Virus record (IMG/VR): IMGVR_UViG_3300043411_001639
Span: 92,733-156,732 of that record
Length of the DNA stretch: 64,000 bases
Strand: one strand, 5' to 3'
DNA from: a virus
Within the stretch, counting starts at the first letter, position 1, and each line of letters starts with the position of its first letter. The notes beneath the pieces were generated by a model that saw nothing but the letters and a program-made list of their open reading frames with translations, searched no databases and was not told the DNA's origin. Position numbers and translations under genes: made by a program. Positions 1 through 64,000 of this stretch are shown piece by piece.

Positions 1-255
1 TACGACTACGGTGCTAACTTACAACCTTTAGCAACTGAATATTCAAACAAAGAAAACTACACAACAGATGCTATGGAAAGAATTAATACTTGTGTTACCA
101 AATATATGCCTTTTGTTCAACTTGAAGGATTTAGAGCAGAACCAAGATATAATGACAATCAATATGTTGGAGTAATTGACAACTACTTAGTTTATTCTGT
201 TTCCAGAGTGAATATTAACTCAAAAACTCTAGTTGTTAGAATTTTTGCTATTTAA
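1..255 (+). CDS. Baseplate wedge protein, T4 gp25-like (5' end outside window)
   Basis: The reading frame is open from base 1, so the gene begins upstream of the window; only the last 84 codons are seen. The visible part follows the GPW/gp25 pattern: an initial Y-x-Y-G-A-N-L-Q-P-L stretch (the family's F/Y-G-x-x-L region), a helix ending in E-G-F-R-A-E-P (the family's basic-residue/acidic motif before the last strands), then two beta strands ending in LVVRIF. In T4, gp25 is a small wedge protein that caps the sheath-baseplate contact and contacts gp6. The nearby gp6-like gene at 1568 repeats the common 25-6 neighbourhood. The internal ATG at 73 is not a real start. Confidence 0.75.
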   Translation, partial: YDYGANLQPLATEYSNKENYTTDAMERINTCVTKYMPFVQLEGFRAEPRYNDNQYVGVIDNYLVYSVSRVNINSKTLVVRIFAI

Positions 256-272
256 AGTTTATACTCAAAGAT

Positions 273-371
273 ATGGCTAGAAGAAAAAAAAGAAGTCACT
301 ACAAAACAGGTGTTCATATCAGTAGCAAGTGTACTTCTGGTAAGATAAAATATAGAAGCGGGTGGGAATAA
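273..371 (+). pseudogene. Truncated extra copy of the 5' end of the gp4-like head completion gene
   Basis: An ATG at 273 opens a 32-codon frame (M-A-R-R-K-K-R-S-H-Y...Y-R-S-G-W-E) that stops at TAA 369-371. Its last 24 residues match residues 7-30 of the gp4-like gene at 517 at 21 of 24 positions. The frame ends where T4 gp4 relatives continue with R-Q and the nuclease core, so it is a broken duplicate rather than a small gene. Endonuclease VII-like sequence follows directly in another frame. The DNA identity over the shared 72 bases is lower than the protein identity, which points to an imported homologue rather than a fresh duplication. Confidence 0.65.
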
Positions 372-606
372 CGGATCTGGTTGGGAAAATTTTTATAGAT
401 CATAATCATTTCAATAATCAACGAAGAGGTTTGTTGTGCAGGCAGTGTAATACTGCACTTGGAATGCTAAAAGAAAATGTTAACACAATAGAAAAAATGA
501 AAGAATATATTTTAAAATGGCAAAAAGAAGAAAACATTACATAACTGGTACTCATGTTTCTAGCAAATGTACCTCTGGTAAGATAAAATACCGTAGCGGT
601 TGGGAG
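297..606 (+). repeat. Imperfect direct repeat (297-368 and 535-606) flanking the endonuclease remnant
   Basis: Two 72-base segments 238 bases apart encode almost the same peptide. By eye 56 of 72 bases match, while 21 of 24 residues match; many differences are in third codon positions. The arrangement (partial gene, endonuclease relic, full gene start) looks like the footprint of endonuclease gene invasion with co-converted flanking sequence from a related phage. Confidence 0.75.
371..544 (+). pseudogene. Remnant of an endonuclease VII/HNH-type homing endonuclease
   Basis: The frame encodes the C-terminal half of a recombination endonuclease VII-type domain: I-D-H-N-H-F-N-N-Q-R-R-G-L-L-C followed by R-Q-C-N-T-A-L-G and a terminal helix. 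The D-H-x-H and the L-L-C-x-x-C-N are the His-metal and second zinc-knuckle parts of this family. The N-terminal half, including the first Cys pair, is missing, and there is no good start (only a GTG at 362 inside the preceding fragment), so the gene is a relic. Its 3' end overlaps the start of the gp4-like gene at 517. Free-standing HNH genes of this kind are typical T4-like mobile elements. Confidence 0.7.
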
Positions 607-925
607 AGACAGGTAATTTTTTTTTTTAGATAATAATCCCCTAGTAGCTTCATATGGTTATGAATGTTTAAAAATTCCTTATGTAGCAAACTATAAAACA
701 GGCAAAATTAGAATCTATTTTCCTGATTTTTTAATCACTTATACTAATGGAGAAAGAAAACTTGTTGAAGTTAAAAGAATGGACAAGATAGGAACAGCTT
801 CTGTTATCAAGAAAAGTGCTGCCGCTAGAACTTGGTGTGATGGAAATAACGTTGTGTTTGAAATATGGTCAAATACAATTATAGAAGGAATCAGAAAGAT
901 TAATGAATCAAAGGGATTGAAATGA
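517..925 (+). pseudogene. T4 gp4-like head completion nuclease, frameshifted in a poly-T run
   Basis: ATG at 517 opens M-A-K-R-R-K-H-Y-I-T-G, continuing to Y-R-S-G-W-E-R-Q-V-I-F-F, then stops at TAA 631 after a run of 11 T (617-627). Removing one T joins this frame to L-D-N-N-P-L-V-A-S-Y-G-Y-E, P-D-F-L-I-T-Y-T-N-G and V-E-V-K, ending at TGA 923-925, giving about 135 residues (T4 gp4 is about 150). The P-D...x-E-V-K pair is a PD-(D/E)XK nuclease core, and the Y-R-S-x-W-E-R start is the gp4 hallmark. T4 gp4 finishes filled heads before tail joining. The end overlaps the next gene's ATG. It is either truly broken, a homopolymer sequencing error, or made by slippage on the T run. Confidence 0.7.
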
Positions 926-1566
926 CAACAAGTAAACACCAATGTTTAGGATTAGACATCTCAACTAGTGTAGTAGGTTTTTGTACTCTTGCAGGAGAAG
1001 ACATTTGGGAGATAGAAGAAGATGGTGAGTTGATAGTTGAACAAGGAAGATTAGAAACTCTTGACGCTATCAAACTTACTGGTACTAAACTAGAAAATCT
1101 CTGGCAAAAAGCTGATTATGTTAGTGACTGGTTTTTCAACTGGAGATCAAAAAATCCAGATATAGTCATAACGAAGATATTTGTTGAAGAGAACGCTAAG
1201 AGATTTGCAGAGGGTTTTACAAGTGCTGATGTTATTTTAACTTTAGCTAAATTTAATGGTATCGTTAGTTACCTGGCACATAAAACCTTTGATGCAGAAG
1301 TTTTTAATATCAACGTAACCAAGGCAAGATCTGCTATTGGTTTTAAAAATAAACTTGATGGTGCAATAGATCCTTTAACAAAGAAAAAAATGACTGTTAA
1401 AGAAAAAGTATTTAATCATGTTATAGCACTTCATCCTGAGTTTCCTTGGAAAAAACATATAGCAAAATCAGGTAGTCATAAAGGAAATGAAGTTTTTGAT
1501 GACTGTTCAAGGGATATGTGTGATGCCTATGTTGTTTGTAAAGGTGGAATGTCTATAATTACATAA
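922..1566 (+). CDS. RuvC-like Holliday junction resolvase
   Basis: The 214-residue protein has the RNase H-fold RuvC layout: strand one with L-G-L-D-I-S-T (Asp12), I-F-V-E-E-N (Glu89/90), and a C-terminal helix F-D-D-C-S-R-D-M-C-D-A-Y (Asp198 and Asp201), giving the four acidic metal-binding residues. Such enzymes cut branched DNA; in phages they clear junctions before packaging, the job done by endonuclease VII (gp49) in T4. It overlaps the gp4-like gene by ATGA and is followed one base later by gp6, so it is co-transcribed with virion genes, which fits a late role in packaging. The length is a little above bacterial RuvC (about 170). Confidence 0.75.
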   Translation: MTTSKHQCLGLDISTSVVGFCTLAGEDIWEIEEDGELIVEQGRLETLDAIKLTGTKLENLWQKADYVSDWFFNWRSKNPDIVITKIFVEENAKRFAEGFTSADVILTLAKFNGIVSYLAHKTFDAEVFNINVTKARSAIGFKNKLDGAIDPLTKKKMTVKEKVFNHVIALHPEFPWKKHIAKSGSHKGNEVFDDCSRDMCDAYVVCKGGMSIIT

Positions 1567-1567
1567 C

Positions 1568-3418
1568 ATGCCTATCAATGATTCTAGAAGACAGCAAATC
1601 AGAGAAAGAAAATATCTAAACAAAGATTTTGAAGGATTCTACAACGATCTTCAAGAATATTCAAGAACTTATTTTAATCAAGTAAATAAAGATTTGAGTG
1701 AAAACAGTGTAGGTGGAATGATGGTAGAGCTAGGAGCTTTCATAGGAGATAACCTTTCTTATTACCTTGATCATCAGTTTCAGGAACTTGACTATGAGAC
1801 CATGGTTGAACCAAAGAACATTGAGAGAGAACTAAAAAACTCAGGTGTTAAAATAGTAGGTTCAAGTCCTTCTGTACTTGACATAACTTTTTATTTTAAA
1901 ATTCCAAGCCTATCTGGAACAACTCCAACAACTTATGATCCAGCAGGTTTGCCTTGTGTACACATGGGAACTAAGTTTATTTCAGAATCAGGGGTTAGTT
2001 TTGAACTGATAGAAGATTTAGATTTTACAGAACTAGATTTTGCTGGAAACTATAAGTTTGATATTCTGATAGGAGAACAAGATCCTTCAACAAACAGACC
2101 TCTAAATTGGTTGATTTCAAGAACAGGAATAGCGGTATCAGGCCAGAGAGAAACAGAAAGTTTCTCTCTTGGTAGTTTTGAAGCTTTTAAACGAATAACT
2201 CTTTCTAAAGAAAATATAACAGAGGTTGTTTCGGTGTTTGATTCTGAAGGAAATGAATATTATCAGGTAGAAAACCTGACACATGCAAGTGTCTTTAAAA
2301 AGATAAGAAATATTAAACAAGACCAAGATGTGGTACCACACCATCTTGAAATAATTCCAGCACCTTATAGATTCACAGAAGAAACAAGTCTTAATACAAG
2401 ACTTACAACTTTGGTTTTTGGAGGAGGGAGTGCGGATAGGTATGAAACAGAAGATGATGATATCATTCCAGATCCAAGTGAATATGCTCTTCCACTTTAT
2501 GGTAAAAATACTGTTTCAAGATTTAGTATTAATCCTTCAAATCTATTAACAACTACAACTTTAGGGATATTAACTCCTAACACCACATTAACCATTGATT
2601 ATAGATATGGTGGTGGTTTATCTCATAATATTGAGAAAGAAACTATAAAATCAATTACTGATCTAAGAATAACATTTCCAAACAACCCTAGTCCTACTAT
2701 TTCAGCTCTGGTAGTGCAATCAGCAGATGCTAACAACCTAAAAAGAGCTTCAGGCGGAGAAGATCCTTTAACTTTAGAAGAACTGAAACAGAAGATTCCT
2801 TCTGAAAGAGCAGCACAATCTAGAATAGTAGAACAAAGAGATCTTCTAGCAAGGATCTATAAAATGCCCACTACTTTTGGGCGTGTATTTTCAGCTAGTG
2901 CTTGGCCCAACTTAAATAATCCTCTTGCTACAAGTTTGTTTGTAATTTGTAGAGATAGTAATAAAAACTATATTCAAGCGCCAGATACTCTGAAGAAAAA
3001 TCTTGCTTTATATCTTAATGAATATAGATTAACAAATGATTCAATTGATATTTTAGATGCTCAGGTAATAAACTTACAACTAAGATTTATAGTTAATTTA
3101 AGTCAAGGGTCAAACAAACAGTTAGTTTTGCAAACTATCATTCAAAAACTAAAGAAATATTTCTCTTCTGGAAACTTCAAGATTGATTATCCAATCTCTA
3201 TGGATGATGTAAGAAACCTTATTTATAACACTCAACATGTTGAATCAGTTGAGCAAATCATGTTTACTAACATAACAGGAATTAATGGAGAACTAGAATA
3301 TAGTTCAAATTATTTTGATCCTTCTGCCAATACCAAAAGAGGTTTGTTATATCCCCCTCAAGGTGGAGTGTTTGAAATAAAATATAAAGATATAGATATC
3401 ATAGGAACACCTGTATGA
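1568..3418 (+). CDS. Baseplate wedge protein, T4 gp6-like (baseplate J family)
   Basis: The 616-residue protein begins with the gp6/baseplate J pattern: D-F-E-G-F-Y-N-D-L, a Q-V-N-K-D-L-S-E-N-S-V-G-G-M-M-V-E-L region, then A-F-I-G-D-N-L-S-Y-Y-L-D-H-Q-F-Q-E-L and a helix with R-E-L-K-N-S-G. In T4-like virions gp6 dimers form the ring of the inner baseplate that holds the wedges together and moves on contraction. The middle is beta-rich and the last 150 residues (around N-L-A-L-Y-L-N-E-Y-R and V-N-L-Q-L-R-F) resemble the conserved C-terminal dimer region. The stop overlaps the next ATG by four bases, indicating translational coupling. Confidence 0.85.
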   Translation: MPINDSRRQQIRERKYLNKDFEGFYNDLQEYSRTYFNQVNKDLSENSVGGMMVELGAFIGDNLSYYLDHQFQELDYETMVEPKNIERELKNSGVKIVGSSPSVLDITFYFKIPSLSGTTPTTYDPAGLPCVHMGTKFISESGVSFELIEDLDFTELDFAGNYKFDILIGEQDPSTNRPLNWLISRTGIAVSGQRETESFSLGSFEAFKRITLSKENITEVVSVFDSEGNEYYQVENLTHASVFKKIRNIKQDQDVVPHHLEIIPAPYRFTEETSLNTRLTTLVFGGGSADRYETEDDDIIPDPSEYALPLYGKNTVSRFSINPSNLLTTTTLGILTPNTTLTIDYRYGGGLSHNIEKETIKSITDLRITFPNNPSPTISALVVQSADANNLKRASGGEDPLTLEELKQKIPSERAAQSRIVEQRDLLARIYKMPTTFGRVFSASAWPNLNNPLATSLFVICRDSNKNYIQAPDTLKKNLALYLNEYRLTNDSIDILDAQVINLQLRFIVNLSQGSNKQLVLQTIIQKLKKYFSSGNFKIDYPISMDDVRNLIYNTQHVESVEQIMFTNITGINGELEYSSNYFDPSANTKRGLLYPPQGGVFEIKYKDIDIIGTPV

Positions 3419-4965
3419 CTGTTAGAATATTTGACTGTATAGCTGACACGTATATTACAAACAAATATATTAACAACACTATGGTATCTCAGTCAAACAC
3501 AGGAATGGCTGGAACAATAGACTTATTTAAACTTTATGACGAGACTTCAGTTCCTGGTTTGACAGGTTCGGTTATAGTGGAACAATCAAGAGCATTGTTA
3601 AAGTTTGATCTTACGAGTTTAATATCTAGTTCTTTTGTTCCAACAAACGGTTTTAGATGTTTTTTAAAACTATCTGACATATATTCTGGTCAACCTGTAC
3701 CTTCTAATTTTAGTTTACAGTTGTTTCCTCTAGCAAAAGAGTTTGTTGAAGGGAGAGGAATGGATGTTGTTAGTTTTAGAGATAAAGATTTTACTAACTG
3801 GACAACTGCTTCTTCGGGAATAATCTGGACTGTTTCTGGTGCTGGTAGTTCAGGAAGTTTAACAAGTTCAAATATTGATTATTTTTACACTCCTAGTGCC
3901 ACTCAGTATTTTTCAAGAGGTGATGAACAACTTTTGATGGATGTTACCAGTTTAGTATCTGGAGTTGTTGACGGAACTATTCCAAACTATGGTTTTAGAC
4001 TAGGTTTCACCCAGGCCAATGAACAAGATGCTTACACTTATTTTGTTAAACGTTTTTATTCTAGACATGCACTGGACAAATCAAAAAAACCAAAGATTTT
4101 GTTTTATGATGATAATTCAAAACAAGACGGGTTTTTATCTACTTGGTTTGGTGTGTCTAGCTCTGTTTATCTTTATAACAATAAGATTGATAATACATAC
4201 AGAAATTTTAAATCAGGAGCCCTTGATTTAACTGGTAGCAACTGTATGAAATTGTTGTTGCTAAGTTCTAAAAGCATTAATATAACTACAAGTAGTTGGA
4301 GTGATAGTTTCAGTTCTAGTATTACTTACGTGACTAGTTCTGTTAGTTACTTTTCCAGTTCTTTCAATGTTTCTCAAGTATCAACAGGAATATATTCCAG
4401 TTCTCTAATTCTTGATCCACAGGCCGATAGTTCCCTTCAAATATTTATTACTGGTTTGGGGTCACAGATATTTTTCAAGCCTATCTGGACCTCTTCTGAT
4501 GAGACTGTTGTGTATAGAACGGGTAGTTATTATCTTCCAGTATTAAAAAATGAAGGTAGTTCTACTGAAGCAGAAACAGATGAGGGTTATATAGTTTCTT
4601 TGCCTAATCTTAAAGAGACATATACTTCAAGAACAGAAACCCGTGTCCGAGTGTTGTTAAATAAATTTGGTGGGTTGCCTATATCAAACTATTTCAAAGT
4701 ACAAAACATTAATCAACCAAAATCAATAGTTGTTTCTTCAATGCATTGGAGACTTAAAAAGGCTTTTACAAACGAAGTTTTGTTTGATTTTGATACAACC
4801 CACAATGGAACAAAGCTATCCTCTGATAATGAAGGAATGTGGTTTGTTTTATATTGCCAAGACTTGTTGGTAGGTCAAGTATACGAGATAGAGTTCCTAA
4901 TAGATCAACCTATTAACAAAACATTTATACTCAACCAAGGTTTTAGATTCAAAATAATTGAATAG
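3415..4965 (+). CDS. Structural protein with DNRLRE-like beta domain
   Basis: This 516-residue protein follows gp6 with an ATGA overlap. Around residues 60-90 it has S-R-A-L-L-K-F-D-L-T-S-L, and near 160-200 Q-L-L-M-D-V-T-S-L-V...N-Y-G-F-R-L-G, the two hallmarks of DNRLRE/disaggregatase-type beta domains, which bind surface glycans in other proteins. Residues about 260-330 are very Ser-rich with aromatic residues. It has no signal peptide or membrane segment. Position between gp6 and a LamG-domain protein suggests a baseplate or fibre component that faces the host surface. The domain call is by eye and is only moderate. Confidence 0.45.
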   Translation: MTVRIFDCIADTYITNKYINNTMVSQSNTGMAGTIDLFKLYDETSVPGLTGSVIVEQSRALLKFDLTSLISSSFVPTNGFRCFLKLSDIYSGQPVPSNFSLQLFPLAKEFVEGRGMDVVSFRDKDFTNWTTASSGIIWTVSGAGSSGSLTSSNIDYFYTPSATQYFSRGDEQLLMDVTSLVSGVVDGTIPNYGFRLGFTQANEQDAYTYFVKRFYSRHALDKSKKPKILFYDDNSKQDGFLSTWFGVSSSVYLYNNKIDNTYRNFKSGALDLTGSNCMKLLLLSSKSINITTSSWSDSFSSSITYVTSSVSYFSSSFNVSQVSTGIYSSSLILDPQADSSLQIFITGLGSQIFFKPIWTSSDETVVYRTGSYYLPVLKNEGSSTEAETDEGYIVSLPNLKETYTSRTETRVRVLLNKFGGLPISNYFKVQNINQPKSIVVSSMHWRLKKAFTNEVLFDFDTTHNGTKLSSDNEGMWFVLYCQDLLVGQVYEIEFLIDQPINKTFILNQGFRFKIIE

Positions 4966-4989
4966 TGTATTTAACAATACATAAATTCT

Positions 4990-7900
4990 ATGCCTGAACT
5001 AAACAGATCATTTTCAACCCCTGTTGTAACCAGGAGACAAAACAATATTAATAATAGAACAGGTATTTTAGAGAATGTTAGTTATTCTCAGATATCAGGT
5101 TCAAGTTTTGGTAGTTCGGGTAGTTTTAGATATGATATTCCCGGTTCTGGTTTGAAATCAACTCAAGAGCTCAATGTTAATTGGTCTGAATTTAAAAACC
5201 ATGTTTTTTTTAACTCTGCACAAATAAAAACAAATGCTGCTATTCAAAAAATATTTGATGGATTTCCTTTTGATGGTTCAAAACAAGAATATGAACTGTT
5301 TTTTGATGGGATGACAGGATATGAAAAATGGATCTACGATCAGTTTCCAAAGAATGTTGGTTATATGTTTTTCTCAGGTACTAACGGTACGGAGCTAACA
5401 GAAGGAACTTACATAACAGTTAAAGATCAGGCGGGGTTACTGAACTCTGGAAGCTCAACAAATATATCAGGCAGACAGTTTTTAAATCCTGGTATAAGTT
5501 CAGATCTAATGATTGAATTCCAGTTGTTTATACCGCCAGTATCAAACTCAAATCAAATCATTTTACAAAAACTAAACAACATACAAAATTGTGGTTATCA
5601 AATTTGTCTACATGAAACAGGTTCTATAAATGAAACTTCAATAAGTTTTACTGTTGTTTCAAGTTCACAAACCTTAACCACTGAATCAAATAAATTAATA
5701 GTAAACAAGAACCAGTTCAATCATCTTTGTTTCTTTTGGCAAAGAGCCTCAAATAGTTTGTTTTGTTATAACAACCATCAGCTTTTGTCAACAAGTTCAA
5801 TGCCTGTTCTGATATCCAGTCTTGATTTTAACAGTTATGATTTATTGATTGGATCAGGAACAACAAACAGAAACACGGGATTTACTCCAAAAAATACTTT
5901 GTCCGGTGCTATGGATGAATTAAGAATTTGGCACAAATTTGTTTCTTCTGATCTTAGACAGAAGAATGAAAAAAGAAATGTTTATGCTCAACCCAATTTA
6001 AATCTTTATTTTAAATTTAATGAACCTTCTGGCAGTAATTCCAAACTAATTCTTGACTATTCGGGCAACAGTCTTCATGGAGAGTTATCACAACATGGAT
6101 TTGGTTTAGGGGTAGGAAACGTTGCAACAGGAAGCATAGCAGGAAGTTCACCTTTAGTAGCTGAAAAACCAGAACTAAACCCCAACTTGTTTTCCGTAAC
6201 AACAGAGTTTGCAACACTAACTTCTAGTTTATTAACTACTGCCAAAACCTACGATAATAACAATCCTAGCTGGATCTTAAATCTTGTTCCTTCACATTTT
6301 TTTCTTGATGGAGATTACGAAGAAGCATTAGCTACGACAGATGGTGAACTCCTAGAAGGAATAAACTTCTTTGGTTTCAATAAAGCAACCATGAAACAAA
6401 GCCAAGTGTTATTATTAGTGTTGTATCTTTGGGCTAAATTCTTTGATGAACTAAAGTTAATGATTGATAGTTTTGCTTATCTCAACTATGTTGATTTTAT
6501 AGAAGAAGACACAATTCCAGATAAATTTCTTCAGTTTTTTGCTAAGAGACAGGGATTTGACCTTCCAACTTTGTTTAATAACAGTTCTCTTACGCAGTTC
6601 ATAGATGGAGAAGACCTTTTGAACAGCGATTTTGGGTTTGGCACCTCTCTTAAAACTATCCAGTATAAAATCTGGAGAAGAATACTATCCAATATTCAAG
6701 ACATTAAAAAATCAAAAGGAACTATTCATTCAATCAAATCTTTTATCAGATCAGTTGGAATTGAACCTGACAATAACTTTAGGATTAGAGAACGTGGTGG
6801 TCCTTTAAAAACAAATCTTTCATTCTCAAAACAAAACAAGAGTGAAGTCATGAAACAGATAAATTTTATATCAGGAGGTTTATTGACCTCTCCTTATCTG
6901 TCAAGCTCAAGAACTTCTACAGAACTAGGATTTCCTGGTATTGCTAACATTCCAAGTGATGGATTGTTAACTTCTGGTAGTTGGTCTTTTGAACTAATGT
7001 TTCAAGTGCCACGAAATGGTGCAAACACATATTCAAGTCAATCATTAGCAAGGTGGTTTACAACAGGAAGTTTGGGTAAATGTTTAATAGCAGATATTCA
7101 AATAGTATCAAGCTCAGGTCTTACAGTTTTCTTTAATCCTTTGGTTGATACAACCCCTGTTTCAATGTCAGTCAGTTTTGATCCTATGGATAATAATATT
7201 TGGAATCTTTGTTTTTCAAAACAAAGAGCTGACCAGTTAGGATTTAACAGTTCCAGCTATCAACTAAGAGTTGCAAGAAATTCATTTGGAAAAATTGAAA
7301 CTTGTTATTCTTCTAGTTTGTTTATCAATGATTCCAATAATAATGTCTTTAGTTTTTTATCTAGTTCAACAAATGCTTCTGGCAGTTGGTTTGAAATTGG
7401 AAGTTCTTCTATAACAAACATTAATACCGGAAGTTTTATGTCAAGTCTCAGTTTTACCGATAGAGTTTTCAATGGAAAACTATCGCAGATAAGATTTTGG
7501 TCTAAGTATCTAACAGATGTTGAGTGGTTTGAACATGTTACTAATCCTAAATCTATTGGAACTTTAAACCCAATAGTAAACTATGGGTTTAACACAAAAA
7601 TAACAGGCAGTTTTGAACGTTTAAGAATTCATGCTCATGTAGATCAACCTGTTACTTCTTCAAATACTTCTGGTGAGATATTATTAACTGATTTCTCACA
7701 AAACAATCTGACTCTTTCTGGTACTAGTTTTCCTATAAATTCCGTTGTAGTACAGCCAAAATTATTTTATTACTCATATGTTAACCCTTACTATGATGAT
7801 CTTTCAACAACAAACAAGGTAAGAATCAGAAGTTTTATCAGTGGTTCCTCTTTTGAAAACAATCAAGAACAACACTATGCTCAACAAGGAAAAGTTTATG

Positions 7901-8352
7901 AACTAAATCCTAATGAGTTAGTACAAGACAACGCAGTGCTATCAATTGACTACTCCGCAGTTGATGCTCTAAATCAGGACATAGCAAATATGTTTGGAAC
8001 ACTAGAACTCATTAATAATTCAATTGGAGCCCCTGAATTGATGTTTTCCCCTGATTATCCAGATCTTGAGTTTTTACAAAAGATTTATTTTAACAACCTA
8101 GTTGATCCAATAAATCTTAAAAACTGTTTTGATTTTTATAAATGGTTTGATATTAGTTTTGGTGATTTTATTAAACAACTGATACCAAGAAAAACAAAGT
8201 ATTTTGGAATCAACTTTGTCTTAGAATCTCATATGTTAGAACGTCCAAAATTTGAATATAGTTTTGGTGATAGCTATGTTGGTGAATCAAACAGAGATCC
8301 AAGTTCAACTCTTACACTACAGTTCTTTAGAGGAAAAATAAATAGATCATGA
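4990..8352 (+). CDS. Large baseplate protein with two LamG-like domains
   Basis: The 1120-residue protein has two concanavalin/LamG-type modules. The first (about 155-360) ends with G-A-M-D-E-L-R-I-W and a following helix; the second (about 660-870) ends with G-K-L-S-Q-I-R-F-W. Between them lies a helical region with S-W-I-L-N-L-V-P-S-H-F and a Y-K-I-W-R-R stretch. The last 60 residues contain L-I-P-R-K-T-K-Y-F-G-I-N-F-V and E-S-H-M-L-E-R, a conserved-looking C-terminal anchor. Size and place after gp6 resemble T4 gp7 (1032 residues), but I see no direct gp7 match. LamG folds usually bind carbohydrate, so a host-recognition or fibre-docking role is plausible. Confidence 0.6.
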   Translation: MPELNRSFSTPVVTRRQNNINNRTGILENVSYSQISGSSFGSSGSFRYDIPGSGLKSTQELNVNWSEFKNHVFFNSAQIKTNAAIQKIFDGFPFDGSKQEYELFFDGMTGYEKWIYDQFPKNVGYMFFSGTNGTELTEGTYITVKDQAGLLNSGSSTNISGRQFLNPGISSDLMIEFQLFIPPVSNSNQIILQKLNNIQNCGYQICLHETGSINETSISFTVVSSSQTLTTESNKLIVNKNQFNHLCFFWQRASNSLFCYNNHQLLSTSSMPVLISSLDFNSYDLLIGSGTTNRNTGFTPKNTLSGAMDELRIWHKFVSSDLRQKNEKRNVYAQPNLNLYFKFNEPSGSNSKLILDYSGNSLHGELSQHGFGLGVGNVATGSIAGSSPLVAEKPELNPNLFSVTTEFATLTSSLLTTAKTYDNNNPSWILNLVPSHFFLDGDYEEALATTDGELLEGINFFGFNKATMKQSQVLLLVLYLWAKFFDELKLMIDSFAYLNYVDFIEEDTIPDKFLQFFAKRQGFDLPTLFNNSSLTQFIDGEDLLNSDFGFGTSLKTIQYKIWRRILSNIQDIKKSKGTIHSIKSFIRSVGIEPDNNFRIRERGGPLKTNLSFSKQNKSEVMKQINFISGGLLTSPYLSSSRTSTELGFPGIANIPSDGLLTSGSWSFELMFQVPRNGANTYSSQSLARWFTTGSLGKCLIADIQIVSSSGLTVFFNPLVDTTPVSMSVSFDPMDNNIWNLCFSKQRADQLGFNSSSYQLRVARNSFGKIETCYSSSLFINDSNNNVFSFLSSSTNASGSWFEIGSSSITNINTGSFMSSLSFTDRVFNGKLSQIRFWSKYLTDVEWFEHVTNPKSIGTLNPIVNYGFNTKITGSFERLRIHAHVDQPVTSSNTSGEILLTDFSQNNLTLSGTSFPINSVVVQPKLFYYSYVNPYYDDLSTTNKVRIRSFISGSSFENNQEQHYAQQGKVYELNPNELVQDNAVLSIDYSAVDALNQDIANMFGTLELINNSIGAPELMFSPDYPDLEFLQKIYFNNLVDPINLKNCFDFYKWFDISFGDFIKQLIPRKTKYFGINFVLESHMLERPKFEYSFGDSYVGESNRDPSSTLTLQFFRGKINRS

Positions 8353-9131
8353 GTGTTTTCTTAAGTCACCATACATCCTATTCAATTAAACCATTTGATG
8401 ATCTTGAATCAAGTCAGTTAAATAGAAAAAACGGAACTGTTACTAATAACTTTAATGGAGTTTACGATAGATCAAGACAAGGAACTGAAATAAGAACTGT
8501 TGAAGATATATTAAAAACCAACCAACCAAAACTAAGATCAAGGGGTTTATTTAACACAATTGATAGTTTTGGCAAAGTAACTCATGAACAAAAACTAAAC
8601 AACATAGGATCAGTACAAAGTTTTGTTGAATATACAAATCAAAAGTTTTATAATGATCTCCAAGAAGAACTTCTTCCTGAAAAGTTTATTGAAAACAATC
8701 AGAATGTCTATTACCCATTCTATATGAACTCTGGATTGTATAAAATTGAAAGATGCACAGTAGAAATACTACAATCTTATCCTAGTAGATTCCCAGAGTC
8801 ATCTATAGGGTTTGGAACAACCAGAGGAAAAAATTATGAGCAATTTTCCATTAACACAACCTGTTTTCTTGATGAGGGAGAAGAGTTTTTAGGGGATACA
8901 TTGTCTGGATCTATTGTGTTTGAAGGTTGGTTAGCTCCTGTTAGCAACAGTATACAATGTTATTTTGAACAAGATCCTACTACAACTTGGGTAGAAAACT
9001 TGACTATTACTGACCAACAAATGAAGAATAGTTTAAACTCATTAACAGCTTCATGTCTTGAAACAAATTTAGTAATAAACCTTAACAAGAGAACAAGTGT
9101 TGTTTTTGATGGCTGGAGGAAAGGAAGTTAA
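8349..9131 (+). CDS. Hypothetical virion protein, 260 aa
   Basis: It starts in the ATGA overlap with the LamG protein, so translation is coupled. The N-terminal third is polar and probably extended (T-S-Y-S-I-K-P-F-D-D-L-E...), with a helix around residues 80-115 rich in Q, E and L; the rest is beta-rich. Two cysteine-containing strands (around C-T-V-E-I-L and N-T-T-C-F-L) are unremarkable. No family is recognised. The uninterrupted operon of baseplate-type genes makes a structural role likely. Confidence 0.6.
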   Translation: MSVFLSHHTSYSIKPFDDLESSQLNRKNGTVTNNFNGVYDRSRQGTEIRTVEDILKTNQPKLRSRGLFNTIDSFGKVTHEQKLNNIGSVQSFVEYTNQKFYNDLQEELLPEKFIENNQNVYYPFYMNSGLYKIERCTVEILQSYPSRFPESSIGFGTTRGKNYEQFSINTTCFLDEGEEFLGDTLSGSIVFEGWLAPVSNSIQCYFEQDPTTTWVENLTITDQQMKNSLNSLTASCLETNLVINLNKRTSVVFDGWRKGS

Positions 9132-9136
9132 AATTA

Positions 9137-10711
9137 ATGAGAACAGAAAAAGGTACTAGATTAAAGTTTCTACCTCCAAAACATCAATTACAACAGCAAA
9201 GAATAAAACCCAAAAGAACTAGATTTAGTTTTATTGATGATGAAGTAGTTGATTTTAATGTTTCTGGAACTATTAATGCTGGAAATGGTTTGATATCAGG
9301 GAGTCAGTTTTTGATAGGACTAGACGTTCATACAACCCTTAATATCCCAGATGGAGTTGTAAGACAAGATTCAGTTGAATCAATTATTAAAATTCCATTG
9401 AATATTTCTGGTGCAGTCCTACCATTTAAAGACAATGAAATTCCCGAAATTGATAACTCAGCCAATAGTTTTTATACCACTGGCAGTAGAGTTATAGATA
9501 TGGGGGATGGATTTCTGTCTCCTTTGTATAACAAGGTTAAATTTGAGATTGATTTAACTCCTAGTTCTAATACTAGTTTTGGTATGCAAAACTATCTTAG
9601 TGGTTCCAATAATTTTGTAATGAGTTATTGGAACCATTTTTTAAACAGATATGAAGGCATAGGATCAGGAACAGAGTTTAATGCTTATACTAGCAGTTCT
9701 GCTAGTTTGTTGGATTTTCTTACAGGCAGTGCAATAAGTTTTGGAGGTTCTACGGGTGGTAGTCCTTTGTTGGGGGATCTTTCAGGTTCTCAGATACTTG
9801 CCAATCCAATAAACACTTTTGGTTTCCCAGGTTGGTCTACTTATGAAGCTTCAAGTTCACAACTATATTCTCTTTCAACTAAAATTAAAGAACCATTCCT
9901 ACTTGAGAAAGTTGTTTTGTATTTTAGTGGTAGTTTAAATGGCCACAACTATGCTTGGGCAGGAGAAGCTTGTATTACAACTTTTTTTATATTAAATCAA
10001 AGAAAAACATTTATTAACAAACTTGAAAACACTGTTTATTATATTTCTTCTGGTTCTACAAGTGTTGGTTCCATGGTTTTATCTCAAAGTAGTTTAACCA
10101 CAACAAGAGATTTGATAACTTGGTTACAGTTGTCAAGGCAATCTTCAATCTTAGACCCAGTTGGATTACAAAGAGAATACTATTATCCAGATCCAGGAGT
10201 AAGAAATAGTTTACAAGGTGAATTCAGTCAACAGTTTATAGTTTCGGGAAATGTTAAATCACCTTTCTCTTATGCTCCTTCTATTAGTTTTCTTGTGGAT
10301 TCAAGCAGAAAAACACAGGGTATTCTTGAAAACTATAATGTATCTGGCAGAAATATGATAAATGACTTGGGGCGTAGTTGGAAAAATCCTTGGTTAAGTT
10401 CACAAAATTATATAAATGGTTTGTTTGTTGATCATTATCTCACAGAAAGAACAGCAAACATATCAAAAGAATATTCACAAAATATACCTTATCTGTTATT
10501 ACCAACAGATAAGTTAATATTTGGGTGGTGTTTGCCAACAGAATTATATTATTGGAGTCATGACAATGCTGATCCAATTTTTATAGGGGCCGGGCCAGCA
10601 TTAACAGGTAGTAATCAGGGGGTTAATAAAATAGTTTTCTATGGTTCTTACCTTTCAGCCAACAAAGAACGTCTAACCGAAACACAAGAGGTTATAAAAT
10701 ATGGAATTTGA
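9137..10711 (+). CDS. Hypothetical Ser/Gly-rich virion protein, 524 aa
   Basis: The start ATG at 9137 has a purine-rich ribosome site (AAGGAAG at 9121-9127). The first 35 residues are basic and proline-containing (F-L-P-P-K-H, R-I-K-P-K-R-T-R), followed by a beta-rich body with many S-G-S, T-G-S and S-S-S clusters typical of phage fibre and baseplate proteins. No enzymatic motif, membrane segment or signal peptide is seen. It overlaps the next gene by 11 bases. Family not recognised. Confidence 0.6.
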   Translation: MRTEKGTRLKFLPPKHQLQQQRIKPKRTRFSFIDDEVVDFNVSGTINAGNGLISGSQFLIGLDVHTTLNIPDGVVRQDSVESIIKIPLNISGAVLPFKDNEIPEIDNSANSFYTTGSRVIDMGDGFLSPLYNKVKFEIDLTPSSNTSFGMQNYLSGSNNFVMSYWNHFLNRYEGIGSGTEFNAYTSSSASLLDFLTGSAISFGGSTGGSPLLGDLSGSQILANPINTFGFPGWSTYEASSSQLYSLSTKIKEPFLLEKVVLYFSGSLNGHNYAWAGEACITTFFILNQRKTFINKLENTVYYISSGSTSVGSMVLSQSSLTTTRDLITWLQLSRQSSILDPVGLQREYYYPDPGVRNSLQGEFSQQFIVSGNVKSPFSYAPSISFLVDSSRKTQGILENYNVSGRNMINDLGRSWKNPWLSSQNYINGLFVDHYLTERTANISKEYSQNIPYLLLPTDKLIFGWCLPTELYYWSHDNADPIFIGAGPALTGSNQGVNKIVFYGSYLSANKERLTETQEVIKYGI

Positions 10712-11861
10712 TATAGAACCAACTAAAAATTTATATCTTTCATCAATAGATAAAATTATCACAGGTTCAATACTTGCAGGAACCAGAGGGGTGGTTGGAA
10801 GTAAAATATCTGGTTCTCTTGAATATAGAGGTGATCAAGTTTATTCTAGTTACTATTATAACAAGTTTAAAAAAACTAGTCTTGGTTCAAATAGACATGT
10901 AAATTTTGTTTCACAAGATAAAATTATTTGGGATTCCGTTGTTCCTTCTCCAATAGAGATTTATTTGATGAATGGGGCCAAGGTTGTTTCTGCTGAGTAT
11001 GATACTGATATTTGGAACAACATTTTCGGGCCTCCTCCACTTCCTGATAAAGTTCGTTTGAGAGAGTTTTTAGTAAAAATTTTTATCGCTAAAGGTTCAA
11101 ATAGTTTTCTAACTGCAAGTAATGGTGCAACTATAACAGACAACTATTGGTATAGTAGTTTTCCTTTTCAAAATACATATAAAAATATTACTAGACTGTT
11201 CCAGCCTTCAACTACACTGCATTTTACCAAAGGTTACAAAGAGAAATTAAACGGTACTGATTTTCTTGTTTACCAAAAAGGAGTAACGAACGATGTGTCT
11301 GCTTCTTATAAATTTGGAATATCTATTGTAAGCGGAAACAATGGTTTAAGTTCAAGTTTTATACAAGAAGTTTTATATGAATATGTTGTAACTCCTAGTG
11401 TATTTAGTGTTTTAGAGATTGGAAATGCCTCTAGTTTAGAATCAATTCTAAACTTGTCTTCAAAAACATTTTATGATTGTTTTTTTGGTATTAGACCAAG
11501 GATGGTACAAACAGATCTATCTTATGTAAACACAAGTTCTTTTCCGCAATGTCATTATTCTCAAAGTTTTGTTGTTGAGAGAGAAGGCTGGAAGTTTGGC
11601 TTGTATAATGCTTTCCCAACTAACTATAATGTTGTTTTCAAACGTAATAGTTATGGTCAGATCAGAGATTTGTTGGAACCCAGAAAAAGAACTAAAACTT
11701 ATGAGTTATCAACAGGAACTTTTTTGACTCCTATACAAATTACTTTTGTTTCTGGAACTCAAGCCTATTTGACTTCTTCTGAAGCAGATACTCTAGATAC
11801 TAGAGAAACAGGTATTTATAACTTTGAATATCAATGTGGAAAACCATATGTTGATAATTAA
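10701..11861 (+). CDS. Hypothetical virion protein, 386 aa
   Basis: The ATG at 10701 lies inside the end of the preceding gene and is preceded by AGAGG about nine bases upstream. The protein is beta-rich with repeated aromatic/Ser strands (for example S-S-Y-Y-Y-N-K-F-K) and a C-terminal half with F-Y-D-C-F-F-G-I-R-P and V-V-E-R-E-G-W-K-F-G-L-Y-N. Composition matches its two upstream neighbours. No known family is recognised; probably another baseplate or fibre component. Confidence 0.6.
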   Translation: MEFDIEPTKNLYLSSIDKIITGSILAGTRGVVGSKISGSLEYRGDQVYSSYYYNKFKKTSLGSNRHVNFVSQDKIIWDSVVPSPIEIYLMNGAKVVSAEYDTDIWNNIFGPPPLPDKVRLREFLVKIFIAKGSNSFLTASNGATITDNYWYSSFPFQNTYKNITRLFQPSTTLHFTKGYKEKLNGTDFLVYQKGVTNDVSASYKFGISIVSGNNGLSSSFIQEVLYEYVVTPSVFSVLEIGNASSLESILNLSSKTFYDCFFGIRPRMVQTDLSYVNTSSFPQCHYSQSFVVEREGWKFGLYNAFPTNYNVVFKRNSYGQIRDLLEPRKRTKTYELSTGTFLTPIQITFVSGTQAYLTSSEADTLDTRETGIYNFEYQCGKPYVDN

Positions 11862-11875
11862 TCAATACTAGTTGC

Positions 11876-12835
11876 ATGTCAGGAATATTAAATTCAAAAG
11901 AAAGAATCTTGGATACTATTATAACACAACAAGGTAGAAAACAAATTTCTACTGGCAAGTTAAAACCTGTATTTTATTCTTTTTCTGATACTGGTACTTT
12001 CTATGATAAACAAGATCTTGACAACCTGGATATTCCTTTTGAACTAGAAGGAAGATTGATGTTTGAAGCAGCTAGTTTGCCTCAAGACCTAATCTGTCTT
12101 GAAAAAGATGATTCTGGTAAACTTATAGTAAAAGAATTTCAAAGAACTTCAGGGAGTTTTGTATTGATAAATGGTCAGACTTATGATACTGAAAACCAAC
12201 TGTTTGTTTCTGAGTCTGCTTCACAACAAAACAGTTTTTTGAGTGGTTCACTAAGAAATTTTATTAATTTAAACCTGTTATCCGAAGCAAAAGAACTAGA
12301 TATTAATACTAATAGTTCTGAGTTTGTGGTTTCTCCTAATTCAGTAACTTTTAATATTACCAGAACTGTTCCTATGTCTGGAAGTGCTAGGGTGGGGAGC
12401 ATAGATCAAATAGAAAGCTTGTTTGAAGACAAGAAACTGAGCCATTTATCAAATTTTGATTTCCTACCCCCGGTTAATATTCCAAGAACAGGAACTACCA
12501 TCAAACAACCTCTCGGAAACTTTGTTGATCTAAAACAATCTTCTATCCTAACTTTGGCAGATCTTTATCAAGAAATAACAAGATTTTCAGACTATATGGT
12601 TTCTTTAAATTTTTTATCAACAAGTAAAAACAACCGTATTTTTAGTCAGTTTTATGAAAAATCAGAATCTTCAGGTATAAGAAAACTAGATATCATAGAT
12701 TTTGGTGAATTTGAGGAAAGAAACATAAGAAAACATGTTTTTTTTGCTGGTAAACTTTATAGGGACAGTACAGGAAGTGACACCTTTGTCAACATGTTTA
12801 CATTAATCTGGAAGAAAGAGTTGCAAAATGCCTAG
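11876..12835 (+). CDS. Structural protein sharing an N-terminal motif with the gene at 19582
   Basis: The 319-residue protein begins M-S-G-I-L-N-S-K-E-R-I-L-D-T-I-I-T, then Q-Q-G-R-K-Q-I, and continues with P-V-F-Y-S-F-S-D-T-G-T-F-Y. The gene at 19582 begins in the same way (I-I-V-D-A-V-I-T-D-A-G-R-Q-A-I), and both continue with a short strand and a segment containing F-E-A. I read them as two members of one virion protein family. The last part (Y-M-V-S-L-N-F-L-S-T to the end) is alpha/beta. It overlaps the next gene by eight bases. Confidence 0.6.
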   Translation: MSGILNSKERILDTIITQQGRKQISTGKLKPVFYSFSDTGTFYDKQDLDNLDIPFELEGRLMFEAASLPQDLICLEKDDSGKLIVKEFQRTSGSFVLINGQTYDTENQLFVSESASQQNSFLSGSLRNFINLNLLSEAKELDINTNSSEFVVSPNSVTFNITRTVPMSGSARVGSIDQIESLFEDKKLSHLSNFDFLPPVNIPRTGTTIKQPLGNFVDLKQSSILTLADLYQEITRFSDYMVSLNFLSTSKNNRIFSQFYEKSESSGIRKLDIIDFGEFEERNIRKHVFFAGKLYRDSTGSDTFVNMFTLIWKKELQNA

Positions 12836-14801
12836 TTTTAGAACTCTGAGTAATCTACCTGTTGGTCTTGAAGAAAAACCTGCGATTATTTCAGACATAG
12901 AAGTTTATTTGTTAAAAACTACTAGTACAAAAACAATCTATGTTCTTGAATATAAATTCTATCCTTCAAGAGCCATTTTAAATAACCAACAAGCTTTTAA
13001 AGTTGTTTGTCAGGTAAGAGACAAAGAAAAACCTAGAGTTCTAGGTACTTTTGGTGGGGATAACATGTCAATAAGTGAATTAATCGTACAAAGTAACTTC
13101 CTTACAGTTAGAGCTTTGAATGAACAAGCCAGACATGTTTTGAGTGAATTTCAATCAGATCCTACAAGGTCTATTCCGAACAACAGACTTAATAATTTAG
13201 CAAGTTATAGAAAAGAATCTATTAAAATAACTGAACAATTTACTATTACTCAGGATATAACAGATTTATTTATCTATGTATCTGTTAAAAATTCACAAGA
13301 TTTAGTTGTTCAAGAGGAAAAGCTAATGATTCCTCATTTGAAATATAAAAATCTGTTTGAGAACACTATCACCAAACCCTTGACTTGTTTGCCTGCTCAA
13401 AACAACATCCTTGGAAGAAATATATTTTATGTTCAACAATCTGAGGGAAAAGGTTTTAGTTTGTTCAGAAAAAATAAACTTACAAAGAAATATGAATTCA
13501 TAAAAAATTATTATGCTTCTGGTACAGGTAGTGAAGTTTATAAGGTAGTTGACGAAACAACGGTTTTATATCATAACATTCAATACAGAGTTGTTCCTTT
13601 TGTGTTAGATGGTAGTTTGGTTTCTGATTTTACTGATGTAGTGATTTCTTCCAATAGAAAACAACCTGAACTTAAACCATTCATCCACCTGATTATCTCA
13701 GATGAAAACAAGGTAAGAGTTGATTTTTTTAATATTACAACTAGAATAAAATCTATTGTTCTGTACAGAAACGACCAGATAATAAAACTGTTCAATCCCC
13801 AAAATAATTTTAGTTTCATTGATGATTTGGTTCAACAAGGGAAGATTTATAAATATCGTTTTGAATACTATGATAGTTTTGGCAATAAATTTAGTTCCGT
13901 TTCTGAAACTAATATTAGAGTACCAATTTCAACAGCCCCAGAGAAAGTAAATTTAACAACAAAAATTTCTGAGATTTCACAACAAGAAAACAATATTACG
14001 TTTGTTTTAACAAGTGAATTTCTTGAATCTATTCAAACAAAACTTAAAACATTTATTGGAGAAAGAGGATTTGGATTGTTTGAAGAATCAATAAACCTAA
14101 ATGATCTTCAAGGAATTGTTTCTTATCAAATTATCAGACAAAACATTACAACAGGTGAACAAGAAGATCTGGGAGTTTTGACTAACACAAACAGATTTGA
14201 CGATAAAAGAAACTCGGATTTAATGGGGGCCAAATTATTAGTTCCAAAAAATCAATATAGATATATTATTAATACATTTGTTAGGAACATTATCACCCTG
14301 CTACCAAACTATGTTGTTACAGATAATTCAGTTACTGGAGTTGAGTATAATTACAGCCCTTATAAATGGTTAAATCCAGTGGTACTAAATCAAGGAACTA
14401 TTGTGTTCTCAAATGAACAACAAAGAAATTTTTCCTACTCTCCTTTTACAATATCTGAATTATCCAGAACTCAAATAACAGAAGTTTTCACCATAGGGGA
14501 CAGAACTACTACTGCCAACATCCAATCAGTAAATCCGATTAAACTATCCAAAGACAAAGTATTAGTCCAATGGAACATTAGTGATCTTTCTTTTGTTGAT
14601 AGTTTTGAGATTTATAAATCTGTTAAACTTTCTTCTATAAAAAGGATAGCAGGTTTTCACCATGCTTTAAACAATATCTTTGAATTTATTGACACGGTAA
14701 ACCCAGACGAGAAAGATTTACTATATTCTGTTGTTGTAAGATATATTGATGGTACTTCTAGTGAAGTATTTGCGCAAAACAAAATATTTTATACATCATA
14801 G
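12828..14801 (+). CDS. Structural protein with fibronectin type III-like modules
   Basis: In this 657-residue protein at least three stretches show the Fn3 rhythm: near 205-280 (F-S-L-F-R-K-N-K... then I-Q-Y-R-V-V-P-F), near 290-370 (S-I-V-L-Y-R-N-D-Q-I-I...K-I-Y-K-Y-R-F-E-Y-Y-D-S-F-G) and near 570-655 (V-L-V-Q-W-N-I-S, F-E-I-Y-K-S-V, L-L-Y-S-V-V-V-R-Y-I-D-G). Repeated Fn3 modules are common in tail and fibre proteins and act as spacers or weak glycan binders. The N-terminal 200 residues are a separate domain. The start overlaps the preceding gene. Confidence 0.55.
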   Translation: MPSFRTLSNLPVGLEEKPAIISDIEVYLLKTTSTKTIYVLEYKFYPSRAILNNQQAFKVVCQVRDKEKPRVLGTFGGDNMSISELIVQSNFLTVRALNEQARHVLSEFQSDPTRSIPNNRLNNLASYRKESIKITEQFTITQDITDLFIYVSVKNSQDLVVQEEKLMIPHLKYKNLFENTITKPLTCLPAQNNILGRNIFYVQQSEGKGFSLFRKNKLTKKYEFIKNYYASGTGSEVYKVVDETTVLYHNIQYRVVPFVLDGSLVSDFTDVVISSNRKQPELKPFIHLIISDENKVRVDFFNITTRIKSIVLYRNDQIIKLFNPQNNFSFIDDLVQQGKIYKYRFEYYDSFGNKFSSVSETNIRVPISTAPEKVNLTTKISEISQQENNITFVLTSEFLESIQTKLKTFIGERGFGLFEESINLNDLQGIVSYQIIRQNITTGEQEDLGVLTNTNRFDDKRNSDLMGAKLLVPKNQYRYIINTFVRNIITLLPNYVVTDNSVTGVEYNYSPYKWLNPVVLNQGTIVFSNEQQRNFSYSPFTISELSRTQITEVFTIGDRTTTANIQSVNPIKLSKDKVLVQWNISDLSFVDSFEIYKSVKLSSIKRIAGFHHALNNIFEFIDTVNPDEKDLLYSVVVRYIDGTSSEVFAQNKIFYTS

Positions 14802-14810
14802 ATATAACAT

Positions 14811-17800
14811 ATGGGAAATAACTTTGGAATACCTGTTAGAAACAATACTTCGGCAGCTTATGGTGGTTTAACTACACAGCCTTCTTCTGCTCCTCTTCCA
14901 ACAGCTACAGCACCTATTCCCACTACAACTAATACTTTTTTAGTTCCTGAAGCATCTGTTCCACAGTCTCCTGTAGCTAGTGGGTTTCAAATGTCTACTA
15001 CTATTGTACCAGGAGTTAGTGTTCAACGAACTGGAACAGCAACAGTTTTTATTGATAGAACAATACCACCTACTGTTTATCAAACAGAAAATCTTACAGT
15101 TCAGTTTGGTGGTGCTAACAACCCAGAAACTAGAAATATTATTAACGAAGGTTTATCAGCTTTGAGACCAGAAGTTTTATTACAATTTTCACCAAGAAAT
15201 TTAATAGATACAAACAATCAACTAACGGATCTTGGTAAACTAGCAGATTTTAACTATAAACTCAGAAAACTTAAACTAGATGTTTCATTGGTTACTTCAA
15301 GATCACTATCTGAATCTGAAACAGTTAAATTTGAACAACTAGATTTATCTTATAGACAACAGTACGAAACTTGTTTTAACAATATCCAAAGTAAAAAAAT
15401 CAAATCACAAAAGAAAAAAACCATCAAAGCATTGTTTGATATAAAGTCAATACCAGACAGTTATTTTGGTGATGGCTTTTTAAGTTTTAAACAAATATTT
15501 TCAAACTATCTTGGATATTCAAATCAAAGTTATAATAGTTTTACAGATACAAAAATTCTTGGTCAACTTATTCTTGATTTAAGAAATGCTCTTGAAAACT
15601 ATTCTAGTAACTTATTAAGCATCAGAGATCTAGATAGAACAAATGATCTCAACCCTTACACATATGATAAAACTTTTAACGTTAACGGTTTAAAAATAGA
15701 ACAATTAAGATCTAATTCAAGAATTAAAAATCTCTTCAATGAAGGAGTGTTCAGAAACTTAGTAACAAGATTACCTCCTCAACCTCTTGATAAGATAAAA
15801 CTAATGATTCATTTGCTTTCAAAAGAATTGTTAGTTTCAAAAAATCTTTCTAATAGTCAAACCAGAACAAAACTTGTTCAAATGTTTGGAGCATCAGCTA
15901 ATCCTGATGGAAATCCTTTTGATAATATATTTGGGGATACTGGAGTTTCAATATTTGATCCTGTTGTATCTGCCACTAACAACTCAATAGTTTCTTTGTT
16001 GAATTATGTGAATCAAAAAGTTCTACCATTTGAAAACAGATATCTTCAAGAACAAACTACAAACTCTGTGTTCATACCAGGACACGAATATTTTCTTGAT
16101 ACTACTGATCGTATAAATCTTGATGTTTTCACAATAGGATTGTCACGAAACATAACAGAACTAACAGATATCCTCACTAAATTATTATCTCTGGATGTTA
16201 ACCCACAAACTTCTAATGTTGTGTTTAGTAGTCTTGCCATCCAGTTTGGACAAACTTTAGCTGGAAGAAATACAAATAACATATCACATGCATTGTTTAA
16301 ACTGGCATCAGAAGATATTCAACTGCAATATTTATTGTTTAACTATTTGTTTTTAGCGGGATTAATCATAACTCTTGGTGAAGAAGATAATGTTTTTATA
16401 CGTTCTTATAAAAAAGATACTCAAAGAACAGAAATTGATGTTGATACTCTTTATGAAGAAATAGGATTAGTAATTACAAGAATAGTTGAAAGAGTGGTTG
16501 GTTTACTTTCTTCAAACTCAAACAATGAGCTTAATATAGTAAACAGTTCATTTACTAGTTTAATAACAACTCTTGGTTTAACAAGAGTTTATACCCAAGA
16601 TCTGACACAAACTTTGAGAGGCTTTGTAAACGCAGATCCGATTAATTCAAAAAATTCATTATTTAAGATGTTCATTGATTTCATTCTTGAGTTAGAGAAC
16701 ATCAACTCATCAAATGGAACAAAAATTTTTCTTTTACAGGATGACAGTGGAAGAACAAGATTTAATTTTCTCAGTTCTTCTACAATGTTGTTTTTGTTTT
16801 ATCAAACTATGATAGGATTATCTGCTATGTTTATTCCTTATGAATTTGCAGGTCCTGTAATAAACAACAGTTTTAACATTGAATTTGATACTTCTGAGTT
16901 TGAAAGACTACACAACCTATTGACCAATCGTACAAATCCAGTTCCAGAATATACAGCAATTTTCAATGTACTGGAAAAAGAAACAACTTTTGTCAAACAA
17001 GGACTAAATTGTTTCAACAAACTTAATTCAAGGTTTTCAAACATTCAACAACTGGCAGAGCCCTATTTTCTTCAGTCTAGTTTTGTAACAGAATATCAGA
17101 CAAAACTAGCTTTATCCGTTATTAATTCAGGTAGATTTAAAAATAAGTTTGACGGAAGTTATGGAATATTACCCGTGACATTAGCTGAAAAACAAACAGT
17201 AATAGATTTTTCAAAAAACTTTGGAGAAAATAATTTTAAAGTATTTGGTATAGGTTTACCTAATGGGTTTGTAGAAAACTTAAACAAAAACATTATTATT
17301 ACCGAAGATGCTGGTTCGGACCAAGAAACTTCTGTGATAAAAATCAATGTTTTCTGTAAACTTTTACAATACCCAAACATTGTGTTAAAACCACAATCTT
17401 ATCTCTTTGATCTTAATATTTTCAACCTGAAACAAATATCAACTGGTTTTTACAACTCAGTTGATCAGGTAATAAACAATAATTTTGGTACCACCTATGT
17501 TGATGGAAATTTCTCTATAATTGAAGGATATAATGATATTCTAATTCAAAAGGAAGAACTAAGAAATCATAAAACAAGTGAGTTGTTAAAAACATACATG
17601 TGTTTAGTTTCTGGGATCAAGATGTATGAAGAAGAATTTTTTATCACACCAAAACTTTTTACAAACAAAACTAAAGATAATTTATTTAATAGCCTTGACG
17701 TAAGAAATTTAACCTCTGTGTTGACAGGGCAGAAATTGTTTGATAGAATTTTGTTTTTGTTGGTTGATTTAAACCAGTTTGAAATTGATTACAGTAAAAC

Positions 17801-17918
17801 AAATAAAAATAGTCTCGGAGCTCAAACATTAGAAAAAATAAAAATTGTTAATGACAGAACTAGTTTTGATAAAAACGATCTTGTTTTAGTTGATATATTC
17901 TTCACTGTTGGAAAATAA
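14811..17918 (+). CDS. Large helical virion protein with a disordered Pro/Thr-rich N-terminus
   Basis: The 1035-residue protein opens with about 60 residues rich in Pro, Thr, Ser and Ala (disordered), then becomes largely helical with many Leu/Ile/Asn, unlike its beta-rich neighbours. A lysine-rich helix occurs near residue 195 (S-K-K-I-K-S-Q-K-K-K-T). Length is close to T4 gp7 (1032), and a wedge-scaffold or tail-associated role is possible, but no motif proves this. No transmembrane signal is convincing despite a hydrophobic stretch near 505-520 (Y-L-L-F-N-Y-L-F-L-A-G-L). Family not recognised. Confidence 0.55.
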   Translation: MGNNFGIPVRNNTSAAYGGLTTQPSSAPLPTATAPIPTTTNTFLVPEASVPQSPVASGFQMSTTIVPGVSVQRTGTATVFIDRTIPPTVYQTENLTVQFGGANNPETRNIINEGLSALRPEVLLQFSPRNLIDTNNQLTDLGKLADFNYKLRKLKLDVSLVTSRSLSESETVKFEQLDLSYRQQYETCFNNIQSKKIKSQKKKTIKALFDIKSIPDSYFGDGFLSFKQIFSNYLGYSNQSYNSFTDTKILGQLILDLRNALENYSSNLLSIRDLDRTNDLNPYTYDKTFNVNGLKIEQLRSNSRIKNLFNEGVFRNLVTRLPPQPLDKIKLMIHLLSKELLVSKNLSNSQTRTKLVQMFGASANPDGNPFDNIFGDTGVSIFDPVVSATNNSIVSLLNYVNQKVLPFENRYLQEQTTNSVFIPGHEYFLDTTDRINLDVFTIGLSRNITELTDILTKLLSLDVNPQTSNVVFSSLAIQFGQTLAGRNTNNISHALFKLASEDIQLQYLLFNYLFLAGLIITLGEEDNVFIRSYKKDTQRTEIDVDTLYEEIGLVITRIVERVVGLLSSNSNNELNIVNSSFTSLITTLGLTRVYTQDLTQTLRGFVNADPINSKNSLFKMFIDFILELENINSSNGTKIFLLQDDSGRTRFNFLSSSTMLFLFYQTMIGLSAMFIPYEFAGPVINNSFNIEFDTSEFERLHNLLTNRTNPVPEYTAIFNVLEKETTFVKQGLNCFNKLNSRFSNIQQLAEPYFLQSSFVTEYQTKLALSVINSGRFKNKFDGSYGILPVTLAEKQTVIDFSKNFGENNFKVFGIGLPNGFVENLNKNIIITEDAGSDQETSVIKINVFCKLLQYPNIVLKPQSYLFDLNIFNLKQISTGFYNSVDQVINNNFGTTYVDGNFSIIEGYNDILIQKEELRNHKTSELLKTYMCLVSGIKMYEEEFFITPKLFTNKTKDNLFNSLDVRNLTSVLTGQKLFDRILFLLVDLNQFEIDYSKTNKNSLGAQTLEKIKIVNDRTSFDKNDLVLVDIFFTVGK

Positions 17919-17923
17919 ATACT

Positions 17924-19576
17924 ATGGTAATTGCAAAGAAAATACAAATTCTACCCACTAAACAATCAACCACAATTGACATTTCAGAAATTGAAGATCT
18001 TAGAGGAAAGTTTGTATACAACTATTTTGAAAGAGATGAAAAAACAAACAACCCAAGTTTAGTTGATTCAAGAAAAATAAGTTTGACTTGGACTCCTAAT
18101 GTCATATGGAATAGAAGGGACTTGGTTGATTCAATAATCATAGGAGATCATTATGATCTTATTATTCAAGAAGATGAGTTTAACAATCACAATCTAAAAA
18201 CAATTGATTTAAATCAAACAACTGGGATTAATCAGGATGTTTTCCGACTTCTTGAAACTAGTTTTACAGGTTTGTCTTCAGGAAGTTTATTAGATCGTAC
18301 CAAATCTCTTTATGAACAAACTGACGAAGAACTAGATCAACAGTTTATAGGAGGATTAGTTCATTCTCAAAAACAAGGTCTTGGAGTTTATTTTGATACC
18401 GATAGCACAAACATCAAAAATGAAAACCTAATATTTCCTGTTGGAATAACTCCTAAGTTTATGGATAAAATCATTGAAACAATAGATGAAAACAATATTG
18501 GTTTTAACGGTTTTTTGACTGCTGAAGAGCGAGAACAAATCATTGTTATGGCTAATGAATCCAAAGAAAAAAGAAATACAAATGTATTCTCAATGGAAGA
18601 TTATGACCACCAGTTAGACAAAATTTTTTCACTAAGAAACATAAAAACAGATTCAAACTATCAGCCTGTGTTTCAGCCTGTTGGTTATGTTGTTGAAAAA
18701 TTTAACAAGTCAACAAACATGTTTGAACAACCATTGTTTATTGAAAATATTACTATAAGTAAAACAGAAGATATCAATGTAAAATATAATCAGACTTATT
18801 GTTATAGGATTAGAACAGTAGCTTATGTTGAATTTACTGGTCTAAACAGTGAAACAAATGAATATTTGGTTTTTTCTTTTCTCGTTGGATCAAAACTAAG
18901 TAACTTGTTAGAAGTTGAATGCGTTGAAACAACCCCTCCTCCAGTAGTTACAGATTTTGATGTCACCTGGGATTTTGTTAAAAATCTTCCTAAGATAAGC
19001 TGGAGTTTTCCTCCCAACAAACAACGAGATATTAAAAAGTTTCAAGTGTTTAGGCGTAGAACCATCACAGAACCTTTTGAATTGATTAAAATGTATGATT
19101 TTGATAACAGTACAGTGAAAACACTATCACAAGAACAACCCAATCCAGAGATAGTAGAACTAATAGATAATCCTCCATTGTTTTATTGGGATAATAGATT
19201 TATCAAAACAAATACAATGATTTATTCTGTTTGTTCAATAGATGCTCATGGTTATAGTTCTGGATATTCAATGCAGTTAGAAATATCCTGGATTTCTAAT
19301 AAATTTAAGAAGAGACTAATATCGGTTTCAGGAGCACCTAAAGCTTATCCAAACTTGTTTTTGAACCAAGATGCTTTTGTAGACTCAATAAAAACAGAAG
19401 AGTTTACAGGTTTAGATCTATATTTTAATCCTGAGTTTATTGAGTTGACAGACAAGAATTCAAGAAGTTTAGAGTTTTTAAAAACTGGTGCAAACGATAC
19501 ATATTCATTAGTAATGATAAACATTGACAATCAAAAACAAGCAACTTTTGATATTAGCTTAAGGAACAGAGAGTAA
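17924..19576 (+). CDS. Structural protein with C-terminal fibronectin type III-like pair
   Basis: In the 550-residue protein, residues about 245-330 (Y-V-V-E-K-F-N-K...T-Y-C-Y-R-I-R-T-V-A-Y) and 340-460 (K-I-S-W-S-F-P-P-N, F-Q-V-F-R-R-R, I-Y-S-V-C-S-I-D-A-H-G-Y-S-S-G-Y) read as two Fn3 modules, including the typical Y-x-V-x-A-x-D-x-x-G ending. The N-terminal 200 residues contain I-S-L-T-W-T-P-N-V-I-W-N and a helical acidic segment. It resembles the 657-residue protein at 12828 in build and probably belongs to the same sub-assembly. Confidence 0.55.
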   Translation: MVIAKKIQILPTKQSTTIDISEIEDLRGKFVYNYFERDEKTNNPSLVDSRKISLTWTPNVIWNRRDLVDSIIIGDHYDLIIQEDEFNNHNLKTIDLNQTTGINQDVFRLLETSFTGLSSGSLLDRTKSLYEQTDEELDQQFIGGLVHSQKQGLGVYFDTDSTNIKNENLIFPVGITPKFMDKIIETIDENNIGFNGFLTAEEREQIIVMANESKEKRNTNVFSMEDYDHQLDKIFSLRNIKTDSNYQPVFQPVGYVVEKFNKSTNMFEQPLFIENITISKTEDINVKYNQTYCYRIRTVAYVEFTGLNSETNEYLVFSFLVGSKLSNLLEVECVETTPPPVVTDFDVTWDFVKNLPKISWSFPPNKQRDIKKFQVFRRRTITEPFELIKMYDFDNSTVKTLSQEQPNPEIVELIDNPPLFYWDNRFIKTNTMIYSVCSIDAHGYSSGYSMQLEISWISNKFKKRLISVSGAPKAYPNLFLNQDAFVDSIKTEEFTGLDLYFNPEFIELTDKNSRSLEFLKTGANDTYSLVMINIDNQKQATFDISLRNRE

Positions 19577-19581
19577 TAATA

Positions 19582-20295
19582 ATGGGAATTATACAAAATG
19601 ATACCAACAACATCATTGTTGATGCGGTTATAACAGATGCAGGGAGACAAGCTATTGCAAGAAACGATGGTAGTTTTTCTGTTGTTAAATGGGCTGCTTC
19701 TGATGAGGAAGTAGACTATTCAATCATTCAACAGTTTGGTAAAACAAATGGAGAAGCTAAAATAGTAGTTAACACTCCTGTTTTTGAAGCTTTAACTTCT
19801 CAACAGTTCTCTCAGAAATATAAACTGATGAGTATTAGTAATCCAGCTTTAATACGTCTTCCTACCCTTAAAATTACTGGAGAGGGTGTTGATGCTAGTA
19901 TAAATGCAATTGCTATTGGAAATACAACCATTAAAAGGAGAACTGTAACAATCTATCAAGATATTTTGAATGAAACAACAATAGATCTTGAACTGAGAGA
20001 CCAATCTTTTATGATTACTATGCCAAGTAGATTTCTACAGGTTAGAAGTATCCCACCAGATGACATAGACAGTGTTTATAATGCTCTTTATTTTCTTACA
20101 AGAGATTCAGGAGAAACAACCCTTGGTGGCAGTAGACTAAGTTTTACACTTGAAACTAAATCAATTTCCGAAACAGATTTCCAGATTTACGGAACAAGAA
20201 CCAACAAAAACATCATTAAATGTTACATTAAAATTGCAGGGATACAAAGTGGTGCTGTTCTTGATATAGAAGTATCAATAACCAAAACATCATAA
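19582..20295 (+). CDS. Structural protein related to the gene at 11876
   Basis: The 237-residue protein starts M-G-I-I-Q-N-D-T-N-N-I-I-V-D-A-V-I-T followed by D-A-G-R-Q-A-I-A-R-N-D-G-S-F and W-A-A-S-D-E-E-V-D-Y. The I-x-D-x-[IV]-I-T-x-x-G-R signature is shared with the protein at 11876. The rest is beta-rich and ends I-E-V-S-I-T-K. No enzymatic motif. The position in the tail operon argues for a baseplate or tail-tip role. Confidence 0.6.
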   Translation: MGIIQNDTNNIIVDAVITDAGRQAIARNDGSFSVVKWAASDEEVDYSIIQQFGKTNGEAKIVVNTPVFEALTSQQFSQKYKLMSISNPALIRLPTLKITGEGVDASINAIAIGNTTIKRRTVTIYQDILNETTIDLELRDQSFMITMPSRFLQVRSIPPDDIDSVYNALYFLTRDSGETTLGGSRLSFTLETKSISETDFQIYGTRTNKNIIKCYIKIAGIQSGAVLDIEVSITKTS

Positions 20296-20316
20296 CTGGA
20301 AGAATAACAAACAACT

Positions 20317-21456
20317 ATGAGTACCTTTAAAGAATTCGGTCCCAATGATATTAAAACAACCCAAGACTATTTTGAAGTCATAACGGATGTGTTGCAAACA
20401 GATATTTCTTCAAGTGCTACAAGAAGAAAATCTGAAACCTTTGTTTCAGGAGGGATTGGTCCCGGTGTTACTTCTTCTCTTTGGCATACTGTGTTTGACC
20501 AAGACTATAGTCTTCAAACAGCTAACCCAATCATGAATATCACTTTTGGATTAAGTCCTAGAAGTAGTTTGGTTTCTGGATCTGTTACTTATACAGATTC
20601 TAGAACAGGGAAACAATATTTTCCTTCACAAAGTTTGATGATGAGAGAAAAAACTTTTATCTATAGAGAGTTTGCGCAAACTCTTCTTGGAAACAGTAAT
20701 CTTGATTTCCAACTTATCTCAGGTTCTACAACCTCTTATATACGAGAACCTTTGTTTCTTACCTTTACTAGACTTGTAGCAAGAGATGGATTAAAAAGAG
20801 AAAGTTTTGCCATTAAAGCATTTGTTTCTTCTGCTATTGTTACTGGTCCTCCAACAAGTTCAAAGATCTATACAGATGTAGGTTCAACTTCAAACATTGA
20901 AACAGGTGTTGGTGGTCAGGTATCAGTATTAGTGGATTCTAGTAATACAAACTATCCAGTAGGATTATTGTACCTTGATAGAGGAATAGCTATTCTTGAT
21001 ACTCAGAGAATATTCTATGTCTCTCAGTCAATGACAGGTTCAATCAGAGCTGTTAACAGTGCTGGAACTCAGTTGTTTTCAGGTAGTTGTAATCAATTCT
21101 TTGTTTCTGCTTGTTTGGATGACATTCTTGATCATGTATGTACTGTAAGATTTAGTTCGTCAAATGAAACAGCAATAGCATTCAAAAACCTAACAACCAT
21201 CAATAGTACAATCTATTACTGTAGATTTGATGCAGATGAATTCAACTACTCATCTAACCCAACATATACAGATTCAAACAACAGGATAGTTGTAATTGAA
21301 CCAGGGCAAGAAGCTAGACAAAAATCATTCACTTTTGTTACCAGTATTGGCGGATATGACGCTCTTGGTAGATGTTTATGGAATGGGAAACTTTCAAGAC
21401 CTGTGATGAAAGATAGTCAAAGATCCTTTGTGATAGAGGTTGCAAATGATTTCTGA
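20317..21456 (+). CDS. Hypothetical virion protein, 379 aa
   Basis: The N-terminus carries a polar helix with R-R-K, then a conserved-looking block P-G-V-T-S-S-L-W-H-T-V-F-D-Q-D-Y and P-I-M-N-I-T-F-G-L-S-P. The middle contains R-E-F-A-Q-T-L-L-G-N and the remainder is beta-rich (residues 180-379). No known domain is recognised. The last codon region overlaps the next gene's start (TGATG), so the pair is coupled. Confidence 0.6.
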   Translation: MSTFKEFGPNDIKTTQDYFEVITDVLQTDISSSATRRKSETFVSGGIGPGVTSSLWHTVFDQDYSLQTANPIMNITFGLSPRSSLVSGSVTYTDSRTGKQYFPSQSLMMREKTFIYREFAQTLLGNSNLDFQLISGSTTSYIREPLFLTFTRLVARDGLKRESFAIKAFVSSAIVTGPPTSSKIYTDVGSTSNIETGVGGQVSVLVDSSNTNYPVGLLYLDRGIAILDTQRIFYVSQSMTGSIRAVNSAGTQLFSGSCNQFFVSACLDDILDHVCTVRFSSSNETAIAFKNLTTINSTIYYCRFDADEFNYSSNPTYTDSNNRIVVIEPGQEARQKSFTFVTSIGGYDALGRCLWNGKLSRPVMKDSQRSFVIEVANDF

Positions 21457-23798
21457 TGACTCTACAAAAAATCTACCCAGAATTCATTGAAACAATCAGC
21501 CTCAATACTAACCCAAAAAGGAACTATATTAGTAGTTCCTCTGGAATTACAGGAGACCTATATGTTTTCCCACGTAGAATTCTAAGGGAAAAACAAATAA
21601 AACTAACTTCTAGTAGTTCTGTATTTACAGAACAAACGGATTTAAACGACTATTTAGACAGTGCTAAGAATTCAGCTAGGGTATCTAACTCAAACAACTT
21701 TGCTCTGAACAGTTTTCTAACGGCTGTTAATACTCAGCCAACTAACCAGAACAAACAACAGAAAGTATTAATTTACAGAGAAGTTCCAGGTTTTGATACT
21801 GACAAAGCCCAACAACTAAAGAAAAACCTACAAAAAGTATTAATACCTTTTTACAAACCGGAATCAACTACTTTTGATTTTAGTTATAACAATTTTAACA
21901 GTTTAAACTTCTTTCGTAGTTCGGATACTCCTACAAGTTCTGTACTGTTATATCCGAACTTAATAACTGTTGGTTCAGATAGTACAATAACAGGAAGATA
22001 CATCCCTTCAACTGGATTTAGTTTTGATCTTTGGGTTAAACCTGGATATACCAACACTAAAGCTGCTACTATATTTCACCTTAGTTCTGTGTTTGCACTG
22101 TCTGTATTAACTGGTTCACTGAAGAATGAAAGAGATGAACCACTAGGATACAGACTGTTGTTACAAACAAGTGCTAGTTGTGACACCTCACCATCAACCA
22201 TCAATCTTAATTCTCTCCCAACAGGTAGTTTTTTATCAGATAACAACTGTTTGTTAAAAAATCACTGGCATCATGTTTCTGTTAGATGGGGAGGTTTAGC
22301 AGTTAACAATGGTACTGGTAGTTTCTATGTTGATGGAAACAACAAAGGTAACTTTGTTATCAGTAGTTCTACAATAGTTCCTCTAAGTTTCTCTCCTGGT
22401 AGAGATAACCCAAATGTTCTTTGTGTTGGTAATTTCTATGAAGGAACCAACTCTGGAAGTGCATCAACAGGTAAATTCTTTACTTCAACCATTGCTACAA
22501 GAGAAGGATTGGAACAGTTAACTGTTGATACAGGGTTTGCACCCTCCAGTTATTTCTTTGATCATACATTTAGCGGAGAACTATCAGAACTAAAAATCTA
22601 TAACAGATATATAACAGACTCAGAGATAAGATTCTTACAAACAAATAGTCCATTACCATCAACACAAGGGTTGATATTCTATCTACCTCCATTCTTTACC
22701 TATGAATCTCCAACCAGGACATTCCATGCAGCTAACGGAGGAGTTTTAATATCACCTTTCCAAACAGAGGATGGAACTACTAATACTCCATTCAACAAAG
22801 ACCTAGCATACGGTCTAGGAGGTCATTATATCAACCTGGAAAATAATACTAGGGAAATGGTCAACGGAATATATCCGCGCCTCTGGGAGCTCACTGGTAG
22901 CCTTCTGTTGAATAGTCTAAATACTCCGATGACTGCTAATGAAATACTCTACTCAACAGGTTCTGTTAAAAAAGCTTCTCTTACTGTTCTACCTTCTGAC
23001 AATGGAAACTATTTTCCCAACTATGATTGGTTTGGTAGTTTAAATAAAACTAGGTTTGTTAATGATTTTGGTAGTCAAGATCTATCAAGGATAACCTTGA
23101 ACGATATACTTCCTTCAAGAACAGAAGCCTATAACAATTTGTCTGGGAGTTTAGCTTCAGATCTAGTTGGTTCAAGACCTGAAAACATCAGCGCAAGTAT
23201 AACAAACAACCAAGCTTATACCCTACAACAAAGAACAGGTGATAGTTCTTCCAGACAAGTTGTTATGTTTAACATCAGTAACTTGTTCTATGGTGACAAG
23301 ATAAAACCCAACAGTTTAACTATTGTTGATACAGACCTATCAGGATCAGATGGAATTGTAAGAATAACTCTCAAAGATGATGGCTGTGGTAATTTATATA
23401 GAGCAGATAGTTCTGGAAGTTTAGGACATGCAACCTGGAACTCAGTAGGAAACGTGTTTTACAACGAAGGAATAGTTTTAATCAAACATCCTTCCCTATA
23501 TTTTTTTGGTAAGAATGAATTTAGAATGACATTTCAAGGGGAGAGAAACGTTCATGTTCTTAGTTTAAATCTGTTCCTAGCACCTTATCAATTTACTTCT
23601 TCTTCTAATCCTAGTTTTGTTGAACTATCCAGTTCAATATCAACTAACATCAATGAAGAAGATAGGAAGTTTGTTTATGTTACTAACGTAAACATCCATG
23701 ATGACAACTTGAATGTTATAGCTAAAACTTCATTTGCTCAACCTTACAGATTAAAACACTCAGACAAAGCACTTGTTAAAGTAAAACTAGACTTCTAA
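21456..23798 (+). CDS. Tail/baseplate protein with LamG-like domain
   Basis: The 780-residue protein has a clear LamG/concanavalin module at about 175-400: T-G-F-S-F-D-L-W-V-K-P, N-H-W-H-H-V-S-V-R-W, G-S-F-Y-V-D-G-N-N-K-G and F-S-G-E-L-S-E-L-K-I-Y-N-R. These are the usual strand landmarks including the central H-H-V and the F-x-G-x-[IL]-x-[ED] signature. The flanks are beta-rich with Ser/Gly clusters. It closes the tail operon that starts after gp6, mirroring the other LamG protein at its beginning. Its end is one base from a convergent gene, with no terminator visible between them. Confidence 0.65.
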   Translation: MTLQKIYPEFIETISLNTNPKRNYISSSSGITGDLYVFPRRILREKQIKLTSSSSVFTEQTDLNDYLDSAKNSARVSNSNNFALNSFLTAVNTQPTNQNKQQKVLIYREVPGFDTDKAQQLKKNLQKVLIPFYKPESTTFDFSYNNFNSLNFFRSSDTPTSSVLLYPNLITVGSDSTITGRYIPSTGFSFDLWVKPGYTNTKAATIFHLSSVFALSVLTGSLKNERDEPLGYRLLLQTSASCDTSPSTINLNSLPTGSFLSDNNCLLKNHWHHVSVRWGGLAVNNGTGSFYVDGNNKGNFVISSSTIVPLSFSPGRDNPNVLCVGNFYEGTNSGSASTGKFFTSTIATREGLEQLTVDTGFAPSSYFFDHTFSGELSELKIYNRYITDSEIRFLQTNSPLPSTQGLIFYLPPFFTYESPTRTFHAANGGVLISPFQTEDGTTNTPFNKDLAYGLGGHYINLENNTREMVNGIYPRLWELTGSLLLNSLNTPMTANEILYSTGSVKKASLTVLPSDNGNYFPNYDWFGSLNKTRFVNDFGSQDLSRITLNDILPSRTEAYNNLSGSLASDLVGSRPENISASITNNQAYTLQQRTGDSSSRQVVMFNISNLFYGDKIKPNSLTIVDTDLSGSDGIVRITLKDDGCGNLYRADSSGSLGHATWNSVGNVFYNEGIVLIKHPSLYFFGKNEFRMTFQGERNVHVLSLNLFLAPYQFTSSSNPSFVELSSSISTNINEEDRKFVYVTNVNIHDDNLNVIAKTSFAQPYRLKHSDKALVKVKLDF

Positions 23799-23799
23799 C

Positions 23800-24639
23800 C
23801 TACATCAACAGGATTTTACCAATATAATAACCAATTAAATTCTCTATATGACCCACAATGTTTTCTTCATATGAGGGTAAATCTTGTTTATACATTTCAA
23901 GAGCATGTCGGTTGCTAGGATTAATATCCCCATAGAATTTTATAGTTTTTGGTAGTTGAAGTTTAACTGTTCCCGTTAATAAATACTGTGCTATCAATTC
24001 ATAAACAAATTCATATCCTCTATTAAGTTTCTTGTCTCTGGCGGACTTCATTGTTCCTATTTGTTGAAATACTTCTCCCAAGCCTGGTTCAAATAACTTA
24101 GTGAAATAAATACCATAAACTTCACCCAGAATATTTCTTAGGATTGAAGTTAATTCTCTTTCAAAATATTGAAACTCTTCAGGGTTCCCTTTCCCATTCA
24201 TCATATCCCTATTCATTACATGTCCAAATCTATGAGCAATTGTCCAACCTGTCATTGGAACTTTTTGATCACCAAAATTACCGTTAAAAATTATAGTAAT
24301 ACTATCAGGGTTTGGGTCTGGAATTTCATTGGGTGATATTTTTAGTTCTGTTCTCAGAAAATTTAAATCTATTGGACCTATCTCTTGGTAATCTTCACTG
24401 TTTGTGTAAGATTTATTAAGCATATAAACATCAAAGTTAAATTTTGTTCTTTCCCACTGTTTTGTTATTTTTTCAATAGCTTTTGGATTTGTTAATAATT
24501 TTCTGTCAGTGTCATCAAATCCACCTTCTTCAGCTTCTCTACCTGTAAAATTTCCTACAAGTTTTGTCTTGATTGGCATTTCATTCAAGATTACTGACTC
24601 AACAATCATAATGAACTTTTGTTTTTCAAACTGATCCAT
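23800..24639 (-). CDS. Putative internal head protein with degenerate metallopeptidase motif
   Basis: I choose the ATG at 24637-24639; the longer frame (ATG at 24678) has no better support and this start puts a targeting-like peptide (M-D-Q-F-E-K-Q-K-F-I... ending L-N-E at residue 20) at the N-terminus. Residues 136-140 are H-R-F-G-H inside W-T-I-A-H-R-F-G-H-V, laid out like the zinc site H-E-x-x-H but with Arg in place of the catalytic Glu; a later E-L-I-A-Q-Y-L-L helix (about 214) resembles the third ligand helix. This suggests a metallopeptidase fold without normal catalysis. It is an isolated minus-strand gene between the tail operon and the replication genes. Confidence 0.6.
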   Translation of the reverse strand: MDQFEKQKFIMIVESVILNEMPIKTKLVGNFTGREAEEGGFDDTDRKLLTNPKAIEKITKQWERTKFNFDVYMLNKSYTNSEDYQEIGPIDLNFLRTELKISPNEIPDPNPDSITIIFNGNFGDQKVPMTGWTIAHRFGHVMNRDMMNGKGNPEEFQYFERELTSILRNILGEVYGIYFTKLFEPGLGEVFQQIGTMKSARDKKLNRGYEFVYELIAQYLLTGTVKLQLPKTIKFYGDINPSNRHALEMYKQDLPSYEENIVGHIENLIGYYIGKILLM

Positions 24640-24657
24640 GTTCTCTAGAATATATGT

Positions 24658-24915
24658 ATGATGAACAACTCTAAACAAGAACAGTTGGGTTTGATCCTAG
24701 CTCTACAGTATCAGAAAGAAACAGATACTATACTATGGGATTTATTAAACACAAAAAAGTATCATGGTTTAGTAGACATCTGGTATGAGTTTAACAATGA
24801 CAGGTTAGATATTAAATTCCAGCAGATAAAAACACCTGATGTTCAGAAACATAATAATGAAACAATGAGATGGTTTGTTAGTCAAGAAAAACAAGCTGTA
24901 AAACACGTTGTTTAA
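24658..24915 (+). CDS. Small hypothetical protein, 85 aa
   Basis: The frame starts at ATG 24658 (or ATG 24661) just outside the divergent minus-strand gene and leads toward the primase. The protein is soluble, Gln/Lys-rich, with T-I-L-W-D-L-L-N-T-K-K and W-Y-E-F-N-N-D motifs, and resembles no family I know. It fills the space between two firm genes in the direction of the primase operon. A short non-coding gap (24916-24953) follows. Confidence 0.5.
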   Translation: MMNNSKQEQLGLILALQYQKETDTILWDLLNTKKYHGLVDIWYEFNNDRLDIKFQQIKTPDVQKHNNETMRWFVSQEKQAVKHVV

Positions 24916-24953
24916 AGCCATAACCAACTATGGTAACATGGGTATGAACAGAA

Positions 24954-25961
24954 ATGAGTTTTACTCTAGGAGAATCACAAGAGTTTTTAACCAAAGTATT
25001 TGGTTCTGGAAAGTTAACAGGTAACGGTCTTAATTTTGCTATCTCTTGTCCGTTCTGTCAAGACACTAACCACAAGAAGAAACTTGAAATTAGACTTGAC
25101 TATTTTGTTTGTCATTGTTGGATCTGTGGTTTCAAGAGTAAAAACCTTGTTAAACTTTTAAAAGAAACTAACAACCAACACCATGTTAGAGAATATCTTG
25201 ATAAGTTTGGCAAGAGTTTACTGTTAAAAGAACAAGCAGAGGAAGAACTGTTCTCAGATAAACTTAACAGACTTCTTGATAAAACTACTAGTAATAATAA
25301 ACAACCAGAGACACAACAGGTAGATCTTCCTAAAGATTTTAAGTTACTAGCAGTAAACCTTGATTCAAAAACCGCTAAACCTTATTTAGACTATCTTATA
25401 AAACAAAGAGGTTTGGAATTAAGAGATCTGTGGTACTATAAGATTGGTATAGCTCCAGGTACATATCCGAACAGAGTTATTATCCCTTCACACAGACCTG
25501 ATGGTAGTTTAAACTACTTTATTACTAGAACAATCAACAGTTGGGAAAAACCTAAATATTACTCTCCTGTTAAACAAAGAACAGATCTAATATTCAACGA
25601 GATTAACATAGACTGGACATTGAACAGAATAGTCCTTGTTGAAGGAGTGTTTGACCTGATGAAAGTAGCATATGAAAACACAGTACCACTACTAGGAAGT
25701 GAGTTAGACGAGAAAACAAGACTATTTCAAACCATAATAAACAATGCAGATACTATGGAAGTTATACTGGGACTTGATAATGACGCTAAAACAAAGACAG
25801 TAAAACTTGTCAAACAGTTTCAAAACTACGGAATCAACCCTAAAATAGCAATCCCAAACAACAATGACTTTGGTCAGATGATGAATAAACAGAATGTTGA
25901 ACAACAAATAAACAACGCTAGAGAGTTTACTTTTCAACAACTGTTACAATGGAACATATAA
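24954..25961 (+). CDS. DnaG-type DNA primase (T4 gp61-like role)
   Basis: The 335-residue protein has an N-terminal zinc-binding domain (C-P-F-C at 32-35 and C-H-C-W-I-C at 53-58) and a C-terminal TOPRIM domain with V-E-G-V-F-D-L (the catalytic Glu) and L-G-L-D-N-D-A-K (the D-x-D). Between them lies a helical linker and the R-G-L-E-L-R-D-L-W-Y-Y-K-I-G-I-A core seen in DnaG enzymes. It makes RNA primers for lagging-strand synthesis. No helicase domain is attached. Upstream ATGs at 24938 and 24944 are in another frame, so 24954 is the start. The recombination nuclease gene follows six bases later. Confidence 0.85.
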   Translation: MSFTLGESQEFLTKVFGSGKLTGNGLNFAISCPFCQDTNHKKKLEIRLDYFVCHCWICGFKSKNLVKLLKETNNQHHVREYLDKFGKSLLLKEQAEEELFSDKLNRLLDKTTSNNKQPETQQVDLPKDFKLLAVNLDSKTAKPYLDYLIKQRGLELRDLWYYKIGIAPGTYPNRVIIPSHRPDGSLNYFITRTINSWEKPKYYSPVKQRTDLIFNEINIDWTLNRIVLVEGVFDLMKVAYENTVPLLGSELDEKTRLFQTIINNADTMEVILGLDNDAKTKTVKLVKQFQNYGINPKIAIPNNNDFGQMMNKQNVEQQINNAREFTFQQLLQWNI

Positions 25962-25967
25962 ACAACA

Positions 25968-28900
25968 ATGAAAATAGCACACATATCAGACATTCATGTT
26001 CGTGGTTTAACAAGACATGAAGAATACAAAGCAGTATTCAACAATCTTTATCAGAAACTAAAAGAGGAAATAAAACCTGATCTAATAGTTTGTACTGGAG
26101 ATATCTGGCATACCAAAACCCAAGGAATAACTCCAGAGGCTATTGAGTTACTCACCAACTTCTTTGATGAACTAGCAGGAATAGCTCCTTTACACATGAT
26201 CTTAGGTAACCATGACGGCAACCTAGCTAACAACAACAGACAAGATGCTATAACTCCTATACTCAAAGCAATGAACTATAAGAGTAAGAAAAACACTAAA
26301 TTTTATAACAACATAGGTGATTTACAACCAGGAATAAAACTTTATAAACAAAGTGGTGTTTATCCTGTTTATTGTTCAGACTTTATGATTTTTGGTGATT
26401 CAACAGTATTAACTTCAAACAGTCATCAATTAAAAGAATCAGATTTTTCCTTCTGTGTTTTATCACCTTTTGATAAAGAAGGATGGGAACAAGTTAAACC
26501 AAAACCTGACAAGATAAACATCTGTTTGTTTCACGGTTCTGTTCTAGGTTGTGTTACAGACCTAGAGCATATGTTAGAGCACACAGAAGAAGAACTAAGA
26601 CTGTTTGATGGTTATGATTTTGTTATGCTGGGGGATATTCATCAACAACAGTTCATGGGACACAGACCTGATAAAACTGGAAACATAAAACCTTGGATTG
26701 GATATCCAGGTTCACTAGTACAACAGAACTTTGGTGAAGGTGTTCACAAAGGTTTCTTTGTCTGGGATATCAGAGCAAAGGATGATTGGGATGTTGATTT
26801 TATCATACTTCCTAATGACATGCCATTTCTTAACATCAGGTGGATGGGTGATGTTGATCTAACCCTAGAACAACTAGAAGATATTAAACCAGGAACAAGA
26901 GTCAGAGTTATATCTGATGAACAAATAACCCAAATAGACAGGAGACACTTATATCATGAACTAAGAGAAGTTAAATCATGTTCTGAACTAGCCTATAAAA
27001 TTACTAACAACAAAGACAACCTAAAAAACATTTCTACTTCTGGATTAACAATTCATAAGGCTAGTTTAAGAAATGATCATGGAACCATGTTGCAGTTCTA
27101 TAGAAAATACATAACTGATCATCTTCAATCTATGAATCTTCAAGAAGAAGAACTAAAAGGGGCAGAAGAACTGATTGTCCAGTACATGAATAAATTCAAT
27201 GAATCTTTCCAAGAAGAAGCAAGAGACGTTCACTGGACGGTTAAAGAACTAGTTTTTAATAACCTGTTCAAATATGGGGAAGGAAACAAGATCAATTTTG
27301 ATAAACTAAAAGGTATAGTTGGTATCTTTGGTCCTAACAGAGCAGGTAAATCTTCAATTGTTAGTAGTTTAATGTACGGGTTGTTTAATACAACAGAAAG
27401 AGAAGTAGGCAGAGGAGTAGGACACTACATCAACAAAGGGAAGAAACAGGCTAACTGTTCTATCAGATTTGAATCAGGTGGTTCTGAGTATTTGATAGAA
27501 AGAGCAGTAGCTTTAAAAGAAAACCCTAAAGAACCTATGGCCTCAACTACCACACTACAACTCTACCAAATACAAAAAGACGGCAGTAAGAGTATTGTAG
27601 AAAATGATGTATCAAGAACTGACACTGATAAAGTTTTAAGAAAACTAATAGGTACACCAGTTGATTTTAGACTAACTGCTTATTCAGCCCAAGGTGACAT
27701 AGCTAGGTTCATTGAACAAGGTGCTACTCAAAGAAAAGCTAACCTTAACAGGTTCCTTGACCTTGATATATTTGAGAAACTTTATAAAACAGTAAATGAT
27801 GACTACAATGCTATAACTGCGAGAATATCTGTCTATCAAACAGATGAAACAAGAGAGTCAAACATACAAGTGTTATCTGATAAAATAACACAGTTAGAAC
27901 AAGAACTACAAGTTGTTCAAGGAAACATTGAAACCAGAAAAACAAACATTGAGTTTATCCAGAATACTTTAAACAACCAAACCAACATAAAAAACATCAA
28001 GTTAAAACTAGTAAACCTAAGACAAGAAACAGAAAAACTAAGTTATAAACTACAGGAATTTAGTTCTGTTTCTGTAAAATCTTTAGATTTAAGAGAACAA
28101 TACCAAACAAAACTATCTCAAGTTGAGCAACAACTAGAAGAGTTGTCTGGAAAACTGGAAACCTGGAGAGAAGTTGAGTTGTTGTTAACAACAAAAGCTA
28201 AAGAACAACAAGAAATAAAAATAACTCTTGACAAAGAAACAATAGTTTTAACACAGCAAGAAAAATCTGTTAGAAAACTTGATTTAGTTCCTTGTGGTGA
28301 TCAGTTTCCTAACTGCCACTTTATTAAAGACAGTTATGAAGATAAACAAAAACTTCCTGTACAACAAGCTGTTGTGTTGGGTTTAAAAAACAAACATCGT
28401 TCATTAGAATTAGAACTTGAAGACCTGATTAAAACAGAAGCTACTAAGTCAATTAAACAGTTTGAACAACTAGAGTTAACAAAAACTAAATTAATCAAAG
28501 AACTTGAAGATATTAAATCTCAAGATTTAATATTAGAAGATAGAGCTACTCTTGTTAAGGAACAACTACAAGAGAAACTTCAAGAAGTACAACAGCTTGA
28601 GAAAGAAGCTTCTGGTTATGACCTTGATAGTTTTGATACCAAACAACGTGAGTTATTACAAGAACAAAAAGAAATAACAGCTCTTGAACAAGAAAAATCT
28701 AACAAGATCAAAACTGTTGGAATGTTAGAAAACAAAAAACAAACAGTGATAAAACAAGTTGAAGAATTAAAGAAAGGACAAAAACAACAACGAATCTTAT
28801 CAACAATTCTTGAAACATTCTCAAAGAATGGTATTCCAGCTTTAATTCTTTCAAGTCAGTTACCTGCTATTAATGAAGAGATAAACAAGGTACTTCAAAC

Positions 28901-29273
28901 AACAGTAGATTTTAAAGTAGTTCTTGAAACAGAAGTATCTTCTAACACACTTGATATCTGGATTGAAGACTCAGGTTCAAAAAGAATAATTGAGTTAGCT
29001 TCTGGAATGGAGAAAATGATTGCAGCACTTGCTATTAGAATTGCTTTGTTAAATCTTTCCAGTTTACCAAGACCTGATTTTTTTATCATAGATGAGGGGT
29101 TTGGTTCTCTAGATGATGACTCAATCATGAAATGTCTACAGTTTATACAAACATTCAAGTCAGTATTTAAAACAATTATTGTCATAAGTCACATCTCTCA
29201 AGTAAAAGAGATAGCAGAGAAAATCATTGAAATCACAACCTATGAAAACGAATCAAAAGTACAACATATCTGA
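25968..29273 (+). CDS. Fused Mre11-Rad50 (gp47-gp46, SbcD-SbcC) recombination nuclease
   Basis: The first 350 residues are a metallophosphoesterase: H-I-S-D-I-H (D8, H10), C-T-G-D-I-W (D45), L-G-N-H-D-G (about 80-84), F-H-G-S and L-G-D-I-H. From about residue 430 it becomes an SMC/Rad50 ATPase: Walker A G-P-N-R-A-G-K-S-S (about 450), two long coiled coils, a hook-like C-G-D-Q-F-P-N-C (about 774), a signature A-S-G-M-E-K (about 1015) and Walker B F-F-I-I-D-E-G-F-G-S-L-D-D-D. T4 makes these as separate gp47 and gp46; here one 1101-residue chain carries both. The complex resects DNA ends for recombination-dependent replication and may degrade host DNA. Confidence 0.9.
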   Translation: MKIAHISDIHVRGLTRHEEYKAVFNNLYQKLKEEIKPDLIVCTGDIWHTKTQGITPEAIELLTNFFDELAGIAPLHMILGNHDGNLANNNRQDAITPILKAMNYKSKKNTKFYNNIGDLQPGIKLYKQSGVYPVYCSDFMIFGDSTVLTSNSHQLKESDFSFCVLSPFDKEGWEQVKPKPDKINICLFHGSVLGCVTDLEHMLEHTEEELRLFDGYDFVMLGDIHQQQFMGHRPDKTGNIKPWIGYPGSLVQQNFGEGVHKGFFVWDIRAKDDWDVDFIILPNDMPFLNIRWMGDVDLTLEQLEDIKPGTRVRVISDEQITQIDRRHLYHELREVKSCSELAYKITNNKDNLKNISTSGLTIHKASLRNDHGTMLQFYRKYITDHLQSMNLQEEELKGAEELIVQYMNKFNESFQEEARDVHWTVKELVFNNLFKYGEGNKINFDKLKGIVGIFGPNRAGKSSIVSSLMYGLFNTTEREVGRGVGHYINKGKKQANCSIRFESGGSEYLIERAVALKENPKEPMASTTTLQLYQIQKDGSKSIVENDVSRTDTDKVLRKLIGTPVDFRLTAYSAQGDIARFIEQGATQRKANLNRFLDLDIFEKLYKTVNDDYNAITARISVYQTDETRESNIQVLSDKITQLEQELQVVQGNIETRKTNIEFIQNTLNNQTNIKNIKLKLVNLRQETEKLSYKLQEFSSVSVKSLDLREQYQTKLSQVEQQLEELSGKLETWREVELLLTTKAKEQQEIKITLDKETIVLTQQEKSVRKLDLVPCGDQFPNCHFIKDSYEDKQKLPVQQAVVLGLKNKHRSLELELEDLIKTEATKSIKQFEQLELTKTKLIKELEDIKSQDLILEDRATLVKEQLQEKLQEVQQLEKEASGYDLDSFDTKQRELLQEQKEITALEQEKSNKIKTVGMLENKKQTVIKQVEELKKGQKQQRILSTILETFSKNGIPALILSSQLPAINEEINKVLQTTVDFKVVLETEVSSNTLDIWIEDSGSKRIIELASGMEKMIAALAIRIALLNLSSLPRPDFFIIDEGFGSLDDDSIMKCLQFIQTFKSVFKTIIVISHISQVKEIAEKIIEITTYENESKVQHI

Positions 29274-29502
29274 TGACCTAATAGTCATCAATCCTAACAA
29301 CATACAAACAGTACCTTTGTTCTGTCCTGTTTGTGGTTTTCCACTTGAACACTCAGATGATGTTAAACACTACAAAGAATATAACAAGTGCTTCATGTGC
29401 GTCTGTAAGAACATAGATATTAATACTCTCCCAGAAAAACTAGAACAATATTTAGCTTCTAGAGTTAAAACCCTCCAAACCAAACAATTAATCATAAACT
29501 AA
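29242..29502 (+). CDS. Small zinc-ribbon protein
   Basis: The start is taken as ATG 29242; a TTG at 29227 in frame is less likely. The protein (86 residues) has F-C-P-V-C-G-F and a second set K-C-F-M-C-V-C about 30 residues later, a zinc-ribbon spacing. The rest is helical and basic at the C-terminus. The start lies within the end of the Mre11-Rad50 gene, so the two are co-translated. Role unknown; a small nucleic-acid or protein adaptor is possible. Confidence 0.6.
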   Translation: MKTNQKYNISDDLIVINPNNIQTVPLFCPVCGFPLEHSDDVKHYKEYNKCFMCVCKNIDINTLPEKLEQYLASRVKTLQTKQLIIN

Positions 29503-29534
29503 TCTTGTTGATATTTAAATCTATAATACAATAG

Positions 29535-31667
29535 ATGTCAACAAGAAAATTAGCAAAACAAGAACAGATTGATGAACTAATGAAATGTGGTTCAGATCCA
29601 ATCTATTTTATCAAAAACTACCTATTCATTCAACATCCAGAAAAAGGAAGAATACCTTTTGAACTCTTTGAATTCCAAGAAGACTGCATCAGAGACTTTT
29701 TAAAATACAAATTTAATGTAGTGGTCAAGTCAAGACAGTTGGGATTATCCACCACCGCCGCCGCTTATTGCCTATGGATGGCAATGTTCCATGAAGATAG
29801 AAACATATTAATTCTTGCTACTAAACTTGATGTAGCTAAAAAGATCATCAATAAGATTCGTGTAACTTTTAAGATGTTACCTGGATGGATGGTAGGTTTG
29901 CTTGGTTTAACAGAACCAGAAGCAAGCTCTGTCAAGTACATGAAACTATCAAACGGTTCTACCATTACTGCTGAACCCACAACAGAAAACTCAGGACGTT
30001 CAGATGCTCTGTCTTTATTGGTAATAGATGAATGCGTAACAGGAGATACCACTATTCAAATAAGAAATAAAACAACAGGTGAAATAAAAACCGTTGAAAT
30101 ACAAGACTTATTAAGTTCAGAATATAGGGGATCTATTAATCAAGATTTAAAATTAATAGACGAACTAGAGGTTTTAACTCCTAGTGGTTGGAGTAGTTTT
30201 ACTGGAGTTAAAAAAACTACCAAACAAGAGAAGTATGAGGTATTAACTGAACACTCAAAACTAGAATGTTCAAAAGGACACAGACTTAAACTGGAAGATG
30301 GTAGTTTTGTTGAGGTAAAAGATCTAAATCCAGGGAACAAACTTGACAATCAAAATATTGTTGTTTCAATTAAACAAACCCAAGAAACAACAGATTTTTT
30401 TGATTTAATTAATGTTGAAAAACATAGTGAATATTATACCAACAATATAACAAGCCACAATTGTGCTCACATTGAAGGTTTAGAAGATATTTGGGTGGCT
30501 TTAAAACCTGCTCTAACAGTAGCTAAAAACGCTAAAGTTATTGCATTTAGTTCACCTAAAGGAAAAGCAAACTTCTTCTATAAACTCTATAAAGAAGCAG
30601 AAACAGGGGTTTGGGAAGAAGACAAAAAAGGCTTCCATGCTAAAGGACTAGGCAAGAACAGTTTTCACGCTATTAAACTTCCTTGGACAGTACATCCTGA
30701 TAGAGATGAAAAATGGTTTGAAGAAGAATCAAAATCAATGGATGCCAAAGCTATTGCTCAAGAGTTCATGGCGTCATTTGAACAATCAGGTGACACTTAT
30801 TTTAACATTGAAACAATGAACAACATTGAACAAGAACTTGAAGAACCACTATACCATGATGGTCCTAATGAAAAAAACATAGATGCACTCTGGATCTGGA
30901 AAGAAGTTTTCTTAGATCACAAATACCTGTTGTGTGGTGATGTATCAAGAGGAGATGCTCAGGATTTTAGTGCATTCCATATAATCAATACTACTACTTG
31001 GGAACAAGATGCTGAGTTTATGGGCAAGATACCACCGGACAAATATGCTGATTACATGGTTGAGATAGCCAAAAGATATGGGGAAGCTTTTATTATACAA
31101 GAGAAAAACTCTGTAGGTATAGCTACAGCTATCAGACTAAGAGACTTAAAATATCCTCATGTTTACTGGCAGGATAAATCACAAGATGAACAACTATACA
31201 TGTCTGATGAAGAAAAGACAATGTTGTTTCCAGGATTTACTATGAAACCAGGAAATAAACCAGGAAATAGAGATGAGCTTTTAATAAATCTTGAAGGAAT
31301 ATTAAGAAACAAACAATTATTAATCAGATCAAGAAGATTCTATTCTCAGATGCAAGACTTCATTTGGAATGGCAAGAAGGGACAAGCAGCCAAGGGGAGA
31401 AATGACGATCTTATCACTTCTCTGGCTATTGGTTGTCACATAGTAAAACCAGAAAGAAACAACGTTAATAAAACAGACAAAGAAGCTCCTGGCTCAATTC
31501 CAGATTTTCAAAACATGTTTCTCAAAGTCATGAGAAGACAGAATATTAATACAAATATTAACCTTGGACAACAAACATTTAATGGAGTTAAACTCAAACC
31601 AGGAGTTAGATCTGAAGCTGTTGCTCAGCAACAACAAGTAAAAGATATGTTTGGTTGGATGTTTTAA
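29535..31667 (+). CDS. Terminase large subunit (gp17-like) carrying a mini-intein
   Basis: The 710-residue precursor is the packaging motor. The N-terminal ATPase has the phage Walker A K-S-R-Q-L-G-L-S-T (65-73) and Walker B L-L-V-I-D-E (161-166). The C-terminal nuclease has C-G-D-V-S-R-G-D, I-I-Q-E-K-N-S-V-G and R-N-D-D-L-I-T-S, the acidic RNase H-type residues. A 143-residue intein sits directly after the catalytic Glu of Walker B (residues 167-309); splicing would leave a 567-residue enzyme, close to T4 gp17 (610). A Pribnow-like TATAAT (29522-29527) precedes the start by seven bases but lacks a -35. Confidence 0.9.
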   Translation: MSTRKLAKQEQIDELMKCGSDPIYFIKNYLFIQHPEKGRIPFELFEFQEDCIRDFLKYKFNVVVKSRQLGLSTTAAAYCLWMAMFHEDRNILILATKLDVAKKIINKIRVTFKMLPGWMVGLLGLTEPEASSVKYMKLSNGSTITAEPTTENSGRSDALSLLVIDECVTGDTTIQIRNKTTGEIKTVEIQDLLSSEYRGSINQDLKLIDELEVLTPSGWSSFTGVKKTTKQEKYEVLTEHSKLECSKGHRLKLEDGSFVEVKDLNPGNKLDNQNIVVSIKQTQETTDFFDLINVEKHSEYYTNNITSHNCAHIEGLEDIWVALKPALTVAKNAKVIAFSSPKGKANFFYKLYKEAETGVWEEDKKGFHAKGLGKNSFHAIKLPWTVHPDRDEKWFEEESKSMDAKAIAQEFMASFEQSGDTYFNIETMNNIEQELEEPLYHDGPNEKNIDALWIWKEVFLDHKYLLCGDVSRGDAQDFSAFHIINTTTWEQDAEFMGKIPPDKYADYMVEIAKRYGEAFIIQEKNSVGIATAIRLRDLKYPHVYWQDKSQDEQLYMSDEEKTMLFPGFTMKPGNKPGNRDELLINLEGILRNKQLLIRSRRFYSQMQDFIWNGKKGQAAKGRNDDLITSLAIGCHIVKPERNNVNKTDKEAPGSIPDFQNMFLKVMRRQNINTNINLGQQTFNGVKLKPGVRSEAVAQQQQVKDMFGWMF
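30033..30461 (+). other. Mini-intein (143 aa) inside the terminase large subunit
   Basis: The insert starts with Cys (C-V-T-G-D-T-T-I-Q-I, block A), contains a block B-like C-S-K-G-H (S-x-x-H), and ends with block F/G D-L-I-N-V-E-K-H-S-E-Y-Y and S-H-N, followed by Cys as the first residue of the downstream extein (C-A-H-I-E-G). All splicing residues (Cys1, block B His, penultimate His, terminal Asn, +1 Cys) are present, so it should splice. At 143 residues there is no room for a homing endonuclease, so it cannot spread by itself. The insertion point is the Walker B motif of the ATPase. Confidence 0.9.
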
Positions 31668-31714
31668 TGAATTATATTGCAACTGTCTATGAAACGTGGT
31701 AGTGTCAGTCCACT

Positions 31715-32170
31715 ATGACAGTTGAACTTCTAGTCTCTCAAATTACAAAAGACAATTTTGAAAACATCCAACAGAGATTCATTCTGTTGAAATACTTCTG
31801 TGAAGTAGGAGGAAATATTCTTCTTCAACAACTCAAATCTCCTGTGTCAAGGAACTTCCTCCCAAATAATTTCATGCGTTTTCCTAGAGACATCAAAGTA
31901 ACTATTGAACGTCTTGAGCCAGCGGCAGAAAACCAAACAGTTGAAAATTGGTTTGAACAGGTTACTCATCTAGCCAAAGATCTTCTTGAAGTTATAGTTC
32001 ATAACATTGGTGATCTAAACAACAAGAAACTTCTCCAAGAAATTAAAGAAACGGCAATTCTGTTGATGGAAAAATCAGGATATGAACAGTTTGAGGCAGT
32101 GTTATTTCCTAGTGAGGGAAACAATGATGATAGTGATCCGACTAGCGATGATCAACAACAGGTAGCTTGA
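31715..32170 (+). CDS. Hypothetical protein with acidic tail, 151 aa
   Basis: This is a mostly helical protein ending in a strongly acidic tail (G-N-N-D-D-S-D-P-T-S-D-D). It lies immediately downstream of TerL, where small terminase subunits can occur, but I see no helix-turn-helix and make no such call. The ATG at 31715 has no clear ribosome site. It is convergent with the gene at 32176, five bases away. Confidence 0.55.
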   Translation: MTVELLVSQITKDNFENIQQRFILLKYFCEVGGNILLQQLKSPVSRNFLPNNFMRFPRDIKVTIERLEPAAENQTVENWFEQVTHLAKDLLEVIVHNIGDLNNKKLLQEIKETAILLMEKSGYEQFEAVLFPSEGNNDDSDPTSDDQQQVA

Positions 32171-32175
32171 TGAAA

Positions 32176-32580
32176 TCAACCTAAACCGTTATACCCTACA
32201 ACGTTAATACTACTTGTTAGAGCAGCAGAACCAGAAAGAAAAGGCATGTCATCTCTTGATATGCTGGTTAAACCTGCAACGGCTTCAAAAGTTGAAGTTC
32301 CATTAGCGCTAAGTAAGAACAAGTCTTTTATTCTCCATTCTCCAGAATAAGAACCACTTGGAGGCAGACTAAAACAATTACCACCATTGAGAACACCGTT
32401 GTTTGTAAAACCTACCTTTAGATAGTTAGTTCCGGTATTTTTAACTGTTAGGAACTTTGTTACAAAAGGAAACTGAATTCTGGTTGTTGTGGAAGTACCA
32501 GCTATTGAATTTGTAACAAAAGGCAAAGCAGAAACTTGATATTCTGCAACATAACCAAAACCACTTTTAGGAGTATACAT
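32176..32580 (-). CDS. Small beta-rich protein, possible virion decoration protein
   Basis: The 134-residue protein is Gly/Ser/Thr-rich and beta in character: Y-Q-V-S-A-L-P-F-V-T-N-S, R-I-Q-F-P-F-V-T-K-F-L-T-V-K-N, L-K-V-G-F-T-N-N-G, and I-K-D-L-F-L-L-S-A. This alternating pattern suits a capsid- or tail-surface beta sandwich. It is transcribed against its neighbours, with its own upstream region shared with the Dps-like gene (36 bases, containing TATACT on the minus strand). Function is inferred from composition only. Confidence 0.45.
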   Translation of the reverse strand: MYTPKSGFGYVAEYQVSALPFVTNSIAGTSTTTRIQFPFVTKFLTVKNTGTNYLKVGFTNNGVLNGGNCFSLPPSGSYSGEWRIKDLFLLSANGTSTFEAVAGLTSISRDDMPFLSGSAALTSSINVVGYNGLG

Positions 32581-32616
32581 ACGTTTAACTATCAGAGAGT
32601 TAGTATATTTAATTCC

Positions 32617-33126
32617 ATGCTAAATGAAATGGTAATTGACGTTATAAACCAAGCTCAACAAGAGTTGTTTCAACAAACTGATGATTATTCAGAACTTGCT
32701 ATACTACTAGCTTTATTAAGATCATTAAATATATTACACCAATCTCATCACTGGCAATCAGAAGGTAATCAGTTTTATTCTGATCACTTGTTATTCCAAC
32801 GATTATATGAAAAAATTCAAGATGAAATTGATATAGTTGGGGAAAAAACAGTAGGTTTAGGTAAACCATATCTAACAAACTACTTTAAACAATTAAAGAT
32901 GATTAAACTGTTCTTAAAAACTTTAACAGATTCAAATGTGTCGTATACTTTAAACTCTTATAGAGCAGAACTGTTTGTTGTTGAATTTATTGAAGAAATA
33001 ATTCAAAGATTAAAACTTAAAGAGTTTCTAAGTTCGGGACTTGAACAAACACTAGGTACTATCCAAGAAACACACGAACAGTTCTGTTATCTTCTCAAAC
33101 AACAAACAAGAGAAACATCATATTGA
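32617..33126 (+). CDS. Dps-like ferritin (DNA-binding/iron-oxidising) protein
   Basis: Using ATG 32617 (a longer upstream frame would overlap the divergent gene) gives 169 residues, the usual Dps length. The core reads H-Q-S-H-H-W-Q-S-E-G-N-Q-F and Y-S-D-H-L-L-F, then D-E-I-D-I-V-G-E. H45, H57, D72 and E76 have spacings of 12, 15 and 4, exactly those of the Dps ferroxidase ligands (E. coli H51, H63, D78, E82). Dps assembles as a 12-mer shell that oxidises iron and protects DNA; many members also bind DNA. In a phage it could protect DNA from oxidative damage or act on host DNA. It overlaps the ATP-grasp gene by four bases. Confidence 0.8.
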   Translation: MLNEMVIDVINQAQQELFQQTDDYSELAILLALLRSLNILHQSHHWQSEGNQFYSDHLLFQRLYEKIQDEIDIVGEKTVGLGKPYLTNYFKQLKMIKLFLKTLTDSNVSYTLNSYRAELFVVEFIEEIIQRLKLKEFLSSGLEQTLGTIQETHEQFCYLLKQQTRETSY

Positions 33127-33944
33127 AACCTGTAATATATACTAGAAAAGGTTTTAAACCTTGGGAACAAGAAGAACTGCCAAGTGCTTCACAACACTTC
33201 CCTGTTTATAATCAAAGAACTCTAATTCCTGAAGGTAGTTTAGTAATTCCAAGGTACTCAGCTTTACCGTTCTATAAAGAACTGGAGAATGATGTAAAAA
33301 TCTTAGGTAGTAGATTACTAAATACTTATAACCAACACAACTATGTTGCTGATATCATTAACTGGTATGGTGATCTTGAAAACCTAACTTTTCCTACTTG
33401 GACACTAGACAGTTATTTTCCAGACAATGTTAACGGACCTTTTGTCCTTAAAGGAAGAACTAATAGCAAAAAAGACAAGTGGAATACCCACATGTTTGCT
33501 AAGAATAAAAAAGAAGCTATCAAGGTACTAGGCAATCTAAGAGATGATGATTTTATTGAACCGCAAGGTATTGTATTAAGACAATATATTCCTCTTGTTA
33601 AACTACTGGAAGATCCAATCAATAAAATGCCAGTTACTATGGAATACAGATTCTTTTGTTTAGATGGGAAAATCCTGTCATCGGGTTTTTATTGGATTAA
33701 TTTTGCTGATGAAGTTAAGGATCTAATTTCAACTAAAACTCCCGACGGGGCTACAAAACTAGTTGAACAGGTATTAAGAATAATTGAAGACAAAATTAGA
33801 TTTGTTGTAGTGGATGTTGCTTTGAAAGCAGATGGTAATGAATGGATTGTAGTAGAATTAAATGATGGTCAGCAGAGTGGTATTTCTATGAATGATCCTG
33901 AAATTCTTTATAAAAATTTATATCAGAGGTTAATATCAGGTTGA
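33123..33944 (+). CDS. ATP-grasp enzyme (R2K-type)
   Basis: The 273-residue protein has G-P-F-V-L-K-G-R-T-N-S-K-K-D-K-W, I-V-L-R-Q-Y-I-P-L, M-E-Y-R-F-F-C-L-D-G-K and F-V-V-V-D-V-A-L and I-V-V-E-L-N-D-G-Q: nucleotide-binding lysines and the metal-binding D...E-x-N of ATP-grasp ligases, in the R2K arrangement. Such enzymes join carboxylates to amines; R2K members occur in phages, with unknown or peptide-modifying roles. The start is TTG 33123 inside the Dps-like stop, implying coupled translation. The 3' end overlaps the convergent gene at 33923 by 22 bases. Confidence 0.7.
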   Translation: MKPVIYTRKGFKPWEQEELPSASQHFPVYNQRTLIPEGSLVIPRYSALPFYKELENDVKILGSRLLNTYNQHNYVADIINWYGDLENLTFPTWTLDSYFPDNVNGPFVLKGRTNSKKDKWNTHMFAKNKKEAIKVLGNLRDDDFIEPQGIVLRQYIPLVKLLEDPINKMPVTMEYRFFCLDGKILSSGFYWINFADEVKDLISTKTPDGATKLVEQVLRIIEDKIRFVVVDVALKADGNEWIVVELNDGQQSGISMNDPEILYKNLYQRLISG

Positions 33945-34273
33945 GGGAAAGCTTCAATGACAATATCATGTCCTGCTATCCAAGCTACTTGTTTGTAGTG
34001 TTCAAAAAATACTGGATAAAGTAGTACGTCATCATCGCCATATGTGTTTTGTTCTTTGTGTTCTTTTAGATAACTTCTCTTTGTTTTTGCAGGTCTTCCA
34101 TCTATCTTACCTAAACTTCCTTGTTTAACCCCTCCTACAAATTTTGGATTAATATATCCTCTGTCATCAAAAATATACTGTCCATTTATATTTGGAACTG
34201 TATAAACAGAAGCAGGAATATCTCTTACATCTGTTGAGTGAGATCTTGAAACTTTAACTAAATCACCTATCAT
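33923..34273 (-). CDS. Hypothetical protein downstream of GroEL, 116 aa
   Basis: This is a small beta-rich protein with K-F-V-G-G-V-K-Q-G-S-L-G and an R-P-A-K-T-K-R-S-Y-L basic stretch, ending V-A-W-I-A-G-H-D-I-V-I-E. It overlaps the GroEL stop by four bases, so it is in the chaperonin operon, where a co-chaperonin (GroES, T4 gp31) would be expected. I see no GroES signature, so no call is made. Confidence 0.6.
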   Translation of the reverse strand: MIGDLVKVSRSHSTDVRDIPASVYTVPNINGQYIFDDRGYINPKFVGGVKQGSLGKIDGRPAKTKRSYLKEHKEQNTYGDDDVLLYPVFFEHYKQVAWIAGHDIVIEAFPQPDINL

Positions 34274-35919
34274 TGTTGTTCACCTTTACTTGTTAATTCT
34301 GATTCATTTTCATTCATAATTACACCGCCTGAAGTTAGAACCGTTCCAACAACACTTGAAGCATGTTGTAAAGCATGTTTTGCTACTTTTACTGGATCTA
34401 TTATTCCAAGTTGTATTAAATCTCCAAACTGTTCTGTTGAAGCATCATATCCATATGAAAAACTTTGATCTGTTGCTTGTTCAAGTTTCTCACAAACAAT
34501 CTCTGAACTTTTACCAGTATTTTCAACTATGGTTCTAAGAGGTTCTTTACAAGCATGAAGAACCGTTAAATAACCTGTTCTTTTGTCACCTTTTAATACT
34601 TGATGCCTTTCTAGTTGTTTCTCAAGAGTTCCAGCAATTTTAAACAACGCTGTTCCTCCTCCTGGTATAATTCCTTCTTGAACTGCTGCTATTGTAGCAT
34701 TCAAAGCATCTTCAACCCTGTCTTTTTTTTCAAAAATTTCAGGTTCAGAACTTCCTCCTACTCTAATAACTGCTATTCCACCAGCTAGTTTAGCTAGTCT
34801 TTTTCTCTGACTAACTCTTTGATTATCTGTTAGATGTTCATTAAGAGAACCCTTGATATCTTCAATTCTCTTCTGTAGTTTTTGTTTTACTTCAACTGTT
34901 GCTTCTTCACATAAAAAAGTAGCAGTAGTTCTTGAAACTATAATTTTTTTACATGTTCCAAGATCTTTGGTTGTTAGTTTTTTCAGAGAGTTTTCATTCC
35001 CAGCGTCCAACACAGTACCTTGAGTTAATAAACCCATGTCATGCAACAGATCTATTCTATAATCTCCAAACCCAGGTGCTTTAATAGCACAACATTTTAA
35101 TACTTCTTTCATCTTATTAACAATAAGACTGTGTAAAGCTTCTCCTTCTATCTCGTCTCCTATTACTAGAAGAGATCTATTTTCATTAGCTACTGCTTCT
35201 AGTACAGGAATTAAATCTTGCAGGTTTGATATTTTCCTGTTTGTTATTAAAACATATGGGTTTTCTAACTCTGCTATGTTTTTTTCTTGATTTGTTATGA
35301 AATAAGGTGAAACATATCCTGATTCAACCTGCATTCCTTCAACAACTTCAAGTGTAGTGTTAAAAGATTTAGTGGGCTCAATAGTAATAATACCATCTGG
35401 ACCTACAAGTTTAATGGCTGATGCTATCAACCTACCAACTGTTTTATCACCGTTAGCTGATATGGTTCCTATGTTTACTATATCTTCTTCATTTCTAACA
35501 GGGATTGATTTTAGACTATTAAGAACATCTCTAGTAGCAAGATCCATTCCTTGTTTGAACAAGATTGGGTTTGCTCCTGCTTCAATAAGTTTATGTCCTT
35601 CCTTTAACAAAGAAAATGCTAACACTACCGATGTTGTAGTACCATCCCCCGCATTGTCATTAGTTTTACTTGCTACTTCTTTAAGAAGTTCTGCTCCTAT
35701 ACTTGGAAGTTTTTTTCTTAAGTTGATAGCTCTAGCGACCGTAACACCATCTTTTGTAATCTGAGGTAACTGATTCCCTCTGTCAATGATAATGTTTTTA
35801 CCGGAAGGACCCATGGTAGTTTTTACAGCTCTATATAAAACCTCTGCTCCTTCTAACAAACCCTTTCTTGCTTCGCTGTCAAACACTACATCTTGTTTTA
35901 GTTTTAAACTGTTAATCAT
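34270..35919 (-). CDS. groEL: GroEL-type chaperonin (group I)
   Basis: The 549-residue protein is a full GroEL: K-T-T-M-G-P-S-G-K-N, T-K-D-G-V-T-V-A, G-D-G-T-T-T-S (catalytic Asp92), G-I-I-P-G-G-G-T-A-L and V-E-D-A-L-N-A-T. The C-terminal Gly-Gly-Met repeat of E. coli GroEL is absent; the tail is acidic/polar. It would fold phage capsid or tail proteins; T4 instead brings only gp31 and uses the host GroEL. The gene lies in a minus-strand operon between packaging and portal genes. A TTGGCA-N18-TATAAC-N6 sequence precedes its ATG. No GroES is visible in the window, so the partner may come from the host. Confidence 0.95.
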   Translation of the reverse strand: MINSLKLKQDVVFDSEARKGLLEGAEVLYRAVKTTMGPSGKNIIIDRGNQLPQITKDGVTVARAINLRKKLPSIGAELLKEVASKTNDNAGDGTTTSVVLAFSLLKEGHKLIEAGANPILFKQGMDLATRDVLNSLKSIPVRNEEDIVNIGTISANGDKTVGRLIASAIKLVGPDGIITIEPTKSFNTTLEVVEGMQVESGYVSPYFITNQEKNIAELENPYVLITNRKISNLQDLIPVLEAVANENRSLLVIGDEIEGEALHSLIVNKMKEVLKCCAIKAPGFGDYRIDLLHDMGLLTQGTVLDAGNENSLKKLTTKDLGTCKKIIVSRTTATFLCEEATVEVKQKLQKRIEDIKGSLNEHLTDNQRVSQRKRLAKLAGGIAVIRVGGSSEPEIFEKKDRVEDALNATIAAVQEGIIPGGGTALFKIAGTLEKQLERHQVLKGDKRTGYLTVLHACKEPLRTIVENTGKSSEIVCEKLEQATDQSFSYGYDASTEQFGDLIQLGIIDPVKVAKHALQHASSVVGTVLTSGGVIMNENESELTSKGEQQ

Positions 35920-35925
35920 CTATTT

Positions 35926-35955
35926 GTTATACCTTTATTGTCTTGTTGTTGCCAA
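35926..35955 (-). promoter_or_regulatory. Possible promoter of groEL
   Basis: On the minus strand TTGGCA (35955-35950) is 18 bases before TATAAC (35931-35926), which is six bases before the groEL ATG. This repeats the layout of the two better promoters at 38878 and 47853, but lies inside the preceding gene and may be chance. Confidence 0.3.
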
Positions 35956-36328
35956 GATCTACAATTAATTCTTGTGAAGGTTGTGTTTGTATAAATCCAG
36001 GTTCAGAAACAAGTCCTGAATACCATGTCTCTGCTTTTAAATTTGCATCTTTACACATGGTATCTAAACTTTGTTGAAAATTTCTTACCAAGTATTCTTT
36101 TACTAGATCAAGAGTTGGAAGAACAGTAAACTTACCAAACTGTTCTTCCAGTTTTTGAAAATCACAAACTTGGTTTAACTTTGGATCTCCAACAAGAAAT
36201 TTATAAGTTATTTCTTCTTCGTTGAATCCTATTTTTCTTTTTTTGATTTCTTCAGAAACTAATAATGGTACTATGTTAAGAGTTTTGCTGGATATCAAAA
36301 ACACTACTTGCCCAGGTGTAAAATTCAT
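35927..36328 (-). CDS. Hypothetical protein, 133 aa
   Basis: This small alpha/beta protein begins M-N-F-T-P-G-Q-V-V-F-L-I-S-S-K and ends with a strand E-L-I-V-D-L-G-N-N. It is followed directly by groEL in the same direction and preceded by another small gene within nine bases. No family is recognised and no catalytic motif is seen. Confidence 0.55.
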   Translation of the reverse strand: MNFTPGQVVFLISSKTLNIVPLLVSEEIKKRKIGFNEEEITYKFLVGDPKLNQVCDFQKLEEQFGKFTVLPTLDLVKEYLVRNFQQSLDTMCKDANLKAETWYSGLVSEPGFIQTQPSQELIVDLGNNKTIKV

Positions 36329-36336
36329 CTAGTTTA

Positions 36337-36756
36337 TCAACCTGCTTGTTCTAGAGATTTTAAATAATCTTCAGTAAGAATTAAGAAGTTAGTTCTGAGA
36401 TGTTTGCTTTCATATGGAGTAAAATCAAGCTTAGCAAGTTCTTTTTTAAATCTTGTTTCTAAATGGTGTCCTCCATGTGTTTGATAACATTCATAAAGTT
36501 TTTTTAATGCTGTACCGTGAAATTCTAGAACTGTGATATCAGTAACAGGTTGTTTGTTATTAATTCTTTCTTGAAGAAACTTCTGAGCTTCAACCAGAAC
36601 AAATGGTTCAACTCTATTATCTGCATTGTGTTTTCTTTGATAGATCGCTGCTCTTAGCTCTGAGAATGCTTTTAACAATCTGGATTCAAGAGTGAATCCA
36701 CCTATATTAATGGCTGTTGCAGCTATTGCATCAACGAATGAAGGATGTAATTTCAT
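36337..36756 (-). CDS. Hypothetical helical protein, 139 aa
   Basis: Largely helical, with A-I-A-A-T-A-I-N-I-G-G-F-T-L near the start and a Y-Q-T-H-G-G-H-H-L-E-T-R-F region of clustered histidines near residue 95. The stop and start overlap the upstream gene by four bases (operon). It has no recognised domain. Confidence 0.55.
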   Translation of the reverse strand: MKLHPSFVDAIAATAINIGGFTLESRLLKAFSELRAAIYQRKHNADNRVEPFVLVEAQKFLQERINNKQPVTDITVLEFHGTALKKLYECYQTHGGHHLETRFKKELAKLDFTPYESKHLRTNFLILTEDYLKSLEQAG

Positions 36757-37244
36757 AGTTGTCCTAGTTTTTCTTTCATCTCTTTTATTTTTTCTAAACC
36801 ATCTTGATAGATTTGTTTTCTTGAACCTTGAGTTTCAGAAATCTGTTGTTTGAGTTTCTCTTCTTTGTTTAAAATAACATCAAGAAGTTGTTGTCCTTCT
36901 TTCTTGGCTTCTGAAAGTGTTTTCATTCCTAACAACAAACGGATTCTATCATGTTCAGTTACTGAAAGTTGGCTGAATAAAAACTCCAGGTTCACAAACT
37001 TATATGGAAGTTGTTCAATGATTTCTTGTGGTACTCCAGAGTTTGGATCTGTTTCATATTCATCTGTCTTATGATAACCAAACAAGAACAACATTGCTGG
37101 CATCTTCTTGTCTTTAGGAACTTCAATATAAGGAATAGGATTTACTTTACCACCGGGAATTTCGGGTGTCTCATAGAGAATCTCTGGTATGGTACTCCAA
37201 ACATATTCTTTAGGAATAGTTTGTTTTTTATTACTATCACCCAT
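36753..37244 (-). CDS. Hypothetical coiled-coil protein, 163 aa
   Basis: The N-terminal half contains K-E-Y-V-W-S-T-I-P-E-I and P-Y-I-E-V-P; the C-terminal third is a charged coiled coil (E-K-L-K-Q-Q-I-S-E-T... to K-E-K-L-G-Q-L). It overlaps the next upstream gene by eight bases. Function unknown. Confidence 0.55.
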   Translation of the reverse strand: MGDSNKKQTIPKEYVWSTIPEILYETPEIPGGKVNPIPYIEVPKDKKMPAMLFLFGYHKTDEYETDPNSGVPQEIIEQLPYKFVNLEFLFSQLSVTEHDRIRLLLGMKTLSEAKKEGQQLLDVILNKEEKLKQQISETQGSRKQIYQDGLEKIKEMKEKLGQL

Positions 37245-37533
37245 TTTCTCTTACTCCTGTTGCATCAAGAATCTCCATGAACAAGTCATAGTTTTCTTTG
37301 TGTTTTACTTTTTGCTTCAAACTAACAGTTTGCATAGCAATCTTAAGTGTTTTGGTATCAAGCTTAGAACTAAACTCTTCAACCAAAGCTTTTTCATCTT
37401 CTTTTAGAAGTTCTTGTTCGTTCTTAACAACTTGATATCTCTTCATGAACTCATCAACTATTGGTTGAAGTTCAGTTAAAGACATTGGTTGTGAATCAGG
37501 TTCATTATTATCTTGTTTTTTTTTACGTGCCAT
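37237..37533 (-). CDS. Hypothetical small helical protein, 98 aa
   Basis: The protein is lysine-rich at the start (M-A-R-K-K-K-Q-D), then two helices separated by L-D-T-K-T-L-K-I-A. The build vaguely resembles small DNA-binding coiled coils, but this is not strong enough for a call. It is part of the minus-strand operon. Confidence 0.5.
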   Translation of the reverse strand: MARKKKQDNNEPDSQPMSLTELQPIVDEFMKRYQVVKNEQELLKEDEKALVEEFSSKLDTKTLKIAMQTVSLKQKVKHKENYDLFMEILDATGVRENG

Positions 37534-37562
37534 AACATAAAAAAGAATGTAATAAACGAACG

Positions 37563-38591
37563 TTATTGTATAGTGATGCTATTGATCTGAGCTATAAGTT
37601 TGTCAATGTCACTCTTAGCAGATGGTACTTGTTGTTTCAACTGTTCTAACTCAACTAAAATCTGTTTTTTATACTCTTTTTTTACTGCAATTACAACAAC
37701 CTTCTTAGAACCTTCAACATCTTGAGCTGATATAGCTTTGGTTTTAAATCCTTTTGATAGTTGTTGTTGCAGAGCACTGCCTTTTGATCCTAGTATTTTT
37801 ATCAGTTGTGAGTAGTCGGCATTTAAAACCTCTGTAATCGTTTGAAATATTGCAGATAGTATTTCTTGCCTAACTAATTTAATCTCCCCTAGTGACTCTT
37901 CAGAAACCTCTGGCAAGGGATTATCTTCCTTTTCAAATATAACAGATTCAAACACAGCAAAATTCTTCTCTTTGTTCCACCAGTGTTTTCTATCATCTGG
38001 ATCAAGATGAGGTTTTGGATGAGCATGATGTGAATTATGTTCCATGTCTAAACCTAGAACTTCAAATACTTCTCTGGTAATTTCTGGAGAGAACTGAGTT
38101 AGTTTAGTACCAAGAAACAAGGTAGGATCAAGAAGAAAAGCCATGCCTTGTAAGTCATGGTCTTTTAACATATCTAGGTTTCTGTGTATAACACCAGCAT
38201 ATCTGCTATGAAGTTTTGATAACTTATCATCTAAGTTCTTCTTGATAACTTCCCAATTATCTGTTTTCATAAACGGAACTATGAGTTTTGGAACATTGGT
38301 AATAAGATATTTTAGTGTTTGAACTGCACTTGTTGTTAGGTTTTTAACCCCATAAACTGCTGTGTTAAAAATATCTGTTAAAGGTCTAACAAATGTTGTT
38401 ATTAAAGGATCAGTCCAAGGCGAAGCATTACCAGCACCTTCATATCCTCCACCCATTCCGCCATGTAATCCAGAAGGATAACCAGTGCTATAACTACTAT
38501 CTCCCCCACCATCACCCCCTCCATCATCTTCAACTAAAATAACAGATTCAACCAGTTGTTTTATTCTTATTTTGTTTCTTTTTTGACTCAT
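37563..38591 (-). CDS. Putative internal head protein with targeting peptide and Gly-rich linker
   Basis: The 342-residue protein starts with a basic then hydrophobic peptide M-S-Q-K-R-N-K-I-R-I-K-Q-L-V-E-S-V-I-L-V-E, ending in L-V-E (residue 21), followed by a 40-residue Gly/Asp/Ser-rich linker. A second, similar F-E-S-V-I-F-E-K-E-D occurs at residues 214-223, after a His-rich H-N-S-H-H-A-H region (about 185-191). Both sites fit the [I/L]-x-E rule for gp21-type proteases. The C-terminal third is helical. It heads the minus-strand operon. Function not recognised. Confidence 0.6.
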   Translation of the reverse strand: MSQKRNKIRIKQLVESVILVEDDGGGDGGGDSSYSTGYPSGLHGGMGGGYEGAGNASPWTDPLITTFVRPLTDIFNTAVYGVKNLTTSAVQTLKYLITNVPKLIVPFMKTDNWEVIKKNLDDKLSKLHSRYAGVIHRNLDMLKDHDLQGMAFLLDPTLFLGTKLTQFSPEITREVFEVLGLDMEHNSHHAHPKPHLDPDDRKHWWNKEKNFAVFESVIFEKEDNPLPEVSEESLGEIKLVRQEILSAIFQTITEVLNADYSQLIKILGSKGSALQQQLSKGFKTKAISAQDVEGSKKVVVIAVKKEYKKQILVELEQLKQQVPSAKSDIDKLIAQINSITIQ

Positions 38592-38901
38592 TTATTTCTC
38601 TAAGTTTCCAACCTCTGGTTTTATGTTTGTTCTTGTTCCATTGTTTTTTGTCATGAAGTTTTAAAGGATCTATATAAACTTCGTTGCCTGATATCTGTTT
38701 CCAAAACTTAATTATTTCTCTCTCAAGTCTGTTGATAGAATGTTTTTTAGATTTTGGATGACGAGTGCTAAACCTTTTCCTTTGTTTGTTGTTGATGTTG
38801 TTTAACAGTTCTCTCTTGATCCTAAACCAATCCACAGTAACATTTTGTATGTATAGATAGATAAATCTTATTTTTAGTTGCAAGTATTTACTCAGTCTCA
38901 T
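38548..38901 (-). CDS. Small very basic protein, 117 aa
   Basis: The start is set at ATG 38901 because an AAGG ribosome site lies five bases upstream; a longer frame starting at 38958 would run far into the divergent gene. The protein is highly basic (many Lys, Arg, Asn) with W-F-R-I-K-R-E-L-L and R-H-P-K-S-K-K-H. It overlaps the next gene by 44 bases, which is unusual for this genome. A nucleic-acid-binding role is possible but unproven. Confidence 0.4.
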   Translation of the reverse strand: MRLSKYLQLKIRFIYLYIQNVTVDWFRIKRELLNNINNKQRKRFSTRHPKSKKHSINRLEREIIKFWKQISGNEVYIDPLKLHDKKQWNKNKHKTRGWKLREINESKKKQNKNKTTG

Positions 38902-38906
38902 ATGAT
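38878..38906 (+). promoter_or_regulatory. Sigma70-like promoter immediately before the nucleotidyltransferase gene
   Basis: TTGCAA (38878-38883), a 17-base spacer, then TATGAT (38901-38906), followed after six bases by the GTG start at 38913. A transcript from this box would begin at or next to the start codon. The same elements and distance occur before the gene at 47887. Confidence 0.5.
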
Positions 38907-38912
38907 AACCTT

Positions 38913-39461
38913 GTGATAAAGTATGGATATATAAATGGTTGTTTTCAACCTCTAACAAATGGACACGCTAAACTAATAATCAATGCAGCCAAACAGGTTG
39001 ATTACCTTTGTGTGTTTAAATCTGTCAAACAACGTGATAAACAATTTGAATGGTGGTATTTTGAATATGTGTGGTCATTGTTACTAAAAGAATTAGAAGA
39101 ACAAAAATTAACCAACGTAAGATTTATAGGAACTGTTCAAAGTCCTAGAAAAGATGTGTTGGTACATCTTCATTGGTTTGATCAAATGCAAACCAACAAC
39201 TCTGAACACTGGTTGTTCTCTGATGAACAAGATATTATAGAAGATTCACAATTAGAAAAATTCTGTCCGGCTTTATTAAAAAACAGCCAAATAATAAAAC
39301 ACCAAACTCCAAGAGAACTAACAGACGGTATTTCAGGAACCAAAATGAGAAACTGGTTCAAAGAGAATAACCAATTAGAATTTTTAAAAGGTTTACCTGA
39401 ATTTATACCAGACCAAGTCAAAGTTGACATCTGGAACTACGCCAAACAAACTAATAAATAA
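38913..39461 (+). CDS. Nucleotidyltransferase of the HIGH superfamily (NMNAT/PPAT-like)
   Basis: This 182-residue protein begins G-Y-I-N-G-C-F-Q-P-L-T-N-G-H-A, the T-x-G-H motif (residues 15-18) after a first beta strand, and has I-S-G-T-K-M-R (140-146), the second nucleotide-binding motif. Such enzymes transfer AMP or CMP, for example in NAD, CoA or phospholipid synthesis; the exact substrate is not clear. Among phages, NMNAT-type enzymes help rebuild NAD. The start is GTG 38913, with the promoter ending seven bases upstream, so it may be translated from a leaderless mRNA. The portal gene follows 25 bases later. Confidence 0.75.
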   Translation: MIKYGYINGCFQPLTNGHAKLIINAAKQVDYLCVFKSVKQRDKQFEWWYFEYVWSLLLKELEEQKLTNVRFIGTVQSPRKDVLVHLHWFDQMQTNNSEHWLFSDEQDIIEDSQLEKFCPALLKNSQIIKHQTPRELTDGISGTKMRNWFKENNQLEFLKGLPEFIPDQVKVDIWNYAKQTNK

Positions 39462-39486
39462 AGCCTATATTTATGCCATATAGTTT

Positions 39487-41400
39487 ATGGCACAATCTTC
39501 TTCTCCCAATAATAAAAACACAACTTTCTTTCAGGATTTAACAAGGCTGTTCAGACAAGGGCCTTTAATCCGTAGAAAAATCAAAGCAGGAGTTCAACCT
39601 GCCGCCAACAACATTGACACTAAAAGTCCTATCAACAATCTAGGGAACTATGGTTTTGGTTCTTTCAGGCGTGCTGTATCTTCACCTTTCTCAACACAGG
39701 GGACATATGGACAGATTGACCGAGAGATTAGATATGCTGAATACCAAGACATGGAATATTATTCAGAAACCTCTAAAGCTCTGGATCTCTATGCTGATGA
39801 AACTTGTTCTGGGGATGAGAATGGCCGTTGTTTCCATGTTTTCTCAGACAGTCCTGAGATTCAAAGATCTCTTGAAGAACTGTTTTATGATATCTGCAAT
39901 GCAGACTTTGACCTAAGAAGATGGGTTAGAGACTTTTGTAAGTACGGTGAGTGCTACCTCCATGTTGAAGTTGAACCAAATGAAGGAGTAACAGGAATAA
40001 CTCCATTGTCTGTTAACGATGTTGACAGAGAAGAGGGATTTGATGAAAAAAACAAAAGTGCAGTAAGATTTAAAGTTAAATCAGCTATGTCAAACTCAAG
40101 ATACCTTGAAAACTGGCAGGTATTGCATTTTAGAAGAGTAGGAAATGACTGGTTTCTTCCCTATGGTACTAGTTTACTAGAACCTGCTAGAAGACCTTGG
40201 AGACAATTAATTTTGATGGAAGATGCTATGATGGTTTATAGACTGATTAGATCTCCAGAAAGAAGAGTGTTTTATATTGACGTAACAGGTATAAAACCCG
40301 AACAAGTGCCAAATTTCATGGAACAGGTTGAAAGCTCCATGAAAAGAAACATTTCTGTTGATAGATTAACAGGAAGATCAGATCTAAGACATGCAGCACT
40401 TGATCCTCTTGATGATTATTTTCTACCTACTAGACCTAACAACCTAACAAAAATTGAAAGTCTTCCAGGTGCTCAACATATAACAGCAATAGAAGACATT
40501 GAATATATCCAAAGAAAACTAACGGCAGCTCTAGGAATACCAAGAGCCTATCTTTCCTATGATGATGGACTAGGAAGCAAAGCAAGTCTTTCCCAAGAGG
40601 ATATCAGATTTGCTAGAACCATCAACAACATCCAGAAAGTTATCATAGCAGAACTTAACCAACTTGCAGTTCTACATCTTTATGCTCAAGGATTTGACGG
40701 AGAAGATCTAGTAAACTTTGAACTAAAACTTAGTTCACCAAGCACGTTAGCTGTTCAGCAAAAACTTAACCTTTGGGCACAAAAATTTGAAGTAGCTGAT
40801 GCTGCAAAACAGAGTGAACTTGTAAATGAAGAATGGATTATGTCTAACATCTTAGAATTAAGAAAAGATGATATTATTCAAATTTTTGCTGGAAAAGAAA
40901 GAGATGTTATCAGAAACAAAACCTTGGATGCATTAGAACCACCTAATCCAAAAGACAAAACAACAGACGATGCTATTTTAAATCCTTTTGATCCAACAAA
41001 CTATCAAGTTCCTAGTACAACAGGGAAGGAAAACACAGATGATAGTCAACAGTCAGTCTCAGGTTCCATAACCATAACTCCCCTCTCTCCCCCCTATATG
41101 AATAGGATTACACAACAGTCTATCTTCAACCCTGATGCCCTTCCTATCAAGACTAATTACCAACCTCAAGGATTTATGAAGACTATGTTTGGGGAGGAAC
41201 AATCAACCAAGACAGGGCTTCTTAGTTCTATTCTAACAGAAGACTTGAAGACTGGTTTTGAATTCAAACAAAAGAACAGTTTCATTGGAAAAGTATTGAG
41301 AGAAAAACTTAATGCATTTAAAGTTTCAAAACAACTAAACACCAACTCTAAATCAGAAATAGTCTTTGATTTGCAAATTATAAACGAAAACATCAAATAA
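39487..41400 (+). CDS. Portal protein, T4 gp20-like
   Basis: The 637-residue protein shows the T4 portal core: I-R-Y-A-E-Y-Q-D-M-E, A-L-D-L-Y-A-D-E-T-C, L-R-R-W-V-R-D-F-C-K-Y-G, V-L-H-F-R-R and Q-L-I-L-M-E-D-A-M-M-V-Y-R-L-I-R, plus L-P-G-A-Q-H-I-T-A-I-E-D. Twelve copies form the head vertex through which TerL pumps DNA and on which the head assembles. The C-terminal 150 residues are less conserved and Pro/Ser-rich. It starts the portal-protease-scaffold-capsid operon. Confidence 0.92.
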   Translation: MAQSSSPNNKNTTFFQDLTRLFRQGPLIRRKIKAGVQPAANNIDTKSPINNLGNYGFGSFRRAVSSPFSTQGTYGQIDREIRYAEYQDMEYYSETSKALDLYADETCSGDENGRCFHVFSDSPEIQRSLEELFYDICNADFDLRRWVRDFCKYGECYLHVEVEPNEGVTGITPLSVNDVDREEGFDEKNKSAVRFKVKSAMSNSRYLENWQVLHFRRVGNDWFLPYGTSLLEPARRPWRQLILMEDAMMVYRLIRSPERRVFYIDVTGIKPEQVPNFMEQVESSMKRNISVDRLTGRSDLRHAALDPLDDYFLPTRPNNLTKIESLPGAQHITAIEDIEYIQRKLTAALGIPRAYLSYDDGLGSKASLSQEDIRFARTINNIQKVIIAELNQLAVLHLYAQGFDGEDLVNFELKLSSPSTLAVQQKLNLWAQKFEVADAAKQSELVNEEWIMSNILELRKDDIIQIFAGKERDVIRNKTLDALEPPNPKDKTTDDAILNPFDPTNYQVPSTTGKENTDDSQQSVSGSITITPLSPPYMNRITQQSIFNPDALPIKTNYQPQGFMKTMFGEEQSTKTGLLSSILTEDLKTGFEFKQKNSFIGKVLREKLNAFKVSKQLNTNSKSEIVFDLQIINENIK

Positions 41401-41444
41401 TCTGAGATAGTTAATGATAACGGAAAAGCACCAACGGAAAACAA

Positions 41445-42326
41445 ATGTTGAAGCACAATAAAAAAAGAAACACAGGAATTTTATATCATTCACTAGTAAA
41501 TCTTATTGCTGAAGGTATAGTTGAGTCAGATGATAACAAAATAAAACTCTCAAAAGGGCTGATATTAAAACACTTTTCTCCTGGTAGTTGTTTGCTAACA
41601 GAACTTAAATGTTTCAACTCTTTGGTTGACAGAAAAACTTATCAATTTAATACCATTCAGGAAGCTAAAATTTTAGTTGATAAAATCAAGCAAACAGCTT
41701 CAAAAATTTATCAAGAAAAACTAGATCTTGAAAAAACTGCTTTGATTCATGAAATTAATAAAACTATTGGAGCAGAACTGTTTTCCAAGTCAATATCTCA
41801 GTATAAAATACTTGCAACAGTACAAACAGTTTTTAATACTTCAAGAAATAAAACTCTGTTAGAACAATCATTTGATAAATTTTATGAACTGGAACAACAG
41901 ATTTATAACTTCCTGGTTGAAAAATCTCAACCAGGAATAAACAGTGATCTGGTTTCAATAGATGAAATTCTAAACTCTGATTATCAAACTTTAACACTAA
42001 AAATTTTTGAAAATAAAATAGAACAAAAATTTAAAGATAATTTTAACTCGGAACAAAAAAAGATAATACGACTATATCTGAACGGTGAGACTGATCAACT
42101 AATTTCTGAACTAAACGGAATAAAGAACCGGGTATTAACAAAAACCTTGTTAGAATCTGAGACTAAACAGGTAGTCAAGGAAGACAAAGTTCTGGGTGAT
42201 AAACTAGGAGCTATTAAAACAGTTCTTGAACAGACTGAACTTTCATCTAATAAACAAGATATAGGGTTGATTCTGAATGTTTTAAGTTTAGAGACTGAAC
42301 TATTGGCAGAAGGAACTGGAGAATAA
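41445..42326 (+). CDS. Putative prohead core protein, 293 aa
   Basis: Its place between portal and protease is where T4 prohead core genes (67, 68) lie. The protein is helical, Lys/Glu/Leu-rich, and starts with a basic peptide followed by L-V-N-L-I-A-E-G-I-V-E-S-D-D, which contains two [I/L]-x-E sites (residues 21-23 and 25-27) like those cut by gp21. This suits a scaffold or core protein that is processed. No direct family match is claimed. Confidence 0.55.
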   Translation: MLKHNKKRNTGILYHSLVNLIAEGIVESDDNKIKLSKGLILKHFSPGSCLLTELKCFNSLVDRKTYQFNTIQEAKILVDKIKQTASKIYQEKLDLEKTALIHEINKTIGAELFSKSISQYKILATVQTVFNTSRNKTLLEQSFDKFYELEQQIYNFLVEKSQPGINSDLVSIDEILNSDYQTLTLKIFENKIEQKFKDNFNSEQKKIIRLYLNGETDQLISELNGIKNRVLTKTLLESETKQVVKEDKVLGDKLGAIKTVLEQTELSSNKQDIGLILNVLSLETELLAEGTGE

Positions 42327-42330
42327 TACT

Positions 42331-42951
42331 ATGTCAAACAAAAAGATGTTGCTAGAAAACTCTATTATATTTGAGTACAACGATCAAAAAATCACACAAG
42401 AAGACAATGGTTGTATGATAGTAGAGGGAATAGTTCAGAGAGCAGATGCAGAAAATCATAATGGCAGAAGCTATCCTTATCAAACACTTGTTAAAGAAGT
42501 AGAGAACTACAAGAAAAAAATTCGTGATAAATGTGCTTGGGGTGAACTTGACCACAGAGACTCTCCTACTATTGAGATGGAAAAAGTATCACATAGATTT
42601 CTTGACATCTGGGAAGAAAATAAAACTTTCTATGCCAAGGTACAGGTTTTAGGAGCTCCAACAAAGGGAGCTATAATTCAAACAATGATTAGAGCAGGTG
42701 GCAAACCTGGAATATCTTCAAGAGCCCTTGGTTCTGTAAAAAAACAAGGTGGTATTGATGTAGTACAAGAAGACTTACAACTAATTTGTTGGGATTTTGT
42801 TTCTGACCCTAGTACCCATGGAGCTTATATGAATCTTAGAGAAGGGAAAGAAATAGATCTTGAAGAGTTTAACAAAACTCTAACTAAACCCGAAAAAGTT
42901 GATAGAATAGCAAATGATATTCTAGAATATATCAAAAGATCTGTAAAATAA
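42331..42951 (+). CDS. Prohead core protease, T4 gp21-like (S80 family)
   Basis: The 206-residue protein has the HK97/gp21 protease layout: N-G-R-S-Y-P after strand one, G-E-L-D-H-R-D with catalytic His75, and P-G-I-S-S-R-A-L-G with the catalytic serine (129/130), then a C-W-D-F-V-S-D-P strand. It cleaves scaffold, capsid and internal proteins after [I/L]-x-E during head maturation. Its own N-terminus contains S-I-I-F-E at residues 11-15, a likely self-cleavage site. A ribosome site (GGAG) precedes the ATG. Confidence 0.88.
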   Translation: MSNKKMLLENSIIFEYNDQKITQEDNGCMIVEGIVQRADAENHNGRSYPYQTLVKEVENYKKKIRDKCAWGELDHRDSPTIEMEKVSHRFLDIWEENKTFYAKVQVLGAPTKGAIIQTMIRAGGKPGISSRALGSVKKQGGIDVVQEDLQLICWDFVSDPSTHGAYMNLREGKEIDLEEFNKTLTKPEKVDRIANDILEYIKRSVK

Positions 42952-42955
42952 TATT

Positions 42956-43354
42956 ATGAAAATCACAGAATCATCATTGAAAGCTATCATAAAAGAATGT
43001 CTTAAAGAAGTTTTATCTGAAATGGTGTTACAAGAACATCAAACAACAACAACTCAGAGAACTCAGCAAACAAATCCATTGATAGGGTTGATAGCTGCTA
43101 GTGCTGCAAAAGGGAATCCTGAACAGAAAAAACTTTATGAAGGAATATTAACAGACGCTGTGTTAAACAGTCGTGATTCTGAAGTTATTCCAGCCGATGC
43201 TCTTAATCAGTTCAAACAACAGCAATCTCAACAACAACCTTCCGGTCCTCAAGCTAACAACACTTCAAAATATCCTAACAGATGGGCAGAACTAGCATTC
43301 AGTAACAACTCTAGTGAGTTAACTGGTTTGTTAGCTAGTAAAATGTCTGATTAA
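42956..43354 (+). CDS. Putative internal or core protein with MKIT-type targeting peptide
   Basis: The 132-residue protein opens M-K-I-T-E-S-S-L-K-A-I-I-K-E, an amphipathic helix running to V-L-S-E (residue 22) and V-L-Q-E (27), both [I/L]-x-E sites. The N-terminus is nearly the same as that of the gene at 61042. The remainder is Gln/Asn/Ser-rich and low in complexity. Position directly after the protease supports a head-core substrate. Confidence 0.55.
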   Translation: MKITESSLKAIIKECLKEVLSEMVLQEHQTTTTQRTQQTNPLIGLIAASAAKGNPEQKKLYEGILTDAVLNSRDSEVIPADALNQFKQQQSQQQPSGPQANNTSKYPNRWAELAFSNNSSELTGLLASKMSD

Positions 43355-43398
43355 TTAAATCTTCGTATATTTAATAATCAGGATAATAAAACTAAACT

Positions 43399-43896
43399 AT
43401 GTCAACAATGCGTTATTTAACAGTAGTAACCCCATTTTCTACTTTTGCGGTAGGTAATGCTGATTCACTAAGCATGAGAAATGCTTTCCCAAGTTCACCT
43501 ATGTATAACGGGAGCTATTCAACAGAAGAACAAGTACAAAATGCTTTTCTAAGACCTGCTGAATATAACCCAACAACTGGAGAGATTAATGATGGAGGCT
43601 ATGCTTTCGGAACAATCAATGTTGAATATCGTGACTCTCCTAACCTTACAGAAGTAAGAGTAGGTGGTGGTGGTTTACCAGGATCACCTTGGGCTCCAAA
43701 CATTGCAAGTCCGGGTGAAGGAAATGGTGACAATGCCTCTGCTATTCCAGCAACAGGTGTTGCAGCTACTTTAACAAACAGAGGTGCTGGTGGAGCATGG
43801 TCGGGGGATGGTTTAGCTTCTCCAAGTGTAACAGCTAGAAGATTGGTTCCAAGAAGATTAGGGGGCTTAGTTCCTGGTTTTGGTGGACGAGTTTAA
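43399..43896 (+). CDS. Hypothetical Gly-rich protein, 165 aa
   Basis: Rich in Gly, Ala, Ser, Asn and Pro with few charged residues; the end is arginine-rich (R-R-L-V-P-R-R-L-G-G). It lies among head genes, but no domain is recognised. The 44-base upstream gap has AT-rich sequence and no clear ribosome site. Confidence 0.5.
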   Translation: MSTMRYLTVVTPFSTFAVGNADSLSMRNAFPSSPMYNGSYSTEEQVQNAFLRPAEYNPTTGEINDGGYAFGTINVEYRDSPNLTEVRVGGGGLPGSPWAPNIASPGEGNGDNASAIPATGVAATLTNRGAGGAWSGDGLASPSVTARRLVPRRLGGLVPGFGGRV

Positions 43897-43921
43897 TAAA
43901 TAACTTAGTAGAAAGCATGAA

Positions 43922-45799
43922 ATGACAAAGAAGCAACAAGCAACAACCTCAAACCTATACGAAGAATCACTTCTTGAGATAGACAAATATAAAGAAGTAG
44001 CTATGCAAGAAGCCAAGAGAGCAGTTCTTGATAGTATTACTCCTTTGATTAGAAAACAACTGGATATAAATTTAAACAGTTTAACAGAACAACAAACAAA
44101 ACTTTTTGAAGAAGAAGGAGATCCGTTTGCTGTTGACGAAACACAAACTTCTGAACAACAACCTTTGCCTCCTACTCAAACTCCTGAACCTGTTACTGGA
44201 GAACAACCACCACTTCCAGTTGATAATACTACTCCTCCCGTTGCTGCTCCTGCTCCAACAGATATTGCAACAACACAACCAGAAGTGCCAACAGATTTAC
44301 CTGTAGCTGTTCCTTCAGCAATGGGTCTTAACATACCAATGCCAGGGGCTGATGGAAAAATAGTTGTAGATCTTAGTTTGTTACTAGCAGGTTCAGGTGA
44401 TCTATTAGAATCACCTCCCTTAACTCCAGAACAACCTGATTTAACAGGTGGCGCTGTTGATCCAATGAGTCCTCCTCCTACAGATGTTGGTGGTTTTCCA
44501 GATCCTTCTATGACTCCCGCTCCTCCAACAGAGGGACTTGAATCAAACCCATTCAAAGAATGGAAATCAAGATTCACAAAACTTTACAGTCTAACTGAAT
44601 CGGTTAAAACAACTCTTGGAAAACAAACTCTGATGGAAAAACTATCAGATTCTCAACAAGAACTAATAGAACTAAATCAATCAAACAAGTTGTCTTCAGA
44701 GAAATTTGAATTCTACAACGAGTTCGTAGAAAAATTTTATAATGTTCTTAAAGGAAATATAAACGAAAGCAATATTTATCCCAAGAATACAGAGGAAGTA
44801 ATGTTAAACAAAAAGAAATCATCAGTAGCAGCTTTTGCTCAGTCTTTGTTCCTTTCTGAAGCCACACATCAAGGTTTCGGTGACGGTGAAAAAGTACCTA
44901 AAGGGAAAGAAGAACTTGGCAAAGATGAATCATCAAAACACGCTATGAAAATTAGCGGAAAGAAACCAGAAGATCCAGGTAAAGCCAAAGCTTTAGTTGT
45001 TGAAGAAGAAGAAGTAGTAGAAGAAGGTGAAGAACCCGAAGTTACTACAGAAGTAAAACAACCCGATGGTCCAAGAGACAAGTCAGAAGGTTGGACAAAA
45101 GCAAAAGTAGCAAACAAAAAAGCTAAACTAAAAGAACAAGCTGATATGATTGCAAAACAACTTCAAGAATGTGAACAAATGGAATCTTCAATGATGACAG
45201 ATGATATGGGTGGTTCAGTAGAAGAAAGAGTTGGAAACGTTACTCTTCATGCAGACAATGTAACTATTGTTACTTCTGGTGGGACTGAAGAAGATCTATC
45301 AGGTATGAGTGATGATGATGAACTAGATGTTGTTCCAGATGAAGGTGAAGAATCTTCTTTTGGTGGTGGGGATGACGATGTTGATCTAGGAGACGATACT
45401 GAAGAAGACGAAGAACCTGCGGTTAAGTCAGAATCACTAAAACGTCTTCAAAAAGAGCACAGAGAACTACAACTTGTTACTGCTCAAAGTTTGTATCTTA
45501 ATAAACTTTTTGCAAAAGAAGGTGTAACTCTTGGTATGAAGAAAAAAATAACAGAGTATATGGACAAGGCAAAATCCTTGACCGAAGCTAAAGAAGTTTA
45601 TTTCAAACTCAAAGGAACACTAGATGAAAATCTAGGTAAACAACAAGGTAAGGGTAAACTAGTAGAAAACAAAGGTGCAACTGCATCAAGTGGCGCAACA
45701 CCAGCAAAGAAAGTTGTAAGTGAAAATACTACAACAACTCATAGCGGTCCTTTTTCCACTGAAAGATTTATGCACTTAGCAGGAATTGCAAAGAAATAA
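43922..45799 (+). CDS. Prohead scaffold protein (T4 gp22-like role)
   Basis: This 625-residue protein lies between protease and capsid genes. It opens with a helical segment, has a Pro/Thr-rich disordered middle (about 60-215), then helices, and an acidic low-complexity stretch (about 445-500, runs of D and E). The C-terminus (G-P-F-S-T-E-R-F-M-H-L-A-G-I) looks like a conserved scaffold tail that contacts the capsid. Scaffold proteins form the core on which gp23 polymerises and are removed by the protease. Sequence conservation is too low for a direct gp22 match; the call rests on position and composition. Confidence 0.7.
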   Translation: MTKKQQATTSNLYEESLLEIDKYKEVAMQEAKRAVLDSITPLIRKQLDINLNSLTEQQTKLFEEEGDPFAVDETQTSEQQPLPPTQTPEPVTGEQPPLPVDNTTPPVAAPAPTDIATTQPEVPTDLPVAVPSAMGLNIPMPGADGKIVVDLSLLLAGSGDLLESPPLTPEQPDLTGGAVDPMSPPPTDVGGFPDPSMTPAPPTEGLESNPFKEWKSRFTKLYSLTESVKTTLGKQTLMEKLSDSQQELIELNQSNKLSSEKFEFYNEFVEKFYNVLKGNINESNIYPKNTEEVMLNKKKSSVAAFAQSLFLSEATHQGFGDGEKVPKGKEELGKDESSKHAMKISGKKPEDPGKAKALVVEEEEVVEEGEEPEVTTEVKQPDGPRDKSEGWTKAKVANKKAKLKEQADMIAKQLQECEQMESSMMTDDMGGSVEERVGNVTLHADNVTIVTSGGTEEDLSGMSDDDELDVVPDEGEESSFGGGDDDVDLGDDTEEDEEPAVKSESLKRLQKEHRELQLVTAQSLYLNKLFAKEGVTLGMKKKITEYMDKAKSLTEAKEVYFKLKGTLDENLGKQQGKGKLVENKGATASSGATPAKKVVSENTTTTHSGPFSTERFMHLAGIAKK

Positions 45800-45834
45800 T
45801 CAAACAGGAATATAGATATAAAAAGGAATAAAAT

Positions 45835-47775
45835 ATGAATTTTTCACTTAGTCAACTAGCAGAATCAGTAGTCAGACGCGATATGAACGCTGACGCACAA
45901 AGACTTACTGCAAAATGGGAAAAAACAGCTTTGCTTGAAGGTCTTTCTGGTGTTAAACGTGTTAGAATAGCACAACTTCTAGAAAACCAAGCTAATGAAC
46001 TCGTAAGAGGACAATCAGCTCCACAAGTTCTACAAGAAGCAAATGCTATCTCAACAGGAGCAGCAGGTTTAACAAGTTCAGGACAACTAGCAGGGTTTAC
46101 AAACGTTGCGTTTCCTATTGTAAGAAAAGTATTTGCAGGTCTAGTTGCAAACGAACTAGTATCTGTACAAGCAATGAGTCTTCCAACAGGACTATTGTTC
46201 TATCTTGATTACACTTACGGTTCAAACGTGGGTGGTGATGCTGGAATCAACCTAAGTAGTGCTTCAACAAATGAAACATATTCTTCAGGTACATCCATTT
46301 ATAACCTTCCAACAGGAGCTTCTATTCGTGGAGGTTCTTCAGCAACAGGTGGACAGTTTGGTTTAGTTGGTCAAGGGTACTCAAAAGTACACAACCAAGC
46401 AACCAACGTTATTTGTTCAACAGACTCAATTGGTGCTTGGGTTTCTGGTTCAACTTGGACAGCAGCATCAACAGTAGGATCAACAGCAGACTTCGTAGGT
46501 TATAATGGTAGATTCGTTGGTTATAATCCAACAGTTCTTCAAGATCTAGAAGCCAACGTTCTTGACTATTGTTTCATGCACGTAAGCGCAGCACAGTTTA
46601 CAAGCAAGATCACTGGTGCAGATATTAACGGTGCGGTTGAACAAATCGCAGTAACAGGCTTTGGTGTTACCGCTCCTGGTGGTGCAACAAGCTGGGGTAC
46701 AAACTATCAATCAGGTACAGGAGTTATGAACCTTCGCGGTGAAAACAAACGTGGTACTTGGAACCCAATCACTGGTATCTTTACTCCAGATAGTATTAAT
46801 GGAACACACATTCAATTTGTAGTTGCTCTAAGTAACACAGGTGCAGCACCAACAGTAGGTAACGCTACAACAAATGCTGTAACAGCTTCTGCCGCTCTAG
46901 CTGATGCTCTAAGCGTTGACAGTTCAACAGGATCAACTCTAGTAGTTCCTTCTTTTGAAACCAACTTCGCAGTTGATGCTTCACCAAGAATCCCAGAAAT
47001 TGACATCAAGATTGAATCTGTAAACGTCATGACAACTTCACGTAAGATGAGAGCTCGTTGGTCACCAGAAATGGCCCAAGACATCACAGCTTACTTTGCC
47101 ATTGACATTGAAGAAGAACTAACAAACCTCTTGTCACAACTAATAACACTAGAAATTGACAGAGAAATTCTAAACGATCTTCTAATGCAAGCAAACGCTG
47201 CTAATCTTTACTGGAGTCGTTCTCCTGGTAAAGTAGTTAACAAGTACACAGGTACAGAAGCAACAAGAGCAACATCACTAAGTCCTGCACCTTCATTCAT
47301 GGGAGATGTTCAATCTTGGTATCAAGTTCTAGTTGAAACAATCGTAGAAGTAGCAAATACAATCTACAAGAAAACACTCAGAGGTTCAGGCAACTTCATT
47401 GTTACTTCAACTGAAGTTTGTACAATCTTTGAATCAATGAACGGTTATAACAGTAACTTTAAAATTGATGCACAAGGTCAAGTTAAAGACGGTGTTTCGC
47501 TAGGAGCAGAAGCGGCTGGTACACTACAAAGCAGATTCGTAGTATATAAAGATCCTTACTTCCCTCAGAACAAAATCTTAGTAGGATACAAAGGCAATAC
47601 ATTCCTTGAAACTGGTTATATATATGCCCCCTACATTCCTCTAATTCTTACACCAGTGATCTATGCCCAAGAGGACTTTACCCCAAGAAAAGGGATAATG
47701 ACAAGATATGGGAAAAAGATGATCCGTTCCGACTTCTACGGAACAGTTACAGTTCTAGATATGCAATATATCTGA
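45835..47775 (+). CDS. Major capsid protein, T4 gp23-like
   Basis: The 646-residue protein contains the HK97-fold capsid landmarks of the gp23 family: F-P-I-V-R-K-V-F-A-G-L-V-A-N-E-L-V-S-V-Q, and a C-terminal block K-G-I-M-T-R-Y-G-K-K-M. It is longer than T4 gp23 (521). The N-terminus (F-S-L-S-Q-L-A-E-S-V-V...) is a delta domain; V-L-Q-E|A at 65-69 fits the T4 cleavage site, which lies at E65|A66. A strong ribosome site, AAAAGGA (45821-45827), suits high expression. A strong terminator follows. Confidence 0.93.
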   Translation: MNFSLSQLAESVVRRDMNADAQRLTAKWEKTALLEGLSGVKRVRIAQLLENQANELVRGQSAPQVLQEANAISTGAAGLTSSGQLAGFTNVAFPIVRKVFAGLVANELVSVQAMSLPTGLLFYLDYTYGSNVGGDAGINLSSASTNETYSSGTSIYNLPTGASIRGGSSATGGQFGLVGQGYSKVHNQATNVICSTDSIGAWVSGSTWTAASTVGSTADFVGYNGRFVGYNPTVLQDLEANVLDYCFMHVSAAQFTSKITGADINGAVEQIAVTGFGVTAPGGATSWGTNYQSGTGVMNLRGENKRGTWNPITGIFTPDSINGTHIQFVVALSNTGAAPTVGNATTNAVTASAALADALSVDSSTGSTLVVPSFETNFAVDASPRIPEIDIKIESVNVMTTSRKMRARWSPEMAQDITAYFAIDIEEELTNLLSQLITLEIDREILNDLLMQANAANLYWSRSPGKVVNKYTGTEATRATSLSPAPSFMGDVQSWYQVLVETIVEVANTIYKKTLRGSGNFIVTSTEVCTIFESMNGYNSNFKIDAQGQVKDGVSLGAEAAGTLQSRFVVYKDPYFPQNKILVGYKGNTFLETGYIYAPYIPLILTPVIYAQEDFTPRKGIMTRYGKKMIRSDFYGTVTVLDMQYI

Positions 47776-47807
47776 AAGATTTAGCTTAGTTTACCGATAG
47801 TTTGAGA

Positions 47808-47844
47808 GGGCAGGTTCCGAAAGGTTCCTGCCCTTTCTTTTTGT
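47808..47844 (+). terminator. Rho-independent terminator after the major capsid gene
   Basis: GGGCAGG (47808-47814) pairs with CCTGCCC (47827-47833); inside, a TT/TT mismatch and CC/GG close a GAAA tetraloop (47819-47822). A T-rich run follows. It ends the head-gene transcript at 47.8 kb. Confidence 0.9.
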
Positions 47845-47852
47845 CTGGAAGT

Positions 47853-47880
47853 TTGCAAAGGTGCAGAATCATGCTATACT
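47853..47880 (+). promoter_or_regulatory. Sigma70-like promoter for the homing endonuclease
   Basis: TTGCAA (47853-47858), 16-base spacer, TATACT (47875-47880), then six bases to the ATG at 47887. It lies in the 111-base gap after the capsid terminator. Transcription would start at about the ATG, so the mRNA would be essentially leaderless. Confidence 0.55.
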
Positions 47881-47886
47881 AAGTTC

Positions 47887-49641
47887 ATGGCAACAATAAC
47901 AGGTATTTATAAAATTACAAACAAAGTTAATGGTAAGTTTTATGTTGGTAGTTCAACTAACATAACAAAGAGATGGTGGACACATAAAACAGAATTAAAG
48001 AGTGGTAAACATTGTAATATTCACTTACAAAGTTCTTGGAATTTACATGGAGAAACAAGTTTTGAATTTAGTATAGTTGAACAGTTAAGTGAAGATGTTT
48101 CTGATGAAGAGTTGAAGGAAAAGGAACAGATTTATTTAGATGAATGTTGGGACAATGGAGTTAACTGTTATAACATGTCAAAGATAGCTGACAGACCTTG
48201 CCCCGTTGAACTTCCAGTATTACAGATTGATAAGGTTACAGGTGTGGTTGTTAAACAATGGGACAGTGCTACTGAGGTTGAGAAACAGTTAGGTTGGGCA
48301 AGAAACAACATAGGTAACTGTTGTAGAGGTATACTAGGAACTTTTAAAGGATTTAGGTGGCAGTATGTTGACAACACAAAGAGCAACTATACCCAGAAGG
48401 AAACCTTACAACATGGAGGACACAATAAGAGAAAGGTTGTTAGGGTTAATTCTACGACTGGAGTTGTTGAGGAAGAGTATGGTAGTTTACAAGAAGCTGC
48501 TGATAAAAACAACTTAAAAAGTTATTTAAACGTATTAATGGTTTGCAAAGGGACAAGACAACATACTCATGGACTTGTTTTTAGATACGCAGAGGATAAC
48601 AACAGTAGTATTGTTAACAACAATGGCATTAGTTGTTTAGTGTGTGGGCTTACAGGTTTTAGTGGATTAAAACCTCTTGCTACTCATATTCAGTTGTCTC
48701 ATAAGCCATTAACCTCCCAAGAATATACAGTAAGATATCTAATGGGCTTAACAGCACCTCCTAGTTGTTTAATGTGTAGTAACATACCAAGATATGTTAG
48801 TTTTAGTTTTAAACAATACTGTAAGGAACATGCTAGTATAGCAGAAAGTGTTGGCGGTAAATTTAACAAGGGAAGAACAAGGAAGACAACCACAGCCTCT
48901 ACACTGCCCGAGAATATTCTGGTTGAAGGAATACGTGTTGGGATATATCAACTGACTAACAAGAGTTATAGTAAAGACTGGTGGCTTGAACAGAAGAAAC
49001 AAGATCCAGATTTACTACTGTTTTATTCTGATGACTGGGATAACAAGAGAGAGTTAGTTCAGTCAATGATTGACAGTAGGTTAGGTAAATCAGTTAATAC
49101 CTATGATGCTAGAAAACTCCTGGTCGTTGAAGATCCAGAGTTAACAAAACAGTTCTTAGAACTTAATCACATATCAGGGGTTTGTAGATCTGTTAAATCT
49201 TTTGGTCTAGTGGATAAAACTAGTGGTGAACTTGTTTGTTTGTTAACTCTTAGAAAACCACTACACAAACAAGAACCAAGTGTTGTTGAGATAGCAAGGT
49301 TTTGTTCAAAACAACAGTCAAATGTTAGAGGTGGTTTTAGTAGGTTGTTGTCTGCTTCTGTTAGGTGGAGTGCTAGTAACAACTATACTAAGATGATCTC
49401 TTACTGTGATCTTAACACTGGAACAGGGAGAGTATATGAGGCTACAGGATTTAAACTTCTAAAGGAAAACACAGGAGTAAATTACTGGTACACAGATGGA
49501 CAAGTAAGATACAACAGGTTTAAGTTTAGAGCTCAACCAGGAAAAACTGAAAAGGAAGTAGCAGAAGAGAATGGTGTTCATAAGGTTTATGGTTGTGGTA
49601 ACTCGCTCTATGAACTAGATCTATCAGATAAAACTAACTAA
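47887..49641 (+). CDS. Composite GIY-YIG homing endonuclease
   Basis: The 584-residue protein begins with a GIY-YIG nuclease (G-I-Y-K-I-T-N...K-F-Y-V-G-S-S-T, then R and the catalytic E in a later helix). Two NUMOD1-like DNA-binding repeats follow (about 110-165 and 182-240; each starts V-x-x-x-x-x-x-T-G-V-V). Next is a Cys/His segment (C-L-V-C-G...H-I-Q-L-S-H, about 250-280) and a C-terminal domain (about 345-584) with I-S-Y-C-D-L-N-T-G-T-G-R-V-Y-E-A-T-G-F and W-Y-T-D-G, a pattern seen in phage Hef-like homing proteins and GNAT/Mom-like folds. It sits right after the capsid gene, with its own promoter. The 3' end overlaps a convergent gene by 18 bases. Confidence 0.85.
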   Translation: MATITGIYKITNKVNGKFYVGSSTNITKRWWTHKTELKSGKHCNIHLQSSWNLHGETSFEFSIVEQLSEDVSDEELKEKEQIYLDECWDNGVNCYNMSKIADRPCPVELPVLQIDKVTGVVVKQWDSATEVEKQLGWARNNIGNCCRGILGTFKGFRWQYVDNTKSNYTQKETLQHGGHNKRKVVRVNSTTGVVEEEYGSLQEAADKNNLKSYLNVLMVCKGTRQHTHGLVFRYAEDNNSSIVNNNGISCLVCGLTGFSGLKPLATHIQLSHKPLTSQEYTVRYLMGLTAPPSCLMCSNIPRYVSFSFKQYCKEHASIAESVGGKFNKGRTRKTTTASTLPENILVEGIRVGIYQLTNKSYSKDWWLEQKKQDPDLLLFYSDDWDNKRELVQSMIDSRLGKSVNTYDARKLLVVEDPELTKQFLELNHISGVCRSVKSFGLVDKTSGELVCLLTLRKPLHKQEPSVVEIARFCSKQQSNVRGGFSRLLSASVRWSASNNYTKMISYCDLNTGTGRVYEATGFKLLKENTGVNYWYTDGQVRYNRFKFRAQPGKTEKEVAEENGVHKVYGCGNSLYELDLSDKTN

Positions 49642-50337
49642 CAAACTATTAGTAGGTTTTCCAGAAGATTTAACATAGTTCTTCAACTCAGACTTCTTAA
49701 GTTTAAAGAATGTGTTGATATCACCATTATCTCTTAAGATCAACAGTCCTTCAGTTTTATAGTCATAAACATAAACTTTGAATAAACCTATTTGATCTAT
49801 TTTAAATTCAATGGTTGAAGGTAGGTTGTTTCTTAGTTGATCTTCTGTAAAACTATCAATGTTTTGTTTGGAAGATATTGCTGTGTTAATCAAGGCATTA
49901 TAACCGTCTGTAAAGGCTTGGTTTATTCCAGCACAGTATTCCTCAAGTTTATTTAATGCGCCGGTTGTAGCTACCTTGTCGTTGACAGCATCAAGTGTTA
50001 CGAGTAAAGTATTGGTATTTTTTATTGCTTCAGGTATTAAGTTGTTGTCTAGTTGTTCTCCTGATTTATTCCTTAATACTAGATTTCTTGTATTGGCTAG
50101 TAAGAATCTTTTTAGTTTGTTTAGTAAAGATTTAACACTAGCAGGTTTGAATTCTTTTAAGTGTTTCAGAGCGTGACTAGTATCATTGTGGGTTGCGCCT
50201 TGAACTTTATATTGATCTTTAGGATCAAACAATATTATATAATCAGATGGGAACAACCAGTCTTGATCTTTTCCTTTGTTGAAAGGTATTTTAGTTTTAA
50301 CATCTTCAAATATAAGATTGTATAACACGACTAACAT
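49624..50337 (-). CDS. Putative internal head protein, 237 aa
   Basis: The N-terminus M-L-V-V-L-Y-N-L-I-F-E-D is short, hydrophobic and ends in I-F-E, like T4 capsid-targeting peptides. The body is alpha/beta with H-N-D-T-S-H-A-L-K-H-L-K-E-F near the start and a Leu/Asn-rich middle. On the minus strand a CATAAATA box (one mismatch from the T4 late element) lies about 15 bases upstream of the ATG. Isolated on the minus strand between the endonuclease and neck genes. No domain is recognised. Confidence 0.5.
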   Translation of the reverse strand: MLVVLYNLIFEDVKTKIPFNKGKDQDWLFPSDYIILFDPKDQYKVQGATHNDTSHALKHLKEFKPASVKSLLNKLKRFLLANTRNLVLRNKSGEQLDNNLIPEAIKNTNTLLVTLDAVNDKVATTGALNKLEEYCAGINQAFTDGYNALINTAISSKQNIDSFTEDQLRNNLPSTIEFKIDQIGLFKVYVYDYKTEGLLILRDNGDINTFFKLKKSELKNYVKSSGKPTNSLLVSFI

Positions 50338-50367
50338 AGATAGTTTCTTTCTATTTATGAGTTAGCT

Positions 50368-51669
50368 ATGTCAACCTTTATTACAACTCTAAGACCTACA
50401 CCTTTTGGTTTCTATGACAGTGATCCTATATTCCAATGGGATGCTGAGAGAATGGTAACATTTGTTATGAGAGCTTTAGGTGAAGATATCTTGTCTGTTG
50501 AACTAACAAATAAAGTAATCTGGATGTGGTTTGAAAATGCCACAAGAGAGTTCCAGGGTTTTATTATTGAATATCAGGCGAAAAGTAACCTTGCTAGTAT
50601 TCTTGGTATGCCTTCTGGTTCATTGAACCTTAACAATCCGTTTGATCCTAACAACATCAACTTAACAAACATGTATGTTCATCAGAACCTTGAGTTTGTT
50701 AACAGTCTTGCAGATGCTTATAGTGAGATCATAGGTCTTGGTGGAAAACAAGAAACTTATTCAGGATCAATAACTCTTGAACTTGGAAGACAAGACTATA
50801 ACCTAAACACTGAACTAAAGAATGATAGTGGTGATGCTCTGTATGGATTACAGCCTTCTGGTTCTGTTGATAAAATGACAATCCACGAAATATTCCATGT
50901 ATCACCTATGAACTATATGTTTAGTGGAGGTAGCATGAGTCCTGGTATGTTATCAAACAATCTATCAAGTTTTGCAGGTCAGATAGGTGGAGGAAGTATG
51001 GCTTTCTTTCAAGTCCTTCCAGTGTTTGATGATTTACTCAAGTGGGGACATCTTAAAATGTCTGATAAGGTTAGAAGATCCCACTACACTTATAAAGTAT
51101 CAGGTAAGATGTTAAGAATATTCCCTGTTCCTACAAACATAGTTGAAGGAGTGAATAATAAACTCTGGATCAGAGTAGGTTACAGACAAACAGCACTTCC
51201 TGGTTTAGAGAACAGTCTTGTAGTATCAGGTACAAGAAACTTAACTAATACTCCAGCCGGTACTCAGGTTTTGTTTGGTGCTAACAACCCAGCTAACATT
51301 CCCTATGGACTAATAACTTATAAGACATTAAATCAATGGGCAAGAAACTGGATAGCTCAATATACTCTGGCTTGTTGTATGGAGTATGTTGGTAACATCA
51401 GATCAAAGATTAAATCTATTCCCGCTGGAGATAAAGAGATCAGTCTGAATGGTGATGATCTAGTATCCAGAGGTAGAGAAGATAAAGAAAAACTCCTAAC
51501 AGGTTTAAAAGAAAAACTTGAAAGTCTTACCTATGACAAACTCATGGAACAAGAAGCTACAAGAGCAGAGAACATGATCAAACAACTTAACTACATCCCT
51601 CTTCCGGCTCATGCAGTTATTCGTGTCCGCGTAAAGAGAAGAAATAAAACAAAAATCAAACTTGTTTAA
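50368..51669 (+). CDS. Neck protein, probable T4 gp13-like
   Basis: The 433-residue protein begins F-Q-W-D-A-E-R-M-V-T-F-V-M-R-A-L-G-E-D and includes N-K-V-I-W-M-W-F-E-N-A-T-R-E-F, and its C-terminal half has Y-K-T-L-N-Q-W-A-R-N-W-I-A-Q-Y-T-L-A. Order (capsid, this gene, further neck-like genes, sheath, tube) matches T4 genes 13-14-15-18-19. gp13 forms the collar between head and tail with gp14. The assignment is by position and overall pattern, not by a diagnostic motif. Confidence 0.55.
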   Translation: MSTFITTLRPTPFGFYDSDPIFQWDAERMVTFVMRALGEDILSVELTNKVIWMWFENATREFQGFIIEYQAKSNLASILGMPSGSLNLNNPFDPNNINLTNMYVHQNLEFVNSLADAYSEIIGLGGKQETYSGSITLELGRQDYNLNTELKNDSGDALYGLQPSGSVDKMTIHEIFHVSPMNYMFSGGSMSPGMLSNNLSSFAGQIGGGSMAFFQVLPVFDDLLKWGHLKMSDKVRRSHYTYKVSGKMLRIFPVPTNIVEGVNNKLWIRVGYRQTALPGLENSLVVSGTRNLTNTPAGTQVLFGANNPANIPYGLITYKTLNQWARNWIAQYTLACCMEYVGNIRSKIKSIPAGDKEISLNGDDLVSRGREDKEKLLTGLKEKLESLTYDKLMEQEATRAENMIKQLNYIPLPAHAVIRVRVKRRNKTKIKLV

Positions 51670-51688
51670 TTCCATACTTATCAACACT

Positions 51689-52327
51689 GTGAATTCCTTT
51701 GATTTTCTACTTGAAACTTTGTCTTATGAAGAACTTAAAAAAGCTATCAAGCAACACATTCTTGACAACAAAGATACAGAACTTGAAAGACATAAAGATT
51801 CAATATTAAAACTAATTGATCAAGGAAAGTATAAAAAACTACTTCATGTTAAAAACACAAAGTATGTTTACAGAATCATTGATTTTAAAGACATTAAATT
51901 TTTAGAAACCATAACAAACACCAGACAACTATCCAAAGAACCTGGAGTAGTACACAAACTTCCCAAGGGAATACTAAAACCCAAGAAAGATATTTCCAGT
52001 TGGACTTCTAATCCCAGATCATTAATCTACAGCGGGTTTCTTTCTGTTTTATCTTCTTCAAAAACAAACCTAGTGTTGTTCAGAGCAAAAGTAAACAATA
52101 AAAACAACACGTTGTTTGGTAATCCAGATGACATGGCTAAAGAAGTTAAAACAGATAATGGTTATTTCTATGAGAAAGAAGTAATAGGAATGGGAGATAT
52201 AGTTTATGACAAGGCTGTATACCAAATTCAACAAGAAGGTTTAGGACTTGAAGCTCTGGCACTTAACCTGATTAACACACTAGAAGATTTTAAGAAGATA
52301 AAGTACGAAGGGGATTATTATGCCTAG
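51689..52327 (+). CDS. Putative ADP-ribosyltransferase with head-targeting peptide
   Basis: I place the start at GTG 51689 (a TTG at 51662 is also open). The product then begins M-N-S-F-D-F-L-L-E, which ends in L-L-E like the Alt targeting peptide of T4. The body shows a mono-ADP-ribosyltransferase triad: Y-V-Y-R (R62), S-S-W-T-S (about 103-107, the S-x-S-like strand) and F-Y-E-K-E-V-I-G (E162/E164, E-x-E). These would use NAD to modify host proteins; T4 Alt enters with the DNA and modifies RNA polymerase. It lies inside the neck operon, overlapping the next gene by eight bases. Confidence in the fold is moderate. Confidence 0.55.
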   Translation: MNSFDFLLETLSYEELKKAIKQHILDNKDTELERHKDSILKLIDQGKYKKLLHVKNTKYVYRIIDFKDIKFLETITNTRQLSKEPGVVHKLPKGILKPKKDISSWTSNPRSLIYSGFLSVLSSSKTNLVLFRAKVNNKNNTLFGNPDDMAKEVKTDNGYFYEKEVIGMGDIVYDKAVYQIQQEGLGLEALALNLINTLEDFKKIKYEGDYYA

Positions 52328-52985
52328 ATTGTTTGTTACTTCAAAAGAGATTGAGTACATGAATGATGTAATCAAAGAAGTTATTAAAGATGTTGTAGGA
52401 CAGAAAATATACTATTATGCTATATCAAAGGCTGGTACTACTGTTAATAAAATCTATAATGAATCAGATAAAAAAGTGTTTGAACCACCACTAGCTCTTG
52501 ATGTTCTAATAGGACAACCACAGTGGGAAGGTAAGTTTAATAAATTTGGCTATCAACAAGGAGCTACTGTTGAAATAGTCGTACAAGCCAGAGATCTGAT
52601 AGATAAAAGAATACAGATATTCCAAGGGGATTATTTTGTCTATGGTGATGCGGCGTTTGAAATTGTTTCTTATCTAAACATGAACAATATATTTGGGCAA
52701 GAAGAATATGAAAGTGCGTATAAGATCATAGGCAAACTAGCACTTCCAGGTGAGTTTGACTCAACAAGTTTGTTTAATCCAACGAAAGAATCTATTGACA
52801 ACTCTGGTATTGAACAGAAGTTTGAACAACAAAGAGGGATTGAGACTGATTCTAAAGGCAGACCAACTGGAGATATAAGACAAGTACAAGAGAGACTTAA
52901 GCAAGAGAATGACTTACCTCCAGTAGCAATGAATGAAGGTCCAAGAAAAGTAATTAAAACAAAGGGATTCTTCTATGATGAATAA
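52320..52985 (+). CDS. Neck protein, possible T4 gp14-like
   Basis: The 221-residue protein starts R-L-F-V-T-S-K-E-I-E and has I-Y-Y-Y-A-I-S-K-A-G-T-T-V-N-K-I-Y-N-E, then F-G-Y-Q-Q-G-A-T-V-E-I-V-V. It lies between the probable gp13 and a tail completion-like gene, as in T4. The C-terminal third is charged and probably flexible. The assignment rests mainly on gene order; the sequence pattern is only suggestive. Confidence 0.5.
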   Translation: MPRLFVTSKEIEYMNDVIKEVIKDVVGQKIYYYAISKAGTTVNKIYNESDKKVFEPPLALDVLIGQPQWEGKFNKFGYQQGATVEIVVQARDLIDKRIQIFQGDYFVYGDAAFEIVSYLNMNNIFGQEEYESAYKIIGKLALPGEFDSTSLFNPTKESIDNSGIEQKFEQQRGIETDSKGRPTGDIRQVQERLKQENDLPPVAMNEGPRKVIKTKGFFYDE

Positions 52986-53700
52986 ATATGATGGTTCTTG
53001 GTCAACCTATGAGTTTGTGTTTGAGGAAGAAACCCCTGAATTAACTGACTATCAAGATTCAGTTAATAGATCCAACTATATCATACAAGAGATAGAGGGT
53101 TTAAGGAAACAATACAAGCAGGCTTATGCGGGCTTTGGAATAATAGAACAACTAATACGGGAGTTACCTCAGATAGAATATTTACTGTCAAACAAAGAGG
53201 AGCTAGAGGGTATTAAAGGTAATGCTTACCAAGCTGCTAGTTTATTAGCTGAGAGTCAGCTTACCATACAAGGTATCTACGGATTCATAGCTGTACTACT
53301 AAACAAAAACGTGATAAATAGACTAGAAAACTATAAAACAATATCTGAAATGTTAAAGATGAAAGAATTGGTACAGGCATTTGATACAAGTATCAAGGTT
53401 ATGAACCAGTTAGTTTCTGGACAAGTACCTTTGAGACTTAGCAGTGCAGAAGTATCCTATAGTTTATACAAGAAACTGTGGGATCTAGGATTTAATAGTT
53501 CCAAGGTATTGTTATCTCCAGAAGAGTACAAAGATTCTCCTGCAAAAACTCTGGTTGAAGGATTTACTTATAAACTTCTAATAGCTTATTATAGTTTCTT
53601 GGGTATTCATAATAGTTTAGCGGTGTTAACAACACAACTAAACAAGGCACATGATGTTCCAGAACTAAACAGGTGGTTAAAAACTCATACACCTAGTTAA
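52975..53700 (+). CDS. Hypothetical helical protein, 241 aa
   Basis: The start is one of two in-frame ATGs (52975, 52978) within the previous stop region. It is largely helical, with Q-A-A-S-L-L-A-E-S-Q-L-T-I and a hydrophobic segment G-I-Y-G-F-I-A-V-L-L-N. T4 has no equivalent at this position. Co-transcription with neck genes suggests a virion or assembly role. Confidence 0.55.
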   Translation: MMNKYDGSWSTYEFVFEEETPELTDYQDSVNRSNYIIQEIEGLRKQYKQAYAGFGIIEQLIRELPQIEYLLSNKEELEGIKGNAYQAASLLAESQLTIQGIYGFIAVLLNKNVINRLENYKTISEMLKMKELVQAFDTSIKVMNQLVSGQVPLRLSSAEVSYSLYKKLWDLGFNSSKVLLSPEEYKDSPAKTLVEGFTYKLLIAYYSFLGIHNSLAVLTTQLNKAHDVPELNRWLKTHTPS

Positions 53701-53706
53701 TCTTAT

Positions 53707-54870
53707 ATGGTTACTAGACAAACAATCTCAAGGGATTATCAGAACAGTTTAGTTTCTTATCTTCCTACAGGTTATGAATCTAAACTAGACAGTCCTGATG
53801 ATTTCTTTGTTCCTTCTTGTGGTTTTTCTGATGTGGATGAGTCTGTCTATAATTTGTTTAACAAAGAGATAGGATTTTCATCAACTGAATTCTCAAACAA
53901 AACAGTTCTAACAAGATATCCAAAGCCAACAGTGAACTTTGCATCAGGTGAAAGGTTCGCTATTATTAAAAAAGCTCTGACAAGAGATAACAATGAAGCA
54001 CCTATTCTCCCAATAATTTCAATCACCAAAAAAAACGTAACTCAATCCTCTGAAGATATATCAAACAGAGGAATAAACCAGATGACAGGAAATCTTGTCT
54101 GGAAGAGAAGACTTGCACCAGAAGATAAAATCTATCAGAACCTCCTAAACAAAATCCAACTCCAGAACAACAACTCAGTTTTAACAGGTTCCGTTTCTGG
54201 AGAACTAAAAGATACTGTTAATATAAAACAAGGAATGTTATTAGACGACAGTCTTAGTGGTTTTAACAACTTGTTTGAAGAAATTACTATTCCATCTCCA
54301 CAGTTTTATACAGTCAACTATGAGATAACTTTCTGGACTACCCATACAATTCACATGAATTATATGTTAGAAACTTTTATCAGAAGTTATCTGCCTCAAG
54401 TAAGAGGATTTGTGGTTGGGTGTGATAAGGGATATAACTTCATAGCTGAAACTGATGAAGAGTTTAACAATGAAGATAACATTGAGGAACTAGACGAAGA
54501 AAAAAAACTTATTAGATATACTTTTAGTCTTAATGTAAAAGCTTTTCTTCTATTTGGTTCTGACATTAACAATGAAGATGTTCTGGTTAAAAGAAAGATA
54601 TTAACTCCAATAGTAAACTTTGAAGTGTTAGATGATTCTGAATCAGGTGGTACAACTAAAATTGAAACCAAAACTAATCCTTACACACTTACAGAACCAA
54701 CAACAGAAGAACAACAAACCAAAACAACCAAACAACACCTCTATCAAGAAAAGATAATCAATGGTCAATACAGGAAGATTTTTATCACAGATCAGAATAA
54801 AAGAAAAGGTGAGACTGTTTATTCAGCAGAAAACTTAACAAGTTTAATAAGGTTTCTGAATCCTGACTAA
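53707..54870 (+). CDS. Tail completion/sheath terminator, probable T4 gp15-like
   Basis: The 387-residue protein contains P-I-I-S-I-T-K-K-N-V, W-K-R-R-L-A-P, and Y-T-V-N-Y-E-I-T-F-W-T-T-H-T-I-H-M-N, followed by a V-V-G-C-D-K-G-Y-N-F strand. It is the gene just before the first sheath, where T4 gene 15 (sheath terminator, stabiliser) is found apart from terminase. The C-terminal third is Thr/Gln-rich and likely disordered. The call is by position and this pattern. Confidence 0.55.
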   Translation: MVTRQTISRDYQNSLVSYLPTGYESKLDSPDDFFVPSCGFSDVDESVYNLFNKEIGFSSTEFSNKTVLTRYPKPTVNFASGERFAIIKKALTRDNNEAPILPIISITKKNVTQSSEDISNRGINQMTGNLVWKRRLAPEDKIYQNLLNKIQLQNNNSVLTGSVSGELKDTVNIKQGMLLDDSLSGFNNLFEEITIPSPQFYTVNYEITFWTTHTIHMNYMLETFIRSYLPQVRGFVVGCDKGYNFIAETDEEFNNEDNIEELDEEKKLIRYTFSLNVKAFLLFGSDINNEDVLVKRKILTPIVNFEVLDDSESGGTTKIETKTNPYTLTEPTTEEQQTKTTKQHLYQEKIINGQYRKIFITDQNKRKGETVYSAENLTSLIRFLNPD

Positions 54871-54919
54871 TGGCTGTCTAATTATTCAAGACATTAATTT
54901 CAAACAAGGATAAAACACA

Positions 54920-57900
54920 ATGGCAGAAAAAAAACTTAGAGCTCCTGGTTTTCAGGCAAATGAAATAGATTTAACAATCCCAAAAGCAGAAGAACCAACT
55001 GGAGTTCCTCATGCAATCATAGGTCCATCTCAGAAGGGTCCAGCATTTGTACCTAGTCTGATAGGTAATTTTCCTAGTTTTGAAGCAAGGTTTGGAGGAC
55101 ACAACGGAGAGTTTATTACTTCTTATGCTGTTGAACAGGTGGTTGGCAATGGAAAACCTGTGTTGTTTATCAGAACTCTTGGAGCAGGAACAAACAAGAC
55201 AGTAACAGATATTGAGCTAACAAGAGTAACAGATACTGTTAGACATGCAGGTATGAAAGTAACAGGAAGTGCAATAGCAGATCTAAGACACAATGGATCA
55301 GTTCAATTCCTAGCAGCTAAACACGTTGTAACAAGTTCTGAAGCAGTTAGCTATCCTATGTTTAGTGATAACCAGAGTTATACAATGACCTCTAACTATG
55401 TTCATTTGATCAGAGGGGTTGTTTTTACAGCTTCTGATACTCGTCTCATGGTTATGAGTGCTTCTGAAGAAACATTTGGTAACTTACTAGATGATTCAGT
55501 TACTATTGATGATACAATTACCAACCCAACCTATAGAAAATTTAAACTTGTTATTTCAAGTTCTGTTGGTGCAACTTTTGCTACTACAGATGGTCTAAGC
55601 GGTTTAAGAATCTTAACTGCTTCCTTTAACCCTTCCAGCAATGATTATTTTGGCAAGATTCTAAACAAAGATCCTGAAAAGTTCAGCACAGAAAAACACT
55701 TGTTATATTGTGATTTTCCTGTTGATAATGAAGTTGCAACAGTAGCTTCAGGTTCTGGAAACACAGAAACAGTTGTGGTTCTTTCAGGAAGTAGTGTTAC
55801 TTCTCCAAACTCAGGACTTACTTCTTTGAGTTTTAGAGACGCTTTTGGTTATTACAACACAAGATACACTACTCCAAAAACACCTATGTTTATTTCTCAG
55901 CCTTTTGGGGAAACTGAACATGACTTGTTTTATGTTGAAGCTATAGATGATGGTGCAGTTGCTACGACCAAATACAAAATCAGTATTTCAAATATCAAGA
56001 GAAGTATAGATCCAAAATATGCTTACGGCACCTTTACTCTTCTTGTAAGAGATTTTAATGACTCAGATTTTGAACCTAAAATTCTAGAAAGATTCTCAGA
56101 ACTAAGTCTAGATCCAGATTCAGTTTCATTTATTGGAAACGTGATAGGTGATAGAAAAATCTATTTTAACTTTGATGTTGAAAACGAAGATGATAGAAGA
56201 CTCGTAGTTAATGGAAAATACCCAAACAACTCAAAATTTATCAGAGTTGTTATCAGTCAAAACGTAATCAACAAACAAATTCCTGAAAGTTGTCTTCCCT
56301 TTGGTTTCAAGGGTGTACCTGTTTTAAATACAAACACTCTTCAAACAGATTCAACTCCAAGACTAGCCTTAGCAAGACTAGCAGGTTCAGGATCATTTAA
56401 CTCAAGACTAACAGGTTCTATTGTTCCTCCTCTTCCAATGAGATTTAAAGTAACAAGAGGTGAAGTAAACTCAAGTCCTAGTTTCACAGGGCATAATGGT
56501 CCTAGTGAAATAGTTGACTCAAGATTGTTTTGGGGTGTTAAATTTGAAAGAAACAACAACCTTTCAAATCCTAATCTAAGTTCAGAAAAAAATGAACTCA
56601 TAAACTCTTATGCTAAGTTTCAAGGTTTATCAAAACTTGATGTTCTTATAACAGGATCTTATGCCGATTCATTTAACAATAATAAATTTAGTTTAGCCAA
56701 AGTAGCTTTGTCTTTTGGTAGTATTGAATTTCTTACAGCTTCAATTGATACACACATGAAAGAAGCAGCTTATATAAGAAACGGCAAAAACATTGTTGAT
56801 TTTTTTTACGCTATTGAAGATGGGAGTTGGGGCGGTAGATTAACCTTGATGTCCTTGTTGGAATTATCTTATTATATTCCTGCTCAATTATCAACATTCA
56901 ATAGATTTTCTGAATATATGAAATTTTCAACCTTCATGTATGGTGGTTGGGATGGAACAAACATCTTTGATAGAGCAGCTAATAGATTTAATGATAGATC
57001 AACCTCAACAGAATCAAGTAGTATTGGCTATGGAGGGGCTTCAACAAGTTACTCATCACCAGGAGCCACAACAGGTGTAAACCATGCTGGATATGGACTT
57101 GAAAACAATCAAGTTAACTCTTATCTGCAAGCAGTTAATCTAGCAACAGATCCAAATCTTTCAATAGCAAACATAGTTTGTGCACCAGGAATAAGAGAAC
57201 CTTTGATAACTGACTATCTTCTTGATAGATGTCATTCAGAACATCAAATGTCTGAAGGGGTAATTGATGTTCCTTATTACGATGATCAAAACATTCGTAT
57301 ATTTGATGGTGAAACCAGAAGAACCATTGACATAGAAAACACAGCTAAAAATTTTGATTCAAGAACAATTGATAAAAATGTAGGAGTAACATACTTCCCT
57401 AACGTTACCATTGAAGATGGTACAAATAAAAAACTCCTAACAGTTCCAGCTTCAATTGCAGCTTTGAGTGCTATATCTTACACAGATAAAGTTAGTTTTC
57501 CTTGGTGGGCAGTTGCGGGTTTGAACAGAGCTTCACTTGATTTTGTCAAGGGAGCACAAGTAAGAATCAACAACAAAACAGACAGAGAAATTCTATACTC
57601 AGCTAGAATTAATCCTATAATAAAACTTCCAAGAGAAAGTTTTGTTATTTGGTCGCAACAAACACTAGCTCTAGGAGATAGTTTGTTTACTAACCTAAAC
57701 ATCAAACGTATGGTTCTTGAAATAAAAAGAATCATTGTGGCAATAGCTACAAGACTTGTGTTTGAAAACATTACTCCTGATCTATATCAGAACTTTACAA
57801 CTCAAACAAATTCTGTTCTTTCTGTTGTACAAACAAGAGAAGGAGTAGAGAGTTTCAAGGTAATTTGTGATGAAACAAACAACTCAGATGACGATAGAAA

Positions 57901-58006
57901 CAACAATAAAATGAATGGTGTCATCATGATACAACCAACCAAAGCTTTTGAATATATTGAATTAAGTTTTGCAGTATACCCAAGCGGGGTTGTCTTTTCG
58001 GACTGA
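54920..58006 (+). CDS. Tail sheath protein 1, T4 gp18-like
   Basis: The 1028-residue protein starts with the gp18 pattern: A-P-G-F-Q-A-N-E-I-D-L-T, then G-V-P-H-A-I-I-G-P-S-Q-K-G-P-A-F-V-P, and it ends with the family's C-terminal core (N-I-K-R-M-V-L-E-I-K-R, and the strand I-E-L-S-F-A-V-Y). It is much longer than T4 gp18 (659), so it has large surface domains inserted in the middle. Many copies form the contractile sheath. A ribosome site (AAGGA) lies before the ATG at 54920. It is followed after a 27-base gap by a second sheath gene. Confidence 0.88.
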   Translation: MAEKKLRAPGFQANEIDLTIPKAEEPTGVPHAIIGPSQKGPAFVPSLIGNFPSFEARFGGHNGEFITSYAVEQVVGNGKPVLFIRTLGAGTNKTVTDIELTRVTDTVRHAGMKVTGSAIADLRHNGSVQFLAAKHVVTSSEAVSYPMFSDNQSYTMTSNYVHLIRGVVFTASDTRLMVMSASEETFGNLLDDSVTIDDTITNPTYRKFKLVISSSVGATFATTDGLSGLRILTASFNPSSNDYFGKILNKDPEKFSTEKHLLYCDFPVDNEVATVASGSGNTETVVVLSGSSVTSPNSGLTSLSFRDAFGYYNTRYTTPKTPMFISQPFGETEHDLFYVEAIDDGAVATTKYKISISNIKRSIDPKYAYGTFTLLVRDFNDSDFEPKILERFSELSLDPDSVSFIGNVIGDRKIYFNFDVENEDDRRLVVNGKYPNNSKFIRVVISQNVINKQIPESCLPFGFKGVPVLNTNTLQTDSTPRLALARLAGSGSFNSRLTGSIVPPLPMRFKVTRGEVNSSPSFTGHNGPSEIVDSRLFWGVKFERNNNLSNPNLSSEKNELINSYAKFQGLSKLDVLITGSYADSFNNNKFSLAKVALSFGSIEFLTASIDTHMKEAAYIRNGKNIVDFFYAIEDGSWGGRLTLMSLLELSYYIPAQLSTFNRFSEYMKFSTFMYGGWDGTNIFDRAANRFNDRSTSTESSSIGYGGASTSYSSPGATTGVNHAGYGLENNQVNSYLQAVNLATDPNLSIANIVCAPGIREPLITDYLLDRCHSEHQMSEGVIDVPYYDDQNIRIFDGETRRTIDIENTAKNFDSRTIDKNVGVTYFPNVTIEDGTNKKLLTVPASIAALSAISYTDKVSFPWWAVAGLNRASLDFVKGAQVRINNKTDREILYSARINPIIKLPRESFVIWSQQTLALGDSLFTNLNIKRMVLEIKRIIVAIATRLVFENITPDLYQNFTTQTNSVLSVVQTREGVESFKVICDETNNSDDDRNNNKMNGVIMIQPTKAFEYIELSFAVYPSGVVFSD

Positions 58007-58033
58007 AAGACTAACTAAATAGGAGAATAAAAC

Positions 58034-61000
58034 ATGGTAGAACAATTTAGAAGTGCTGGCGTTACAACAAGAGAAATTGAACAACAAAACATTGTTGCCC
58101 AACAATCTAACGCAATTCCAGCATGTGTGATATCAACCACAGAAAAAGGGCCAGCTTTCCTCCCAACCATATTAACTTCACCAGAAGAATATGAAACAAC
58201 TTTTGGAGTTTCAACAACTGATAATCCGTATGGTTTCCTTTCCGCTAATGAATGGCTGAGTTATCAGCCTTCTTTAATGCAAGTTAAAATACTAGGAGTA
58301 GGGGATGGAACTAAAAGAACATCAACAGAAACAAACAAAGGAAAAGTAACCAATGCTGGATTTGTTGTTGGCGATCAACAACCTCAATCAAGTTTAAGTG
58401 GTGGTTTAGCTAACAACCCTTATGCTGTTCCTACAAGTGCAGGAGCTATCGCAGCAACAGGAAGAAACTATGTTCTAGCTGTTGCCATGAGTCAGAGTGT
58501 TGGTTCAACTTATTTTACAGAAGCGGGTTTATCAGCTACTCCGATTATACTCAGAGGTATGATCATGGCAGCTTCAGGGGTTGTTCTAACTCTTTCAGCT
58601 TCAAATGTTTCAAGTGATATGGCAGACAACACTGTTGCAGCAGATATTACTGTTTCTGCTAACATCAAAGGTTTCCATACTGGTTCCGTAAATCTTCAAG
58701 AAGGTTCACAGAACTTTGTTATGTTACTTAATGGGCACAGAGGTTCAACAAGTTATCCCAGAGTGTTAACAGGAAGTTTTGATCATACAAGAAACAACTA
58801 TTTTGGAAACATCTTTAATAAAGATCCACTAAAACTTGAAGAAGCAGGACATTTACTATACAGTTATTTTGATATCAACAGTGCGGTTGCTACTGTTACA
58901 GGATCAGGAATTGTTCCCGCTGTTTCAGGGGCAGGAACAACAGTTGGAGCTGGTTATGAAAGAATAGCATTCTTAGTAACATCTTCAAGAGAAAGAAACA
59001 TGGGTTCTGCTACTGTTCCTAATTTTGAAGGATTTGAGGATAGATTTAGAACAGCAAACAGTAGTTGGATCATGTCACAAAAGTTTGGTGGAACTCCAAT
59101 AAATCTATTTAAGTTTTGGAGTTTAGATGATGGTGAAATAGGACATAAAAAAGTTAAGATTACTATTGAAAACATCACGCCTTCCAACAACACTTCATAC
59201 TTGTTTGGTACATTTGATGTTGTTGTTAGGGATATCAATGATAATGATACAAATAAAATTGTACTTGAACCATTCAGAGGTTTATCCCTTGATCCTAAGA
59301 ACGCAAGATTTATAGGTAAGATTATAGGAAATGGTTACACTTATTTTAACTTTGATGCCGCTGAATCAAAACAAAAACTAGTAGACCTTGAAGGTTACCC
59401 TGTTAGATCAAAATATATCAGGGTTGAACTGTCAGATGAAGTAGTTGAAGAATCTATTGATCCTTCCGCTTTACCAATGGGATTCAGAGGACCACAACAC
59501 TTGGTAACATCAGGAAGTGCAGTATTCAACACTCACTCAGATGACTATCTGACTATTTCAAATCCGTTTAGAAGAATAGTACAACTTCCTGTACCAATGA
59601 GAATCAATCTTGTAAAAGGAACTGGAAGCTCACAAACTGTTGATAGAAATCTTTGTTGGGGGGTTCAGTTTGAACAAAGAATCTCTGCAACAGAACCTAA
59701 CTCTACTATCAGACCCAATACAAGTCTTGACAGTTTTAAAAAATACTATCCAAATTACCATACAGAATACATGAATGTTGTGGTAAAAGACAATGAAGGT
59801 GTAGCAGATACAGCGGAAAACACTGTTCTTGATTCAGATAGATTTAACAACAACGTTTTCACCCTAGAAAACGTTCAAGTAACTTACAACGCTACTAGCT
59901 TACTTCCTGATCTAAACACACTAACTTCCTGGAGTTATGTTAGACAAGGGGGAATTACCACAAACACTGGTGCTCTAACAAGAGCACTAACAGTTACAGA
60001 CCTAAGAGATACAGGAGTTAGAGCCCTTGGTAAGTTTTCTTTTTATCTTGAAGGTGGTTTTGATGGTGTTAGAATTTTTAACCAAGAAACTAAAAGGCTT
60101 TCAAACATAGCCACCGTAGAGGAATACACAAACAGTACCAGAGGTTTAACTCAAGGTCCAACTATTAAAGCCTACCAAAAAGCTCTTGATATTGTAGGAG
60201 ACACCTCCTATCTTGATTTTCAAATTATAACAATACCTGGAATGAGACTTGCTTATCTGACAGATCTTGCTCAAAACTTAATGGAAACATCAAAAGATGC
60301 AATGTTTATCATGGACATTGAAGAGAGAGACAGTGGTAATCAAAAAGTTCTATCTGAAACTCAAGTAGTTAATGTTTTAAATACTATAACAGATTTCCAG
60401 AACAGAGGAATCAGCACTTCTTATACTTCAGCTTATTTCCCTGACGCTAACGTATTAAACAGATCTTCAAGAACAAGAGTTAGAGTTCCTCCTTCTGTTG
60501 TAGTTCTAGGAATATTTGCTAAGAATGATTCAATAGGTCATCCTTGGACAGCACCAGCAGGTTATACTAGAGGAAACCTATCTTCAACAGAAAGTCTAAC
60601 AACTATTCTTTCAAGAAAAAATATGAACGATCTTGCATCAGCAAACATCAACCCTCTTGTTGTGTTTCCAGGTCAAGGTCCGGTTGTTTGGGGACAGAAA
60701 ACCCTTAATGACAAGATGTCAGCTTTTGATAGAATCAATGTTAGAAGACTACTACTGGATCTTAGAAGAAAAGTAAGAACAGTAGCACAAAGAATGTTGT
60801 TTGAACCTGCTAGAGATACAACCCTTGCAAGATTCTCAGCACTAGTAAACCCAATACTAAAACGTATTCAAGATCTAAAAGGTGTTGAACAGTACAAGGT
60901 AATCATTGATACCTCTACTACTACAGAAGCAGACATAGAAAACAAAACAATTAGAGGATTGATCCTACTTGTTCCTACAAAAGCTCTTGAGTTTGTATCT

Positions 61001-61039
61001 CTTGACTTCGTTGTTACTAACACTGGAGTAAATGTATAA
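58034..61039 (+). CDS. Tail sheath protein 2 (diverged paralogue)
   Basis: The 1001-residue protein has the same ends as the preceding sheath: T-R-E-I-E-Q-Q-N, A-C-V-I-S-T-T-E-K-G-P-A-F-L-P near the start and N-V-R-R-L-L-L-D-L-R-R and L-V-P-T-K-A-L-E-F-V-S near the end. The middle parts also run parallel (F-D-H-T-R-N-N-Y-F-G-N-I-F-N-K-D-P, F-R-G-L-S-L-D-P), yet overall they differ. So it is a tandem, diverged copy. AGGAG precedes the ATG. Both genes keep the gp18 core, so both may build the sheath, or one may form a special ring. Confidence 0.85.
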   Translation: MVEQFRSAGVTTREIEQQNIVAQQSNAIPACVISTTEKGPAFLPTILTSPEEYETTFGVSTTDNPYGFLSANEWLSYQPSLMQVKILGVGDGTKRTSTETNKGKVTNAGFVVGDQQPQSSLSGGLANNPYAVPTSAGAIAATGRNYVLAVAMSQSVGSTYFTEAGLSATPIILRGMIMAASGVVLTLSASNVSSDMADNTVAADITVSANIKGFHTGSVNLQEGSQNFVMLLNGHRGSTSYPRVLTGSFDHTRNNYFGNIFNKDPLKLEEAGHLLYSYFDINSAVATVTGSGIVPAVSGAGTTVGAGYERIAFLVTSSRERNMGSATVPNFEGFEDRFRTANSSWIMSQKFGGTPINLFKFWSLDDGEIGHKKVKITIENITPSNNTSYLFGTFDVVVRDINDNDTNKIVLEPFRGLSLDPKNARFIGKIIGNGYTYFNFDAAESKQKLVDLEGYPVRSKYIRVELSDEVVEESIDPSALPMGFRGPQHLVTSGSAVFNTHSDDYLTISNPFRRIVQLPVPMRINLVKGTGSSQTVDRNLCWGVQFEQRISATEPNSTIRPNTSLDSFKKYYPNYHTEYMNVVVKDNEGVADTAENTVLDSDRFNNNVFTLENVQVTYNATSLLPDLNTLTSWSYVRQGGITTNTGALTRALTVTDLRDTGVRALGKFSFYLEGGFDGVRIFNQETKRLSNIATVEEYTNSTRGLTQGPTIKAYQKALDIVGDTSYLDFQIITIPGMRLAYLTDLAQNLMETSKDAMFIMDIEERDSGNQKVLSETQVVNVLNTITDFQNRGISTSYTSAYFPDANVLNRSSRTRVRVPPSVVVLGIFAKNDSIGHPWTAPAGYTRGNLSSTESLTTILSRKNMNDLASANINPLVVFPGQGPVVWGQKTLNDKMSAFDRINVRRLLLDLRRKVRTVAQRMLFEPARDTTLARFSALVNPILKRIQDLKGVEQYKVIIDTSTTTEADIENKTIRGLILLVPTKALEFVSLDFVVTNTGVNV

Positions 61040-61041
61040 TC

Positions 61042-61602
61042 ATGAAAATAACAATCAAAGAACTAAAGGCCATTATCAAAGAAACTGTTGACAAAAAGAA
61101 AAAACAAGAACAAGTTAAGCGTAAACAACTGTTAGATAATAAAAAACTAACAGAAGAGTTGTTTGGTATAACCGAATCAGATACTAATGTTAATATTGAT
61201 ACTGATGAAACAGTTACAGAAGGTAGTTTTAAAAATCTAGCTCTTGGGGCAGCGTTAGCAACAGGACTTGCTGGAGGAGCAATTGCTAATCAAACTGTAA
61301 GATCAAATCATAATTCCGCAGCTTATGGAGCCATTCATAGAATAGTTGATTCAACTAACTCAAGAACTTCTGGCGGTGATATGGCTTGGTTTATTGGGGC
61401 AGATAGTTTTGCAAAAACAGAAGAGATAGAAAGACTTCTTGTCCAAAAACTTAAAACAGAAGGTGGTAGATTCCTTCAACTAGCAAACCAAAGTGATTCA
61501 AGAAATATAGGTCTTGCCTTACGAACTCTTGCAGATGAAAGTCTTACTCTAACAGATCAAGAAAAAGAGTTAGTTAGAAGTTTTGCATCAAGACTAAGAT
61601 AA
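61042..61602 (+). CDS. Putative internal protein with MKIT-type peptide and Gly/Ala segment
   Basis: This 186-residue protein begins M-K-I-T-I-K-E-L-K-A-I-I-K-E, nearly identical to the gene at 42956, followed by a lysine-rich helix and L-T-E (36-38) and I-T-E (43-45), both possible protease sites. A Gly/Ala-rich hydrophobic segment (L-A-L-G-A-A-L-A-T-G-L-A-G-G-A-I-A, about 66-82) may insert into or cross a membrane. It is placed between sheath and tube genes with tight spacing. Function unknown. Confidence 0.55.
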   Translation: MKITIKELKAIIKETVDKKKKQEQVKRKQLLDNKKLTEELFGITESDTNVNIDTDETVTEGSFKNLALGAALATGLAGGAIANQTVRSNHNSAAYGAIHRIVDSTNSRTSGGDMAWFIGADSFAKTEEIERLLVQKLKTEGGRFLQLANQSDSRNIGLALRTLADESLTLTDQEKELVRSFASRLR

Positions 61603-61642
61603 TCAGTAACAATGATATTTACCAAAAGGATAATAAACAACA

Positions 61643-62134
61643 ATGGTTAGAACAATTCCAGTATCAGAAATGAATCCTGTTAAATTTACTCCAAAGATGA
61701 AAAGACACTTCATTTTTGCTATTGAAGGGATTGATATGTTTTTAGTTAAAACAGCTCAAAGACCTACTTTTGCAACAGAAGAAGTTGAAATTCCTTGGAT
61801 TAACCAAACAAGATTCATAGCGGGGAAAACAAAACCCAACGCTATAACAGTAACACTCCACTCAGCAATAGCTCCAAGTGCAGAACAACAAGTCATGGAA
61901 TGGCACAGACTTTGCCATGAATCTGTATCAGGTAGAGATGGTTATCCAGACTTCTACAAAAGAGACATCCAGATTAAGATTCTTGATCCAGTAGGCTCAA
62001 TAGTAGAACTCTGGGATATTAAAGGTGCATTCATCACAGAAGCTAACTTTGGTGACCTTTCACATGAAGCTGGTGCAGAAATGCTTGAAATATCATTAAC
62101 GATCAGATTTGATGTTGCAGTTATGCAATTTTAG
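61643..62134 (+). CDS. Tail tube protein, T4 gp19-like
   Basis: The 163-residue protein matches the gp19 length exactly (163) and has its build: F-I-F-A-I-E-G-I-D-M-F-L-V-K-T-A-Q-R-P, I-P-W-I-N, I-T-V-T-L-H, and V-M-E-W-H-R-L-C-H followed by a C-terminal beta part ending S-L-T-I-R-F-D. It polymerises as hexamer rings within the sheath and guides DNA. AAAAGGA precedes the ATG. Follows sheath genes, as in T4 (18-19). Confidence 0.9.
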   Translation: MVRTIPVSEMNPVKFTPKMKRHFIFAIEGIDMFLVKTAQRPTFATEEVEIPWINQTRFIAGKTKPNAITVTLHSAIAPSAEQQVMEWHRLCHESVSGRDGYPDFYKRDIQIKILDPVGSIVELWDIKGAFITEANFGDLSHEAGAEMLEISLTIRFDVAVMQF

Positions 62135-62191
62135 TCAGCTATATGGTATCGGGGTTATACATCAGTTGGAAACTACTATATCATTATAGGT

Positions 62192-63046
62192 ATGACAACT
62201 GAGTATACCTGCCCCCATTGTAAACAATATCAAACAACTTCTCTTGATTCTTTAGGACGACATGTCGGTCGTTCTCATAAAAATCAATTTACCAGACAAC
62301 AACTTTATGAAGTTCTATTTCTTAATGGAACTACTCCTACTTGTAAATGTGGTTGCGGTGAACCTGTTAAATTCCTGACTATTGAACTTGGATTTAGAGA
62401 ATATAAAGTAGGACATATTTCCCGAATTAACAACAACTATCAAACAGAAAAATCTGTTACTAATTCAAAAAACACAATTAAAAAATTAAACCAAGAAGGA
62501 AAATGGAACCAACTCCAAAAGGATTGGTCAAAAGGTTTAACAAAAGAGACAGATCAACGTGTTAAGAACATGGCTGATAGTATAAATTCAAATTCAGAAG
62601 AAATCAGAAAAAGATCAGAAAGGTTCTCAAAGTTAAGACTGGATGGTACTGTTCAGACACTATATGGTCCAGAACATTCACAATGGAAAGGAGGAGTAAG
62701 CACTTTGAGTAATCTCTGTAGAAGTTATACCAGATTCTATAAAGAATGGAAATATCCCAGGTTAGTTGAAGCTGGATTTAAATGTTCTGAATGTCCTAAC
62801 ACTAAACCATTAGAGGTTCACCATGATAAAGAAACCTTTTCGGAGATTTTGAGATCTATTGCTAAAAAACTTAATTGGGAGGAAAGTTTCACAACTAGCA
62901 CTGTTTCAACAGAAGAAATTGAAAAACTAAAACAACAAATAAAAGATGCTGTTGTTGATTATCATGTTAACAATAACATTTCTGGCAAGGTTCTTTGTTA
63001 TGAATGCCATTTAAAACAACACGACCGTTATAATTTCTCTAAATAA
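62192..63046 (+). CDS. HNH-type homing endonuclease
   Basis: The 284-residue protein starts with a C2H2-like finger (C-P-H-C-K...H-V-G-R-S-H) and C-K-C-G-C-G-E-P-V, has the N-x-x-W/H-S-Q-W-K-G-G motif (about 168) typical of phage HNH genes, then C-S-E-C-P-N-T-K-P-L-E-V-H-H-D and a C-Y-E-C-H knuckle. The L-E-V-H-H-D core is the HNH metal site. It lies beside the highly conserved tail tube gene. Such genes spread by cutting alleles that lack them. Confidence 0.75.
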   Translation: MTTEYTCPHCKQYQTTSLDSLGRHVGRSHKNQFTRQQLYEVLFLNGTTPTCKCGCGEPVKFLTIELGFREYKVGHISRINNNYQTEKSVTNSKNTIKKLNQEGKWNQLQKDWSKGLTKETDQRVKNMADSINSNSEEIRKRSERFSKLRLDGTVQTLYGPEHSQWKGGVSTLSNLCRSYTRFYKEWKYPRLVEAGFKCSECPNTKPLEVHHDKETFSEILRSIAKKLNWEESFTTSTVSTEEIEKLKQQIKDAVVDYHVNNNISGKVLCYECHLKQHDRYNFSK

Positions 63047-63062
63047 ACTTCTACTTACTTCT

Positions 63063-63512
63063 ATGAATGATGAGATCCTATTGTTAACAGAACTATTGTT
63101 TGTTGAAACATCAAACAAGGAAGTTCAGGCTAAGGCATTCAAGGATGATCTTCACAGAAACAATCCAAAACTATACAAAGATCTGGAAACTCAGGCTATG
63201 ATGGCTATCAACGCTGTTAAGAGAGGTGAGAAACCCAAATACAACGTTGATAACTTAAAAACATTGTTTAGTTGGAATCCAGCATTTGATCCAATAGTAT
63301 CTGGTGATACTTATGGGGTTAGAGCGTTTATTACGTCTTTGATGGGGGATAACAAGTCTGCTGGGAAGGTTAAGAGATTCTATGACAGGACAATTGACCA
63401 GTATTTCAAACAGATATATGGTAAATCCATTGAAACCAAGAAGAAGAAAAAAAAGAAATCACTGATTCAACAAGACAAACATTATAAACCACCAAGTTCA
63501 ATTGAACACTGA
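63063..63512 (+). CDS. Hypothetical protein with possible targeting peptide, 149 aa
   Basis: The N-terminus M-N-D-E-I-L-L-L-T-E-L-L-F-V-E resembles the T4 Alt peptide and contains L-T-E at residue 10. The body is helical and basic, ending in a lysine run (K-K-K-K-K-K-K near residue 128). It ends three bases from the convergent gene at 63516. No domain is recognised. Confidence 0.5.
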   Translation: MNDEILLLTELLFVETSNKEVQAKAFKDDLHRNNPKLYKDLETQAMMAINAVKRGEKPKYNVDNLKTLFSWNPAFDPIVSGDTYGVRAFITSLMGDNKSAGKVKRFYDRTIDQYFKQIYGKSIETKKKKKKKSLIQQDKHYKPPSSIEH

Positions 63513-63515
63513 TGG

Positions 63516-63947
63516 TTAGGTTTTAAGTCTATCTGGAATATCTTTATCTAGAAGGGGTTCAAAACTTACTAAGCCATGTTCGTTGATTTTAAGGTCAAAT
63601 CTTAAACCATCATCTCCAATCCCCCAAAGAACATTTGGTTGTTCCCCAATTAATTTTCTGTTTCTATCAGGGTTAATAGATTTATACAGATTCTCTTTTG
63701 CTAGAGTAGTTGTCTCTTTGAGATGATTAGTTAGTACAAGTCTTACTAGAGGGTTGTAGTTTTTATATTCAACTAGTTTCTTTTCAAGAGCTTCTAGTTG
63801 TTTCTGAGAAAAGGTCAAAACAATCTGTGCAAGTATGGTTAAGTCTTGTCTGGTATTATATTCTAATTTTAGTTTATGAATTAGATAGGTTTTTTTCTTT
63901 AGTTGTTCAAGTTTGTTAAATAGTCGTTGAGTTTCAATGTAATACAT
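63516..63947 (-). CDS. Hypothetical protein, 143 aa
   Basis: This small helical protein (coiled-coil-like start, L-F-N-K-L-E-Q-L-K-K-K) ends with a beta part (V-L-W-G-I-G-D-D-G-L-R-F-D). It has a promoter and an AGGAG ribosome site of its own upstream on the minus strand, so it is separately transcribed from the plus-strand tail genes. Function unknown. Confidence 0.55.
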   Translation of the reverse strand: MYYIETQRLFNKLEQLKKKTYLIHKLKLEYNTRQDLTILAQIVLTFSQKQLEALEKKLVEYKNYNPLVRLVLTNHLKETTTLAKENLYKSINPDRNRKLIGEQPNVLWGIGDDGLRFDLKINEHGLVSFEPLLDKDIPDRLKT

Positions 63948-63966
63948 TGTGGTGTCTCCTGGTAAG

Positions 63967-63995
63967 ATTATAGGCTATTCTAGCTTCCATGTCTG
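63967..63995 (-). promoter_or_regulatory. Sigma70-like promoter for the gene at 63516
   Basis: On the minus strand CAGACA (63995-63990), a 17-base spacer, then TATAAT (63972-63967), about 20 bases before the ATG at 63947. AGGAG lies between them. Unlike the boxes at 38878 and 47853, this leaves a normal leader with a ribosome site. Confidence 0.5.
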
Positions 63996-64000
63996 AGTAA

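What the first reader, a model, noticed from the sequence alone, without database searches (positions are those of the whole stretch)
51689..52327. Putative Alt-like ADP-ribosyltransferase inside the neck operon
An R-S-E triad (R62, S-W-T-S near 104-107, E-K-E at 162-164) follows a nine-residue peptide ending L-L-E, the same order of parts as T4 Alt (targeting peptide, then ART domain), though far shorter (about 213 versus 682 residues). It may be a minimal injected host-modifying enzyme.
Basis: inference. Interest (0 to 1): 0.65.

Follow-up and report, generated by a model that had tools for sequence, protein, structure and literature searches.

The report
Capsid-tagged ADP-ribosyltransferase in phage neck operon
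An uncultured T4-like phage carries, wedged between two neck genes, a small gene that very probably makes an ADP-ribosyltransferase with a short head-packing tag, which suggests that the phage carries the enzyme in its head and injects it to modify its host; this extends a known T4 strategy to a new enzyme family.

Summary
The ORF is real: GTG 51689 or TTG 51662 to 52327, overlapping gp13 and gp14 by 8 bases each. On one sequence that proves little, since 39% of ORFs here match a loose R-S-E pattern. Relatives from other T4-like phage contigs (17-25% identity) settle it: across nine aligned sequences only R62, W105, E164 and G169 are invariant; S104 is kept in 8/9, and position 162 is E in 7/9 and Q in 2/9. 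AlphaFold puts R62, S104 and E164 on strands in ART order. In both models every listed PDB match with Foldseek probability of at least 0.1 is an ART, though no E-value is significant. It is a new R-S-E ART family, not an Alt-family member (hhalign probability 4% or less). The leader MNSFDFLLE resembles T4's capsid-targeting sequence, and similar leaders start other genes of this phage (kinase-like, acetyltransferase). The spot just 5' of gp14 takes inserts: usually empty, otherwise homing endonucleases, tagged proteins, related ARTs (two other lineages) and once an Arr-type ART. Best reading: a head-packaged, injected mono-ADP-ribosyltransferase. Fold class well supported; packaging inferred; activity and target untested.

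The parts
51689..52327 (+). R-S-E ADP-ribosyltransferase gene (212 aa from GTG 51689; 221 aa from TTG 51662)
   Evidence: conserved family in other T4-like phage contigs
51689..51715 (+). Codons for leader MNSFDFLLE, a putative capsid-targeting sequence; predicted cut after E9
   Evidence: F4, L7 and L-L-E fit T4 CTS rules (PMC9026906); similar leaders on other genes of this genome; inferred
51872..51874 (+). R62, first ART catalytic residue
   Evidence: Invariant in 9 of 9 aligned sequences; on model strand 59-66
51998..52009 (+). S104-W105-T106-S107, the S-T-S-type motif
   Evidence: S104 in 8/9, W105 in 9/9; on model strand 102-106
52172..52180 (+). E162-K163-E164, the E-x-E motif
   Evidence: E164 in 9/9; 162 is E in 7/9 and Q in 2/9; E164 starts model strand 164-168
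50368..51669 (+). gp13-like neck protein
   Evidence: phrog_211 head-tail adaptor, E 3.9e-5; conserved in 25 loci
52320..52985 (+). gp14-like neck protein; the insertion site lies just 5' of it
   Evidence: Conserved by sequence and order in relatives; named gp14 from position, no family match
42331..42951 (+). gp21-like prohead protease, the predicted processing enzyme
   Evidence: Position between portal and capsid genes, conserved in 49 loci; assignment by position and sequence character
42956..43354 (+). Prohead core protein with N-terminal helix MKITESSLKAIIKECLKEVLSE, the likely model of the longer helical leaders
   Evidence: Same N-terminal helix in orthologues of most relatives
52975..53700 (+). 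Gene with leader-like start TYEFVFEEE in the gp14-gp15 gap, candidate second cargo
49624..50337 (-). Gene with leader-like start LYNLIFEDV, candidate cargo

Best explanation
The gene encodes a compact mono-ADP-ribosyltransferase of the R-S-E class. It would be made late with the neck proteins and drawn into the prohead core by its N-terminal capsid-targeting peptide. The gp21-type protease would cut after E9, and the enzyme would enter the host with the DNA and transfer ADP-ribose from NAD+ to a host protein; E-x-E rather than Q-x-E is the form usual in arginine-specific ARTs (general knowledge). Shown here: intact gene, family, conserved catalytic residues, ART-like predicted fold, insertion-site position, similar leaders on other genes of the phage. 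Inferred: cleavage, packaging, injection, activity, arginine specificity and target.
For: R62, W105, E164, G169 are the only invariant positions of 141 in nine divergent sequences, with S104 8/9 and E/Q162 9/9. Model pTM 0.78 with R, S and E on strands in ART order. Every listed PDB match with probability of at least 0.1 is an ART, for this protein and for relative L106. Leader fits T4 rules and resembles leaders on kinase-like, GNAT and other genes of the same genome and on a PF18760 ART of relative G008. Family members L069, L122, L009 and L115 carry helical leaders. Members of the family lie just 5' of gp14 in G003 and L197 too, and an Arr-type ART lies between gp13 and gp14 in L143.
Against: No Foldseek E-value below 0.05 against the PDB and low TM-scores. 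No curated family recognises it. The T4-derived leader regex is only weakly enriched in this genome (8 vs 2.9 expected, p 0.013) and the stronger statistic was chosen after looking and leaves out this gene's own leader. No virion proteomics exist. Some members have no clear leader (L106, L109), and two look frame-broken (G003).
Confidence: 0.6

Rival explanations
1. An active ART that is not packaged: a late-expressed accessory gene acting in the infected cell (modifying host or phage proteins, or excluding competing phages), with a leader that is only an N-terminal extension.
For: Leader statistics are modest; family members elsewhere lie far from structural genes (G007 8.4 kb, G041 21 and 291 kb).
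Against: Leader fits T4 targeting and cleavage rules and sits outside the ART domain; similar leaders recur on unrelated enzymes of the same phage.
Confidence: 0.25
2. A degenerate or inactive ART-fold protein used for binding, for example as a decoy or adaptor.
For: Identity is low; some relatives are truncated or frame-split.
Against: The catalytic positions are the most conserved of the whole protein; the window copy is intact.
Confidence: 0.08
3. A structural neck or head-completion protein, as its operon position suggests.
For: Position between gp13 and gp14, overlapping both.
Against: gp13 and gp14 are directly adjacent in 50 of 67 relatives with both in view, and the others mostly hold homing endonucleases or unrelated proteins; ART relatives in other phages lie far from the neck.
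Confidence: 0.03
4. Not an ART: the triad is a chance pattern.
For: The loose pattern occurs in 39% of ORFs; Foldseek E-values are not significant.
Against: Conservation of exactly the pre-named residues in divergent homologues (p about 6e-4) and a consistent class of fold matches.
Confidence: 0.04

Closest known systems
T4 Alt (phrog_802, PF03496), head-packaged RNA polymerase ADP-ribosyltransferase
   Same: R-S-E type ART, short N-terminal propeptide ending in an L/I-x-E type site, phage of the T4 superfamily, presumed injected
   Different: 682 aa with the ART at 374-614; PF03496 hit that the window protein lacks; profile comparison probability 4% or less; Alt lies beside gene 30, not in the neck operon
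T4 internal proteins IPI-IPIII with capsid-targeting sequences
   Same: Short N-terminal leader with residues like Y4/F7 and L/I-x-E (PMC9026906), variable cargo behind it
   Different: IPs are small non-enzymatic proteins; here the cargo is an enzyme and the gene lies just 5' of gp14
MuF-fused and polyvalent-protein ARTs (PMC9503650, PMC5512222)
   Same: Phage ARTs thought to travel in the head
   Different: Those are fused into large head proteins; this one is a stand-alone tagged domain
Rifampin ADP-ribosyltransferase Arr (PF12120)
   Same: A PF12120 protein sits in the gp13-gp14 gap of relative L143
   Different: No PF12120 match of the window protein; different ART family

Membership tests
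ADP-ribosyltransferase superfamily, R-S-E clade | Conserved R, S(-T-S) and E-x-E (or Q-x-E) in that order | tested here: met
   R62 9/9, S104 8/9, E164 9/9, 162 E or Q 9/9
ADP-ribosyltransferase superfamily, R-S-E clade | ART fold with the triad on core strands | tested here: inconclusive
   Model places R62, S104, E164 on strands; best PDB matches are ARTs but none has a significant E-value
ADP-ribosyltransferase superfamily, R-S-E clade | NAD+-dependent transfer of ADP-ribose | not testable with these tools
   Needs purified protein
Alt family (phrog_802 / PF03496) | Sequence homology to Alt | tested here: not met
   No Pfam or PHROG match; hhalign probability 1-4%
Alt family (phrog_802 / PF03496) | About 640-700 aa with a long N-terminal region before the ART | tested here: not met
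   212 aa; the ART follows the leader directly
T4-type capsid-targeted (CTS) cargo | Short N-terminal leader with hydrophobic targeting residues and an L/I-x-E cleavage site | tested here: met
   MNSFDFLLE: F4, L7, L-L-E (rules from PMC9026906)
T4-type capsid-targeted (CTS) cargo | Same leader type enriched at N-termini in the same genome | tested here: inconclusive
   T4-derived regex 8/161 vs 2.9 expected, p 0.013; post hoc strict form 4 vs 0.07, p 9e-5, not counting this gene
T4-type capsid-targeted (CTS) cargo | Cleaved by the prohead protease and found in the virion | not testable with these tools
   Needs virion proteomics or a protease assay

The most novel reading that the evidence does not exclude
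This phage group packages a swappable set of small, separately encoded, leader-tagged host-modifying enzymes: R-S-E, PF18760 and perhaps Arr-type ARTs, phrog_4301 kinase-like proteins and a GNAT acetyltransferase, exchanged at fixed slots such as the one just 5' of gp14. That is the same enzyme repertoire as polyvalent proteins, delivered as single parts with a shared address tag rather than as one fused chain.
Probability: 0.4. Interest if true: 0.7.

Novelty: new variant of a known kind. Interest (0 to 1): 0.5.

Why it matters
Alt is the textbook injected phage ART, but which other phages pack host-modifying enzymes is largely guessed from gene neighbourhood. A recognisable leader plus a recurrent insertion slot would let candidate injected effectors be read directly from genome sequence in a large, mostly uncultured T4-like group. 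It also adds an ART family that Pfam, PHROGs and PDB sequence searches do not recognise.

Tried and rejected
Direct homology: tblastn in 50,697 phage records and a scan of viral contigs with the ORF found nothing; Pfam, PHROGs and PDB sequences likewise. Relatives surfaced only after fetching T4-like contigs by major capsid protein or gp14 and searching them with growing profiles. Scans with gp13 or with the three-row ART alignment gave nothing. Alt membership was tested and rejected. The single-sequence R-S-E pattern was rejected as evidence. The helix SYEELKKAIKQHILDN was considered as the tag, but it aligns with the ART domain's own first helix in relatives. A structural neck role was rejected because the gp13-gp14 junction is usually empty.

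Full report
OBSERVATION. The ORF is real and intact. From GTG 51689 it gives 212 residues with L7-L8-E9, R62, S104-W-T-S107 and E162-K-E164, as reported. The longest frame opens at TTG 51662. It overlaps the gp13-like gene by 8 bases and the gp14-like gene by 8 bases. Neither start has a Shine-Dalgarno, but 25 of the 45 window genes tested lack one too. The triad on its own is weak: a loose R / S-x-S / E-x-E regex matches 373 of 958 ORFs of at least 150 aa in these contigs.

WHERE IT LIES. The window is the end of a 156,732-base IMG/VR record from a divergent T4-like phage. Its major capsid protein is nearest, among named phages, to those of Microcystis phage Mel-JY01, Flavobacterium immuto phages and two huge metagenomic phages. 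The host is unknown. Eighty relatives were fetched by capsid protein and eighty loci by gp14.

A FAMILY EXISTS. The ORF has no match in Pfam, PHROGs, PDB sequences, phage genomes or viral contigs by direct search. Searching inside the fetched relatives found one homologue in G007 (E 3.6e-7) and one in L069. Growing profiles then found members in G041 (two), G008, G003 (two, one truncated and one split between two frames), G004 and L197. In the final nine-row alignment (17-25% identity to the window protein) only R62, W105, E164 and G169 are invariant. S104 is kept in 8/9, and 162 is E in 7/9 and Q in 2/9. R62 and E164 were named before any homologue was known; the chance that both fall among 4 invariant positions of 141 is about 6e-4. 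Q at that place is a known ART variant (general knowledge).

FOLD. AlphaFold with seven sequences gave pLDDT 78.5 and pTM 0.78, with R62 on strand 59-66, S104 on strand 102-106 and E164 at the start of strand 164-168, the ART order. In the 50 listed PDB matches, every one with probability of at least 0.1 is an ART: cholera and heat-labile toxin A chains, TreX, TreTu, RHS2. A second model, of relative L106, gave pertussis toxin S1 (0.85), HopU1 (0.38) and TreX (0.18) as its only such matches. No PDB E-value is significant and TM-scores are low. In the viral library the best match is an uncharacterised protein of Mimivirus AB-566-O17 (E 1.7e-4), which names no function. The class is consistent, but fold evidence alone would not be conclusive.

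NOT AN ALT-FAMILY MEMBER. T4 Alt and six homologues were fetched and their ART region compared by profile: probability 1-4%, local E 0.01-0.05. Alt is 682 aa with its ART at 374-614. The protein works like Alt in outline; it is not shown to be related to it beyond the superfamily.

THE LEADER. In T4 the first ten residues of IPIII suffice for packaging, residues 4 and 7 matter for targeting and 8 and 10 for cleavage, cuts follow L/I-x-E, and Alt's propeptide has 7 residues (PMC9026906). MNSFDFLLE has F4, L7 and L-L-E. Other genes of this genome begin similarly: VLANWLFEQD, LYFSKWLFEND, LFMFDRFLFETT, SFLMKILFFED, LYNLIFEDV, TYEFVFEEE, KFNKFIFLEA, TLQEFIFLQEG. A regex taken from T4 alone is weakly enriched (8 of 161 N-termini against 2.9 expected, p = 0.013). 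A sharper one, chosen after looking, stands at 4 against 0.07 (p = 9e-5) and does not include the ART's own leader. Several ART relatives instead carry a longer helical leader like that of the core protein beside the protease (window 42956-43354). A regex for that helix hits 33 of 1390 N-termini and 0 of 9975 internal segments, mostly the core protein's own orthologues. A recognised ART in G008 (L107 346-915, PF18760, E 7e-16) has the short leader LSKFIFEDL.

THE INSERTION SITE. Of 67 gp14 loci with gp13 in view, 50 have nothing between and 17 have an insert, mostly GIY-YIG homing endonucleases. A 142-aa protein with the leader MKTIKQLIFERE is there in L144, a 291-aa protein with a helical leader in L024, and an Arr-type ART in L143 (PF12120, E 3.5e-7). 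Just 5' of gp14, members of the same ART family occur in the window, in G003 (truncated; also in contig L154) and in L197 (intact; Y-R-F, H-S-W-S-T, Q-N-E-V). In G003 and L197 other genes precede the ART rather than gp13. The gp14-gp15 gap holds tagged or kinase-like genes in several relatives.

MECHANISM. Shown: gene, family, conserved catalytic residues, ART-like model, insertion-site position, leader resemblance. Inferred: late synthesis with neck proteins, entry into the prohead core through the leader, cleavage after E9, injection, mono-ADP-ribosylation of a host protein. Arginine as target residue is a guess from E-x-E. A survey already argues that about 44% of phage ARTs lie in head-packaging contexts (PMC9503650), and polyvalent proteins combine ART, kinase and GNAT domains (PMC5512222). 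The advance is therefore a new ART family, a stand-alone tagged format and a recurrent site, not a new principle.

SCORES. ART class about 0.85; packaging, given an ART, about 0.7; joint reading 0.6. Interest 0.5.

Noticed in passing
G000 55253-57869 and 81426-82187 (L096 15253-17869; L098 1426-2187), outside the window: Five leader-tagged genes: four phrog_4301 kinase-like proteins (D-x4-N-F-G and L-D-Y-G type motifs in three) and one GNAT acetyltransferase. Candidate further packaged effectors.
   Followed up: partly
L143 1940-2263: Arr-type rifampin ADP-ribosyltransferase (PF12120, E 3.5e-7) between gp13 and gp14 of a relative.
   Followed up: partly
L107 346-915 (G008): PF18760 ART with short leader LSKFIFEDL, a few hundred bases from an R-S-E ART of the window's family.
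   Followed up: partly
window 23800-24678 (-) and L024 9036-9911: Homologous proteins of about 290 aa with different leader-like N-termini; in L024 it occupies the gp13-gp14 gap.
   Followed up: no
window 29535-31667: Large terminase with an apparent in-frame intein (CVTGDTTIQIR...TSHNC).
   Followed up: no
window 34270-35919 (-): Phage-encoded GroEL-like chaperonin; another in relative G041 (L110 12403-14010).
   Followed up: no
window 54920-58006 and 58034-61039: Two tandem tail-sheath paralogues of about 1000 residues each.
   Followed up: no
G000 13248-16214 and 21473-22552 (L094, L095): N-termini look like an isoleucyl-tRNA synthetase and an MnmA-type tRNA thiouridylase, unusual for a phage (by eye only).
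   Followed up: no
G000 about 52.5-55.2 kb (L096 12500-15200): Stretch of up to 72% GC in an otherwise AT-rich region, with odd low-complexity ORFs; possible chimera or foreign insert.
   Followed up: partly
L009 15765-16945 and L115 648-1298 (G003): Two ART genes of one relative look broken: one split between frames, one ending before E-x-E.
   Followed up: partly
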